64,000 nucleotides of DNA. Origin: Eucommia ulmoides. Taxonomy: Eukaryota; Streptophyta; Magnoliopsida; Garryales; Eucommiaceae. Positions within the stretch are counted from its first letter, which is position 1. Every line of letters starts with the position of its first letter. Location of the stretch: NCBI GenBank assembly GCA_016647705.1, contig CM028326.1, positions 29,275,401 through 29,339,400 on the forward strand, in the 5' to 3' direction. A model generated the notes under the pieces. It had not been told where the DNA came from. It worked only from the letters and a program-made list of their open reading frames with translations, and did not search any database. The translations under genes were made by a program, and so were the position numbers. Positions 1 through 64,000 of this stretch are shown here, in pieces.

Positions 1-1123
1 TCTTGTATTTTTTAGCCCCTTAGGCTATATTGAAGCCAAGGGTTAGGAATTTTAGTGGTGGAGCTCGCATCCCTAAGTGGAGAAGACGGCGAATCGATCA
101 TGGAGCGTTCTTAGCGGTTTATCTTCGGACGAGGCTAAGTTCTTCGATCGTTTTTCCTTATTTCTTTATCTTAGGAGCATGTGAGCATATTTAGCTCGTT
201 ATGTTCTTGTACATGTGGCTATGGCCCCGATCTAAATATGGATTGTAGTAGGGATTAACATAATATTTATAAATACGTTGTTTGGATGATTTCGGTGTTG
301 CATTTATGTTTGTTCTTCATAGTTTGATTGTATTTATCATATTGTTTGTTTATTATTCTTAGATTGATAAATGGAGAATAGGGGGTTTTGACGAAACCCC
401 AGATTCGAATTAGGGTAAACAAATGCCACGATTCTATAACCCGGTCGGGGTTTGAATCGTGGACAATCGATGACGTGGGGCTAGACACATGCTACCTAGG
501 GTCGTAAAGACATTGAGGGGGACCTTTTCGTTGGCTCGAAGTTGCGTTATATTCCTCGTCTTACACTCGGAAGAGGTGGCGAGGGAGTTTTAGAATGGAG
601 ATTGTCGATAGGGTAAATACAACGCGACGATCCAATAACCCAGGAAAGAGTTGGATTGTGTGCAATCAATGACGCTGGGCGAGACTCACGTGACCTAGGG
701 TCGTTAAGACATTGAAGAGGACTTCTTCGTTGACTCGAAGTTATGTATTCTCCCATCTTACACTGAGAAGAGGTGGCGGTGGAGTTTACGTACCGAGGTT
801 GTCAAATAGGTCGAACAACGTAAACGTAAGTAAATCGGAATCGAACACGTATTTGTAAACACGTTAATCCCTATGCAATTCTTCACCCTAAAACATATTA
901 ACATAATAGTGTAGTTAATTTAGGATATATTAGTATTAGTTTAATTAATTAAATACATTTGTTTTTTGCCTAGATAAAATTAGGTCACGACAAACGCGGT
1001 ATTCGATAGTAACGACAACAATCTCTATGGATACGATAACTCGATCTTAACGATCATACTATACTAAAACTTAGACCTCGTATACTTGCGAGAGTAAGTA
1101 GCGGCGTATTTTGTGTGCTACCA
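1..1123 (+). mobile_element. 3' part of an LTR, D/B/F family (H)
   Basis: This is the right-hand part of a long terminal repeat whose start lies outside the window. It shares blocks with the LTRs at 22,895-24,403 and 40,405-41,545: the segments around 'cttacactcggaagaggtggc', the 'gtcgataacgac' type end, and a terminal 'gtgctacca'. The LTR ends in CA at 1,123. The next five bases, GAGCT, would be the right TSD, but the left one is not visible. Short ORFs inside it are not coding. No primer-binding site follows, so it is probably a solo LTR inserted in another LTR. Confidence 0.65.
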
Positions 1124-1671
1124 GAGCTCCACCTCTAAAACTCCTAAACCATAACCTAAATATGTCCTAAGATGCACAAATGGTTGGGGGGGTTCAAGAT
1201 AGGGGGAGAGGGATTGGTATTTATAAGCAAAATATCTAAATAAATATCCTAAAAATATCTAGACTGTGTAAGGGGTTTCCGCCTAGGCGGAGGTAGGTCG
1301 GTTGGTGACCGCTTAGGCGATGAAGATAGCGGTGGACATGGAAGAACATTCTACTGGATGTTTGTCTAGGCGAAGGATTTCTCCGCCTAGGCGGTGGGCT
1401 ATCAGTAACCTGCTTTGATTTTTCTGTTGGATTTCTACCTAGGCGAAGGATTTCTCCGCCTAGGCGGTGGTCCATCAGTAACATTTGTTTTTTTCTTAGC
1501 TTCTTCACCACCTAGGCGGTGGTCTAGATGCCTAGGCGGTGGGACTGTTTCACAAATTTGCCTCTGTGCTTGTTTTTTCCACCATTCTTCAATCGCTTTT
1601 GATTCGATCTCATCGTGTTAGCTCCAGTTTCCTATCTTTTTCTACTGTTCTTCAATCGCTTTTAATTTGAT
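1124..1671 (-). mobile_element. Inverted LTR fragment with palindromic modules
   Basis: The sequence right of H resembles the U3 half of the same LTR family in reverse orientation. It has 'ggtatttataagcaaaatatc', several CCGCCTAGGCGG-type modules, and the 'ccaccattcttcaatcgctttt' block seen near 16,115 and 20,228. The fragment fades into a GT/CT microsatellite before reaching the expected TGATAGG terminus. H and this fragment therefore lie head-to-head. Confidence 0.55.
1270..1545. repeat. Array of CCGCCTAGGCGG palindromic modules
   Basis: At least six near-palindromes built on CCGCCTAGGCGG, CCGCTTAGGCG or CCTAGGCGGTGG occur here, spaced 15-60 bp apart. The same kind of module fills the U3 region of the other LTRs of this family (23,080-23,290, 27,630-27,870, 38,450-38,630). 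These are short internal repeats of the LTR and not genes. Confidence 0.75.
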
Positions 1672-1716
1672 GTGTGTGTGTGTGTGTCTCTCTCTCTCTC
1701 TCTCTCTCTCTCCATA
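1672..1716. repeat. (GT)n(CT)n microsatellite
   Basis: A run of GT dinucleotides passes into a run of CT dinucleotides and then a short TA run. It separates the inverted LTR fragment from the transposase remnant to its right. Confidence 0.9.
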
Positions 1717-1734
1717 TATATATATTCAATAATA

Positions 1735-2110
1735 GGGAGAATGCAAGTTATCAAGTGAAAACGACAAAGACTTTGGCCGGTGGTATTATCGTTCACAAAG
1801 TTACTTTAGGGGATAACCTTGATTGCACATGTGGAAAATATAAGACTTTTAGATATCCATGATCCCACATGCTTGCGACGACCGAGAATTGTGGCATTGA
1901 TGTGTTCCTCTATATCGCTCTTGAGTACACAATAATGAACTTACTAAAAGTTTGGGAGTCATCGTTTGGACCAATCATTCACGAGGACTATTAGCCGATG
2001 TTTAATTTTTCAATCCTTCTTCCTAACAAGAATTGGATTCGAGTTGCAAAGCGCGGTCGACCAAAATCCACTCGCATTCAAAACAACATAGATGTGTCGC
2101 AGAGGACAAT
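1735..2110 (+). pseudogene. MULE transposase C-terminal fragment (SWIM zinc finger)
   Basis: The + frame reads as the C-terminal end of a Mutator-like (MULE) transposase. It has a SWIM-type zinc finger (CTCGKYKTFRYP, then SHMLA), a tail of the type 'YTIMNLLKVWESSFGPI', and the GRPKSTRI motif that usually closes these proteins. The third zinc ligand, normally Cys before SHM, is a TGA stop at about 1,860, and another stop (TAG) lies at about 1,991. No catalytic DDE region precedes it. It is a dead remnant, in the opposite orientation to the N-terminal MULE pieces at 5,007-5,915, 29,105-29,313 and 42,749-43,190. Confidence 0.75.
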
Positions 2111-2560
2111 GACAAATCGACATGGGTTATTTTCTCAAACTAGCCATGATAGGTGGACATGTCTATCCTGACCCCAATGAGTTTTCTCAATTAATTTTTT
2201 TTGTTTCATTGTAATGGAGACAACAATTATTTTTTTTCGTTTATGGTTGTAACAACATTTGTGTTGTGTTTTATTCTATTATCACTTAGTTGATAAATGT
2301 AATATTTATTTCATATAATAGTATTTGATGAAATTTAATTTTTGTACTAATAATTTTGAGAAAAGTTTCAGATTTTTTATTGGAATGTAAACAGAAAAAA
2401 AAAATAAGAAAATGAGAATGAAAAAATGTAAGGCCCAAGTGCTATTTAAATTACGATGAAAATTCTAAATCAAAATTGAATTCTATTTTTCTTTTCGTAT
2501 AATATTTTATTTTATATTGTGTAGATATATCATTTTTTTGTAGACGTTCCAAGTTTTTTG
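2111..2560. other. AT-rich spacer, no gene seen
   Basis: AT-rich DNA between the transposase remnant and the plant-mobile-domain remnant. I see no ORF, repeat family or RNA gene that I can support. Confidence 0.5.
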
Positions 2561-2573
2561 GATTCTTGCAGTT

Positions 2574-4936
2574 ATGACTGAGCCTGGGCCCATGGATCGG
2601 TCGTTACTTTATTTGCAGAGTGACCACAAGTCTGGAGCAGTGTGGGAAAAAAGTGGAGTGCAGGTTGTATTAAATACATATTTTTGTATTGTATTCAAAT
2701 TTTTTTCTTTTATATTATTTATTGAATGTGTTTTAATTTATATTTCAGCATTGTTGTCGGCTTGACTATTCTGGGACAGGAAGGTCTTTAGGGCATTGGA
2801 AGGATAATGTACCCGACCGAGTAGTACAGCCAATATAGTTCGTCGGGTTGTATGGTGCTTTCAGGTTACGAAAGAAATAGTTAGACCACGCTCTAATTAC
2901 CGCATTGGTGGAGAGATGGCAGCAGGAAACACATACGTTTCATCTTTCAACTGGAGAGATGACGGTGACGCTGCAGGTGGTTGTAGTGTAATTCGGACTG
3001 CCCATGAACAGGCGAGCAGTTACCGGCCCTGAGGACACGAGACCAATCCCATGTTGGCAGGAACTTTGCCAAAACCTCCTGGCTAGACACCACCAAGGAC
3101 AAAATTAAGCGTGAAGGCCTGAATCTGAAATGGCTACAGACCACTTTTGTTGTTGTACCCATTAACATTGATGAGCACATTGTGCAATGTTTTTCCTACG
3201 TGTACTACCTGCTATAGATTGGAATAATGTTGATTCTGGATAAATCGGGAAATTTGGTAAAGTTAGCCTACTTACCACTACTCCGCGACTTGACTAGTTC
3301 ACAGACGTATAGTTGGGGTAGTGCCATACTGGCAGTTCTGTATAGGGAGTTATGTGAGGCGTCACATAGGGAGACAAAACATATAGTTGGACCATTATTT
3401 ATGTTACAGTGTTGGGTCTGGGAACGGCTCTCGAGATTATGTCATATGTCTCTCTCTATGACGGCCGATGGAATAGGTGAGCCAGAGATCGAGGACTTCA
3501 GGTCCCTAGGCGTCCCTAGGGGGTCTCAGAACTTTATTATATAATTTATTTTTATGCATTTGAGATATTTTATTTATTAATATTTAATTTTGGTTTTGGC
3601 GTACAATTGGAACGTGTCTTTTACTCTGGATAGAAAGTCGATGCATGTATTGGTTATGTATCAGGATTAGTTAGATTGTTTATGGGATGACGAGGTCAGT
3701 TATTGATTAAGATGTTACTCATGTTTAATTATTTTTTTATTTTTATATTTATTATTTAATTATTTGTTTCTATATTATTTGGATAGGTGATTTGGATGTC
3801 TTATCCTATTGATGTCTTGGAGGACTTGCCCTCATACTATAGAGATGGGCAAGTCATATGGATGGAATTTGTGCCCCTTATATTCTACGAAATCGTGGAG
3901 TACTATTATCCCCATCGCACACTATAATACTTTGTATTTCTCTAAGGGAGTCCACAACTTCACGAAACGTACAAGGACTTGCTTTTGACTATCCAGAGAG
4001 GAAAATCTGGTATGGACTGGCTGACAGTGCACACGGGATATATACGGGTGTAGGATAGTCGATTACCACCAAATGTGAGAGCAAGTCCTCCAAGACATCA
4101 GCAAGTTGGGATAAAAGTCCACGATGAGTACATGCCCTGGTACTGAGAGGTCACTAGAAGGTTCATAGTGAACTTGTCTTATCGACAGGACTTCGGCTAC
4201 CATGCAGCAGGAGGTCATCCAATGATAGAGGTTGAATTTAATTAGAACATATATTTATTAATTTGTGTTGCTATTAATGTTCATTTATTTAGGTGCAATC
4301 AATTTTGTTTTGCAGGAACCAAATATTTCACAAATGTTGCGTTTTAGGGAGCTTGCCTTGTGGTTGAATCACCTAGGCAACACAAACGAGGCCCTACTAT
4401 TAATGCTTGACATATGTTCTCGGGCCTTGTACCATAAGCTGCCATACCAGATGCCGAGTGATGTTGCTCCGGGGCCGGAGCGAATTCCAGATTCGCCATT
4501 GGAGCTGACTTCCGGGTTTGTTCTAAACCCAAATGATGACGTGTACCACCCAAGGGAGGCAGTGATAGAGGAGGCTAGTGTCAGACAATCTACTTACGGG
4601 ATAAACGATTTCTATTCAGAGTTTGCTGCCGACCTGAGCGTAAGTTGCAGACCGTCACTGGGTGGCACATTTGTCACCCCAATGATAAAGCATCCATCAT
4701 CTAGCTCAGTACCCATTCCTACTGTGACACGTGGCCTACCCGCTAGAATTGAAAGACACGTGTCACCGGTCCCTTGGTCATCGGACAAAGAAAATAAATT
4801 TTCGGTCGTAGAGGAATTGTTGTATCCATCTACCATGGATTTAGGGAACGTGACCCAAGTTGATTGTACACATGTTGATGAGTTTGAGGAACTTTTTCTT
4901 CCTCTACGGTGGCAACAAATGAACATTAAAACGTAG
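2574..4936 (+). pseudogene. Plant mobile domain (MAIN-like, PMD) gene carried by the MULE
   Basis: Several + strand pieces together match the aminotransferase-like plant mobile domain found in MAIN/MAIL proteins and in many MULE and gypsy elements. The start at 2,574 has the typical 'GPMDRSLLYLQ' opening and 'HKSGAVWE'. About 2,890-3,080 gives '[14 protein letters not shown]' and 'AVTGPED'. About 3,227-3,540 gives 'YLPLLRDL', 'YSWGSAILAVLYRELCEAS' and 'GPLFMLQCWVWERL'. About 4,120-4,170 gives 'EYMPWY'. The region 4,265-4,936 is a long open C-terminal exon of about 220 codons. Introns (about 2,660-2,745, 3,545-3,790, 4,230-4,315) are likely, but stops and shifts break the middle. The function of PMD proteins in transposons is not settled. 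Position between two transposase pieces suggests a MULE-borne copy. Confidence 0.7.
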
Positions 4937-5006
4937 GGGGTGCTATATGTAGTACTTAATGATATGTATTATAATTTGTAGAAATGTATATAATTTAATA
5001 TGTAAA

Positions 5007-5915
5007 TTATTTCTTAACTTCTGGAGTTCTTTCAAAAGTTGTTGATCTATCGTATATATTTCTTCTGAAATGGATAAAGCATATGAATGGAAAATGGAGA
5101 CAGATGTCTAAGATTCTGGAGGAATCTTGGATAACATACAGAGTGGAAAGTTGTTGAAATGCCCAAAACACCATGTCCAACGTCGAATAGCTAAGTTGAG
5201 CAGTCGGAACGATACTCCATTCGACAATCGTCCCAGGATTAAAGTGTTGCAACGCCGACATGAACTTTGGCAACTTCCAATACGATTTGTCCCAATTGCC
5301 CAACAAGGTCTCGATGGATTTAGATCTAGCTAACCAAGCCTTTTGGTAGGAGATGGTAAATCCCCGAGACTCCTTCACGAAGGCAACGATAACGCCTCTC
5401 CAAGTATCATGTAAAAAATGACACCCGAATCCAAGTTTTCATGATCTAAGGCCGTATGATTGTAGAAACACATGCGTCGCCCCATTATACTACATAATCT
5501 GGAACATTTCGTGACTCTTTTTCAGAGCCGCTCGCAACCTCCACCTGCAACCGTGCTTGCATTTAATCGACCAAACTTTAGGGTGCGTCTCCACCACACA
5601 AAACTCTTTATTTTTCATAACATGTTAATACTTCATGGAATTTTGGACATGTTTCTTATCCTTAAAGATCATTCCGTTACAAAATTCATCCATTTTTGGG
5701 TTCCATAAATTCTTTCGCAACTTTAGATCACACTTCACCATGTCATCGTTATCACCCTATTCTAATTGATTATAGAATGACGGAACCCTGTGCAACAACA
5801 ACTATTCACTCCTTTACCCGCTCGACTCGACATCCATATCTTTAGCTCCATCCCCACCATTCTCCTCTTCCTCCAATGCAACAGCATCTTCTAAATCTCT
5901 ATGTTCAACATCGTG
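5007..5915 (-). pseudogene. MULE transposase, MuDR DNA-binding and pre-catalytic region
   Basis: On the minus strand this reads as the N-terminal half of a MULE transposase. In order: an acidic segment with 'LEEEENGGD', the MuDR-type domain ('GMIFKDKKHVQNS', 'CKHGCRWRLRAALKK'), then 'FTISYQKAWLARSKSIETL', 'NWDKSYWKLPKFMSALQ', 'NPGTIVEW' and 'FWAFQQLSTL', which normally lead into the DDE catalytic core. The core is absent: the frame stops at 5,007 and the opposite-strand PMD gene follows. Stops and frame changes show decay. The upstream end is interrupted at 5,916 by element C; the next upstream piece is 29,105-29,313. Confidence 0.8.
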
Positions 5916-5920
5916 GAAAC
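5916..5920. repeat. TSD GAAAC, left copy (element C)
   Basis: GAAAC directly precedes the left LTR of C and is repeated at 29,100-29,104 directly after its right LTR. This marks both ends of the element. Confidence 0.85.
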
Positions 5921-7013
5921 TGTTGATGTCAAATTTTGGATGACTTTGACAGTATGGTCTGGTCAGCGCTGGTAGAATTGGAGAGGTCTAGAATAGAGAT
6001 TTTAAATCCCTAGAGCTTCTTATCCATGGAGAGGTCCCTGACTGAGAAAGGACGGGCTTGAATTGAAATGGACCCAAAATCCTTCTAGGCTGAGAAAAAG
6101 ATGGTTAAAACACCTCGAGACTTGAGGAAAAGTGAATCGGAGCTTGAGATAGGGTAGTTTTGAGATGGGGAGCACCTGGAAACCTGCACAAAGGACTTGC
6201 TGGGATGATTCTAGCGTGTCCCCTCCGGCGTAAGAATTAACGTACAGGAGAAAAATTTATAGAGAAGCTACCGAGAATAGAGAGAAAAAATAGTCTACCT
6301 TTGGGAAATTGTATGTCCTCCTATTTCTAGGCAAGGAGTATATTAGCTTAAGGGCTTAAGTATGGATTAGTGTCTCTTCAATATCGCATCAATATACCAA
6401 CTTGGCAAGTAGCCAATGAGAGGGTGCCAAGGAGATTTTTACTTTGGCTATGTAAGGATATTTAGGGATATTTTGGGATATTTATGGATATTTATGGAGA
6501 TATTTTGGGATATTTATGAGTATTTATGGGAATATTTAGGGATATTTAGGAGATATTTCAAAGATATTTAGGGTTGGGGAAATGAGTTAGCCCATAAATC
6601 GAGGAAGACACTATCCTGTTGTAGCCGAGATGAGGAGTCTAATTCCTGCCCTTCCCAGATAGCCGGAGACAGGAAGGGAGGGTTATACAGATATTTTTGC
6701 CCTGCCCTTCTCGGGTAGCCGGAGACAAGAAGGGGGCTTTTCTCGAGGAGCTTTGCAGAGTAGATCCCCAAGATGGGAGACGCCATTGTGGAGAATACTA
6801 AAATAGAGAATGATTCCCCATCCTGGTGGTGGCTTGTTGGCTTTTCCAAGAGTGTGTTGAGGCCTTTGAGATGGCTGACATTAATGGAAATGTCCCTCTG
6901 CTTGGTGCAATCTTCACACTTAATCTTTGGTACGACTTGATCTTCGTGGAGAGTTGTGGACACGTGGCGGTTTTCAATTAATTGCATTGGGATAACCATT
7001 TTTACACTCATCA
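5921..7013 (-). repeat. 3' LTR of element C
   Basis: Matches 28,078-29,099 over its whole length. Read on the minus strand it starts TGATGAG and ends CATCAACA (TG...CA). It contains tandem short repeats of 'gggatatttatgg' at about 6,465-6,565, which in the other LTR are reduced to a few copies (28,610-28,660). An open frame at 6,568-7,437 runs through it by chance. Confidence 0.88.
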
Positions 7014-7030
7014 ATAGCCCCCCAATCTCA
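7014..7030 (-). promoter_or_regulatory. Polypurine tract of element C
   Basis: The bases next to the 3' LTR are, on the minus strand, a purine-rich GATTGGGGGGCTAT. This is the expected primer for plus-strand DNA synthesis, and it fixes the orientation of C as minus. Confidence 0.75.
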
Positions 7031-7489
7031 AGTACTAAGAAGAAATTTAAAAGACTAGGAACTTTTTTGTGAGCCTTTTTTGGGGCTTTGCTGCTTCTAT
7101 TGGGGACTTTTGAAGTGTTAGTGACCTTTTTTTTATCTTTGTAAGGTGTTACATAAGGGTCAGGCCTCCTTTCCGAGAAGAAGATTGGCAATTCCAAGAT
7201 TCGAGTAGTCAGCCTGAGAATGGAAAGAAAGGCCTGAGAGTAGAACTGGGTGGCCCGAGAATGGTAATGAATAGCCCGCCCTAGATAAACAAGAAAGCTG
7301 TAAACATCATGCAGATGTCCCATCTCATCTGCTCCCCTTGAGTGGTGCCTCTTCAATGCACCCAGACACACCTCCAGCCCAACCGCCAGGAAGGGGACAC
7401 GTGGCTGCACGGCTTCTGAATGGCATGCCGTTCTCAAACGCCTTCAATTCATCGTCAGGCACGATGGTTGGTGTGGACAAGTTCCCTCC

Positions 7490-7497
7490 TATATAAA
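7490..7497 (+). promoter_or_regulatory. TATA box of the antisense accessory ORF
   Basis: TATATAAA lies in a short inverted repeat (CCTCCTATATAAAGGAGG), 24 bp before the first ATG (7,521) of the + strand accessory ORF and opposite in direction to the C polyprotein. Antisense ORFs with their own promoter are known from Grande-like Tat elements. The assignment here is by sequence and position only. Confidence 0.55.
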
Positions 7498-7520
7498 GGA
7501 GGCACCCAGAGTTCATTTTT

Positions 7521-10169
7521 ATGTTTTCACAACTTTTGGAGCACCCCCTCTTCCCAGCAGGTAACTCATTTTCTTCCAAAATATCTTTCATTCCCTTTTC
7601 TTCTACTTTTGAGTATATGACGGGGTTTGCCACCCCTGAGCAAGCCCTAAACACTTCTCCTCTTCGAATGATTGACCTTCCATTGGCCTTACCCCCTGCC
7701 TGGAGGAACGGGAAAGTTTCTCCAGTGACTCTGAGCCCTTTGATCATTACAACGATGGAGATGATGTTGGGCCTACTAGTGGCCCTATTACGGAGTTAAA
7801 CTCAGGCCCAGAGGGTGAGACTGAGATAAGGGATGGTATTATTTTAGGAGAGAGTCCCATTTGGAGGATTGAATCAAAGATGACAGAGGAGAAAATCAAG
7901 GAGACCCAAAGCAAATATACCTTCCCAAAAGGGGTGGAGACCCATCTTCCCCTTCCTGAGGATAGGGCTTGTACCCCCCCCCTAAGGGTTTTATTATGAT
8001 GTATATGGAACATTTGCATGGCGGTTTATAGTTTTCGATCCGTCCTTGGATTCAGACCCTGTGTGTGGAGTACAAACTATGTCCATCACAGCTTGTTCCC
8101 AACTGCATTCGGGCCTTCGTGGATCCATTCATTATTTGCAAGGCCGAGGGACTAGAGTCATCCTTGGACTTGTTTAAATCTCTCTTCTTTCCTAAATCCA
8201 TGCCCTTTGGGAAGGGGTAGTGCTATGTCTCATCTCAGAGACAGTTTTTCTTGGGCCTTGAGAAATCGGTAAAGAACTAGAAGCCTAATATTTTTTCCTG
8301 GGAAGAACAGGCAGGGCGTTTGGTCCCAACGAGGAAGGAGTCAACCTCATTCCCAGGGAATGGTGTGTGGTAGGTGATAATGATATTATTTGTGAGTGGT
8401 TCGTCTATTGTATTGTCTTTTTTTTTTTTTTTTTGGTATTTTGACTACTTTTATTTTATTTTATTTTTGTTTCCTTAAACAATTCCGAAGAAAGTTAGCA
8501 GAAAGAGAGTTCGATCCAATGCATCGATCCAACGACAGAGGAGAATCGTGTGGGTGACCAAGTTCAATAACATCAACGAACTGTTAGAGTCGACGTTGTA
8601 TTGCCGCCACTTTTACTGGGCACCAGGCTTGCCGATACCGGAGATTAACAAAAATACAAAGAACGATAAGGTTTTTCCTTCTCGAAAGTTGTTATTTTTA
8701 AAATTTTCTACCATTTTCTTACTCTTTACTCATCTAGATCTTTCTTCTTCCTTGGCAGAGATGGATAAGGTGTCACTGATGAGGCTGTTGAAGGAGAGGG
8801 AAACAAAGGCCGCTGCTGAGAAAAGACGAGCCTCCCAGCCTTAGGCAAAGGTTCTCCAAGGGGGAAGTGTCGAAGAGAGATAGGAGACTTCCACAATGTG
8901 TTCCGTTGGTGAGGCCCCAGTCGGGTTCAAGGACGTGCCAATGAGGATAACCAGAAGGGAGCGACAACAACAAGAGGCCAAAGTTGCAGCTGGGAAAAAG
9001 ATTTCGTCACAATCTGAACAGGTCCCCACGCTTTCTTCCGGGAAGGGAAGTTTCGGGGTAAGCCAAGAGAGAAAAAATAGAAAATCAAGAAGGTCAGGGT
9101 CTGAGGGATCAAAGAAGGCCAGAGCTAAGGGGGCTCTTAGAGCCCTCTAGCCAAGCAAAACTTCCACTCCTACACCTTTCCCGTCCCCAGATGCTAGTCT
9201 CCTTCTCGGCCAAGGGACCCTGGATAACCCAGAGGTACTATCTACCTATGTCAATAAGATCATTCTCCCCATAGATCAAGAACAAATAAATGCTGAGACG
9301 GATACGAAGACTATTGCCCCGCTGTAGAAGGATGCGTTGTTGGTAAGGCTAATATCGAGATTTTTCTTGATTTTTCACTACACTCGATTCTTGGACAATA
9401 ACATGACATGTTTTCTTTTTTATGTTCTACAAGTGTTGTCCAGGATCTCTTCTTTGTATAGACGCCTCAATTCTACCTTTGAGAGAAAGCAAAAACTCAG
9501 TGAAGAACGCATGCAACATTTAGCCTTGGCGAAAAGGTGTCACGTGATGACCAAACAATTGATGATGAGTTAGAATGATGCCAGAGATGACATGAAAAGG
9601 TTGATGGAGGAGAAAGTGAAGATGGTTAAGAAGAAGGAGGTCATTGAATCCCGTTCTGGCAAGCTTGAGGCTGACCTCACTGCCATTTGGGAGAGTATGA
9701 ATGAGATGAAGAAAGAACATAATGCTACCATTGCTAAAGCCAAGGAGGATGCTATTAACGAATGGATGGACTCTCCAGCCTTCGTCCAGATGAATTGTTG
9801 GCTACTGATATGGTAAAGGATGGCCATAGGTACATAATTTGCAATATGCATCGCCAGTGCCCAAACTTCTCAATGGACGACATTGGCATGGACTACTCAG
9901 ACATTGAGGGAGATTCCAACCCTGAAATGGGAAATTTTTAAGTTGAACAAGGAGATGCAGATGTCGTGATGGCGAGGGTCAATGCCAAGATGGGGCACGT
10001 TGAAGCTAATCAAGGAAATATTGAAACCGAGACGGGGAAAGTAGATGCTGGCCTGGGCAAAATGAATATCGTTCAAGGGAACATTGATGCCGAGAAGGAT
10101 GAACCCCCCCCCCCCCACCCCCACCCCCCCACAAGTGAAGGCGAAGTTGAACTGTCCCCCACTGACTAG
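7521..10169 (+). pseudogene. Antisense accessory ORF of element C (putative gypsy-type transposon protein)
   Basis: This + strand segment lies between the integrase end and the 3' LTR, opposite to the polyprotein. Pieces at about 7,990-8,220 read as the domain often annotated 'putative gypsy type transposon': 'YMEHLHGGL', 'CPSQLVPNCIRAFV' and 'ESSLDLFKSLFFPKS'. Pieces at about 8,550-8,830 read 'WVTKFNNINELLES' and 'MDKVSLMRLLKERE'. Pieces at about 9,430-9,815 form a charged coiled coil ('ERKQKLSEERMQHLALAKR', 'KRLMEEKVKMVKKKEVIES'), and the tail at 9,966-10,169 has acidic repeats. Probable introns sit at about 8,420-8,500, 8,680-8,750 and 9,340-9,420. Many stops make it non-functional. Tat-lineage elements are known for such antisense ORFs of unknown role. 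Confidence 0.65.
10104..10130. repeat. C-rich tract (CCCCCAC)n
   Basis: A run of about 25 C interrupted by two A, inside the tail of the accessory ORF. It encodes Pro/His in the + frame and is a likely replication-slippage site. Confidence 0.85.
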
Positions 10170-10189
10170 TAAAAAAATTCAATCCCAAC

Positions 10190-11454
10190 CCATCTGCCCT
10201 AGATCAATCCTAAAGCTTGAACTTTTTTTCTTTTTATGCTTATATGTCTTTTTGAAGCCCTAACCCCTTTGTGAAAAGGGCCTTTTGTGATGGGATTTAG
10301 ATCCTTGGACTTGTAATGGATGTTCAATGGATATTTCATTTTTATTCTTTCTCGGAAGATTCGGCTGCTTTTGAATTTGTAACTGCATGCCCTTGAGTTT
10401 TTGTTTTTGTCTATCCTTGGAGAGTTGTACCCTTTGGAGTAGGAATGGTTCCTCTTCCCGGCAGTGGAGGTTTTCTTCCATCCTTGTCTCAGAAACACCA
10501 GGATGGGGAGAGGCTTGAGCTTGGCAAGTTGATAGAACATAGAGTTGGGTTCTTGCTTGGGGAATAGTTCGAGATGATGGACCTGAGCCTCTACTCGATC
10601 ATTTTTAAAGATTTGGACATTTCTGAACTTTGTTATCCATGATGTCTCTTCTCGAATATTTTTTGGAGAATTAGACATTTTTGCCCACAATATTCGCTTT
10701 TTGCCATTTGCCTTTCATTTTAGCCAATTGGACACCCTTTTGCAATTCTTCCTAATCTTGGCAGTACTTTGCTCTGGGTGGATAACCCATAACATGTGTG
10801 TAATTATTATTGTTTATTTTTGCTTTAAAAAATTCAAGTCTCTTCTGTTTCATTTTACGCCTCTTCTCGAACAAGTGGTCTAGAAGTGATCACACCTCCC
10901 CTTCTTGTACTATACACCGAGAAACGATCATGCCTCTCCTTCTTTGGAGAGGGTTCCATTTCATGCTGCTCCATCATAGCCATAACTTTCCCCCAGCCTA
11001 GCATCCAAGCAAAGCTCATGTTGTAGGTTATATTCTAGGGGTAGTATTTGTATGGAAGCTAGCCCTCGCATTCCCAAGGCGGTAACCTTAGGTTGACCCA
11101 CTGTGGCTGGTCACAGGTGGGTTCTCCTTAGTGAGGCTCATTCCTGAGCCTTTTCGAATTAGCCAAAATTGTCCTTTCAGGGGCATCTTCCCTTTATGTC
11201 GCCTAAGACTAGCTCAGCTGTCAGGGGTGAAATGCTTACTTGTAGGTCCTCAGACCCGATCGGTGCAATGCTATCGGAGGATGATAGTGATCAGTCCAGG
11301 CTAACACTACCAACCTGTGCAGAGTGTCTAGTTACACCCTTGACGCAAATGGGTTTCTTTATGAAGATTACCCCTGACGCTGAGCGTCGGGATACCCTTT
11401 ATTTTTAACGAGAAGCTGGGGGCGGCACATCTTCGTCTGAGATGGGACGGAGGG
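10190..11454. other. Non-coding stretch of element C between accessory ORF and integrase
   Basis: I recognise no domain here. A minus-strand frame of 163 codons (10,199-10,690) is open but resembles nothing I know. Two imperfect copies of a 'cttctcgaacaagtggt/cttctttggagagggttcc' block around 10,860-10,960 are the only structure seen. It probably holds the 3' untranslated part of the C transcript. Confidence 0.4.
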
Positions 11455-12735
11455 CTACTCATCCCAATCCAAGATAGGATGGGGGCTACACTTCACTGCC
11501 ACCAACAAAATTTGTAGAATATAGAACTGATTGAACAAAATATTTCTTCCATTCATAAGTAGGTTTTGTACAAGCTTCAAAAATAGAAAAACTTTACAAG
11601 TCCATTGGAGCTTCCTCTCCGGGTAGTTGTGTTTCAGATGCTCTGTATTCCAAGGGTACCTTAAAAGGACACCTTTGTCTATTTCCAGTTCGTAGGTGCC
11701 AGGACGAGCAATACGAGTAACATGATATGGTTCTTCCCATGATGGGGCAAGCTTTCTTGCGATTGGATCCTTGGTGGCCAAGGTTACGTTTTGGAGAACA
11801 AGGTTTCCAACGTCAAATAACCTAGGATAGACCCTTCTGTTGTAATACCTGAACACCATTTGTTGATAAGTTTCTTGCCGAATACGGGCACGTTCTCTCA
11901 TTTCTTCGAGAAGATCAAGGTTAAGGGCCAAAGAGGCGTCATTTTCATCCGGGCAGAAGATCACAACTATTCAAGGAGAGGGTCTGCCAATCTTGGCAGG
12001 GATCACTGCCTCTGATCCAAAATTCATCGCAAAAGGGGTTTTTCGTGTAGGGGTCCTTGCCATAGTATGATATGCCCATGGAATGGGGCATCCATTTTCA
12101 ACCCATCTTCCCTTTGATTTATCTAACCTGGTCTTGAGTCCATGGCGAATTGTGTGGTTGGTGACTTTCACTTGTCCGTTGGCTTGGGGGTGCCCTGGAG
12201 ATGCAAAGTGGGTCTAGATCACCACCCGACGCCGAATTCCGCGAAGAGGACATTGTCGAATTGCTTCCCGTTGTCAGAGACGGTGGCCTTGGGTATTCTG
12301 AAATGGCAAACGATGCTTTCCCACATGAAAACTCTAATTCTTTCCTTGGTGATGCACACAAGTGGTTTGGATTCTACCCAATTTGTGAAATAGTCGATTG
12401 TGACAACGAGGAATTTTCTTTGCCCGGTACCTTAGAGGAATGGCCCGAGAAGGTTGATACCCCACTGGGCAAAGGGCCATGGGCTCCTCATAGAGACGAG
12501 AACAGTAGGAGGTAGCTGGGGATAAAAGGAAAATCTTTAACACTTATCACATTTTTTGACGAATTCCATGCAGTCCTTGCATATGTCCACCCAGAAGTAT
12601 CCATGTCTCATAAGCTTGTGAGCTATAGATCTTCCTATTGAGTAGTTTCCACACATCACTTTATAAATTTCTCTCATCACGGAGTTAGACTCTTCCGGTC
12701 TCAGGCAACGGGAGTATGGGCCCTAGAAGGATCGT
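11455..12735 (-). pseudogene. Integrase of element C
   Basis: Three integrase parts are read in several frames on the minus strand. First, about 12,735-12,560, is an HHCC zinc-binding region ('GRSIAHKLMRHGYFWVD', then 'CMEFVKKCDKC'). Second, about 12,510-12,000, is the catalytic core with 'QWGVNLLGPF', 'FLVVTIDYFTNWVES', 'VSDNGKQFDN' and 'WAYHTMARTPTRKTPFAMNFG'; the usual third acidic residue is at 'GSEAVIP'. Third, 11,964-11,455, is the C-terminal domain ('YPRLFDVGNLVLQNV', 'KLAPSWEEPYHVTRIARPGTYELE', 'WNTEHLKHNY'). The C-terminal part has 169 open codons. Stops and shifts elsewhere show that the enzyme is dead. Confidence 0.85.
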
Positions 12736-13887
12736 CAATAAACCACCCCATCAATGATGGTGTACCTAGATACTCTATACCACATTCGCCTGGCCTTTTC
12801 TCGGTCGGAGGAGAGTGTTCCACTTTGGAGGTATTCCCTTATCGAATCCATCCAAGTCAGTGCGTCGGAGAGAGTGCATATAGTAGATACTTGGTCAGAA
12901 ATTGTTGTGCTCGGCTCCTCCAAGTACTCAACGGGAACACTTCTTTTCAAGGTGAATTCCAAGGCGGAGTCCAAGTTGGCTAAAGTGTCAGCGTGCCGAT
13001 TCTTTTCTTGGGGGATTTGGCATACTTGAATACTTTTGAAATGTGCCATATGTTCCTATACCCTCCCAAGATAATCAGTCGTACTTGGATCTTTAGCCGC
13101 GTATTCATTGTTACTTGGTATACAACAAGTTGTGAATCACATGAGACTTAGAGACTTTTGACGTTGAATTCTCTTGCCAACCTGAGGTCGACGAAAAGGG
13201 ATTTATATTCGGCTTTATTGTTGGTGGCTCTGAACCCTAATTGGAGTGCGTATTCAATTTCTTCTCGATCTAGGGCTACCAAGACCATTCCGGCCCTACA
13301 TCCTCCCACATTCGAGGAGACATCCATAAAAAGATACTATTAGTCTGGACCAAGATCATCACTTGTTCCAAGATGGAAAGGGGCCCCTTTCAGGACCGAC
13401 GCCTTTGTCAGGCCGAGATGCGCCTCTTGTCAGGCAGGATCATGGTCATTCGAGATGGGTTATTCTAGGAAAGTCATCTCAACAACAAAGTCGGCCAAGA
13501 CTTACCCCTTGATGGCTTTCCTAGGTTGATAATCAATGTGGAATTAGCCAAGCTTAAGGTTGTACTTCATGAGCCGACTCGAAATATCAGGCGAACGGAG
13601 GACTTTTCGCAAGGGTTGATCAGTAAGAACGACGATTACATGAGCCTGGAAATATTACCTCAATTTTCTTGATCCGATGAGAAGAGCATAAGCCAACTTT
13701 TCGAATCATTGATATCTCATCTCAGCATCAGTCCATACACGACTTGCATAGTACACAAGCATTTAAATCCCGTTCTCTTCTCATATCAGGGTTGTGCTGA
13801 TTGTAGTATTCAAGGCAACGATGTACACAAACAATTCTTCTCCATCCTTACCATCAGTAGCGCCGCCGAGAAAAGATACAATTTAAG
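12736..13887 (-). pseudogene. RNase H region of element C
   Basis: Minus-strand frames between RT and integrase. The best preserved part is 13,049-12,736, with 'IPQEKNRHADTLANLDSAL' typical of the end of the Tat RNase H domain, followed by the linker 'YTIIDGVVY' that opens the integrase zinc region. Upstream, 13,340-13,150 keeps short RNase H-like stretches in shifted frames. Broken by several stops. Confidence 0.7.
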
Positions 13888-14720
13888 CTATTGGAAGGCG
13901 ATCTCACACTCTATTGTCCACTTAAATGCCTTATTGCCCCTCAAAACTTTAAAGAATATAAGGCATTTTTCCAAAGATCGTAAAATGGAGCAGTTCAAGG
14001 CGGCCAGCCTCCCCATAAGCATTTGAACTTCCTTCTTCGTCCGTGGAGAGGCGATTCCAAGAATAGCACTGATTTGATCTGGATTGGCATCAATACCCAT
14101 CTGGGACACCATATAGCCTAGAAATTTTCCTGTTGAAACCCCAAAGATACACTTGATAAGGTAAAGCTTCATGTGATGAGTTCGGAGCTTGCTGAAACAA
14201 TTTTGGAAATGACCGATGTGATGACGTACGTCAGTGCTCTTTATAAGCTTATCATCGATGTAAACTTCCATCATCGAGCCAATCTCTTCCTTGAACATCT
14301 TATTCACGAGCCTTTGGTAGGTAGCCCCGGTGTTGTAAAGACTGAATGGCATAACCTTATAACAGTAGATGCCTCTGTCCATAATGAACGAGGTCTTTCC
14401 CTTATAGGGAGAAAACATAGGGATTTGATTATACCCGATGTAAGCATCCAGAAAACTTAAGAGTTTATGCCCCGCCGTAGCATCTATAACCAAGTGTATT
14501 CTTGACAAAGGAAAGAAATCTTTGGGGCACGCCTTATTGAGGTCTTTGAAGTCCATGCATAGACGCCATTTATTTCATGCTGAGTTTGGCACCAATTCGG
14601 ACAGTTTTTCCCTCAATGGTACGGTGAATAAGTACTTCTAATAGGTCTTCATTAGGGTCGTGGATGAGGTTCCTCATCTCGGGGATCATCGATAGGCACG
14701 GTTCAGGGATCAGAGAGGGC
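13888..14720 (-). pseudogene. Reverse transcriptase of element C
   Basis: An open frame of 222 codons (14,556-13,888) carries RT signatures in order: 'MDFKDLNKACPKDFFPL', 'LLSFLDAYIGYNQIPM', 'KTSFIMDRGIYCYKVMPF', 'GATYQRLVNKMF' and the active-site 'EVYIDDKLIKS' with YIDD at residues 99-102. Then follow 'KCIFGVSTGKFLGYMVS' and the thumb/connection 'NPDQISAI'. These are the Tat-lineage forms of the Ty3/gypsy RT. The upstream part to about 14,720 is in other frames with stops. B is inserted just upstream, at the protease-RT junction. Confidence 0.85.
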
Positions 14721-14805
14721 CATGAGCTCAACCTTTCCGTTCCTGGTCCTAGTTGTTAACTGTTATTTCTTCTTCTTGAGCGCCCTCTTAGTACAAGATC
14801 TGACG

Positions 14806-14810
14806 GTCTC
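14806..14810. repeat. TSD GTCTC, left copy (element B)
   Basis: GTCTC precedes the left LTR of B and recurs at 20,414-20,418 after its right LTR. On the minus strand the C coding sequence reads through this site (GD-stop-ET before, VRSC after). Confidence 0.88.
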
Positions 14811-16298
14811 TAGTAGCGCGTATATAGATCTCTACTTACACCGCAAGTGTACGAGTCAAGTTTTAGTATAGATTCGGAAGAGTAAAGGTTGTCGTATCCA
14901 TAGTGATTGGTTGAGATTATCATCGAGTACTGCGATTATCATAACCTAATTTTATCTAGGTGATAAAAATGGTTTATAATTAATTAATACTAATACTAAG
15001 TTAATTAAACTAATTATACTAATATAGTGGTATGACTTTATGGGAAATTATTGCCTAGGGATTAACTTCGTCCATTTAAACATGTTCATTTTAATCTAGT
15101 TTACATTAACGGCGTTCATCCTATCCGACAATCTCTGTATCGAAATCTCATTCACTACCTCTCCTGAGTGTAAAGTGAATTAATACGTGATTTCACGTCA
15201 ATGAAGAAGTCCCCCTCAACGTCTTAATGACGATAGGTCACATGACTCTTGGCCCAATGTCATGGATTGCACACTCTCTAACTCCCTCTCAGGTTATTAG
15301 ATCGTCGCGTTATATTTAAACCCTAATCCAAATCCGGGGTTACCTCTCCCGAGTGTTAAACCCCATATTCTCAGTATATCATAACAAGCATAATAAACAT
15401 GGAGAAATGGAAAACACAATCAGATAAACACGAACAACTATTAACAAAACATAGATTTTATATAAACAACGTTTTCGTGAATTACATCAAGCCCTAGAGA
15501 ATATATGTTTAGCTACACATGGTCGTAGCCCTAAATACAACTAAATATAAGCTAAATATATTAAAACAAACAACCAATCTAAGAGAGAAACAAAGAGACT
15601 AGCCGTTATCTGAAGATTCGCCACTAAAACCGCTCCGAGAATGCTTCCTCCTTTTGCGGCAATGTGATCTTCTATTGGTCGAATGGACTTGAAGCTCTCA
15701 AGACTCCCTAAAACGTCAACCTCTTGTTTGGAGAGAATAGGGACGATATTTATAGATCAAAATATCACAAAATATCCTAAAAATATCTAAAATATCTGCA
15801 AAGTCACCACCGCAGCGGTAGGTTTCACAACTTTAGCTACGGGTATGTCGGCAGTATCACCACTGTGGCGGTGGTTGATCGCTGCAGTGGAAGAATAGTA
15901 GGCAAACTCTTTATATTTTGACCGCCGCGACAGTAAGTCACTACTGCGGTGGTGGTCTATTCAACAAACTCTCTGGACTTTCACCGCCGCAGCGGTGGCC
16001 GACCACTACGACGGTGAGATTTTTGCACTCCCAGTACTTTCACCACCGCGGCGGTGGCCTGATCACTGTGGCAGTGGGTCTGCTGCTTTGGAATCTTGCC
16101 TTTTTGCTCGTTTTTCCACCGTTCTTCCACCGACTTTCTCTGATATGATCATTTAAAGACCATTTATCCCTTTTCACCCTAAATACCTAATTTAAGACAA
16201 AATAAATAAAAACGTATTAAAACATATAAAAATGCTATAAAAATACTCAAAAACTAACAAAATCGGCTTGGTAATAAATAGATAAATTACACCTATCA
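14811..16298 (-). repeat. 3' LTR of element B
   Basis: Pairs with 18,997-20,413. The terminal base next to the TSD is changed (TA instead of TG in + coordinates). It contains an array of CACCGC/GCGGTGG modules at 15,805-16,080. Confidence 0.88.
15805..16080. repeat. Array of CCGC(AG)CGGTGG palindromic modules in B LTR
   Basis: About ten near-palindromic modules of the type CCACCGC...GCGGTGG, such as CACCGCAGCGGT and ACCGCCGC...GCGGTGGTGG, spaced 15-30 bp apart. The 5' LTR has the matching but shorter array at 19,998-20,200, so copies were lost or gained after insertion. Confidence 0.75.
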
Positions 16299-16312
16299 AA
16301 TACCCCCAAACT
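16299..16312 (-). promoter_or_regulatory. Polypurine tract of element B
   Basis: The minus strand reads AAGTTTGGGGGTATT directly before the 3' LTR start TGATAGG. This is the form of polypurine tract usual in Athila/Tat-type elements. Confidence 0.75.
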
Positions 16313-17860
16313 TGAAATTTTGTTAGTCCTCGAGCAAAACACTCACACTAAAATAAAAAAACACAACTAAATTAAAAACAAAAACAACCTAAATACAAAC
16401 AATCTAAACATAACGAAATGCGAGTTTTGAATTCAACTAACGACCAAATCATTTTTTCCTCAACAACTCCCAATCATATCGAGTTCAGGTCATAAAATGC
16501 ACCATGTGATGTTCTAGAATTTTGACATTCAATAATGGTAAACATCATTCTAGATCCTTTCAATGTGTGTGGGCTAAACTCAATAATATAGCTATCCAAC
16601 AATCGGATTGGATTATTCACCAACAAAACTCACTACTTAGACTGTAAAGGACTAGGATATTCATATGCCTTATTGGGTTTTACTCTCCACTAATGTAGGC
16701 TTGGAAGTTCAAAAAGATCAATAGGTTTTGGTTCAGTTTTAGGAAAATGGCCAAGAGTATATTGGGAATGTAAAACAGGTTAACTTTGTTAACTTAACAA
16801 TACCCAAGGCACAACACTTGGCACACTCACACTTGAACACCCATAGATAATTTTGAAACAATATCTGAACAGACATTTAAGACCGACATACTCACTTGTT
16901 AAAAGAAACAGAAATTGAACTATATTTACATACATTTTTTTTTTAACGTACCACACCCGCAAAATTATTCGATTATTAAAATTTCACGGGTGTGGTTAAA
17001 ACGAACGAAAAAAATGACAAGTGAGTACTCGAATACTAAACCAATCAGAAGTTCGCCCTAAAAACTCAACCGCTCACTTCAAGTAGCATATACAAATGCT
17101 AACTTGATTCACTCAAATTATGCCTTCAGTTTAGCGATATAAGTTTGGAAAAAGTTCAATTGGCCAGGGTATTTGTTATGTGTTCAGAATTAAAATGGCA
17201 AATAGGCTTTGACATGGTAACGAGGGATAAACATTTAACAAGGTAATCTTCAAAGGCTCAAGCAACAAAATGAATGCCTAAATCATATCTCCAGAACTAG
17301 CTTGCCTAGGATTTCGCCTCAAGCTTCCCCTCAATCAGGTTCTAGCATCCTTAAATTGTCATGAGTTTGGCTAATCAATAATTGTCCTCAAATTAATTGA
17401 ATAACTATATATTGAGTCTATATGCTCGTGCAAATTAGGATCCACGATAACTTTTACCAAAACGCATTGTCAAGCACACAGAACACACATGAATGGGAAT
17501 TACCCTTAACCTCGAAAACAACCAGGGAGTAATATCATTATCGGGTAATGACCTAGATGAACTCAAAACTCAGCATGCAACAACAACAAACATAAACACA
17601 TTCTACACTAAACAAATATGCACACAATAAACTAAACAACATTTAAACATACTAAAATACTACACATCACTTTCGAACTTAAAATAGACAGTATCCTTAA
17701 TGATCCAATCATCATTCTTAACATATGAAATACTGCATGCTAACGAATGGGGTTTAGAACACATACCTGGGAGGCGAGAGAATCTCGTCTCCGAATCAAG
17801 TCAGTAGTGACGAATTTAATTTATTTTATACCTTGGGTTGCCTCCCAAGAAGCACTTGGT
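16313..17860. other. Non-coding internal region of B
   Basis: About 1.5 kb between the gag remnant and the PPT. I see no coding domain. The sequence is A-rich on the + strand with no recognisable repeats, and may be the long untranslated region common in large-derivative elements. Confidence 0.5.
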
Positions 17861-18909
17861 TTATTGTTGTCGACTCGACACGAAGAATTGCTCGTCAAAG
17901 AGCAGATTCCACCCATAGTAAGTGTCGTACAACACTACGTATGGTTCTTGATTTTTTACACCCTCAAGAATAGTAAGATAAGGCTTTGATCGGCTCGTGC
18001 TTTCAACAACACTCCTCACCGGCTCATGTACTTGGTGGGCATGAAAGAATGTTGCTAATGGCGGAGAATGATAAGTGGGCCACATCGAATCCTTGTAGAT
18101 GTGATCGTCTGGGATCGATGGTGGCATCAGAATTTGGATCTCCAATGGTGAAAAATCACAATTGTCAATCCAGACTTGGGTTCCCATCTCATTCGAATAA
18201 TCATATTTGAACTCTTCCAAGCTCATTCCGCTCATTTTCGGTTCCTCACGGTGGCTTTCACATGATATGGCTTGTGTATCTCCTAATGCCACCGTGTCTG
18301 ACTCGACCTCAATAAAGCAAATTAGCTGACCAATTTTTTTTTGAAGAGACGTTACAGTGGCATCGATTTCGGTACAGACCATCTCAATATTGTTGAGACG
18401 ATCCTCATGCTTATTGATCCTGTCATTCGTTTTCCTCCAAACGCCTGAGTCTCCCCCATAAATTCAGGGAACATGGTTTCCAATGCGGGGGAAGACTCCA
18501 TATGTTGGTCCGGGGTGTCAATCCATGGCTCCAAAATGTTGGAATTATCCCCCAAGCTTTGATAGCTTGTTAAATAATTCCAACACTGAAAATCATACTC
18601 GATCATATCTCCTGGTACCCAATAGGCTTCGTCCGCAGTTAGTTGGTTGAAAGAGGTGGTACCATTTCCTCCTTCAACCCACATTTTGGTTGCTGCTAGT
18701 AACCTATCGAGGAAGTTCAGTAGTTGACACTCCCTCGAGAAACGATGGTTTGGAAACCAAAGTAGCAAATCCTTGTATCGATCCCAAGCACAGTAAAATG
18801 GCTCAGAATCACGTTGAAAGAAATGCATCAATACTTGTTGATCTAACATCTTCAAGTACCCTACATAAGAAATAGAAAACAAAACTACAAACAAAAAAGT
18901 TATAAACAA
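17861..18909 (-). pseudogene. gag fragment of element B
   Basis: Two overlapping frames (18,909-18,352 and 18,382-17,861) together read as the core of a plant retrotransposon gag: 'DSEPFYCAWDRYKDLL', 'FPNHRF', 'LLNFLDRLLAATKMWVEGG' and 'LTADEAYWV', which match the 'EAWERFKDLL...CPHHG...EEAY' pattern of Athila-like gag proteins. The second frame adds a helical stretch and an acidic tail but no zinc knuckle. The start at 18,909 is only the first Met; the true start is unknown. Split frames mean it is not functional. Confidence 0.65.
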
Positions 18910-18972
18910 AAGAAATACCTAAATTAAAATTAGGTCATTTACTCACAATATCAACAATAATCTAAAACACAA

Positions 18973-18990
18973 TCCCCAGCAACGGAGCCA
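18973..18990 (-). promoter_or_regulatory. Primer-binding site of B (tRNA-Asp type)
   Basis: The minus strand reads TGGCTCCGTTGCTGGGGA six bases after the LTR end. This differs by two bases from the tRNA-Asp complement TGGCGCCGTTGCCGGGGA seen at 24,410. Confidence 0.8.
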
Positions 18991-18996
18991 AAAACT

Positions 18997-20413
18997 TGGT
19001 AGCACGTATATACGTCACTACTTTCACCATAAGTGTATGAGTCAAGTTTTAGTATAGACTCGGAAAAGTAGGGATTGTCGTATCCACAGGGATTGGTTGA
19101 GATTATTATCGAGTACCGCGATTATCATAATCTAACTTTCTCTAAGCGATAAAAATGGTTTATAATTAATTAATACTAATACTAAGTTAATTAAACTAAT
19201 TATACTAATATAGTGTTATGATGTTATGGGAAATTATTGCCTAGGGATTAACTTCGTCCACTTAAACGTGTTCGTTTCAATCTAGTTTATATTTATGGCA
19301 TTCATCCAATCTGACAATCTCTGAATCGAAACCTCATTCACTATCTCTCCCGAGTGTAAAGTGAATGAATATGTGACTTCACGTCAACGAAGAAGTCCCC
19401 CTCAATGTCTTAATGACACTAGGTCACATGAGTCTTTCCTCAACGTTATGGATTGCACACTCTCTAACTCCCTCCCATGTTATTAGATCGTTACTTTGTG
19501 TTTAAACCCTAGTCTGAATCCGAGGTTACCTCTCTTAGGTGTTAAACCCCGTATTCTCAGTATATCATAATAAGTATAATAAACAAGGAGAAACGGAAAA
19601 CATAGTTGGATAAACACGAACAACCATTAACAAAACATAGATTTTATATAAACGACGTTTTCGTGATTACATCAAGCCCTAGACAATATATGTTCAGCTA
19701 CACTTGGACGTAGCCTAAATACAACTAAATACAAGTTAAACATACTAAAACAAACAACCAATATACAAGAGAAATAGAGAAACCAGGAGACAAGCTGTTA
19801 TCTAAAGATTCGTCACTAAAACCTCTCCGAGAACGTTTTCTCCTTTTTCGTAATGTGATCTTCTATTGGTCGAATGGCCTTGGAGCTCTTAAGACTCCCA
19901 AAAACATCAACCTCTTGTTTGGGGAGAATAGGGATGATATTTATAGGAATTAAAATATCTCAAAATATCCTAAAACTATCTAAAATATCTGTAGAGTCAC
20001 CGCCACAGATGTGGGTATGTCGGTAGTGTCACCGTTGCGGCGGTCGTTGATCACTACAGCGGTGGAACAGTAGGCAAACTATCTGTATTTTAACCGCCAC
20101 AACGATGGTCTATTCAACAAACTCTCTGGACTTGCACCACCGCGGCGGTGAGATTTTTGCACTCCCAGTACTTTCACTACCGCGGTGGTGGGTTTACCGA
20201 TTTGGAATCTTGTCTTTTGCTCGTTTTCCCACTGTTCTTCCACCGACTTACTCTGATATGATCATTTAAAGACCGTTTTAGTCCCTTTTCACCCCAAATA
20301 CCTAATTTAAGACAAAATAAATAAAAACGTATTAAAACATATAAAAATGCTATAAAAATACTCAAAAACTAACAAAACTGGCTTGGGAATAAATAGATAA
20401 ATTACACCTATCA
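18997..20413 (-). repeat. 5' LTR of element B
   Basis: TG...CA LTR, 1,417 bp, pairing with 14,811-16,298. The A/T-rich 'gataaaaatggtttataattaattaatac' block near the U5 end and the palindromic module array near U3 are shared with the partner. Confidence 0.88.
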
Positions 20414-20439
20414 GTCTCTTAATCTCCCATCACCTTCTC

Positions 20440-20835
20440 CACCCCTCTTTCTGTAAGGATTCCACTGATTGATGGTAGGAGGAGGATATAGATTTTAACG
20501 CCGCCAAATTAGGTTGTCCAATGATTATGTTGTAAAGAGAAGGTCAGTCCATGATGAGGAACTTGACCCAAACCATGGACGAATTGGGCACAACGCCAAC
20601 CATGAAAGGAAGAGAAACCCAACCAATGGAGTTACCACATCCCCGCCGCATCTGACAAGGGGAGAAGTTATGGGTCCCACGGAGCTCGAACTCACGTTCA
20701 TTCTGTCGAAAGCCCATTTGAAGACGATATCCGCAGAGCTTCCTCCATCGATTAGAATCTGTCCCACTTTGTAATGGTTGATTAGGGCCGAATTACCAAG
20801 GTATCGTACTAAGGAGTGTGAATCCCCCGAAGGTC
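20440..20835 (-). pseudogene. Aspartic protease of element C
   Basis: The minus strand reads 'ILIDGGSSADIVFKWAFDRM', with the DGGSSAD active-site form typical of Tat-lineage proteases (in place of DTG/DSG). It is preceded by 'VISFSEVDLRGIHTP' and 'NDALVIRANIANHQV', and followed in shifted frames by a 'GQPNLAALKSISSS' stretch that matches the usual 'GRPxLNxL' flap-end segment. Stops interrupt it, and the C-terminal edge is cut by the insertion of B. Confidence 0.8.
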
Positions 20836-22800
20836 AACTTCACTAAAGGAGATGACGTTGTGCGAGGAAACATCAATTATACTCACCTCGTACACGTCAT
20901 CGTCAGCCTTTCTCTTTGCTTTACGCTCGTTCCTCTTTAGGGAAGAGATGATCTCCCCTCCGAGGCCGAGACCACCATCTATCATATTTGTTTCACCATC
21001 TATATGCATCTCATCATCAAGTTCTTTAGCTTCTCTTCTCGGTGGGGGTCGGCCACGATTTTTCTTTCTTGGCTGACGCTTACGCTCATCTTAGCGACTT
21101 CTCCCTTCGAAGCCTGCGTTCTCTTTGTGGATGTAATGACCAAGGTACCCATTTTCTATGAGAGCCTCAATCTCTTCTCAAAGCTGGAAGCATTCGTCCA
21201 TTGAATAACCTTGGTCATGGTTGAACTCACAGTATTTGGAAAGTGATTTTCCCATAGGTCTTCCCCTCGAGAGAGGAACTGGCAGGAAGAATTCTCTTCC
21301 AGTATTTTCAGCAAAAATTGTCGCTATGGACGCGGTTAGGGGTGTCATTCCTGGGCGAATCCCTGGGGGAGGAAGATGTTTCCAATCCCCAAGAAAAGGT
21401 CATATCTGTACCTCAGCTTTGTAACCTTCATGATCCATGCGCTCTACTTGACCCTTCCTCTACTCAACCATTTCTCTTCTGAGTCCCTTCTCGTTCATGT
21501 TTTACGGTATCTCTGAAGTCAACTTCATAGAAGCTGGTACCTTGAGCCAAGGCAGTAGCTAGGTTCGGTGAGGGCCTGGAGCATAGTTCATAAGATACTC
21601 TTCGATGCCTCAGCCCATCAATAAATGCGTTTAAAGCCACAGCGTCCAGAATACCACTATAGCTCAAACTTTTCCTATGGAATCTGGTAACAAAATCCCC
21701 CAAGGTTTCCGTTACTTCTTGCTGGAGGGCGAGAAAGTGGGTTTCCGTTTTGGGCTATCTTCGCAGTCAAACCGAACTAAGAAGAGTTATTCCAGTTGAG
21801 TGAATGATGAGACCGTGGCTAAATCCAATTCTTGAAACTAGGTAATGGCCATTCTGGTGAGAGTGAGAGGAAATGACTTACACCTCACGGACATAAAGGC
21901 CGTATGCATATCCATGAATACAACGAAAATGGAGAGGTGGTCAACGGGGTCGGTAGTTTCATCATAAAGGGCTATTTACGGACTGAAAAACATATACGGG
22001 ACTACCTCAAGCACTATATCATCGACAAAATGGGACCTTATACCTTAAGGGAGCCCAGTAGCCCCCCTAGAGCCCCGTATCTATACAAACACTACCTCCA
22101 TCTTGGCGATGCACCTTTCTAACACAGATTCACCCTTGGGCAGTGTTACAACATGGCTGGAAACCTCTCTTAACCTTTGCCTCTCAGTGGGAGGGGAGTG
22201 GGACTCAACCTCCTGAGCATGGAAAACTCTACGATCAATACGGGCGACGTTACTGTAGGTTCTTCTCGGTTGGTGATCACAGTGATCACGGCGATCCTCT
22301 ATCTGACGAGCCCGTGAAGGCAAAGATGCGAAATTGAAAGCGACCGGTAGAATCAGATTTTGTGTGGACAAGGTTGTTCTATTGTTACAGGCCCTTTAGA
22401 GTGGATGACATGGTCCAATCCTTGGTGATGATCCTCAACCCCTGTATGTCGGAGAACAGGTCCTGTCGATCTGGAGCTAGTGGCAAGTGGTATTTCTCTC
22501 CCTCTACATTCCTGATAATCGATCCCCGCAAATCTAGGGCCAGCGATAGGCGAGAGAAAATGGTTTCGAGACAAGATTGAAATCAGAATAACTGACGTTC
22601 GAAGTTCTCAAGCCAAACTGTATCCACATCTCCGGTAACTAGTCTAACGTAGGGCCCTGTAGGAAAATCTGACAACCTGCCTAGTTGATGGGGAGTGCAT
22701 TCCTTTCTTTTTCCGGGATGGGTTCTATAGTCCTCACATCCGTCCTGGGGACTCTTGACATTTCTTCAGCTGGGTTGCTATCCATCATGCTATTCAGGTT
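20836..22800 (-). pseudogene. gag of element C
   Basis: The likely start is the ATGATGG at about 22,793. The best preserved part is 21,703-21,464 with 'FVTRFHRKSL', 'VALNAFIDGLRHRR' and 'LATALAQGTSFYEVDF', the C-terminal half of the Retrotrans_gag domain. Upstream pieces (22,574-22,080) and downstream pieces (basic 'KRNERKAKRKADDDVYEV', 21,009-20,809) lead into the protease. No intact zinc knuckle is visible. Many stops and shifts; non-functional. Confidence 0.75.
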
Positions 22801-22889
22801 TCTTGGTCACAAAAATTGACCAGACCTTATAATCAACTAACCTCTTGCCAAGATGGGAGTAGATGATTGGTGGAAGGCTTTTAGTAGTG

Positions 22890-22894
22890 CTTCC
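22890..22894. repeat. TSD CTTCC, left copy (element D)
   Basis: CTTCC before the left LTR of D recurs at 28,057-28,061 after its right LTR, so everything between entered as one unit. Confidence 0.88.
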
Positions 22895-24403
22895 TGATAG
22901 GTGTGAAAAACCTATCTATTTCTAAACCGGATTTGTTAGTTCTCAAGCATTTTATTTAATTGTGTTTTAGTGTGTTTTAATGTAGAACACGGAAAGGACC
23001 TCAAAGGGTGAGAAACAAGTGAAAACGATGGAGAAACGGTTAAGAAAATGTGTAAAACAGGGTTTCAGTGAATGAAGACCACCGCCTAAGCGGAAGTTCC
23101 ACCGCTTAGGCAGAAAAGAGGTAGAATGTTGGAGTGCTGAAGGGCTGAACCACCGCCTAGGCAAGAAAACCACCGCCTAGGCGAGAAAGCAACAGAATAT
23201 CTTGCCAACAGCCACCGCTTAGGCGAAATCACCGACAGACTTTAACCGACTTAAGTCCACTGCCCGAGCGGTGAACCACCACTTAGGTAGTGACACTCTG
23301 CACAAAAATATCTGTTTTTAGATATTTTGAAGATATTTCCAACCCTTGCCTATAAAACCCCTTTTCTCCCCCAATTGCTAAAAATGTTAGAACCCCTTAG
23401 ACGTGAGAGGAGGCTCCGGTTGTTCTTGGGAGCTCTCCTCCACCATAATTAGATTAGATTAGTTTTGGAAGTAGATTAAATTAGTTGTAAAGAGTGTTCT
23501 TGGCTGATCCTTGAAGAGCCAAAGGAGGAAGTTCATCAACGGAAAAGAGGAAGCTCGGGAGGATCATTCTTTGGCGAAAGTGGACTACTCCACTTTGAGA
23601 TTTGGATTTTCTTCCCTTGTTTTCATCTTTGTATTTAATATTTATAGTTGGTAATGATGATCTCCTCTTGATTAAATGTTGTATTGGCTAAGAACATGTT
23701 AGTGTAATTTAGAGATTAGTTAGGGAAGGTGTAGTTGTCTAAATACTCATTTGGTTTAATATACGTTTCTTTAACGGTTGTTGTTTTAAGTCCGATTGTG
23801 TTTATCATTTGATGACGATCTTAATATGCTTGTAACAGTATTAGGGTTGAATTTGAGAATCTAGGGTTTGACACTCGGGAGAGGTAACCCTAGATTCGGA
23901 CTAGGGTAAACACATCGTTACGACCTAACGACTCGGGAGGGCGTTAATTAGTATGCAATCGATGACGTTGGGTCAAGAATCACGCGGCCTAGAGTCATTA
24001 AGACATCGAGGGGGACCTCGGCGTCGACTTGAAGTCACGTATTCCCTCGTCTTACACTCGGAAGAAGTAGCGAAAAAGTTTACGAACCGAGATTGTCGGA
24101 TACCCAAACTCCGTTATTGTTAACCGAACGAAATCAAACGTGTATTAAGTGAAAGAAATCAATCCCTAATTAATCAACTTAGTTATAATTAACCCACTAA
24201 TTGTAATTTAGCTTAGTTTAACTTCAATTCACGCTTTCCGTCGTCAGGATAACACGAGACTACGTCAATTGCGGTATTCAATTCAATTATTCACACTTTT
24301 CTCTATGGGAACGATATCCAATCTTCAAAGATCCACTATATTAAAACTTTAGACCTCGTATACTTGCGAGCGTAAGTAGGCGTGCACAAAATTGCACCTA
24401 ACA
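22895..24403 (+). repeat. Left LTR of D (U3 outward, U5 inward)
   Basis: TGATAGGTGTGAAAAACC... to ...TTGCACCTAACA. It has a TATA-like 'ccttgcctataaaacccc' at about 23,344-23,361, consistent with the RNA start of the LTR. Near-palindromic module array at 23,080-23,290. Confidence 0.88.
23080..23290. repeat. CCGCCTAGGCGG module array in left D LTR
   Basis: About eight near-palindromic modules (CCGCCTAAGCGG, CCGCTTAGGC, CCGCCTAGGC and CCCGAGCGG) spaced 10-50 bp apart. The right LTR (27,630-27,870) has one extra module, a 22-bp insertion or deletion between the two copies. Confidence 0.8.
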
Positions 24404-24409
24404 AGTTTT

Positions 24410-24477
24410 TGGCGCCGTTGCCGGGGATCGAACCCGGGTCACCCGCATAACAGGCGGGAATACTCACCACTATACTA
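24410..24477 (-). other. tRNA-Asp-derived sequence at the PBS of D's left LTR
   Basis: After the LTR end and six spacer bases, the + strand carries the 18-nt tRNA-Asp PBS (24,410-24,427), then continues to match the complement of the rest of tRNA-Asp: T arm, variable loop, anticodon arm, D arm and up to nucleotide 8 of the tRNA. On the minus strand the D arm TAGTATAGTGG, anticodon stem CCCGCC and T-arm GGTTCGATCC are clear. The anticodon loop reads CTGTTAT where tRNA-Asp(GTC), as I remember it, has CTGTCAC. The 5' acceptor strand is missing and is replaced by coding sequence, so it is not a working tRNA gene. Confidence 0.85.
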
Positions 24478-24787
24478 GATCGTCGATGGCCTCGGTAGCA
24501 TTTGCATAGAACTCTTTGACCAAAGCAATTTCGCCTGGGGGTGGCGATTTGCATAATTGCTCCCAATGGCGGCTTCGGATTTTATTACGAAATTCCTCCA
24601 GGAGCTCCTTCATTGGACCGAATCCCCGTTGACTTATGCAAGCATGATGTTTTTCGTGTTCTTTGAAGTGGTCCACCGCTTGTTTTAACACAAAGCGGGT
24701 AGCATCAAAGTCAACGTCGGTCAGCACCCTAGGGTTTGAAGTCGACCCTTCGCCTCTAGCCCTCTTCTTAGCTGCTCTTTTTGGCAT
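24470..24787 (-). pseudogene. ORF fragment of D (plant retrotransposon 'VKEFYAN' protein)
   Basis: 105 codons starting MPKRAAKKRARGEG. It has a basic N-terminus, then 'DVDFDATRFVLKQAVDHF', 'HACISQRGFGPMKELLEEF', 'WEQLCKSPPPGEIALVKEFYAN' and 'ATEAIDDLV'. The 'LVKEFYAN' signature belongs to the protein domain found in Athila-like gypsy elements ('putative plant transposon protein'). The reading frame should continue, but at 24,477 it passes into the tRNA-Asp copy and stops at a TAG that belongs to the tRNA D arm. It is therefore truncated by the rearrangement. Confidence 0.7.
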
Positions 24788-26274
24788 TTCCTACAATCAC
24801 AATCACAAAAACCCAATACAACCTCATCATATATGAACATTTGAAAAACATAAACTTTCCTAATCACATTGTCATGAACAAATTCATCCCAAAACGAATA
24901 CCCATTTGAATTTTTCAAAAACAATTTCACAAATGTGACATCCTATATTAATCCACACACTCAACCAATCCAATTAAACATGTGTATCATCAAGAATCAA
25001 ACCAAAAACCCATTGAACTACGAAATCGTGAAACTAGGGTTAAAGGTTTTTGGGCAAAATTTCAAAATCCATTGATTTCTTTGATATAATCATGCAAATC
25101 AACCAATAATTTCAACAACAAGATTAAATGTAATGTAAAAGAAACTTACTTGTTGAGAAATAATGGTCTAATCAAAAGAAAATGAAGAAATCGCACCTTT
25201 TTTCGCAAAACCCTTGATTTTCGGAAATAGGGGTTGAAATCCGATTCTTGGAGGATGAATCGTGATGGGAATGACCACTTTTGGTAATGGACGGATGATT
25301 TTAGAGATTTGGAATGGTTTGGGAGTGAAGTTTTAGGGAGAAGGTGGAGGATTTGGGAGGGAACCTTGCGTTTTTAATTTTTGAGCGATGGGCTGTTTTT
25401 AATAGCAGAAGGTCCACTGCTTATGCGGTGGATACACCACTTGAGCAGTGGAACTTTTTTCTTTAAAATCAATCCTTCTGACGAAATTCCGCTTAGGCGG
25501 TGGTTTTTACGCCTAAGCAAAATTACACCAGTGTGCAACGTTTTGTTCTGCTGTTAATCCGCTTAGGCGGTGATTTTTCCGCCTAAGCAGTGGAGCATAT
25601 TTTGAAAATTTGGTGCATCCTGTATTTTTACCGCCTGAGCGGTGGTTAACCGCTTGGGCGGTGGGCTGTTTTCACCCACTCTGTATTTTTACCACCTAAA
25701 CGGTGGTTCACCGCTCGGGCGGTGGGCCTGAAACTCCTACTTTTGTGTTTTTCTCAAATTTTCAAAATACAGCTCCACCCCGTTCATTTTCACTTCACTT
25801 GTTCAATGTGTTTTAAATTTGAAATACTTTCCCAAACTTCTACACTCCTAAATTCACTGCCGAACACATTCTGAAGCCATTCCGGCTTCCAAAAAGAATA
25901 AATAATCAAATAAATAGTAACACAAATCGGGTAATTTGATGCCCTAAATTTCATTTGAAAATAATAGCGCTTGAGTTACCGTCCCCAGCTGGACTTTTGT
26001 GTCACTAAGTATTTTTCACCAAAATTCCCCATAGACAAGGAATTTGGGCTCAAATGCTTAGTCGGATCAAGATCATGGCTTTGAAATCGGCTTCACCTCT
26101 CAATCCTTATCATTTGCAATAAGCTCCATCTCGGGATTCAGAATTAGCCTTCTTTATCGTTTCTCGCACTGCTTGATCTCATTAACACAATAAAACAAAA
26201 ATTAAAATTAAAAACAAAATAAAAATAAATGTCAGGATTAACACTCGACTACTTAGTCGCAATATCAACTTAGA
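24788..26274. other. Leader region of D
   Basis: Non-coding on both strands. Between 25,400 and 25,730 it carries at least nine modules of the LTR type (CCGCTTAGGCGGTGG, CCGCCTGAGCGGTGG and similar), although this is outside the LTR. The rest shows nothing recognisable. Confidence 0.6.
25400..25730. repeat. GC-rich palindromic module array in the leader of D
   Basis: Modules such as CCGCTTAGGCGGTGG, CCGCCTAAGCAGTGG and CCGCTCGGGCGGTGG, spaced at 15-50 bp, lie in untranslated leader DNA and not in the LTR. This shows that the arrays occur at two places in the element. Confidence 0.75.
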
Positions 26275-26516
26275 ATTCACACTAACCCCACGTCTGCAAC
26301 GCCAAAGACTTGGTGTGTTGACAGAATAGGAAACGATCAAATTACTTTTCCTATATAAAACTTAAGTTCTGAGCCGTTGCCGCGTTTCTTTTGCAATATT
26401 CAATTAAATTCAAACTAATCCCACGTCAACAACGCCAAAGACTTGGTATATGTTGACGGTAACAAAATTTGACACTAATCAAATAAAATTCACACTAATC
26501 CCCGGCAATAGCGCCA
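26275..26516 (-). repeat. Three PBS-like modules next to D's right LTR
   Basis: On the minus strand the block 'ACCAAGT(C/T)TTTGGCG...GGG(A/G)TTAGT' occurs three times: at about 26,515-26,488 (the true PBS, 26,499-26,516, TGGCGCTATTGCCGGGGA), at about 26,440-26,406 and at about 26,318-26,274. The two inner copies keep the LTR-end-like ACCAAG and the TGGCG start but differ after it (TTGTTGACGTGGGA; TTGCAGACGTGGGG). Confidence 0.75.
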
Positions 26517-26522
26517 AAAACT

Positions 26523-28056
26523 TGGTAGGTGCAATTTTGTGCACGTCTACTTACGCTCGCAAGTATACGAAGTCTAAAGTTTTAATATAGTGGATCATTG
26601 AAGATCGAATATCGTTCCCACAGAGAAAAGTGTGAATAATTGAATTGAATACCGCAATTAACGTAGTCTCGTGTTATCCTGACGACAGAAAGCGTGAATT
26701 GAAGTTAAACTAAGCTAAATTACAATTAGTGGGTTAATTCTAACTAAGTTTATTAATTAGGGATTGATTTCGTTCACTTAATACACGTTTGATTTCGTTC
26801 GGTTAACAATAACGGAGTTTCGGTATCCGACAATCTCGGTTCGTAAACTCCTCCGCCACCTCTTCCGAGTGTAAGACGAGGGAATACGTGACTTCGAGTC
26901 GACGCCGAGGTCCCCCTCGATGTCTTAATGACTCTAGGCCACGTGAGTCTTGACCCAACATCATCGATTGCATACTAACTAACGCCCTCCTGGGTCGTTA
27001 GGTCGTAACGATGTGTTTACCCTAGTTTGAATCCAAGGTTACCTCTCCCGAGTGTCAAACCCTAGATTCTCAAATTCAACCCTAATACCGTTACAAGCTT
27101 ATTAAGATCGTCGTCAAATGATAAACACAATCGGACTTAAAACAACAACCGTTAAAGAAACGTATATTAAACCAAACGAGTATTTACACAACTACACCTT
27201 CCCTAACTAATCTCTAAATTACACTAACATGTTCTTAGCCAATACAACATTTAATCAAGAGGAGATCATTATTACCAACTATAAATATTAAATACAAAGA
27301 TGAAAACAAGAGAAGAAAAGCCAAATCTCAAAGTGGAGTAGTCCACTTTCGCCAAAGAATGATCCTCCCGAGCTTCCTCTTTTCCGTTGATGAACTTCCT
27401 CCTTTGGCTCTTCAAGGATCGGCCAAGAACACTCTTTACAACTAATTTAATCTACTTCCTAAACTAATCTAATCTAACTAAGGTGGAGGAGAGCTCCCAA
27501 GAACAACCGGAGCCTCCTCTCACGTCTAAGGGGTTCTAACCTTTTTAGCAATTGGGGGAGAAAGGGGTTTTATAGGCAAGGGTTGGAAATATCTTCAAAA
27601 TATCTAAAAACAAATATTTTTTTACAGAGTGTCACCGCCTAAGCGATGGTTCACCGCTCGGGCGGTGGACTTAAGTCGGTTCAAGTCTGTCGGTGATTTC
27701 GCCTAAGCGGTGGTTTTTCCGCTTAGGCGGTGGCTGCTGGCAAGATATTCTGTTGTTTTCTCGCCTAGGCGGTGGTTTTCTCGCCTAGGCAGTGGTTCAG
27801 CCCTTCAGCACTCCAACATTCTGCCTCTTTTCCGCCTAAGCAGTGGAACTTCCGCTTAGGCGGTGGTCTTCATTCACCGAAATCCTGTTTTATACATTTT
27901 CTTCACCGTTTCTCCACCGTTTTCACTTGTTTCTCGCCCTTTGAGGTCCTTTTCCTGTTCTACATTAAAACACACTAAAACACAATTAAATATAACTAAA
28001 ATGCTTGAGAACTAACAAATCCGGTTTAGAAATAGATAGGTTTTTCACACTTATCA
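26523..28056 (-). repeat. Right LTR of D (inverted)
   Basis: The reverse complement of this segment matches 22,895-24,403 over its length, with U3 at the right outer edge and U5 at the left inner edge. It contains the CCGCC module array at 27,630-27,870. Confidence 0.88.
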
Positions 28057-28074
28057 CTTCCATAGACGGCGCCA
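28057..28074 (-). promoter_or_regulatory. Primer-binding site of element C
   Basis: The minus strand reads TGGCGCCGTCTATGGAAG, three bases after the C 5' LTR end. It is of the TGGCGCCGTC form common in Tat elements; I do not assign the tRNA. D is inserted at its last five bases, which form the TSD CTTCC. Confidence 0.75.
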
Positions 28075-28077
28075 AAC

Positions 28078-29099
28078 TATTGATGCCGAATTTTGGATGA
28101 CTTCAACAGTATGGTCTGGTCAGCGCTGGTGGAGTTGGAGAGGTCTGAAATAGAGATCTTCAATCCCTGGAGCTTCTTATCCACAGAGAGGTCCCTAGCC
28201 GAGAAGGGACGGGCCTGAATTGAAATGGACCCAAAAGCCTCCTATGCCGAGAAGATGATGACTAGAACACCTTGAGACTTGAGGAAAAGTAAATCAGAGC
28301 TTGAGATGGGGCAATTTTGAGATGGGGAGCAGTTGGAAATCTGCACAAAGGACTTACCAGGATGATCCCGACATGTCCTCTCTGGCGTGAGAATCAACGT
28401 ATGGGGGAAAATTTATAGGAAAGCTACCGAGAAAAGGCCGAAAAATTTGTCTACCTTTGGGAAATTGTATGTCCTCCTATTTATAGGTAGGGAGTGGATT
28501 AGCTTAAAGGCTTAAGCATAGATTAGTGTCTCATCAATATCGCATCAATGTACCAACTTGGTAAGTAGCCAATGAGAGGGTGCCAAGGAGCTTTTTACTT
28601 TGGCCATATTTAGGGATATTTTGGGATATTTATGGGGATATTTAGGAGATATTTTGGGTTAGGAAAATGAGCCAGCACATAAACCGAGGAAGACACTATC
28701 CTACTGTAGCTGAGATGAGGAGTCTAATTCTTTCCCTTTCCGGATAGCCAGAGACGAGAAGGGAGGGTTATGCAAAGCTTTCTACCCTGCCCTTCTTGGG
28801 TAGTCAGAGATAAGAAGGGGGGCCTTACTCGAGTATATTTACGGAGTAGATCCCCGAGATAGGCGACACCATTGTAGAGAATACCAAGATAGGGAATGAT
28901 TCCCCATCCCGCTGGTGGCTTGCTGGCTCATCCTGGAGTGTATTGAGGCCTTTGAGATGGCTGAAATGGATGGAGATGTCCCTCTGCTTGGTGTAATCTT
29001 TATACTTAATCTTTGGTATGGCTTAATCTTAGTGGGCAGTCATGGACACATGGCGGTCTTCAATTGGTTGCGTTGGGATGACCATTTTTACACTCATCA
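28078..29099 (-). repeat. 5' LTR of element C
   Basis: Matches 5,921-7,013 over its length. It is shorter mainly because it has fewer 'gggatatttatgg' repeats. Followed by TSD GAAAC at 29,100-29,104. Confidence 0.88.
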
Positions 29100-29104
29100 G
29101 AAAC

Positions 29105-29313
29105 TATTAACTGTAACTAGCCCACCCTCCACGTTCCCATCATACCTGCCATAATTGTTGTCGTGCGGTGGACTAATTGGCGAATGATGGTGATGTAGAG
29201 TGGCAGAACTGGTGCCTGCATCACGGTCAATCACTGTATGGGGATGATATTCTTTACGAATGTAGGGTGATCGGTGAGTGTAACTAGATTGAACAATTTA
29301 GGAGTTGAACATA
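29105..29313 (-). pseudogene. MULE transposase fragment between insertions C and E3
   Basis: This 0.2-kb piece of pre-insertion DNA sits between two dated insertions. Read on the minus strand it is a low-complexity polar stretch ('HHHHSPISPPHDNNYGRYDG'), as often seen before the MuDR domain. It continues across element C into the acidic segment and MuDR domain at 5,915. The assignment rests on this continuity and not on a domain of its own. Confidence 0.5.
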
Positions 29314-29747
29314 GAAATTGTTGATCCTAAGATTTTGATGAATAATTAAGTATTGATGTTTTGTGGAACTAATGTTTTAATTTAGTGTTTCAGTGATTTA
29401 AGTTCCAGTGATGAAGATACAAATTAAATGGATGTTAAACGATGATGTTGAAGATATTGAAGATTTAAGAGTTTGAATAAATTAGGAAAAACAGCCCAAT
29501 TAAATTTCAACTCTTAATATCCCAATTAGGAACACACACATTGCACAAAATGTATTTTATCTTTTATGTGTGTTTTGATTAAGTTAAATTATTTGCTCCT
29601 ATGTAAAATAAGAAGAAATAATTTTGAATGACTAAAATAGAATATAAGAATATTAGTGGAGCTAATTAAGAGAAGAAAATGGTTAGAGGGGCAAAATCGT
29701 AAAAAAAAAATGAGTTAAAAATGTATTCAGAGAAGAGATCTAGTAAC

Positions 29748-29945
29748 CGCAGTCGACTGGTGAGTCGACCGGACATAGAAGTTGAAAGATCTTGTATCTC
29801 TTAGTCGACCGATAGGTCGACCGGCCAATATGGGCTGAACTCTTTGAATCAAGGAGTCGACCGACAGGTTAACCGGCCAAGAAGGGGTGAACTCTTTGAA
29901 TTTACAAGTCGACTGATATGTCAACCAGTGAAAGAAATGCGAACT
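29748..29945. repeat. GGTCGACC module array in E3 LTR
   Basis: Near-palindromic modules (AGTCGACTGG, GAGTCGACCGG, AGTCGACCGATAGGTCGACCGG and so on) at 15-40-bp intervals, separated by short unique pieces. Equivalent arrays are at 48,020-48,340 (E2) and 53,060-53,300 (E1). Confidence 0.75.
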
Positions 29946-29954
29946 CTCTGAATC

Positions 29955-30030
29955 GATACCACTTGGGGGTCAGAGGAGCCGACAGCGGAATCATTATTAA
30001 CAGTATAGCCAAGTGACGTAAATTCAACAA
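29955..30030. repeat. 76-bp viral direct repeat, copy 1 (ends at the primer site)
   Basis: Identical by eye to 33,963-34,038. Copy 1 ends at the LTR junction within the tRNA-Met primer sequence (TGGTATC on the minus strand), where viral and LTR sequence share GAT. Confidence 0.85.
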
Positions 30031-30367
30031 TTTTTTGAGTAAAACAAGTTTTCTTAAAAAAGCTTAGAAAATTATTTCCTAGTAGCATTAAGACTCCCAT
30101 TGTATTTTGTTGGTATATGAGCGGTATTTTAATATATCGGTCTCCAAATAGTATTATGATATTTGTAGCCACAATATTTAGGTCTAAAGGTCTTCCTTCA
30201 AATCCTTTGGCTTTTATAGTTAATTTTTTAGTCTGTTTCCACATTTTATGGGGTAATACTATTTTATTCATTAAGCAAATATCGGCACCAGTATCCAAGA
30301 GTCAAGGTATGTAAATGATATTATTGTCAATAACAATTCCAATTTTGAAAAAGATTGGGTTTCTCAT
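30031..30367 (-). pseudogene. EPRV pol ORF, N-terminal protease part
   Basis: The ATG at 30,367 overlaps the stop of the movement-protein ORF (ATGA). After about 20 codons there is a TGA (30,304-30,302), directly followed by the retropepsin active site 'LLDTGADIC'. Further on are 'NIVATNIIILFGDRYI' and the flap-end type motif 'LMLLGNNFL'. At about 30,031 the frame leaves pol and runs into the 76-bp repeat, so the remainder of the protease-RT link is missing here. The RT part of the same gene lies at the other end of the insertion (38,087), as expected for a circular genome opened inside pol. Confidence 0.75.
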
Positions 30368-31704
30368 ATAATTCTTGGAGCATGTATTTCTTCATTTGCT
30401 ATGGTAAGAATTATTGAATTATAAGTAATTTTGTAAGGATAGCAGTGATCAAGAAAGTTATTTCCTAGTAACAATTCCATTTTTTCGTCTTTGTCTAAAT
30501 GTATAGGGAACAGTAATTCTTTATTTCCAATGATTAAAGGGATTTCAGCAGTATGTGTTATTGTGTGTTTAAATCCATTAAGATCTTTGTAGACATAAAT
30601 TTCTTTTAGTTCATTTTTAGGTATTTCATTCGATATCTTATAAGGGGATATATGACTAACAGATGCTCCAGTATCGATTAGGGCTTCTACTTCTTTTAAA
30701 TCATTTCCATTGAAATATTTTACTTTAATCTTATAGATAGGAACATCAACTTTCTTTTCAATCATTCGTCTATCTATAGAACATTCTCCTATTTCTCCAT
30801 CAGTTATCTTTAAAGAAGAAATTCTTTTAATTTTTCCAAAGTAATTAGTATTATCGAGATCAGGTAACATTCTTCTAGATTTTCCATAATTATTAAAGTC
30901 AGATAATCTGGCTATATTAATATCAGGTTTTTTAGTAATATTTAATTTCCAATCAGTAGGCAAATCATTTTCTGTTATCAAGTCTGGTTTATAAATATTA
31001 GCAAAAGGTTCAAAACTTTTATCAATTTTGATAAATTCATGTTTCGTAAATTTATCGCTATGGTGACTATTACTAAGAAAATATCCAACATGGTAGGTTA
31101 TGGAGTAAAGAAATCTTCCTTCTTCCGTAAATTCTTTTCTAGCACATTCATGGGCTAAGCTAAATATTTCATTTATTCTTGGTTCATGTAGACTAACAGC
31201 ATATTTTGGATATATCTTTATTCCTAGTATTCCTTGACTAAGGTTTACATGAACAAGTCCTAGTAGGGCATCAGTTCTATCAATTATTCTATTATCCATA
31301 ACAGCTGCTTTTATTGGGAAGTTAATTCCATTTCTGAAGCAGGATTTAAAAACAATTTGTATTCCACCAACGTGTATATACCCTATTTTATCTTTATCTT
31401 TTCCTAATTTTTCCAATTGTCTATTAATCATGTTTCTACTGATGAGCGGGATATTTATCTTTCTTTTTGATTCTTCTGTATTAAGAGCAGCTTTGAATTG
31501 ACATTCTCCATAGTAGTAGATATTTTTTCTATTAAATTTTTCAAAAAAGATTTTTCGAAATAACTCATTATTTCCAAATGATCCAATATTTTTAAGTAGC
31601 TTTTGATTAATTATAATTTCAGCCTTGTAATCACCTTTATTTTCATCAGTATCTATATTCATATCAGGATTATTACTCGTACTCACTTCCTGATTCATCA
31701 TCAC
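30364..31704 (-). CDS. EPRV movement protein with C-terminal retropepsin-like domain
   Basis: An uninterrupted 446-codon ORF. Residues about 35-230 have the 30K-superfamily movement protein pattern ('IGYIHVGGIQIVFKSCF', the conserved Asp in 'AVMDNRII', 'LGIKIYPKYAVSLHE'). Movement proteins carry virus between cells through plasmodesmata. Residues about 322-446 have a second, separate domain with 'ALIDTGASVSHI' (Asp 344), 'TAEIPLIIGN' and 'MELLLGNNFLDHC' (411-421), which are the landmarks of a retropepsin-type aspartic protease. The start overlaps the end of the acidic coat-protein tail frame. Its stop overlaps the pol start. A fused protease-like domain here is unusual, since another one opens the pol ORF. 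Expression in the plant is unknown. Confidence 0.75.
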   Translation of the reverse strand: MMMNQEVSTSNNPDMNIDTDENKGDYKAEIIINQKLLKNIGSFGNNELFRKIFFEKFNRKNIYYYGECQFKAALNTEESKRKINIPLISRNMINRQLEKLGKDKDKIGYIHVGGIQIVFKSCFRNGINFPIKAAVMDNRIIDRTDALLGLVHVNLSQGILGIKIYPKYAVSLHEPRINEIFSLAHECARKEFTEEGRFLYSITYHVGYFLSNSHHSDKFTKHEFIKIDKSFEPFANIYKPDLITENDLPTDWKLNITKKPDINIARLSDFNNYGKSRRMLPDLDNTNYFGKIKRISSLKITDGEIGECSIDRRMIEKKVDVPIYKIKVKYFNGNDLKEVEALIDTGASVSHISPYKISNEIPKNELKEIYVYKDLNGFKHTITHTAEIPLIIGNKELLFPIHLDKDEKMELLLGNNFLDHCYPYKITYNSIILTIANEEIHAPRII

Positions 31705-31813
31705 TTGTTTCTTCTAGATAGAAAAATTCTTCCTCACTATCAATTTCAGAAATATCATTTGTCTCACTAATATCAGATTCGTCTTGTTCTAAGAATACTT
31801 TTATCTTTGCACT

Positions 31814-33370
31814 TTATTTATTTTTAATATTTGGACATTCATTCGCATAGTGTCCTATTTCTTTGCATGCCCAGCACCTACAATTTTTGATTTTTTCTTG
31901 AGCGGTTTTTATTTCTGGTTTAGATTTTTTATAAAAAAATTTCTTAAAAAATCTTTTTGATTTAAAAGGGGTCTTTGGGTTAAAATTTCTTTTAAATCTC
32001 CTTTTTATCTTGTATTTATTTCTTTTAAATAACTTTTTATTTTGTCTAGGAAAGATATCAGAACATCCGAATTTTTTAGGAGCTTCAGATTGGTTATCAC
32101 AGCATAGTCCAAGTTGATGGTCTTTTCTATATAATTCAGCATTTTTAGCAGCAGAACACCACATACCTATTTGTCTTTGAGCATATTCCATTCTTGTTCC
32201 TAAAGAATCTTCCATTTGCCAATTGGGTATAGATTTATAGCTTGTTATTAATTCTCTAGTATATTGTGAAGGTAATTTAGAAAAATACATGTCTAGATAG
32301 ACTTGTTGTTCATAGGTGTTAAAATCAGCTTTGTAATAATGTTTGGCAAATTCATTAGTGTATACCTCAAAGTAGCACATATTACAAATTCTTATATTTA
32401 TCAAATGATTTATAGCGTTTATTCTATTTCTTCTTTGAACTTCTTCGGCATTTTTATCCCAGAATTGTCCCAAAAATTCTTTTCTAATAGCATTCTCAAA
32501 TCTTCCTATTACTTTAGCAACATCACCTTCTTCACTTGCAGCATCTAGATTCGCAGTAAAAACTCCAGTTCTTATTTTATTTTTAAGAGCAATTCCTAAA
32601 TTAGTCCACCAATTACTAACGTTTCCTAAAAAGGTCATTGGTATCCATTTTGAAAACGGATCTTCAGTAATTTCTTCTTGGTTAAGAGTATTTTTGAATA
32701 TAATTATGGTGTATAGAGATTTTACCCACTTACTAATTATTTCTTCCATAAGAGAGAAGTTTCCCATATAATTATCTAAATTCAAATAAATTCCATTTTC
32801 TGAAATACTTTCTGTTTTAGGTAATTCAAATTTTTGTCTAAGCAATTCCCTTTTGACACTTGCTATTCCTTTTCTAGAATTTCTAAATGCAGGGTTTGAG
32901 TTGGTATTTTCAGGAAATGTTTCGTTTACAGAAGGAGATGTAAAGAGAGAAGGGTCATTTATAAAGTCTGTTACTCTTCTTTGAGGAGGAGGTGTTAATG
33001 TTGTAGCACTAGTAGTTTCTGGTTGAACAGGCTGAGTTGTTTGTGTGCTTTGACCGGAAGTAGTTGGGTTGACTGGTTGTCTAACACCACTAGTACTTAC
33101 TTCAGTGTTCATTAGGACATTTAATTCTTCTAATATTTCTATATCCTCATCACTATTTAAAGATGCAGTTTCATTATCATCAGTATTCAAGACATAAGCT
33201 CTTCTATAAGATGGCATAGGGAACTCTCTTATTCCAATTCTTTCAATTTTTAAGTTTTCTATTAATATCTTGTTATTAATTACGGCATTCATTATTTTTT
33301 CTTGATTATTTACTATAATTGCAAGTCCTTTAGGTAGTTCAGTATTTTCATCAATTTTTTCAATAGACAT
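31814..33370 (-). CDS. EPRV coat protein (gag-like, zinc knuckle)
   Basis: A 518-codon ORF. The N-terminal third is acidic and Thr/Pro-rich. The centre has helical segments ('WIPMTFLGNVSNWWTNLG', 'IRKEFLGQFW', 'QVYLDMYFSKLPSQYTREL') as in caulimovirid coat proteins. There is a long Lys/Arg-rich stretch near residues 440-490 and a CX2CX4HX4C zinc knuckle ('CWACKEIGHYANEC') near the end. A TAA at about 31,816 ends it directly after the knuckle, but the same frame then continues as a strongly acidic stretch up to about 31,686. The coat protein may therefore have lost an acidic tail. Structural protein that packages the viral genome. Confidence 0.8.
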   Translation of the reverse strand: MSIEKIDENTELPKGLAIIVNNQEKIMNAVINNKILIENLKIERIGIREFPMPSYRRAYVLNTDDNETASLNSDEDIEILEELNVLMNTEVSTSGVRQPVNPTTSGQSTQTTQPVQPETTSATTLTPPPQRRVTDFINDPSLFTSPSVNETFPENTNSNPAFRNSRKGIASVKRELLRQKFELPKTESISENGIYLNLDNYMGNFSLMEEIISKWVKSLYTIIIFKNTLNQEEITEDPFSKWIPMTFLGNVSNWWTNLGIALKNKIRTGVFTANLDAASEEGDVAKVIGRFENAIRKEFLGQFWDKNAEEVQRRNRINAINHLINIRICNMCYFEVYTNEFAKHYYKADFNTYEQQVYLDMYFSKLPSQYTRELITSYKSIPNWQMEDSLGTRMEYAQRQIGMWCSAAKNAELYRKDHQLGLCCDNQSEAPKKFGCSDIFPRQNKKLFKRNKYKIKRRFKRNFNPKTPFKSKRFFKKFFYKKSKPEIKTAQEKIKNCRCWACKEIGHYANECPNIKNK

Positions 33371-33375
33371 TTTTA

Positions 33376-33546
33376 ATCAGTCTCATTTTGGGCAGAATCA
33401 TAGTAATCAAAAACAGAATCTTCTTTATCGTAAGTTCCTGAAGGTTCAGCTTCATTGTCTGAATCATTTTTAGCAGTATTAGTGTAATGATCATGTAAAT
33501 CTTTGAGTACTTTCCATTTTATAAGATCCTTAATCTCTTTAAAAAG
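33376..33546 (-). pseudogene. EPRV small acidic ORF remnant upstream of coat protein
   Basis: A minus-strand frame of about 57 codons without its own good start ('LFKEIKDLIKWKVLKDLHD', then an acidic end). It begins where the 120-codon ORF at 33,915-33,553 stops, in another frame. It may be the C-terminal part of that ORF after a frameshift, or a separate small gene. Function unknown. Confidence 0.4.
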
Positions 33547-33552
33547 ATTAGT

Positions 33553-33915
33553 TTAGCTTAAAGCATAGTTTATTAAAGAAAGCTTTTCACTGGTTTCTTG
33601 TTTATAAACTTGTAGCCAATTTATAGCATGATATCCAAACAGAGATGATTCTGGCAAATATACATCGCGATATTTTGGTAATCCAATACTATTAGGCTTT
33701 TTATCAAATTTTTCATCATTTATAACTTCTTCAAATAATTCTTCCATATCTTCTAAGTTACAATATTTCTTTTTATTAATTAAACTTATTATTCCTAGTT
33801 CAACATTAGCAATTTTAGAAAGGTCCTTATAATAATCAAGTATTTCTCCTAAGCTTAAATTTAAAAGTTCTTCTTGAGTTTTTTGCATTACATTTAATGT
33901 TCTAAATTTTGTCAT
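33553..33915 (-). CDS. EPRV small ORF downstream of the primer site
   Basis: A 120-codon ORF starting 43 nt after the primer-binding site. Mostly helical and acidic, with 'ELLNLSLGEILDYYKDL' and 'MEELFEEVINDEKF'. I do not recognise the family. By position it corresponds to the small virion-associated or insect-transmission-type ORFs of caulimovirids, but nothing in the sequence proves that. Confidence 0.5.
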   Translation of the reverse strand: MTKFRTLNVMQKTQEELLNLSLGEILDYYKDLSKIANVELGIISLINKKKYCNLEDMEELFEEVINDEKFDKKPNSIGLPKYRDVYLPESSLFGYHAINWLQVYKQETSEKLSLINYALS

Positions 33916-33919
33916 ATAA

Positions 33920-34348
33920 CTAATCTAGATGATAAGTTTTCTCATGAGTATCAACGGGCTCTGATACCACTTGGGGGTCAGAGGAGCCGACAGCGGAATC
34001 ATTATTAACAGTATAGCCAAGTGACGTAAATTCAACAAATAATTCTTTTTTAACACGTAATTCTCCATCAGGGCAATAATCTCCATAATTGCTAGCTACT
34101 AAATCTTTTAAATATTGAAGAATAGCATAAAGTAAATTAACTTTTCTCCAATTGCTTAGTCGCAAATCTTTATAAGCTGAATTAATAGAGGGCATTTCAG
34201 AATAAGCATATCTTAAATCCATCATTCTTTCCATTCCTTTTATAGCAGATGTTATTTGATCATAAAAGTCATAAACATTATCTTTCATAGCAATGATTAA
34301 TTCGTCAAAAGCAAGCATGAATTTATCTAGAAAAACTTGGTCATTCAT
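33920..34348 (-). CDS. EPRV small ORF containing the primer-binding site
   Basis: A 142-codon ORF whose start overlaps the end of the 100-codon ORF (ATGA). The first 100 residues are helical ('FMLAFDELIIAMKDNVYDF', 'YAILQYLKDLV'). The last 40 are read from the 76-bp repeat and the tRNA-Met primer site, which encodes 'VVSEP'. A primer site inside a coding frame is known for some soymoviruses. The function is not recognised. Confidence 0.5.
   Translation of the reverse strand: MNDQVFLDKFMLAFDELIIAMKDNVYDFYDQITSAIKGMERMMDLRYAYSEMPSINSAYKDLRLSNWRKVNLLYAILQYLKDLVASNYGDYCPDGELRVKKELFVEFTSLGYTVNNDSAVGSSDPQVVSEPVDTHEKTYHLD
33958..33969 (-). promoter_or_regulatory. EPRV minus-strand primer-binding site (tRNA-iMet)
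   Basis: TGGTATCAGAGC on the minus strand is the exact site that caulimovirids use to prime reverse transcription with initiator tRNA-Met. It marks position 1 of the viral genome and lies about 1.18 kb downstream of the promoter TATA box. Confidence 0.9.
33963..34038. repeat. 76-bp viral direct repeat, copy 2 (internal)
   Basis: Partner of 29,955-30,030, lying in its natural place directly upstream of the primer site. Confidence 0.85.
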
Positions 34349-34647
34349 AATTCTCCTTTTGTGGGATTATCAGTTTCTATAATTTCACACAAGTATTTTC
34401 TAATTCTATTCAAAATTTCTATTTTTCTATCATCACGCCTCCTTTCATTATTATCTCTTTGTATTTGTGCATAGGCAGTATCAATATTTGAAGATAGTTG
34501 TATTATAGGTTTTTTAGCAACAAAAGTAAGATAAGCACGTAGTAAGGTTTCAATTTCTTCATGAAATTTTTTAACATCTTTAGACTTTCCTAATTCAATA
34601 CTTTCAAAAGCAGGTATAAATTTCTTCACAAATTCTTTTTTATTCAT
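34345..34647 (-). CDS. EPRV small ORF 1
   Basis: A 100-codon helical, Lys/Glu-rich ORF ('KKEFVKKFIPAFESIELGKSK', 'ERRRDDRKIEILNRIRKYL'). It is the first ORF after the leader of the pregenomic RNA. It overlaps the next ORF by 4 nt, as is usual in compact viral genomes. No family is recognised. Confidence 0.5.
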   Translation of the reverse strand: MNKKEFVKKFIPAFESIELGKSKDVKKFHEEIETLLRAYLTFVAKKPIIQLSSNIDTAYAQIQRDNNERRRDDRKIEILNRIRKYLCEIIETDNPTKGEL

Positions 34648-35421
34648 GATAAGAGATTTCTGGTAAAAGGAAATTTCTTTTTCTTAAAAATAGAGTACTG
34701 GTTTGTAAATATTATGATAAAAGCTTTAGGTCTCGTGATATGTATACTTCTTCCTTACCAAGCTTTACTTTATACCTGTAGAGGGTCCACCACGTCTTCT
34801 TTTAGAACTCACGACCATAGCCTCCAAAAGCCGCTTCAGTATTCCAGTGTCAATCCATGGTACCCAAAAATGCCTAACTCCGGCAAACAGGGCTGAAGGA
34901 CTTCCAGACACAATACCAAGCCTAGATCTTAGTTCTAATAAAATATAGGATAATATCCTCACAGGTGATATGAGTAAATATGCTAAGGAAAATGTAACAC
35001 ATATTTTTTAAACACTAAATACTTTATTTCATAATATATCACAAACTTTCCTCTGGTGAGGAGTTTACAAGCACATTTTTAACAAGGGATTTGCAAGGTG
35101 GGTTGTTCAACTCTGATTCTTTCAAGAGTTTGAACCCCTTTTTATACATAAAATCCTTCCGACAGAATAAAGTTTTAGTACATCACGAGTGTTTCTCTTT
35201 TTTCAAAAGTAAACAGTTTCAAACAAAAACAGTAATATTTCATGTGAGTGAACAGTTTCAGCACAGTAGTAGCATAGTAGCGCCGTCACTTCTGGACAAA
35301 CACAGTGACTCTTCTCGTGAATGAACAGGTTTCGGCATGTGGATCTCTTTTTGTCTGATTAGATTCTTCTAGCACATGATTCCAAACCACATAGTTTTAC
35401 GGATGTCTACATTGAGACGTT
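34648..35421 (-). promoter_or_regulatory. EPRV intergenic region: promoter, leader and poly(A) signal
   Basis: On the minus strand a TATAAAAAGGGG box lies at 35,135-35,146. TGACG-type motifs lie upstream (about 35,280-35,290), and an AATAAA signal at 35,023-35,028 lies about 110 nt downstream of the TATA box. Promoter followed closely by a poly(A) signal is the caulimovirid plan for a terminally redundant pregenomic RNA. The leader of about 460 nt contains a short upstream frame (34,962-34,765). Confidence 0.65.
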
Positions 35422-36703
35422 TTACAGTACTAGCACTTCTTCATCGCTTTCACCATTGATGTCAGCCCAAGCTATCTTCTTTTCAACAGTTTCTTTGCAG
35501 TAGTCACAAGTTCCTTCTGGATGTTTGAGCATTTGGCAAGTTAATTTTTTAACAATAGGGCTTGCTGAGAATTTTACCTTTTGTATCATTTCCATCCATT
35601 TTATAGCAGAGGCTTTTGCGGCACCATAGAATTGACTACACTCAGTAGTTAATATTAAAAGATTATCAGTACTCATAGGGTAAACATACCCTTTATCCCA
35701 TTCGATGAATTTCTTTAGTTTCTTCTCCAGGACATAAAACCCTAACGCTCTCTTTGTAGCAATAAAATGTTCGAGTTGTCCATCTTCAAGGAGTTCAGGT
35801 GCTTCTTTAAACACTTGATTAGGGTTATATTCGGGTATCAGATTAGCACGATTTTTTTGATAGCTGGACTATATGATAAGCATCATGTCCTTTTTCGGGG
35901 GCAGCACTAAAACATTTTATCAGAATAGTATGCTGATTTCTTTGGTCACGGAAGCTTTTGATGGCTTCTTGCACCCTCTTTGGCAATCCTTTTTCAGCAC
36001 TAGTCTTTGGGTCCGAGATAACAAAATCTAAATATCCGAATTCGAACATATTTTCAATTTCGTTAGCAGGAGTTTCGGGTAAGCAGGCCATTCTAGGATA
36101 CTTTCCTTCATGAAAGGGATAGATAGCAGAATCCTCAGTTACTCGAATTTTATAAGCAATTTTAAGGTTGTCAATGTAATTTTGATAAAAATTCTCATTT
36201 AAACATTTGAGCATGTTACTTTTGGCTTTAGAAGAAGAAGAAGCAACTTCAGCAAATCTTTTCTCCGGGACAACAGGATTTGATGGAGGTTTTATAAAGG
36301 GGACAAATTTTTGAACAAGAGAGCTAGGAACCGTAAGAGTTTCCTGAGCTTTTTTCATTTGGTCAATATATTGATTGGGCGAGCGGATAAGGGTAACCTT
36401 TTGCAGGTTATCAATAACTTGGCTTATTGGGTTTTTAGAGTCAGTGGGTTTTGGAGCACTGGATGAGTCATCGGTTTTTGGAGCACTGGACGAACAGTCA
36501 TTATTTTTATCATCATTTTTTGAAGCACTGGAGGCTTGGCCTTCCATCTCTTTTTTCTTTTTAGCACTTTTGCTCTTATGCAAATGAATTAGTTTCTCAA
36601 CAGCACTGAGAAAATAATGTCCTTGCGAACAATATTTCTCCAATGTTTCAACAGCACTTAAGGGTATCTCGATTGAGATCTCTGGAATCTCTTCAGTTTT
36701 CAT
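35422..36703 (-). pseudogene. EPRV transactivator / inclusion-body-like protein, frameshifted
   Basis: The likely start is the ATG at 36,703, overlapping the RT stop; an in-frame Met at 36,799 is less likely because it lies deep within RT. The first frame runs to 35,843, and a second runs from about 35,860 to 35,422. The change of frame falls in an A-run (T7 at 35,853-35,861 on the + strand), as expected for a one-base slip. The protein is Ser/Lys-rich and has 'LPKRVQEAIKSFRDQ' and, near the end, a CX2C ('GTCDYC') and an acidic tail. Its identity as the translational transactivator rests on position after RT and general features, and not on a clear domain. Confidence 0.6.
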
Positions 36704-38087
36704 GACCTTCCCTGGAGAGAAAGTCAGCAAGAATATTTTGTTTACCACTTCGATGAATAACGTCAAAATTATAGTGTTGGAAAAAAGTTTGCCACCCATT
36801 CATTTTATTATATTCAGGACTAGTTGGTAATTTATTAAATATAAATCCTTTAACTTGAGTATTATCAGTAACAACAGTGAACTTTTTTGGAATAAGAAAA
36901 TATCTAAATTTTTCTATTCCCTTTTTTATAGCAAGCAATTCTTTTAGATTACTGTGGTAGCGTTGTTGTGTTTCAGTAAATGTTCCACTGGTATATCTAC
37001 AAATTTTTCCAGTAGTAGTTTTTAAAATAGCACCCCAATAGGCATTGGATGCATCAGTTTCAAGAATCAGATCATCTTCATCAGATGGTAAAGTTAATCT
37101 TGGTAAATAAGCAGTAAGATTTTTAATCTCTTTTATTTTATTTGAAAGTTCTTGTGTCCATTCAAATTTAACACCTTTTTTAAGTAGTCTTTGAAAAGGT
37201 TGTCTATGCTTTGCTAATCCTTCAATAAATGTTTCAGCATAATTTAATACACCGAGAAATCTTTGAATTTGTTTTTTATCTTCCAGAATATCGGGGAAAG
37301 CAGTAATCTTGTCATAGATATGGGGTTGCATTTCAATTCCTGTGGCGTCAATTATTAGTCCTAAAAATTCTATTTTATTTTTTCCTATTTCAGCTTTCTT
37401 TTTAGATAACAAAATTCCTCGTTCTTGGCATCGGTCTGCGAAAATATTAAGATGTTTTAAATGATCTTTTTCATTTTCTGAAAATATAAGTATATCATCA
37501 ACGTATACAATACAGAAGTCAGACATCTTGCCAAATACTTTATCCATCCGTCTTTGGAATATTTGAGGAGCATTTTTTAATCCAAATGGCATAACTAGCC
37601 ATTCGTAATGACCATTAGGTGTACTGAAAGCAGTTAGCGGAACAGATTCTTTTGTTAATTTTATTTGCCAAAATCCACTTTTACAGTCAAATTTTGAAAA
37701 AATATTTTTTCCTTTGGTTCTATTAATTAGGCTTTCTTTATGAGGTAGAAAATAGCCATCAAATTTAGATTTTTCGTTTAGCTTTTTATAGTTAACCACC
37801 ATTCTAGCTTTTCCTCGTTTGATTTCAGAATGGTTTCTAACCATGAAGGCAGGACTAGAGTAGGGACTTTTACTTTCTTGTATTAATTTTAATTTTAGCA
37901 ATTCCTGGATTTGTTCATCAAATTCTTTGATATCAATCTCAGAATATCTCATTGGTCTTACTCGGATTATATCAGCAGGATTTGTTAGTTCTATAACAGC
38001 GTAGGTTTTATCTATTTCCCATAAAGCAGTCGGATTTTCACCAAAATTCGTTGTAAGTTTTGCAAAAATATCGTTTGCAAAATTCAT
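36693..38087 (-). CDS. EPRV reverse transcriptase-RNase H
   Basis: A 464-codon uninterrupted frame beginning MNFANDIFAKL at the very edge of the insertion. RT motifs are in order: 'ARMVVNYKKLN', 'FSKFDCKSGFWQI', 'FSTPNGHYEWLVMPFGLKNAP', 'FCIVYVDDILIFSEN' (YVDD at residues 195-198), 'FLGLIIDATG' and 'IQRFLGVLNY'. RNase H follows with 'LETDASNAYWGAIL' (Asp 344), 'LKELLAIKKGIEKFRYFL', 'VVTDNTQV' and a final 'NILADFLSRE'. This is the caulimovirid type. The natural gene also has an upstream protease, found at 30,367-30,031. The Met at 38,087 lies directly at the junction with the LTR and may not be a natural start. Confidence 0.88.
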   Translation of the reverse strand: MNFANDIFAKLTTNFGENPTALWEIDKTYAVIELTNPADIIRVRPMRYSEIDIKEFDEQIQELLKLKLIQESKSPYSSPAFMVRNHSEIKRGKARMVVNYKKLNEKSKFDGYFLPHKESLINRTKGKNIFSKFDCKSGFWQIKLTKESVPLTAFSTPNGHYEWLVMPFGLKNAPQIFQRRMDKVFGKMSDFCIVYVDDILIFSENEKDHLKHLNIFADRCQERGILLSKKKAEIGKNKIEFLGLIIDATGIEMQPHIYDKITAFPDILEDKKQIQRFLGVLNYAETFIEGLAKHRQPFQRLLKKGVKFEWTQELSNKIKEIKNLTAYLPRLTLPSDEDDLILETDASNAYWGAILKTTTGKICRYTSGTFTETQQRYHSNLKELLAIKKGIEKFRYFLIPKKFTVVTDNTQVKGFIFNKLPTSPEYNKMNGWQTFFQHYNFDVIHRSGKQNILADFLSREGHEN

Positions 38088-38449
38088 ATATTAATTAATT
38101 TTTTTTTTATGGTTCATTAAATATTAATGTTTCTCAATTTGGTATATGAAATCGATTCTATTCTAATTAATTGTGATTGAGAAATATTTGAGGGGTTTAA
38201 TTGAAAGATTTAAAAGACGTTTTTAATTGAATGATAGGTGTAAATTACCTATCTATTTTCAAACTGAAGTTATTAGTTTTTGAGTACGTTTAGTATGTTT
38301 TTAGTACGTTTTAATATGTTTTTATTCTTTTTGTATTAAAACAGGTGTATTGGTGAAAAGGTATGAAATCGGAGCGCAAACGATCAATTCGGACAAAAAA
38401 CGGTCAGAGAACGGTGGAAAAACAAGTAAGGAGGCAATATTCTGAAAGA

Positions 38450-38630
38450 AACCCACCCCCGCGGCGGTGAAAATGCAGAAAAGGGCCTATAAATTCTGTA
38501 AACTCACCGCCTAGGTGGTGAAACAACAAAGAGTTCCCTAGTCCACCACCTTCTCCACCGCCACGGCGAACAATGAACTGACATACCCACCGCCTTGGCA
38601 GTGAATCCCACCACCTAGGCGGTCAACTCT
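38450..38630. repeat. CCGCCTAGGTGG-type module array in F
   Basis: Modules CCCGCGGCGGTG, CCGCCTAGGTGGTG, CCGCCACGGCG, CCGCCTTGGCAGTG and CCACCTAGGCGG, at 20-40-bp spacing, at the same place in the LTR as in D. Confidence 0.75.
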
Positions 38631-39169
38631 TCACAATTTAGATATTTTATTAGATATTTTGAGCTTTATTTAAACCCTTTCCTCTCCTCTCCTTTGACAG
38701 CTTCGGCTATTACAGCCCTTAGGGCTTAGTTTAGTATATAGAGAGAGTATGGAGAGTACTCGAATATGTGCATTTAAATTAAATACGCCACGTAAAAACA
38801 CCTTAGCATGACTCCCATTTAGATTCCGTATAATCAAAATATAATCAATATAATATTCATGTGAACAGATAACGCCAAATACACCAACAATAATAACACG
38901 AATGCCACATTGAGAAATTTAAATGCATATATTTAAAGCTAGGAATTCTACCTTTCCCGAATTTTCCAATGGCCGCGAGATTGGATTTTTAGTTTTATCA
39001 GAGTTGTTTGTGCAATTTTCCTTTTCTTCCTTTTTTTTTTCCTGTTTGCTTTTTCCCGTTTCTGTTTCCTGCTTTTATTTCAACCAGTCGTCGACCGTTT
39101 CTCACTCCTGCCGCCGATCGCTGCTCCGACCATGCTACCCCCGCAACCTCACATTACCGGACCTCAGAA

Positions 39170-39880
39170 CAAAACACATACACACACACTCATGATCACC
39201 GCCACCACCGTCAGCTAATCTCACGTCGTCGCCTCCACCCACACGCCCACAACACACACATACACACACACACACACACACTGTCGCAACAGCACACATA
39301 CACACACATAGTCACAAACAGAGCATACCCATATACATACCGGTGAACAGAACACCGCCGGAAATCAAACAACACACACATACCCACTTCTTTCCCTCTC
39401 TATCTCTTACTTACCACTGGCCCAATTAACCGACGACGACACACACGCACTCCGACACACAATCTCTCGCCGAAACAGACAAGGAACACACACACACCAT
39501 CAACGGCACACACAGTGACACACACACACTATCACAAACAAAACAACCGAACTACACACCCACGTATATGCACACAATCGTCGGAGGAATAACGACGATT
39601 TCACACACACCCACGCAACGATGATCAAATCACACTCATACCCACTTCATCTGATCGACCGGACACCCACATGCACATACATACACACATACATACATTC
39701 GGTACAAAAACAGAGCACGCACACACACAACGACGAAATGGAACAGAACACACACACAAGGTCGAACCCACATTCTCTCTCTAACTCACCGCCGGCAAAC
39801 TCCGATAACTCTCTTACGACCAGAACAACACACACATATATAGAAATTGGACACCCACACACACCCATAACACACAAACC
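39170..39880. repeat. CA-rich low-complexity region
   Basis: Dense, imperfect (CA)n and CACACG runs with interspersed CGACG pieces. No gene supported. Confidence 0.8.
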
Positions 39881-40065
39881 CACATGATCGCCGACCACCG
39901 AACACTCACCGGCGAACCCACCTCCGATTCTCTCTCTTCTCTATTCTCAATTTCTACTCCTCTCCTCCCTGTATCTATGCATAAGTGTATATATATAGGT
40001 ACGAAGAATCAGTTGCGTGTCCCCCCTTGGCTTCGTTTGATTACACGTAGAAAATATACATTTAC

Positions 40066-40070
<5 letters not shown>

Positions 40071-40122
<52 letters not shown>
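40071..40122. repeat. (TA)n microsatellite
   Basis: About 52 bp of alternating T and A inside G. Confidence 0.95.
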
Positions 40123-40126
<4 letters not shown>

Positions 40127-42748
40127 CCGACCAAGCACATCACTAAACCATCTACACACACCATCAGAGACACAGTGGAACAATGAATCATTCATTTATC
40201 CCTTCATTATTATTATTTATTTTAAATTACATAAGCCCCTCTCAATTTGTTAAGTTTTTTAATTAAACCCAACCCTAATTTTAATGTTTTTAAAATTACA
40301 AATTGATCGCTAAACTTTTAAATCGAATAATTAATAGTGCCATCTACCCCGTTATTTTTTAAACATTTTAAAATACGACTTAAATAAAAAATTAGGGTCT
40401 TACAGAGAATCGATCGGTAGACGATTTTAGCGGCTAATCTTCGGATATCAGCTAAGTTCATCTGTTTTTCCTTTTATTTCTTAACTTCTATGTTTTTTTG
40501 AGCACGTTTAGCCTAGTTTCAATTTTATAAACGGCTATGGACATAGGTTAAATATGGATTATGTATGGGATTAATATCGTTTATAAAAACATAGTTTTGG
40601 TTGAGTTGTGTTTCTTTGATGATTGTTCTTCAATGTTTGAGTGTGTTTATTATATTGTTTGTTTATTATGCTTAGAATGATAAATGGAGAATACAGGATT
40701 TGACAAATTCTGGATTCGGATTAGAATAAACAAACGCTACGATCCAATAACCTGGTCGCGGTTAGGATTGTGGACAATCTATGACATTGGGGCAAGACTC
40801 ACGTGACCTAGGGTCGTTAAGATGTGGAAGGAGACTTTCTCGTTGACTCGAAGTCACGTATTCCCCTGTCTTACACTCGGGAGAGGTGGCAGGAGAGTTT
40901 TAGAACTGAGATTGTCGATAGGGTAAACACAATGCATGAAATCAATGACGTTAGGGCGAGACTCACGTAACCTAGAGTCATTAAGACGTTGAGGGGGACT
41001 TCTTTGTTAACACGAAGTCGCATTATATCCCTCGTCTTGCACTCGGGAGAGGTAGCGAGGGAGTTTACGAACTGAGGTTTTGTGTGCAATCGATGACGTT
41101 GGGGAAAGACTCACGCAACCTAGGGTTGTAAAGACATTGATAAGGATTTCTTCGTTGACCTGAAGTTGCGTATTCCCCCGTCTTACACTCGAGAGAGATG
41201 GAGGAGGAATTTTAGATACCGAGATTGTCAAATAGGTCGATCCCCATTATTTTAAAATAAACGAAATCAGACACGTTTAAGTAAATAAAGTTAATCTCTA
41301 GATAATTCATCCCATAACTATCTCGTATTAGTAATTAGTATAGTTAAATTAGTATTTTAGTATTAGTATTAAATTATAAATACCATTTTTGTCGCCTAGA
41401 TAAAGTCGGGTTATGATAATCGCAGTACTTGATAGTAATCTCAACCAATCCTTGTGGATACGATACCCGACCGAAAGGTCCATTATACTAAAACTTGATC
41501 CGTATGCTTGCGGTGAAAGTGACAGCGCATAAATTGCGGCCACCAGTGAATTAAACCAAAATAAAGTCCTTATGATATAAGGAGTCTATAAGAGCTATTA
41601 ATTATCATAACACATGTAAACTAGCCAATAGAAGGCTAATTTCATACTTCTTTAAATAGACCTGCGAATTTCTTACATCATTAAGCAGTAAAGAATAGAA
41701 ATCATATCATATCATAAGAGTGAGCTTTTCTAAGAGTTATCTATCTAAGATATTGTGAGTTATTCTGAGAGAAGATCTTGAAGATCAATTGCTGTTAAAT
41801 CTTTGCTGATACTGGATCTGAAGTTACATTACTTAACTAATTATTCTGTAGATTCCGAGTGAGATCTTTCCAATTATATTCTTTCATTGCATTATTTGAT
41901 TATTGTTTGGAAATTGATCTTAGAAAATGTTTCTGATTTTTGAAGAAAATATTGTTACAAACAATTTATTGAATCTGATTACATGCTCAAATTTGCTACC
42001 CATATCTTGTTAAAATCATATTTTTGTACCTCACGTTTTTCTATCACTAGTTGGGATATTAATTGAGTTATTATTTATCTGGGGTGGTAGAAGTTTCGAG
42101 TGAGATTTCCTACTTATCATTTTGTATTGGTGAGTAGTATGACGGGTTAAATACTGTTAGGGCTATTTAATCAAGGGTAGTCGGGTTTCAGTCTCTTCTT
42201 GTAAAGAGATTAAGGTAGTGATTCTTCCTGGATAGAATTGCGTTGTGAGTGATTTGTAAAGGTTCCATCCTTACTTGGGAAAATGATAGTTTGAGTGTTT
42301 TGTGTGGTTTTGATTCTTGAGCCATATTGATAAAAAAAAATTAGGTTATTCTTTAACCTGTAAAAAGTAGAAGTTCTTCCTTAGCCTGAGAAAATGATAT
42401 TGTAAAGGTTAATTATGAGCATGTAAAAGAATCAGTGTGTGGGTTTGGTTCCTACCTTTAAAGGGATCTTGAGAATTAGTAGGTACGAATCTCCATGAGG
42501 CTCGGAGGACTGAATTAGCCAAGAGTAGCTTGGTGAACCAAGATATATCTTGGTATGCTGCAATATTTACTTTGCTATTCTTGCTGTTTGGGTGTGCACT
42601 TAATTGATTATATTATTCCGCTGTGATATAAAGATAATAATTAATTTAGGATTAAAATTAATCATTTGATTTATTGAATTTTATTCTGATAAATTTTAAT
42701 TACCCAATTCACCCCCCCTCTTGGGTATTCTACTGGACCAACAGAAAT

Positions 42749-43190
42749 ATTATACGAAGAAAATTATTCGGATAACGCGGTAACATGAAGATTGAGACCC
42801 TGACTTAAAAATGGGTAAAAGGACCAGGTTGGGAAGAAAATATTGACCATGATCAAAAGTTCGCTTTACCTCTACATACACCTCAACACCAAGCAGCGAG
42901 GGCAACTTAAGAGGTAACTGAAGCACATGGTCTAATGTCGCGTCGTCACCAATTGAAAACAACATGTTTCTATAATTTCCCATCCCAATAGTAGCTATCA
43001 GCAACCTACGTTTTAACCTTAAAGTTCCATCAACTCCATCCTCAAGGATATAAGGTCATAACATCCCAATCAATTTGTATAACGTAATCCCCCGACAAAC
43101 ATCCAACAATTTGACTGCAGACATACTATACAAAACTCCAAACTCAATTCCTTCTAATATCCTATCACTCTAATACAAATATAATGTAAC
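42749..43190 (-). pseudogene. MULE transposase N-terminal region
   Basis: The minus strand reads 'GIEFGVLYSMSAVKLLDV', 'LIGML', 'LEDGVDGTLRLKRRLLIATIGMGN', then an 84-codon open piece with 'LDHVLQLPLKLPSLLGVEVYVEV'. This resembles the variable N-terminal segment of MULE transposases that precedes the MuDR domain. It is cut at 42,748 by E3, and the next piece of the same gene is 29,313-29,105. The start codon is not identified and stops are present. Confidence 0.5.
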
Positions 43191-44136
<946 letters not shown>

Positions 44137-44347
44137 AATATATATGAAAAATCCAAAAAACCAAAAAAAAAATGGTTTATCTTAACCAAAAAGATATGAC
44201 GATCAGACTTCGGAGTAGGATCAGCGACAACGACAGAGGAGTGAGACCAGGGCAATGGTGATGCAGAAGGAAAAGAAAGATGGCGGGGATTCTGAAGGAG
44301 AGAACGAAATGAAAATGAAAGAAAGAGAAAGGCGCTAAGGGTTTGAA

Positions 44348-44553
44348 AAACGCAGACATGATCTGCGTTTCCCAAACATAAACGCAGACATAGTCTGCGT
44401 TTTCCAAGAGAAACGTAAAACATGTTTGCGTTTCTTTCTAACGGTTAAAAAATTGAATAAAATTCGAAGAAACACATTTATGTTTATATATGTGTGTGTG
44501 TGTGTGTGCGGAAAAACACATAGGTGAAATGCGTTTCTTAGGAAACGCATTAC
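44348..44553. repeat. Repeated AAACGCAG...CTGCGTTT hairpins
   Basis: Two perfect-armed palindromes AAACGCAGACAT(G/A)(A/G)TCTGCGTTT lie at 44,348-44,370 and 44,380-44,402. A related single arm is at about 44,425, and a further hairpin AATGCGTTTC...GAAACGCATT at 44,527-44,553. They share the core AAACGC and can fold on either strand. Confidence 0.75.
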
Positions 44554-44959
44554 TCTTCTGCATTTTACAATTCCTTCGTAAATATGTTTGTATATATAAA
44601 TTTTTAGAATTTAATTATTTAAATAATAATTAAAACGTAAAGAACTCCTAAAAAAACTATATCAATTTTTAAATTTAAAATATAAAAAATAAAATAAATA
44701 AATAAAATAATTAATAAAATACATATATGCAACTTGAAAGGTACAAAGTATAATTAAACTATTAAGTGGGTTGAGTGAGGCAGATAACTATGATGTTAGT
44801 GGATGGATAGATTGAATAAGTTCAATCCCAACTATTTATCTTTTAAGTTTTAAATCCGTACTATTAAAATGTCTTTCTATCCTAGTTCATTAATATAGTA
44901 GCGTATGACAAGTGTCTGAAGGCACGTGTGAAAAAAGAAAAAAGAAAAAAAAGAAAAAA

Positions 44960-46285
44960 AAAACTAATTTAATATTATTTCTTCAATTTAATTTCTATAA
45001 ATTTGATATTTTAGGATTATTACTAAATTTAATATTCATATATTATTCCTATAATTTTCTTATCTTTAATGCCCAAATTTTTCATATATTATATTTCATC
45101 TTTTATATTATCCTTTAGTACAATTTTCATAAATTAAATGTTTTAGTATATTACCAAATTTAATGTCTATATATTATTTCTATAATTTCTATAAATTTAA
45201 TGTCCATAATTTTCGTGTATTACATTTCCTCTTTTATATTATTTATTTAATTTAATTTTTGTAAATCTAATATTGTGGTATCATTACAAAATTTAATCTA
45301 CATATATTATTTCTATAATTTTCGTAAATTTAATGTCCATAAATTATGTATATTATATTTTTTTTTACATAATTTCTTAAATTTAATGCTCATATATTAT
45401 TACTAATTTAATATTCATATATTAATTCTATCATTTTTGTAAATTTGATGTCAATAATTTCTGTATATTTTATTACGTATATTATATTTTCTTGTTTATA
45501 TTATTTTGTTTAACATTTAGTTTTCGTAAATTTAATATTTCAGTGTTATTAATAAATTTAATATTCATATACTATTTCTATAATTTCTTGTAAATTTAAT
45601 GTCCATAATTTTTATATATTATATTTTCTCTTTTATATTATTTGTTTAATTTAATTTTTCTAAATCTAAAGTTTTTTGTATTTTTACTAAATTTAATGTC
45701 TATTTGTTATTTTTATAATCTTTATAAATTTAATATTCATAATTTTCATATATTATATTTTCTTTTTATAAATTTAATATTTCAATATTATTACTAAATT
45801 TAATGTCAATATTGTAATTTTTGTAAATTTAATATTGTATATTATATTTTCTCTTTAACATTATTTTTTTAATTTAATTTACATAAATTTAATATTTTAG
45901 TAAATTTAATGTCCATATCTTACTTTTTGTATTATATATTTTAATTTAATTTACGTAAATTTAATATTTCAATATTATTACTATATTTAATATCCTTATA
46001 TAATTTCTACTTGGAAATTTAATATTTCTTTATTAGTTCTAAATTTAATTTCCATAACTTCTGTAAATTATATATTTTCTTTTCTATTATTTCTTTAATT
46101 CAATTTGTATGAATTTAACATTTCAACATTATTATTAATTTAATGTCTATACATTATTTTTATAATTTTCGTAAATTTAATACTCATAATTTTTGTATAC
46201 TTATTTCTCTCTTTTATATTATTTCCTTTAATTTAATTTACGTAAATTTAATATTTTAATATTATTACTAAATTTATTGTCCACA
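44960..46285. repeat. Diverged AT-rich tandem array, unit about 130 bp
   Basis: About ten diverged units containing, in order, 'TAAATTTAATGTCCATATATTATTT', 'TATAATTTTCGTAAATTTAATG', 'TTTTATATTATTT' and 'TTTAATTTAATTT'. The anchor TTTTATATTATT recurs near 45,100, 45,230, 45,490, 45,627 and 46,210, giving a period of roughly 130-135 bp. Coding is excluded by base composition and stops. Confidence 0.7.
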
Positions 46286-47000
46286 TAAAAGTTCACTCAA
46301 AACACAATTAACAACAAATCAAAAAGTTGAAAATCCCCTAAGATCAACTAAAACAAAATTGGCATGAACATTCATCAATCACAAAGGATATATTCACCCC
46401 CTGAAAACTAAATCAAACAAATTTGAAATCCCGTATGAACATTCACCAAACCACACACTAGAAATGAACAGTTAGATCTGTGTATTTTACATGAACATTC
46501 AAACCATATCTGAAAATTTCTAGATCTAGAATTTTCCAAATCTGGAAATCAAAAAAGAAATAGGGAGAGGGAGTGAGAAAGAGAGAAACTAGATCTGAGA
46601 AAATTCAAACCAAATCTAAAAACGAGAACAATCAACATGAACATTCAAACCAGATCTGGAATTTTCTAAATTCGAAAATAGATATAACAATGGTGAACGA
46701 TAGAGAGAACATTCATACTAGATCTAAGAACAAGAACAATCAACATGAACATTCAAACTAGATCTAAAAAAAATCTAGATCTGGAAATGGAGCAAACAAT
46801 GGTAAACGACAAAGTGAATATTCAAGCAAGATTTGAGAACAAGAACATACAACATGAACATTCGAACCAAATCTGGAAATGGGGAAAGAGAGAAATAAAG
46901 AAATAGAACGACGACAAATTCTAGGCTGATGACGAATGAGGTGGAAAAGACACAGCGGACGACGGAGAACGGCTGAACACAGGCACAAACGGCGTTAGCA
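46286..47000. repeat. Irregular repeat of 'catgaacattcaaac...agatctgga'
   Basis: The phrase CATGAACATTCAAAC and the companion AGATCTGGAAATTT recur at least seven times between 46,365 and 46,880, at irregular spacing. This is a decayed tandem repeat. Reading frames in it are chance. Confidence 0.6.
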
Positions 47001-47001
47001 T

Positions 47002-47300
47002 TTAATGTTTATGAGCAGAGGGCAGGGTTTGATTTGGTGGTGGACAGCAGATCTGGCCGAAAGGCTTGATGGAAAACGGTGGAGGAGTGGCGGAAAGAAA
47101 GGGATATAGAGGGAAAGAATCTAAGACCACCATACGTATCATAAAGTCATTGCTCATGTTGGCGTGGATGACCAAGATTAGCATGAACTTGACGAGTACG
47201 GTATAACCCATCGGTATTACCAGCGCCGCTAGATCCAACGGCCCGAGTTCCTCCTGAGCCTAAGGATTTTTAGGATCAAGTTCATCTTCTGCCATAGCAC
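47002..47300 (-). pseudogene. Unrecognised short ORF
   Basis: The minus strand from about 47,297 reads MAEDELDPKNP, a stop, then 'EELGPLDLAALVIPMGYTVLVKFMLILVIH' and a Pro-rich end. GC content and the continuous frame suggest a captured or decayed exon, but I know no family it belongs to. A hydrophobic stretch (VIPMGYTVLVKFMLILVI) could be a membrane segment. Confidence 0.3.
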
Positions 47301-48019
47301 TGCACAGCAGCCGACCAAAAACCAGTGATGTTGTTGGTGGCGGCTCTACGGTGGCTCCCACTTTCACTGGATCCATCCTTCTACACAAATTCGTCAGCAT
47401 CTACTGTCCTTCTTCTGGTTGTCTTCATATTATTAACAAGGAACGACTATAGAAAAGAGAGAGAGAGGTTTAATAAAGAGTTAGGGTTTCATATTTATAT
47501 AAGGGGTATAATTATTTGTTCATTATTATTTTTAAATGTCAAAGGACTAGATGTTGATCCTAAGATTTTGATGGAAAATTAAATGTTGATGTTTTTTGTG
47601 AAACTAACGAGTTTATTTAGTGTTTCAGTGTAAAAATTCTATTGACGATTTAATCATGAATAAATTGTTGAAGATGGTTAAGGATGCAAGAGACTGGTAA
47701 AAAAACAAGCATTAAGAGACCGAATATTTTGAAGAATCTAGGTGAAAACAACTCAGGTTAATTTTTTACTCTTAATGTATCCCGATTAAGATCACACACG
47801 ACACAAAAATGATTTTATGTTTATGTGTGTTTTTATTAAGATTTTAATTAGTTAACATATTTACTCTAATTTAAAATTGAAGAAGAAATATTGACTTAAG
47901 AAAGATTAGTACTTAAAATGATTAATAGTATCAATTAAGTTAACCGAGAAAAGAAATCGATTCAAGGGACAAAAACGTCAAACGTTGGAGTTAAAATGAA
48001 CTAAGGATGAAGTAATTCC

Positions 48020-48340
48020 AGCACTGATCGGTCAACTGGCCGGGGAAGATCGGTTAACTGATGGGTGAAGGCTGCAAAATGGTGAAGTCTCTAGATCGGT
48101 CAGTCAACCGACCAAGAGGGATCGGTCGACCTGTATAACTCTCTGAATCGATCAGTCGACAAGTCATAGAGAATCAGTCGACAGATCCTGGTTGAGAAAT
48201 GGCCTAGGGAGCATCCTGAATCAGTCGGTCAACTGATCTATGGAGTATCGGTCGACCGATGGGCGATTATTTTTAGCTTGGGCTACAACCTGAATCGATC
48301 AGTCAACTTATAGACTTTGGTCGGTCAACCAATAGCTCTG
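48020..48340. repeat. GATCGGTCGACC module array in E2
   Basis: About twelve modules of the type (GA)TCGGTCAACTG / GATCGGTCGACCGAT, spaced 10-40 bp apart. More decayed than in E1. Confidence 0.7.
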
Positions 48341-51215
48341 TTTCAAGATTTGAGGATTTCGTGGATTTGATCAAAAAGTAGCTATTACTAGCCCTTTTTT
48401 GGTTAAAATCTAAGAGATATCTTAGGGATTTAATGATATTATAGATAGATGGTTGTTATTTTGATATCTCTAAAGATATAGAATATATATTTTAAGTATT
48501 TCTCAAATTGGTACATTTAATTCTTTCTATCCTATTGATTTGAGTTTAAGAAATATTTAAGGGACTAAATTGAATGCTTTAAAAGCTATAATTAAGTAAA
48601 TTGAACCAGGATTGAGTTATATCAATATAAATGGTCTATAAGAACAATTAAGTGTCATGATATATGAAAACTAACCGTTGGGGACCTGTTTCAAATCCTT
48701 ATATATATATACCTACGTTTTTTAGATCTAAGAAAAATCTCAATCAATCAATTTTCAAGAGCTATTCGGTTTCTAAGCTTTCTGAGAGTGATTATTTTGA
48801 ATTTATACTAAGAGTATTGTGAGATTATTCTTGAGAATTGTTCTTGAGGAAATTGTTGTGAATTGTTGTTGTCACCATTCTAAAGTCTTATTGTGATTCA
48901 ATTTATATTCATTTGGTGGTATCCTGATGAGATCGTTCTAAGTTTTTGCTTTTAATTGTTATTTGATAATATTGTTTACTACTTGGAATTTTATTCTTTG
49001 AAATCGTTTTTCTGAACTTTAAATTGATTAAAAATATTTTAAAATGATCTCTTGTGAAAATCTAATTACGTGCTAAATTGTGTGCTACCCTTCTTTATTA
49101 AAACCAGATTTTGATATTTTCACTTTATTTCTATCATTAGTATTTATCGGGACATTAATTGAGTTTAAATTAATCTAAAGTGGTAGAAGCTCCAAGAGAA
49201 AAAAACTTATCAATTTGTTGCAATTGGCAATTTGTGTGCGGATTAGATATTATTGGGATTATCTAATCAAAGGTAACTAAGTTTCAATCTCTTTTAGTAA
49301 AGATATTGAGATTTGATCTTTACCTAGTATATGAAAAGATTATATTACTCTTTTCCCTTAAAAAGATATAAGCGTAATTCTTCCTTACGAGAATTAATTT
49401 TGATTGACTTTGTAACAATTCAATCATTGCCGGGTAAAAAGATACTTGGAGTGTTTTGTGAGGTTTAATTCTTAAGCCTAAGGTATAAAAAGAATTAGAT
49501 AATGATTCTTCCTATAATAGAATTAGGTTAATCTTTATCCTGGTAAAAATATAAAGATTCTTCTTTAGCCTGTGAAAAGCAAAATTGTAAAGGTTGATAC
49601 TGAGTCTACGAAAAGAATCATTTGTAAGGGTTTGATTCCTAAATAATTAAAGGAATCATAATTGTTGGCCCAGTAGAATACCCAAGAGGAGGGTGAATTG
49701 GGTAATTAAAAATATATCAGAATAAAACTTGATAAATCAAATAATTAATTTTAAGTCTAAATTAATTATTATCTTTATAACACAGTGAAATAATATTATC
49801 AATCTAAGTGTACACTCAAACAATAAAAATAAACAAATTAATAATGCAGCACACCAAGATATATCCTGGTTCACCAAGCTACTCTTGGTTAGTCCAGTCC
49901 TCCGGGCCCCACGGAGGTTCGCACCTACTAATTTCAAGATCCCTTTAAAGATAGGAATCAAACCTACACACCGATTCTTTTACAGGCTCAGAATCAACCT
50001 TTACAATTTTCTTTTTCAAGGTTTAGGAATAACCTCTACTTTTTACAAGTTCAAGAATAATCTATCTTTTTACAGGCTAAAGATTAATCTAATTCTTTTT
50101 TTTCACTACAGCTCAAGAATCAAAACATCACAAAACACTCCAATAATCATTTTCCCAAGTAAGGATGGAACCTTTACAAATCACTCACAAAGCAATTCTA
50201 TCCAAGCAGAATTATTACATCAATCTCTTTACAAGAAGAAAGTAAAACCCAGCTACACTAGATTAAACACCCCCAATGGTATTTAATCCGTCACAACTCA
50301 CCAATACAAAAATTGATAAGAAGGAAATCTCACTCGGAACTTCTACCACCCCAGATAAACAATAACTCGATTAATATCCCAACTAGTGATAAAAATATGT
50401 GAGATACAATCAGATTTTAACAAAAATATGTGTAGCAAATTGGAGCACGTAATCAGATTCAAGAAATTGTTTATAAAAATATTTTCTTCAAAAATCAGAA
50501 ACAATTTCTAAGATCAATTTTCAAATATAGAATAAATAAAGCGTTAAGCAATATGAAAAGAACTCACCCGAAATCCACAGAAATAATTATTAGAACAATG
50601 TAGCTTTAAATCCGGTAGCAGTAAAGATAAACAGCAATTGATCTTCAAGATCGTCTCTTAGAAAAGCTCATAATATTTCAAAAGGATAACTCTTATAAAA
50701 GCTCACAAATAATATGATATGATTTCTCTCTTTTTTACTGCTTAATTGCTAAAAAAATTCGTAGGTCTATTTAGAGGCATATGTAATCAGCCTTTTAACA
50801 GCTAGTTTACAAGTGTCATGACAATAAAAAGCTCTTATAGACCCCTTATAGCATAAGGACTTTATTTAAGTTTAATTTCACTTAAAAACAACTTTCAAAT
50901 CTTTCAATTAAATCCCCAAAATATTTCCCAATCTCAATTAATAAGAATAGAGACTATTTCAAGTACCAAATTGAAAAATATTACTATTTAATGTACCAAA
51001 TCAATAGGATTTAATTAATATATGAACCATATCTTAAATATCATCAAATCTCTTAAATCTCTCTCAAATCCTAACAAAAAATAACTACTTTTAGATATGA
51101 TTTCGGATCAAACATTATCCTGAAAAAGAGCACTCAGTTGACTGCCCAGTCGAATGGAAGATTCTAGAAGTAGCCTATTCAGTTCATCGGTCGACCGCTC
51201 GGTCGACTCTTCGAT

Positions 51216-51521
51216 TCAGAGAGTTTGTTTATCTTTCAAAAATAACTTCCAAAAATTCTTTTGAACCACAATAATCATCCAAATGCCTTTTAGATTTTTT
51301 AACACTTTTTCACCACTTTCAAAAGAAGCAATTTTTCTTTTTAAACTCAAACTCTCTTTAGTAAAAAATAATGTGAAAGAAAGTAATTTTTTCATAACAA
51401 TATGGACATTTTTATTATCATCATCTTCATCACTACCACTCAAATCACAAGAATCATAAACCACATTATCATATACGCATTTACCGCTATCAAAAGAAGA
51501 TACACAAAATACATCATCCAT
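51216..51521 (-). pseudogene. gag-like ORF fragment of E1
   Basis: It starts MDDVFCVSSFDSGK about 55 nt after the PBS and is acidic at first ('GSDEDDDN'), then basic and helical ('LSLKRKIASFESGEKVLKN'). This order of an acidic piece followed by a coiled coil fits the C-terminal half of copia-type gag proteins, but the match is weak. The last codons are LTR sequence, after the deletion junction at about 51,235. Confidence 0.45.
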
Positions 51522-51576
51522 GGTGTGTGCACGTGACCGGTTTAGTTAGGATGTTAAGCCTAACAAGCTAAAATCA

Positions 51577-51588
51577 GCTTTGATGCCA
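51577..51588 (-). promoter_or_regulatory. Primer-binding site of E1 (Met-tRNA type)
   Basis: The minus strand reads TGGCATCAAAGC, two bases from the TGGTATCAGAGC complement of initiator tRNA-Met, just after the LTR end. It supports the copia assignment for family E. Confidence 0.65.
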
Positions 51589-53059
51589 ATTGTTGGCCCA
51601 GTAGAATACCCAAGAGGGGGGTGAATTGGATAATTAAAATATATCACAATAAAACTTGATAAATCAAATAATTAATTTTAAGCCTAAATTAATTATTATC
51701 TTTATAACATAGCGGAATAATATTATTAATCTAAGTGCACACCCAAACAATAAAAATAAATAAATTAATAATGCAGCACACTAAGATATATCCTGATTTA
51801 CCAAGCTATTCTTGACTAGTTCAGTCCTCCAAACCCCACGGAGATTTGCACTCACTAATTCTCAAGATCCCTTTAAAGGTAGGAACCAAACCCATACACC
51901 GATTCTTTTATAGGCTCAGAATCAACCTTTACAATTTACTTTTCCAAGGTTCATGAATAACCTCTACTTTTTACAAGATCAAGAATAACCTATCTTTTTA
52001 CAGGCTAAAGATTAACCTAATTCTTTTTTTCACTACGGCTCAAGAATCAAAATCTCACAAAATACTCCAACTATCATTTTCCCAGGTAAGGATGAAACCT
52101 TTACAAATCACTCACAAAATAATTCTATCCAGGAAAAATTACTACCTCAATCTCTTTATAAAAAGAAACTGAAACTCAACTACCCTCGATTAAACACCCC
52201 CAATGGTATTTAATCCGTCACAACTCACCAATACAAAAATTGATAAGAAGAAAATCTCACTCGGAGCTTCTACCACCCTAGATAAACAATAACTTGATTA
52301 ATATCCCAACTAGTGATAGAAATATATGAGATACAAAAATTTGATTTTAACAAAAATATGGGTAGCAAATTGGAACACGTAATCAGATTCAAGAAATTGT
52401 TTATAAAAATATTTTTTTCAAAAATCAGAAACAATTTCTAAGATCAATTTCCAAATATAGAATAAATAAAGCGTTAAGTAATATGAAAAGATCTCACCCG
52501 AAATCCACAGAAATAATTATTAGAACAATGTAGCTTTAAAGCTGGTAGCAGTAAAGATAAACAACAATTGATTTTCAAGATCGTCTCTCAGAAAAGATCA
52601 TAATATTTCAGAAGGATAACTCTTATAAAAGCTCGCAAATAATATAATATAATTTTTCTCTTTTTTACTGCTTAATTACTAATAAAATTCGTAGGTCTAT
52701 TTAAAGGCATATGTAATCAGCCTTCTAATGGTTAGTTTACAAGTGTCATGACAATAAAAAACTCTTATACACCCCTTATAACATAAGGACTTCATTTAGG
52801 TTTAATTTCACTTAAAAACAACTTTCAAATCTTTCAATTAAATCCCCAAAGTATTTCTCAATCTCAATTAATAAGAATAGAGACTATTTCAAGTATCAAA
52901 TTGAGAAACATTAATATTTAATGTACCAAATCAATAAGATTTAATTAATATATAAACTATATCTTAAATATCATCAAATCCCTTAAATCTCTCTCAAATC
53001 CGGACAAAAAAACGACTACTTTTAGATATGATTTTGGATCAAACATTATCCTGAAAAAG

Positions 53060-53300
53060 AGCACTCAGTCGACTGCCCAGTCGACTGGAAGATTCTGGAA
53101 GTAGCTTATTCAGTTCATCGGTCGACCGTTTGGTCGACTCTTCGATTAAGAGAGTTTGTTTATCTTTCACCGGTCGACTGCTCGGTCGATTCGCAGATTC
53201 AGAGAGTTCAATTGTTTTCACCGGTCAACCTGTCTATTGACTCTTTGATTTAGGATGTTTCAGTTTCTTTCTCCGGTCGACTCCTCAGTCGACTGCTACC
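53060..53300. repeat. GGTCGACC module array in E1 5' LTR
   Basis: Modules such as CAGTCGACTGCCCAGTCGACTGG, CGGTCGACCGTTTGGTCGAC and CCGGTCGACTGCTCGGTCGA. The truncated 3' LTR keeps only the first of them (51,127-51,210). Confidence 0.8.
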
Positions 53301-54013
53301 TTCTGCATCTATTCTCTGATCTCGTTTTTAATACATTTTCTTTTATTGTTTCACCCTTTTATCCATTTTGTCTCTTAAATAAGCTCTATTAATATTCTTA
53401 TATTTCATTTTAGTTATTCAAAACTATTTATTTTCAAATCATATAGGAGCAACTAAATTCATCTTATCAAAACACACATAAATAGTAAAAACATTTTGTG
53501 CCGTGTGTGTGTTCCTAAATTGGATATTAAGAGTTAAGATTCACCTGGGTTGTTTTTCCTAATTTCTTCAAACTCTTAATACTTCTTCATCATCTTGATA
53601 TCTTCATTTAACATCCATTCAATTTGATGTTTTCATCACTGGAACTTTAAATCACTAAAACACTCAATTAAACATTAGTTCCACCAAAATATCAATACTT
53701 AATTGTTCATCAAAACCTTTGGATCAACAACAGTAATTAGTGGGTGCGACTCTCCGTGGAGCTCGGAGGACTGGATTAGTCAAGAATAGTTTGGTGAATC
53801 AGTATAAATTTTGGTGTTCTACTATTTTATTTTATTTATTTTCACTTGTTTGGGTGTGCATCTAATTTATTTAACATTTATCCGCTGCGATAAAGATAAT
53901 AATTAATTTAGGATAAAATTAATTATTTAAATTTCTAAGTGTTATAATTTGATTTAATTTTATTACTATCCAATTCACCTCCCTCTTGAATAGATCATTG
54001 GATCAACACTAGA

Positions 54014-54527
54014 TATAAAGAAGATGATTAAATAATAATCTTTTTGTTTAAATGCTCATTGAGAAAAGAGACCTAAAATTTTGGTTAAACAATAAAAAAT
54101 CGGTATAAAAATATATTATATCTCCTCAATTATACAAAAAATATATATTTTTTCTTTTCAATATAAGATATATAAGATTAAATATGAATAAAAAATTATA
54201 TTTTTGTTAAATTTTTAGATAAATCTGGCAATTCTAAAAATAAATTTTAGAGAAAAAAAATAATAGATATATTTAGAAGGTTTCTGTCCGTAGTTAAAAA
54301 TAAATAAATAAATAATAAAAATCACGGATATATTTAAAAAATTTATGTCCATCGTTAATTCCTTATCAATATATAGTTTCCGTTACTAAAAAAGTAATCC
54401 TAAATCGTACCTTTCTTCCCATGCTTTCTTTTTTTTAACACGGTCAGTTTCCTTTCCAATTCGTATTAGAAATCCACGTCCGAGTGTTGAACAGCTTGAG
54501 CTACTTGATTTGGGCATTCATATAAAC
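54014..54527 (+). promoter_or_regulatory. Upstream region of the SRO gene
   Basis: AT-rich DNA directly right of E2. It has a duplicated block ('agatatatttagaaggtttctgtccgt' / 'ggatatatttaaaaaatttatgtccat', 54,262-54,355). A possible TATA (CATATAAAC) lies at 54,519-54,527. No other element is supported. The E2 insertion ends only about 0.6 kb before the start codon. Confidence 0.45.
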
Positions 54528-54662
54528 ATGGAGGTTGTCACTAGGATCTCTGCTACTTCCTCTTCAATTTTCCAGCCGTCTCCCACTTTAGCCATCGGTT
54601 CGCGCTGTTCTGCGATCGTCGGCCATGGCGAAACAGCAATTCCGCAACGGCCCCTTCGATAG
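54528..54662 (+). CDS. Possible upstream ORF overlapping the SRO start
   Basis: ATGGAGG at 54,528 opens a 44-codon frame that is not in frame with the main ATG (54,625) and ends at a TAG at 54,660-54,662, inside the main coding region. If transcription starts upstream of 54,528, this overlapping uORF would reduce translation of SRO. If the TATAAAC just before it is the TATA box, the uORF is not in the mRNA. Confidence 0.3.
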   Translation: MEVVTRISATSSSIFQPSPTLAIGSRCSAIVGHGETAIPQRPLR

Positions 54663-57600
54663 GTTCGGTTTCTCAGCTTCCAGTAACTTGCTACCTCGTA
54701 ATGTAGCTGATCGACCTATCCGTTCATGCGTCGGAGATTCAAACTCCGGGATTGGCAACCAAGGCCCAGCCCCATCGGATTCCGATGAGGAAAGCAGTTG
54801 CTGTGGCTCCGGAAAACGTGGATTCCGATCACTCGGCGTTGGCTTGATCAAGGTAAACGAAGGGGAAAAAGCTCACGGGATCATCAAAGACAAGTTAATT
54901 TCGAGTTCGGGCGATTTTGATGTCCGTAACGGAGTTTTAAATATTCGTAGAATCGATTATTCTGGAATCACTAAACAAGCCCAGATTCAATCCTTTGGCA
55001 TCTTCTCGAAAGCCATGGAGAAGAGGCGCGGCGGCGATGCGAACGTCAAGTACGCTTGGTACGGCGCTTCCGGCGACGAAATCTCCAATATCATTGCTTA
55101 TGGTTTTTCCGATTGTCAGAAATCAGATACGAATCGCTCATACGGCTGCGGTATCTATCTATCCCCTCAGAATCGCCCAATTCAAAGGTAACAAAATAAG
55201 CCAGTGTTCTTCAAATTGTCTGATTATGCTTTTTTTGGACTTAATTTCTTGGTAATTTGAGTAAATTAATTCAATGTTAGGAATTTGTTTATGTTCAGTA
55301 TCCAATCATCGGTTTTTGATGAGGATGGATTCAGACATCTATTGCTTTGTCGGGTGATATTGGGGAAGATGGAGCAAGTTTATCCAGGTTCTGGACAATG
55401 TTATCCAAGTTCAGAACAATTTGATTCCGGGGCAGACAATCTATTAACACCAAACAAGTATATAATTTGGAGTACATATATGAACACTAACATATTGCCA
55501 GAATATGTAATTAGCTTCAAGTCTTCTCCTTGTTTGAAAGGTAGATTTTTTATTAATAAAATCATAAGGGCGTGTTTGGTTGGAGGTAATAGATCCATTC
55601 AAATTTTGATTTCATTCCATCGAAATTCAATTTATTTGACATTCAACCAAACATGCCATAAGAATTTAACAATTCATTGGTGAAGAAAATTGTGTTGATT
55701 ATTATTTTTTATTTTTATTTTTATGAATTTAGATTTAGGCAGTCGAAGAATGGAAGTTTTTCATAGGAGGAATATACCAAATTCACCTTGGATTCCTCTT
55801 CCAACATTGATTTCCTTGCTGTCGAAGTTCTTGCCGTCTTATTCTGCCAAATTAATCACGAAGTACCACCATGATTATAAAGTAAGTACTTGTTATTTGC
55901 ACTTTTTCACAAGTACTTTCTTTTTTTTTTCGCGGGTAGATGGTATTTGAATTTTTCTAAGAAATTTTGTTGATTTTTTTGCAAATCCCTTTTCAAAATC
56001 GATTACCACACACGAAATATTACAAATTCCTTTCATAAATCAATAATTTTTTCAAATACCTCACCCAAACAAAACCTCGTTGGTGGGTGTTTTATGATTT
56101 ATTCTTTACACGATTGGTCCAAAACTCGGGCAAAAGAGGAGGGTTGCCTTAGGTAAGCCAACGTAAAATTTTGTCTGAACCTTTAGTTTAAGTACAAGGG
56201 GCTACAAAAGAGAGAGGTAGGCCTAAGAATACTTGGGATAAGACTATTAAAATTGATTTGATAGCATTAAATTTGACTGAGGAGATGACCCTTGATCGAT
56301 CACTATATAACGTAAACGGATTCATGTAATTAACCATATTTAAGTGGGATAAAGGCTTGGTTGTTTTTGTTGTACCTCACCCAAACAAACTATAAATGAT
56401 CTATTTTTTACCCTAAAAACTTATACATTTTATCCCCAAATGCATTTCAAATCCATGCCCATGCTTTAACACATTATTATGTATTCTTTTACATATCTAT
56501 TGCACCACATGTCAATACATGTTTCGGTTTTTTAAAATAACGGCTTAAGTACATGTGAACATTTTCTTCAATATACATGCTTGTCTATCCTTGCATGTTT
56601 AAATACATGCCCAACTATTACATATTCTTGTTATTTTTCTACTTATTGAGTCAACAACATGTTAGTGCATGTTTGTTTTTAAATACGTGTCAAACCATAA
56701 TGTTGTCTAGCCACTTTAATATGTCAATTTTTTTTTCTCTTTTAATCTATGTCAAGTCAAGTCTTTGATCTATGGCATTTAATTTGCATACATGTTTTTT
56801 TGTGCTAATGTCCAAGAGCATTTAAGGATAAATAGTTGCATTCTCATTTTAATAAATTTTGGAACAAATTGACAATCTAAACTAGGTCAGCGGGTTCCAC
56901 GTAAGCAAAAAATACAAATCTCCCGGGATTGAACTTGTCAATTTATAATTAACTGAAGAAAAATCATATCGAGAAATATTAAAAAAAATCATATATTCCA
57001 ATAAACCTATAGATTTTAATCTTATTAAAAAATAATTTGTTAAAAAAATAAAAATCTACAAAGAACTTAAGTTTAAATTATCTAAATTTAATTAGAGATA
57101 GGTACCATTTCCAAATAGATCTTGTGAGGTATTTGGAAAAACAAGTAGTTCGAGTTTCAAAAAATAAAAAAATAAAAATCTAGTGAAAAAGAACACCCAA
57201 ATTAAAATGGCAAAGATACATGTTCCAACTTTATGTTTGGTTAATTTTATTTTATTTTTTCAGGAAAAGAAGATGTTAAAGGGCGAATTAACACGGAGAT
57301 TAAGACAAATAGTTGGAAACGAGTTGATTAGAAGGGTCATCAAGACTTGGGGCAACAAGGTATATATCATCATGTCATATGCATAGGCGGCGTTTGGTTA
57401 GTGTCTTTCAATAAACTGGGATGAGAATTTTGTTTCCGTTTTGAAGTACTCTGAGAATAAAAACATATTTGGTAACGACTATTGTCCTGAAATTGTTTCT
57501 TTGTATTTATGAAAACAGAAATAAGAAACATGTTTGGTTACAATATTTGTTCTTTTTTTTTTCTTTAAATGTAGGGTTGCCGGCATGGTGGTGACGACCG

Positions 57601-57974
57601 GCGGGTGTTGGTGGGAATAGTTTTGTAGGGGTGAATAGGAATCAACATTTTTTTTGTTTCTCATACTCATAAGGAATGTAGGAAATACTTTCAAAAAAAT
57701 TTGGAAACATAATGTGTTTACTAAACGCGTTTCTGTATATTAATCTCAAAATTTTTGAAGCACGAATAAAAATCAGGGAATGGGAACAGTTACCAGTAAC
57801 CAAACAGGACCTTAGTATTTTATGTTTCTGTTGGTCAATTTTTTTCCCTCAAGAAACGAAAAGCAGAACAAAAACATATTTGTTTTTTATGTTTATTTAT
57901 TATTATTGTTTGTTTAAATTGTCACTTTTTTTTTTTTTTTTCCTTTGCAGGTATACAGGTTATTGAAGATATAG
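54625..57974 (+). CDS. SRO2: SRO-type PARP-like protein (similar to RCD one), SRO2-5 class
   Basis: Five exons fit in frame: 54,625-55,187, 55,299-55,540, 55,733-55,881, 57,264-57,359 and 57,951-57,974, giving about 357 aa. All junctions are GT-AG. An acidic, Ser-rich N-terminus (residues 1-70) is followed by a PARP catalytic-type domain (about 75-300) with '[13 protein letters not shown]' (143-149 YAWYGAS), '[11 protein letters not shown]' (173-181), '[19 protein letters not shown]', 'FDSGADNLL', '[11 protein letters not shown]' and '[19 protein letters not shown]'. A C-terminal RST-like segment follows ('[24 protein letters not shown]'), used by these proteins to bind transcription factors. 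There is no WWE domain, so it is the short class. The His of the classical PARP His-Tyr-Glu triad is not evident, as is usual in SROs. SRO proteins act in nuclear stress and development signalling. The symbol is a class guess. Confidence 0.88.
55569..55657. mobile_element. Small MITE in SRO intron 2
   Basis: Terminal inverted repeats GGCGTGTTTGGTTGGA... and ...CAACCAAACATGCC, flanked by ATAAG on both sides (55,564-55,568 and 55,658-55,662). At 89 bp it has no coding capacity. GTTTGGTT-type ends are common in plant miniature elements; the superfamily is left open. Confidence 0.6.
56180..56385 (+). pseudogene. LINE 3' end fragment in SRO intron 3
   Basis: The + frame reads '[19 protein letters not shown]' followed by '[15 protein letters not shown]', the C-terminal end typical of plant L1-type LINE RT proteins ('GRPKxTW...DL..L.LTEDM..DR..WR'). 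It then ends in the usual 'GGGATAAAGGCTTGGTTGTTTTTGTTG' tail. 5'-truncated, as most LINE copies are. Confidence 0.7.
57389..57812. mobile_element. MITE-like or hAT-like remnant in SRO intron 4
   Basis: It starts GGCGTTTGGTTAGTG and ends CAGTAACCAAACAGGACC, giving short inverted ends. The interior is full of variants of 'gggaacagaaacaaaaac' and their complements. Similar fragments occur in DXR introns (60,010-60,545 and 60,655-60,815). Boundaries are approximate. Confidence 0.4.
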
Positions 57975-58658
57975 GTCAACAAATGGAGTGGAGACAAAAC
58001 TCCAACAAATTCTCATAGTGATACCGTTCTGTTGTATTTTATTTATTTATTTTAACAGAATTAGATTTGTGAGTTAGTGGATACTACATAAAGGATGGAG
58101 TATGGAGTATGGGGTGGTGTTATTTATTTATTTTTTGTTTCCAATATTTGATTTACAAATAATATTTTGAAATTAATATCCATGGAATGGTTGGTCTTTC
58201 TCCGCCTTCATCCTGGCTGCCACTTCGATTTGATTGGATTCCATAAAAAGGATAAAAAAAAAAAAAAAAAAAAAGAATAAAAGTAAACAAATAGATTAAA
58301 TTCAAATTAAAAAAAAAAAAACAAAAATGTTGTGAGCTGAAGGGCATAATGCAAATACATTCATAGCTTCTGGAAAACTGCATTTCCATTGATACACCAC
58401 AGGAGTTCACAGACAATAAGAGAGGGAGAATTTACAGTTTTTTTATTGTTTTTATTTTTATTTTTTTTTAAAATTAGTATTAGAACAAAACAATTTTTTT
58501 TTTTTCTTTTTTTTTTTTTTAATTTTATTTTATGGAAATAGAAATAAAACACTAAATCTGATGATGCTCATTTTGAGAATTACATTCACGAAAATTAATC
58601 GAATTCTCAAATCACATCTTCATAGCCAACCAAAGAAGAGAAACCACTCCACTGATCC
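57975..58658. other. Intergenic region between convergent SRO and DXR 3' ends
   Basis: 684 bp holding both 3' untranslated regions. Long A/T homopolymers lie at 58,254-58,276, 58,309-58,321 and 58,494-58,520. No clear terminator-type element can be named. AATAAA-like signals occur on both strands. Confidence 0.5.
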
Positions 58659-61600
58659 TCATACGAGGGCAGGAGTTAAACTGGAAGAGGGTTGCAAGCT
58701 GGCGGCGTATTTCCGCGCCCACAAATCGTAATGTATTATTTCCTCGAGAGAAGGTGAAGACACCAACTCGGCCCGGTGCTTATCGCATGTAAGCTCCACA
58801 ACCTTAAATATGTCCAAATAGCTAATCCTGAAAGCCACATAAAAGTGCCGATTGTTTTGAGCTTCTAAAAGTACTTTAAAAAATCGAGAAGATAATTTTT
58901 TTTTTGTTTTGAAATACAAAAATATTGTAGTTTTTTTTCTTAATTCTTAAAGTGCTCTTTAAGAAAGTCGAATCCTGATTAACAAGAAAATGAGACACTT
59001 CCTCTCACCAACCGAAATAATACCTCTTGGGTGATTTTTTTACTTTTGCTTTTCAGTGAAAAATATTTTTCTGTTAACATTTTTAATTATATAAAGTAAT
59101 TAAATTAAGTGTTACGTAACGGTTTCTTGGACTTACTTTTCATCTATAAACAGCTCGACGGCTTTCTCATTAGCTGCGCTGAGGACTCCAGTCATGGTAC
59201 CTCCAGCCCGCCCCGCAGCATAAGCCAAATCCATAGAGGGATATTTCACATTATCGGGTGCTTTAAATGTCAGCGATCCCAACCTATATGAAAGCAAAAT
59301 CTTTAATTTTCAATAAATTTAAACCAAAAAATCAACTATTTTTCACTTTTTTTAATAATATATCCGTATGAATTACTTGCAAAGATCAAGGCGGGGCCAA
59401 GTAATCTCTGAGCAGTAGATTCGTTCTGGCCATGATAATGTGTAGAGGATCGGCAATCTCATATCAGGCCATCCCAATTGAGCCAAGACCGATGAATCCT
59501 TGAAATACGAAAAATAAAAAACGAGGTTCAATTTTGAATTTTCGGAAATTCCGTGACTAGAGAAAATTAATCGAGAAAATGATTCAAACCTGTGTTTCAA
59601 CCATTGAATGTATAATAGATTGAGGGTGAATAACAATCTCAATATCATCGTATTCGGCCCCGTAAAGATAGTGAGCTTCAATAACTTCTAGCCCCTAAAA
59701 AGATGGATAACAACTTGCATTTTAGAGACCCTCCCCAGACCCCACAATGGCGGGAGCTTTCGTGCACTGGACTGAAAAAAAAAATACCTTGTTGAAAAGG
59801 GTAGCGGAATCTACAGTGATCTTTTTGCCCATATTCCAGTTTGGGTGCTTCAAAGCATCGGCTACTTTCACATCTTTCAATCGATCGACAGGCCAATCCC
59901 TTTATCATCAGCAAACAATAATTATTTAGTATCTTTTGACGCAATGGAGTGATATTCTAAAGGGATAATTAATATTTCAAGAATTTTAGACTTCAAACTT
60001 TGAATTTAGGGTTGCATTTTGTTAGTGTTTATGTTCCTGGAACAGAAACAAGAAAGTGAAACAAAACAAAATATTGTTTTTATTCGCACGGACCCATCCC
60101 ATTATTTTTGTTCCAAAAATATGGAACATAAAAAACATGGGTTTTTTTTAATTGATCCTGCCTTTCTGTTTCTGTTCCTGTTTTATTGTTTATGTTTCAT
60201 CGAAACTTGGGAACGAAACAGGAAAGCGAAACCAAAAAAAATGTTTTCATCCTCATACCATAAATTTGTTCTTAGAATGCGGGAACTGAACAAACACAAA
60301 CACTAAAACAGTAACCAAATCCAACTAGGGTTTGAATGGGAACTTTTGAAGGAGATGAAATGGTGTCCTACTTTTCTTTTTCATCATTTTTCTCTTCTAA
60401 ACATACAAGGGCAGATATATTTGGGAGAAGAGTTTGAGAATCGAATGGCTAGAACTAAAACATTTTTTTTTGTTCCCAAATTTTCAGTTTCTGGGAACAG
60501 GAACAAAAATATGGGAACAGAAACACCAACAAATGCCACCCAAGTTTAAGATTTTGCACCTGAAAGCCCCACCAGATGCAGTAAGAATAATGCGCCGAAG
60601 AGCTCCCTCTGGCAAGCCTTGAATACACTGAAGAAATAAAATTGGATTGAGTCGCTGCGTTTGGCTAGCATTTCTGTTCTTAATTAAAGAAAAAAAGCAT
60701 TTTCTGTTCCCAGAACCTTATTCTAAAAATCCGGAAACAGAATAGAAACATATATTCTTTTTGTCGTTTCGAGTTTTTTGGGAACAGAAACAGAAATCTG
60801 GCAACGCTAAACCCTAAATAAACATATTTAGTATACCTGGAATATAGCAGAATGTTCCGAATCAGCGGGAAGAATCTTGACTTTATGTTTGTGTGCAAGT
60901 GGAAGGACAAAAGGACCCCCAGCAATTAACGTTTCTTTGTTAGCCAAAGCTATGTCTTTCCCTGCTTCGATAGCTGCCACTGTAGGCTAACAACCCAAAT
61001 CAGGACACAAAAACTTATAATTAATCCCAATACGCATAAATACATACATATAGTACATAAACGAAAAACGGTCAAATTCACCTCTGAACACACACACACA
61101 CACATCTGAACACACACACACATATATATAAAATTCATTCATAATATAATGACTGTTGAATATCTAATAAAAAAATTTAATTTTGGATTTGCAAGCAAGC
61201 TTAGAGTACCTTCAAACCGGCACAGCCCACAATTCCTGTAACTACTGTAACAGCATCTGGGTGACAGGCAACCTGATATTATTACATTAACCAACAACGC
61301 CGCTAATTAATGAGAATGAGAAAAATTATCTATAATCCAAACAATTTAAAAAAAAAAAAGTGAGAAATTAAACCTCAATCACGCCCTGCTCTCCGGGAAT
61401 AATTTCAGGCTTGTGTTCAGAATCAGCCAAAGCCTCCCTCAGTTCATCGACTAATGACTCATTTCTAACCGCTACTAATTGAGGTTTAAATGTTTTAACC
61501 TGTTTGACAAAACATTTTTGATCATTAAAAATGTTTATTAAAGAATAATTATCAGATGGGTCAGATTCAATTTGGACTCAAGTTTATTGTTATTTTTTTT

Positions 61601-63176
61601 ATTTTTTTTTTGGGGGGGGGTGTTCTGTTCTCAGAAAACATGGAAGAGTCAAACTTTAGAATTGTCTCAAAGAGCAAATAGTTTGAACTGATTTATTACC
61701 TGATCAGCTAGAAGAGTAACATTTGAACCGGCTGCAAGTGCGACGACTCTGAACTTATCTGGATTCTCGGCCACTATGTCAAGTGTCTGTAAAGTACCAA
61801 ATCAATACTTCTAAGACAAAAAATAAAAAAGAATATTCCAATAAGGCAAACCAAGGGAAGAACAGACAAATAACACTGAATATGCTATTTTATCGCACTT
61901 GGAGATCAACGAAAAAGGATTTTGACTTATTAAAAAAAAAAAGAAAATAATAAATAAACTATCCTTTTCTGAACATACTAACCAAGAAAGTTGCACAATA
62001 AAGTAGTGTAATATAAAAATTAATATGCAAGTGGATTTTATTTTAGAGTTTATCTCATTAACAAGTTCATACACAGTTCTTTTTTCTCCCTTTTTTTTTT
62101 TTTTTTTTTTTTGGACCTGAGTTCCAATGGAGCCAGTTGATCCAACAACCGAAATAGGTTTCGGGCCGTCCCAGGGCTTACGACCAGGCTCCACAACAGC
62201 TCGTCCGGGCCAGGCTGGAGGAGGTGGCTGTGCCAAGCAATAAACCCTCTTTGATGTTGATACTCCATACTCCTTTCTTCTAAAAGCAAGCCCACCTATA
62301 TTATCAAAAATTAGAAAAATAATCCCTTTTGTCTAATGATCAGAAATTGAGATTCAGGTTGCGTTTGGCGGCACAAAATTCAAACCTCGGAATTGAAAAT
62401 GGAAATGAACCTATGTAATATTTTGTAGCAACTAATGGGCCTAATCATTTTGAAAAGACGACTTGTAAGACGAGAATTGCCCTAGACTTTATATATAGAT
62501 CTGGTAACACAAAGGAAGTGGGATTCAACATGCCACCTAATGCGTAGGTTGGACTCTTGACAAACCACTACGAATGGATATGGAGGGAAATTGCCCAACA
62601 TCGATGTGGTATTCAACATATTTTAGATTTTTAGATGCGTTCATTTTTAATTTCAATTACGGGACTCTAATTTTATGAAACCGAAAGCTACCTTAGAGTT
62701 TTCTCAAAATTGAACTTGTGGAATCAGATAAAATCAGTATAATGTGCAAAATTATATGTTAAATTGAGCCCATTTCAACTCAATTAAACCCCCCAAAAGA
62801 TGTGCTGTGATCCCTAAGAAGTCAAGAACATGGAGAAATGAAGAAACTATTTAATCTTTGAATCGCGTGGAAAAACCCATTATTCAAGAACTCAATTTAG
62901 CTCATAAAAAAATCAAAAATAGTATATTACCCGCTTCAAATCTAAGTCAATTGATTCCAATTTCTGACCAGTTAAGCTTTCGCACAACACCAGACCATGT
63001 TAGGCGCACAAGTATACAGAGCTATAAAGATGTTAAGTATAGAACGTTTAACAAGGGAATGCTAATGAGAGAGAGAGAGAGAGACCTTGAAGCTTGAGAG
63101 GGTGGTGGGATGATTTAGAGGCGTCGAAGAAGTAGACAGACTTGATTTCGGTTGGAGAGATCAAATTCAGAGCCAT
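58659..63176 (-). CDS. DXR: 1-deoxy-D-xylulose-5-phosphate reductoisomerase (DXR), plastid
   Basis: DXR converts DXP and NADPH to 2-C-methyl-D-erythritol 4-phosphate, the committed step of the plastid MEP isoprenoid pathway. Twelve exons join in frame to 472 aa: 63,176-63,086, 62,295-62,117, 61,786-61,700, 61,499-61,374, 61,272-61,210, 60,986-60,837, 60,627-60,560, 59,899-59,788, 59,694-59,590, 59,498-59,377, 59,283-59,137 and 58,827-58,659. All introns are GT-AG. The N-terminus ([14 protein letters not shown]) is a plastid transit peptide, followed by the plant-typical Pro-rich '[15 protein letters not shown]'. The NADPH loop is 'GSTGSIGTQ' (about 82-90). Catalytic and metal ligands lie in '[12 protein letters not shown]' (about 221-232), '[11 protein letters not shown]' and '[13 protein letters not shown]'. 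The flexible loop region is '[14 protein letters not shown]'. The length matches other plant DXRs. No stop or frame error found. Confidence 0.96.
60010..60815. repeat. 'Gggaacagaaac' repeat fragments in DXR introns 6 and 7
   Basis: The introns flanking exon 7 contain many variants of 'tgttcctggaacagaaacaagaaa' and the complement 'tttctgttcccag'. These are related to the remnant in SRO intron 4 (57,389-57,812). Exon 7 (60,560-60,627) lies between two blocks of them. Probably derived from a family of small non-coding transposons. Confidence 0.5.
62296..63085 (-). other. DXR intron 1 (transit-peptide intron)
   Basis: A 790-bp intron splitting the transit peptide after codon 30. It contains a (GA)n run next to its donor site (63,068-63,084) and no other recognisable element. 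Confidence 0.7.
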
Positions 63177-64000
63177 ATTTCACGAACCAACTTTTGAATG
63201 AATCCTCGTTTTCTCCCAAATATTCAAATGGACGAAAAACAGGTGATTGGAGAATTTAGAGAGAGAGAGAGAGGGAGGACCAGTATTTGTGGTTGGAGTA
63301 CGGGAGGAGGTATCTTTATAGGAACCAAGAAAGTGAGAGAGACAACGAACGAATTAATGAACTGTTGTTATTGTTGGAGAGAGGGGTTAGTGGGAGAAAA
63401 GGACGAATGAAGGATAAGACGAGTGGGGAATAACGCATAATCTCGTGGACTGCGTGCGGTATTTTTCTTCTATGCGTATGCTCCTTGTGCTTCACGCTGT
63501 TCTTTTTCTTCCTCTCTTTTTCGGCTTATTTTTCTTTCACACTTTTTATCCAAGAGCCCGAAAAATAAAAATGACCTTTTTCTTTTGAAATATGACTATA
63601 TTAATCTTCGGATCACTCAGTTGGCCTCCTAATGTTTCAAATTTTATTAAGACTCAAATTATCAATTAATACGAATTATTAAACCAACTAATATTGTTCA
63701 CTTGATTTTTTTAACTGTTTAATCACAATTTAAAAGGACAAAAAAATTCATGACTAAAATACCCCAAAAAGATATGTGGAATCCTTATTAAATGTTGTTA
63801 AAAAAAAAAAAAAAACAAACAGTTTTCACAAATAACAAGCGTCTTAACCAACGAATGTTATATTCAACATCCAAATAAACACGAGGATTATGATTGTGTA
63901 CTTTACGGAAGACATATAGTTTACCAACAGTTCATGTTATATGTAATAATGTATTTTTCCGTCTTTGCAATGTGTATCGTGTTGAATATAATATTAATTT
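63177..64000 (-). promoter_or_regulatory. DXR 5' UTR and promoter region
   Basis: Upstream of the ATG (63,176) the minus strand has a CT-rich tract (63,255-63,276), a feature common in plant leaders and core promoters. A TATAAAGA lies at 63,313-63,320, about 137 nt before the ATG. Further upstream is AT-rich DNA with an A-run at 63,799-63,815. No coding feature is seen to the window end. Confidence 0.5.

Follow-up and report, generated by a model that had tools for sequence, protein, structure and literature searches.

A probable integrated tail-to-tail cDNA dimer with inverted LTRs in the genome of Eucommia ulmoides

LTR elements are understood to integrate by the joining of one U3 end and one U5 end. 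In Eucommia ulmoides, an element in a window of 64,000 nt (the whole stretch of DNA analysed here, contig CM028326.1, positions 29,275,401 to 29,339,400) carries two LTRs in inverted orientation, both of which are enclosed by a single TSD. How could a product with two outward U3 ends arise, and how did it enter the genome? We propose that two cDNAs of a non-autonomous plant LTR retrotransposon of the Athila/Tat type, primed by tRNA-Asp, were very probably joined tail to tail and integrated as a dimer.

Inverted LTR pair and its flanks

The initial annotation described a left LTR on the plus strand, a right LTR on the minus strand and one 5-bp TSD around the whole, and all of this was borne out. 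The element contains inverted-repeat arms of 1074, 284, 165 and 64 nt (92-97% identity), and the LTR-to-LTR alignment which had been suggested as a check revealed 95.6% identity without gaps and 93.9% with gaps over the whole length. The two CTTCC copies agree perfectly, the chance agreement of two random 5-mers drawn from the window being 0.0016. The LTRs are bounded by TG...CA, with the outer termini TGATAGG (left) and CTTATCA (right); both outer ends are U3 ends, and there is no PPT beside either. The features of the element and the basis of their assignment are as follows:

22890-22894, no strand: left TSD CTTCC (sequence letters)
22895-24403, plus strand: left LTR, 1509 bp, with outward U3 end, TGATAGG...CCTAACA (arm comparison, alignment)
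24404-24409, plus strand: spacer AGTTTT between the left LTR and the primer site (sequence letters)
24410-24427, plus strand: ordinary PBS part, complementary to the last 18 nt of tRNA-Asp, CCA included (motif match)
24428-24477, plus strand: read-through part, complementary to nt 58 down to nt 8 of the primer tRNA (ARAGORN, Rfam, comparison)
24475-24477, no strand: seam with a microhomology of 3 nt (minus-strand TAG) common to tRNA nt 8-10 and the ORF (ORF relatives)
24478-24787, minus strand: cut-off ORF with the beginning of a PF20167 frame (putative plant transposon protein), 103 residues up to the seam (Pfam)
24788-26498, minus strand: leader and internal sequence of the right-hand cDNA (sequence letters, tail comparison)
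26499-26516, minus strand: ordinary 18-nt tRNA-Asp PBS of the right half, two mismatches, no tRNA past it (motif match)
26517-26522, minus strand: spacer AGTTTT of the right half (sequence letters)
26523-28056, minus strand: right LTR, 1534 bp, with outward U3 end (arm comparison, alignment)
28057-28061, no strand: right TSD CTTCC (sequence letters)

Between the arms there are 69 substitutions and three gaps. Their K2P distance (PBS and spacer included) is 0.047, which at the substitution rate of 1.3e-8 used for dating would correspond to an insertion age of about 1.8 Myr, provided that the arms were identical when inserted. Since a 20-bp indel separates them, they may have been non-identical already at insertion. 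When we looked for an empty site, the right flank was found to be a repeat (28074-29099 matches 5917-7013), the other copy of which stops short of the insertion point.

The tRNA copy and the seam

A PBS had been assigned to the inner side of each LTR. For the right half this holds, while the left site, which matches the 18-nt motif without mismatches, exceeds an ordinary PBS and continues as a copy of the tRNA. The motif gave no match in 100 shuffles; a third match in the window, at 18973-18990, belongs to another element. ARAGORN predicted a tRNA at 24411-24485 on the minus strand, called tRNA-Asn by its anticodon gtt, and the Rfam match RF00005 at 24413-24484 (42.2 bits) is the only one reaching the gathering score within the 64-kb window. 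The left tRNA copy, including CCA, runs unbroken with U5 and the spacer and extends back to tRNA nt 8. Beyond this point, the sequence turns into the antisense of an internal ORF which leads back to the second LTR. All five ORF relatives compared (L137-L141) read GATCTAG and then diverge from the tRNA.

Because the tRNA copy is continuous to nt 8 and is followed by a microhomology join to the antisense ORF, we infer that the plus strand was extended through the primer tRNA and that its over-extended end became linked, tail to tail, with a second, partial cDNA. The left piece consists of an LTR and the tRNA copy, the right piece of an LTR, a PBS and approximately 2 kb of internal sequence. The palindromic reverse-transcription product proposed in the initial annotation is thus retained with respect to its two U3 ends, but it is a joined dimer of unequal pieces rather than a plain palindrome. 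The possibility that a tRNA gene was struck by the insertion was rejected, since the CCA complement is encoded and the U5-AGTTTT continuity is preserved. Indeed, the copy is unlike a tRNA gene in that three of its seven acceptor pairs are non-standard, in addition to the presence of the CCA complement.

The PF20167 match of the cut-off ORF has an E value of 4.4e-06 and a score of 27.1 bits, which is under the family cut-off of 45. In the three of five ORFs of at least 60 aa which were scanned with Pfam, no gag-pol polyprotein was found, only this PF20167 start. The element appears to be non-autonomous and, since the three scanned ORFs contain nothing but the start of PF20167, the integrase would have acted in trans. 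A protein search with the 105-aa ORF found no homologues at E 0.001, and a scan of viral contigs found no relatives.

We take the element to belong to the Athila/Tat (OTA) group of the Ty3/gypsy plant LTR retrotransposons. Like these, it has a tRNA-Asp PBS, TG...CA LTRs and a 5-bp TSD, and direct-LTR relatives are present in the same genome (LTRs that start on the same strand at C6:10722814 and C6:10728897 enclose the ORF at C6:10726024). Unlike these, it has inverted LTRs, no terminal PPT, a tRNA copy at the seam and no polyprotein among the ORFs scanned. In a passage of PMC6317226, tRNA-Asp is named among the primers of non-chromoviruses.

Read-through tails and U3-U3 loci in the genome

The read-through pattern has 90 matches in the genome and the ordinary tRNA-Asp PBS has 12,024, with no matches in the controls (for the former, the reversed pattern). 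We examined 78 of the 90 read-through matches, leaving out L036, which is the same place as L016, and 11 others. Their tails are 31-75 nt long, and the majority of those outside the window harbour the anticodon GTC. At 31 of the 78 loci an inverted LTR follows directly, no more than about 60 nt from the tail. One of them, L038, was rejected as a palindrome: its inverted LTR, flanked by GTCAC, is a solo LTR sitting within the tRNA tail. Another 17 of the 78 tails reach a directly oriented LTR, and of the 24 tails with no LTR match, 6 run into internal sequence in sense; dimers are therefore only one outcome of read-through. Among the 22 aligned inverted loci (those of the 31 which were placed near the LTR end by library comparison, excluding L038 and L040), the second arm starts not more than 8 nt from the U5/PBS boundary in 12 and at the PBS end in 5. 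Most seams of this boundary class retain spacer bases. The window element differs from this class, its second arm ending inside the ORF and away from any cDNA terminus.

The outer ends were inspected at 28 loci, namely the window and 27 of the 31 inverted ones (without L073, L079, L101, and L071, which has no left flank). Both U3 ends could be placed at 10 of them. A perfect 5-bp TSD is present at six of these ten (window, L018, L030, L040, L106 and L107; chance about 3e-15), the left terminus of L106 being decayed (TA for TG) and placed with the TSD in view. At L022 the TSD agrees at four of five positions, and a matching TSD is absent at L034, L096 and L069. Ten of the 28 loci have a PPT-like sequence beyond an arm (L015, L017, L019, L027, L047, L078, L092, L098, L103 and L105, the last with only five letters within the stretch looked at), and at seven (L020, L042, L070, L074, L076, L090, L097) at least one outer end was not found. 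Besides the window, five more loci of the genome have a read-through seam, an inverted partner and a perfect TSD. They are located on other contigs or at other places and show the same anatomy with different sequences and different TSDs; L040 is a join of two different families. The arms of L015, L020 and L105 match at only about 75-76%.

Because six of ten loci have perfect TSDs, one of them across two families, the earlier proposal that a product with two U3 ends was integrated is supported as far as sequence data allow, and such integration appears to be recurrent in the E. ulmoides genome. Dimer formation itself seems to have been repeated as well, across several LTR families.

Alternative explanations and proposed mechanism

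The over-extended strong-stop strand could have primed itself on its own molecule, resulting in a hairpin that was later opened to a palindrome, with no second cDNA involved. In line with this, the window arms are mutually closest among the LTRs compared (95.6% versus 92.5-94.2% for six others), and several seams are located near the same LTR end. However, the window tail joins the ORF approximately 2 kb past the PBS, a region absent from one strong-stop strand, and neither the two families of L040 nor the dissimilar arms of L015, L020 and L105 fit a single molecule. Further, such a hairpin would carry a single U3 end along with a loop, and opening would still be required. We consider this course of events unlikely.

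Two separate insertions in head-to-head orientation, with the DNA between them later deleted, are conceivable in an abundant family (2966 candidate places in a first look, 40 of which were scored), but unrelated outer flanks would then be expected instead of a perfect match in the window and at five loci (chance 0.0016 each), and the tRNA copy would be left unexplained. This makes the scenario very improbable. Extremely improbable is a partial inversion of an ordinary direct-LTR insertion, although such members do occur in the genome: it fails because the tRNA copy stands at the seam, whereas an inversion creates no tRNA copy behind the PBS and removes no PPT, and the same event would be needed again at the other loci.

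Insertion of a same-family solo LTR or element, in inverted orientation, into the read-through tail is true of L038 and possibly of L073, where the second arm begins exactly at the LTR terminus. For the window it is scarcely credible, since the tail joins internal sequence, the matching 5-mers lie outside both LTRs, and the tRNA sequence does not resume past the right LTR; the spacer bases kept at most boundary-class seams are also unexpected for nesting. Long inverted repeats are a known assembly difficulty and the structure was read here from the assembled sequence, but an artefact is just as scarcely credible in view of the divergence between the arms and of five more loci with like anatomy, different sequences and different TSDs.

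For the tail-to-tail dimer, we propose the following steps. As read from the sequence, the plus strand copied U3-R-U5, overran the 18-nt tRNA stop and reached tRNA nt 8. This over-extended 3' end would be unfit for the normal second strand transfer, with the tRNA copy blocking the U5 end. At the visible seam, it meets a second, partial cDNA of the same family (LTR-PBS-leader-ORF), to whose inner end it was joined through the 3 nt of microhomology. The product carries a correct U3 terminus on either side, and both ends were inserted together, as the 5-bp duplication shows, probably by an integrase provided in trans. As agents of the seam, repriming of the over-extended end by reverse transcriptase and host end joining are about equally probable, with repriming slightly ahead because the joins in sense orientation are most simply seen as repriming on the minus strand.

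According to the review PMC13191261, copying of an unmodified primer tRNA proceeds as far as its 5' end, and only those plus-strand strong-stop ends that lie at nt 58, 55 and 54 can be used. Like the over-extended retroviral strong-stop DNA formed when m1A58 is missing, the window element copies the primer tRNA past nt 58. The retroviral product is a dead-end intermediate seen in vitro and in cells, while here it was linked with a second cDNA and inserted into the genome, with a TSD. Aberrant unintegrated retroviral DNAs can have inverted LTRs, or tRNA letters at circle junctions. The window element shares the inverted LTRs and the tRNA at the join, but it is integrated, with TSDs, and similar products are found at many independent loci of this plant genome. 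The strong-stop model for the origin of tRNA-type SINEs needs a tRNA fused to antisense U5-R. The minus strand of the window does read from the tRNA directly into antisense U5-R, although as part of a large dimer.

Based on these observations, we tentatively suggest, at somewhat less than an even chance, that tRNA-Asp-primed elements have a recurrent second route: where the primer stop fails (e.g. because m1A58 is missing), tRNA-blocked cDNAs would be rescued by being joined tail to tail with a cDNA of their own or another family, and integrated as dimers via two U3 ends, with a nascent tRNA-type SINE fusion (tRNA plus antisense U5-R) as by-product. The six perfect-TSD loci point to an ability of two U3 ends to be joined as a pair in a living genome. 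The window element suggests that a read-through copying error, regarded as a dead end, may nevertheless enter the genome via two identical ends. The tRNA seam may be regarded as a fossil of the m1A58 stop, a step otherwise known from in vitro and cell-culture work; primer state and stop rule could therefore be tested from genome sequence. Annotation tools that rely on LTRs in direct orientation would probably take elements of this kind for solo LTRs or fragments.

In a control, the pattern for the initiator tRNA-Met primer was found at 18 places (2, 1, 6 and 9 with zero, one, two and three mismatches, respectively; none in the reversed control), which may be genes or read-throughs.

Inverted LTRs and an extended primer copy

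The 5162-bp element lies between perfect 5-bp repeats, CTTCC, and its two LTRs are in opposite orientation.

22890-22894: left target site duplication (TSD), CTTCC
22895-24403, plus strand: left LTR
26523-28056, minus strand: right LTR
28057-28061: right TSD, CTTCC
14813-20413, minus strand: related direct-LTR element (LTRs 14813-16298 and 18999-20413, 83% identical)

The element has a U3 terminus at either outer end (TGATAGG at the left and, read inward, TGATAAG at the right), and with the identical flanking 5-mers this confirms the inverted LTR pair with a single TSD reported in the initial annotation. No PPT was found in the sequence adjoining the outer ends. The alignment of the two LTRs that had been proposed gave 93.9% identity counting gaps and 95.6% without them; the arms, PBS and spacer included, differ by 52 transitions and 17 transversions at 1532 sites and by gaps of 20, 6 and 1 nt. 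At each inner end a PBS is present, as annotated, in both cases a tRNA-Asp PBS next to the spacer AGTTTT; the left site exceeds the usual 18-nt PBS and runs on as tRNA complement.

In this extension, ARAGORN called a tRNA on the minus strand (24411-24485), named tRNA-Asn from its anticodon gtt, and the Rfam tRNA model scored 42.2 bits over 24413-24484, its sole match at gathering score within the window. The complement of CCA is present. Three of the seven acceptor pairs are non-standard, because sequence of the truncated ORF replaces tRNA nt 1-7; the same tRNA copy is complete down to nt 1 in L016, another read-through locus of this genome. In five relatives of the ORF in this genome (L137-L141), GATCTAG is followed by CAAGG or AAAGG, and the tRNA has GTTGTAGTATAG. 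The seam, where the tRNA copy (tail) meets the second arm, therefore lies at tRNA nt 8-10, TAG being common to both. Since other tails mostly carry GTC (Asp) and tail substitutions are chiefly C-to-T or G-to-A, the GTT anticodon is probably a decayed GTC.

The order on the plus strand is U3-R-U5, tRNA complement, antisense ORF, antisense leader, PBS', U5', R', U3'. It begins with plus-strand strong-stop DNA made without the stop before nt 58; an ordinary 5' half (LTR-PBS-leader-ORF), reversed, makes up the second part. In an ordinary member, the LTRs start at C6:10722814 and C6:10728897 and the ORF lies between them, at C6:10726024, all on the same strand. In the related direct-LTR element of the window, the PBS (18973-18990, minus strand) is followed by ordinary sequence. 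The element under study is a fossil.

Probable integration by two U3 ends

The outer ends were inspected in 28 loci; in ten, the outer U3 terminus was located on both sides.

Flanking 5-mers (left/right) of the ten loci
Window: CTTCC, both flanks
L018: GTGAG, both flanks
L030: GTCAT, both flanks
L106: GTGGC, both flanks; left terminus decayed to TA
L107: ACGTA, both flanks
L040: TATGC, both flanks
L022: GCCAG/GCGAG
L034: GCATT/GTACG, no match
L096: AAATA/GGGTT, no match
L069: CATTA/TATGA, no match

Random 5-mer pairs from the window agree with a frequency of 0.00157, which gives 3e-15 for at least six of ten loci by chance. The search for further inverted pairs with TSDs yielded five perfect loci besides the window, together with three unmatched ones and the differing pair of L022, and the proposed integration by two U3 ends holds. 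The most telling locus is L040, which unites two families: the first contributes a 958-bp LTR with its 58-nt tRNA tail, and this meets the U5 end of a complete, reversed element from the second; the two LTRs of this partner (approximately 1885 bp) are 91.6% alike, and its far U3 end also bears TATGC. To the U3-U3 inference, the copied primer tRNA is added as the cause.

A class of read-through elements

The main finding is a class of read-through elements rather than the window element alone. We searched the genome, allowing at most three mismatches, for a 36-nt pattern made up of four spacer T, the PBS and the next 14 nt of tRNA, and obtained 90 matches; the ordinary PBS plus spacer gave 12,024, and either pattern read backwards none. 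The ratio of about 0.75% is only rough, because decay removes more copies from the count of the longer pattern, which also overlooks shorter read-throughs. We examined 78 of the 90 matches (one of the others is the same place as another match). By estimate, their tails end between positions 31 and 75 of the tRNA, which is 75 nt long; the lower value follows from the pattern used. The LTR ends vary from locus to locus, so several families are involved. L016 holds two read-through copies in direct orientation 495 bp apart (C5:35808079 and C5:35808574), one of them the full-length tRNA copy.

Tail partners were assigned by their best BLAST hit, which in a few cases is short. After the tail, an inverted LTR lies within approximately 60 nt in 31 of the 78 loci; 17 have a direct-orientation LTR, and six an LTR farther away (five inverted, one direct). 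The other 24 have no LTR match after the tail; antisense internal sequence follows in four (window, L026, L033, L094), sense internal sequence in six (L028, L031, L035, L045, L072, L077), and 14 are without assignment, some assignments coming from matches 0.3-1.3 kb downstream. Antisense and inverted joins can form U3-U3 dimers, and the sense joins are otherwise ordinary elements with a deletion or duplication. L038, one of the 31, was rejected as a dimer: an inverted LTR with GTCAC flanks is inserted inside its tail. In L038 and L068 the tail stops directly at a direct-orientation U3 terminus, the arrangement of a head-to-tail join (LTR-tRNA copy-U3). In L012, L025 and L085 it leads back, in direct orientation, to the U5 end and the PBS, the PBS region being duplicated around the tRNA piece.

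For 22 inverted loci placed near the LTR end by library comparison (without L038 and L040), each seam was aligned to the LTR end of the same locus. Twelve joins are at most 8 nt from the U5/PBS boundary, five are at the PBS end and five elsewhere. Library comparison alone places L040 at the boundary too, and L017, L020, L022, L042, L071, L079 and L101 deeper in the LTR. As the boundary class mostly retains spacer bases that integrase would remove, its partners resemble the U5 ends of completed cDNAs before processing. Reversed PPT-like sequence follows the inverted LTR in L017, L019, L078, L092, L098, L103 and L105 (in L105 only five letters are seen); in these loci the partner is the 3'-terminal portion of a longer cDNA. 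PPT-like sequence also precedes the left LTR in L013, L015, L027 and L047. At L074 tRNA copy meets tRNA copy, both arms apparently being read-through products.

Origin of the joins

According to the review PMC13191261, m1A58 provides the normal stop, copying of a primer that lacks modification reaches the 5' end of the tRNA, and usable products are limited to those with ends at nt 58, 55 or 54. The PBS of Ty3 is not perpetuated from the tRNA (PMC5371799), tRNA-Asp is among the primers of plant non-chromoviruses (PMC6317226), and PMC12789967 describes only the TG/CA ends. The titles and abstract openings surveyed, most subscription journals lying outside the survey, described neither tRNA read-through elements in integrated form nor U3-U3 dimers.

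The sequences show primer tRNA read-through, a microhomology seam (in the window the shared TAG), a U3 terminus at either outer end, a TSD and inter-family joins. The over-extended end would obstruct the U5 end as well as the usual second strand transfer, the second arm in the window would be a separate molecule, and integrase would be supplied in trans. The seam could be made within the particle, by reverse transcriptase that reprimed from the tail, or, with about equal weight, by host end joining; we put repriming slightly ahead, since the sense joins are most simply explained as repriming on the minus strand. The m1A58 site is substituted in two of the 78 copies (T to A), and the other A/T sites among the first 31 positions show one substitution (T to C, position 1), a pattern that fits copying of unmethylated A58 and faithful bypass alike.

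Elsewhere in the window, the right flank of the insertion (28057-29099) is repetitive, recurring at 5917-7013, and 30364-38087 (minus strand) carries endogenous plant pararetrovirus genes for a movement protein and A3 protease, a coat domain, and a reverse transcriptase with RNase H.
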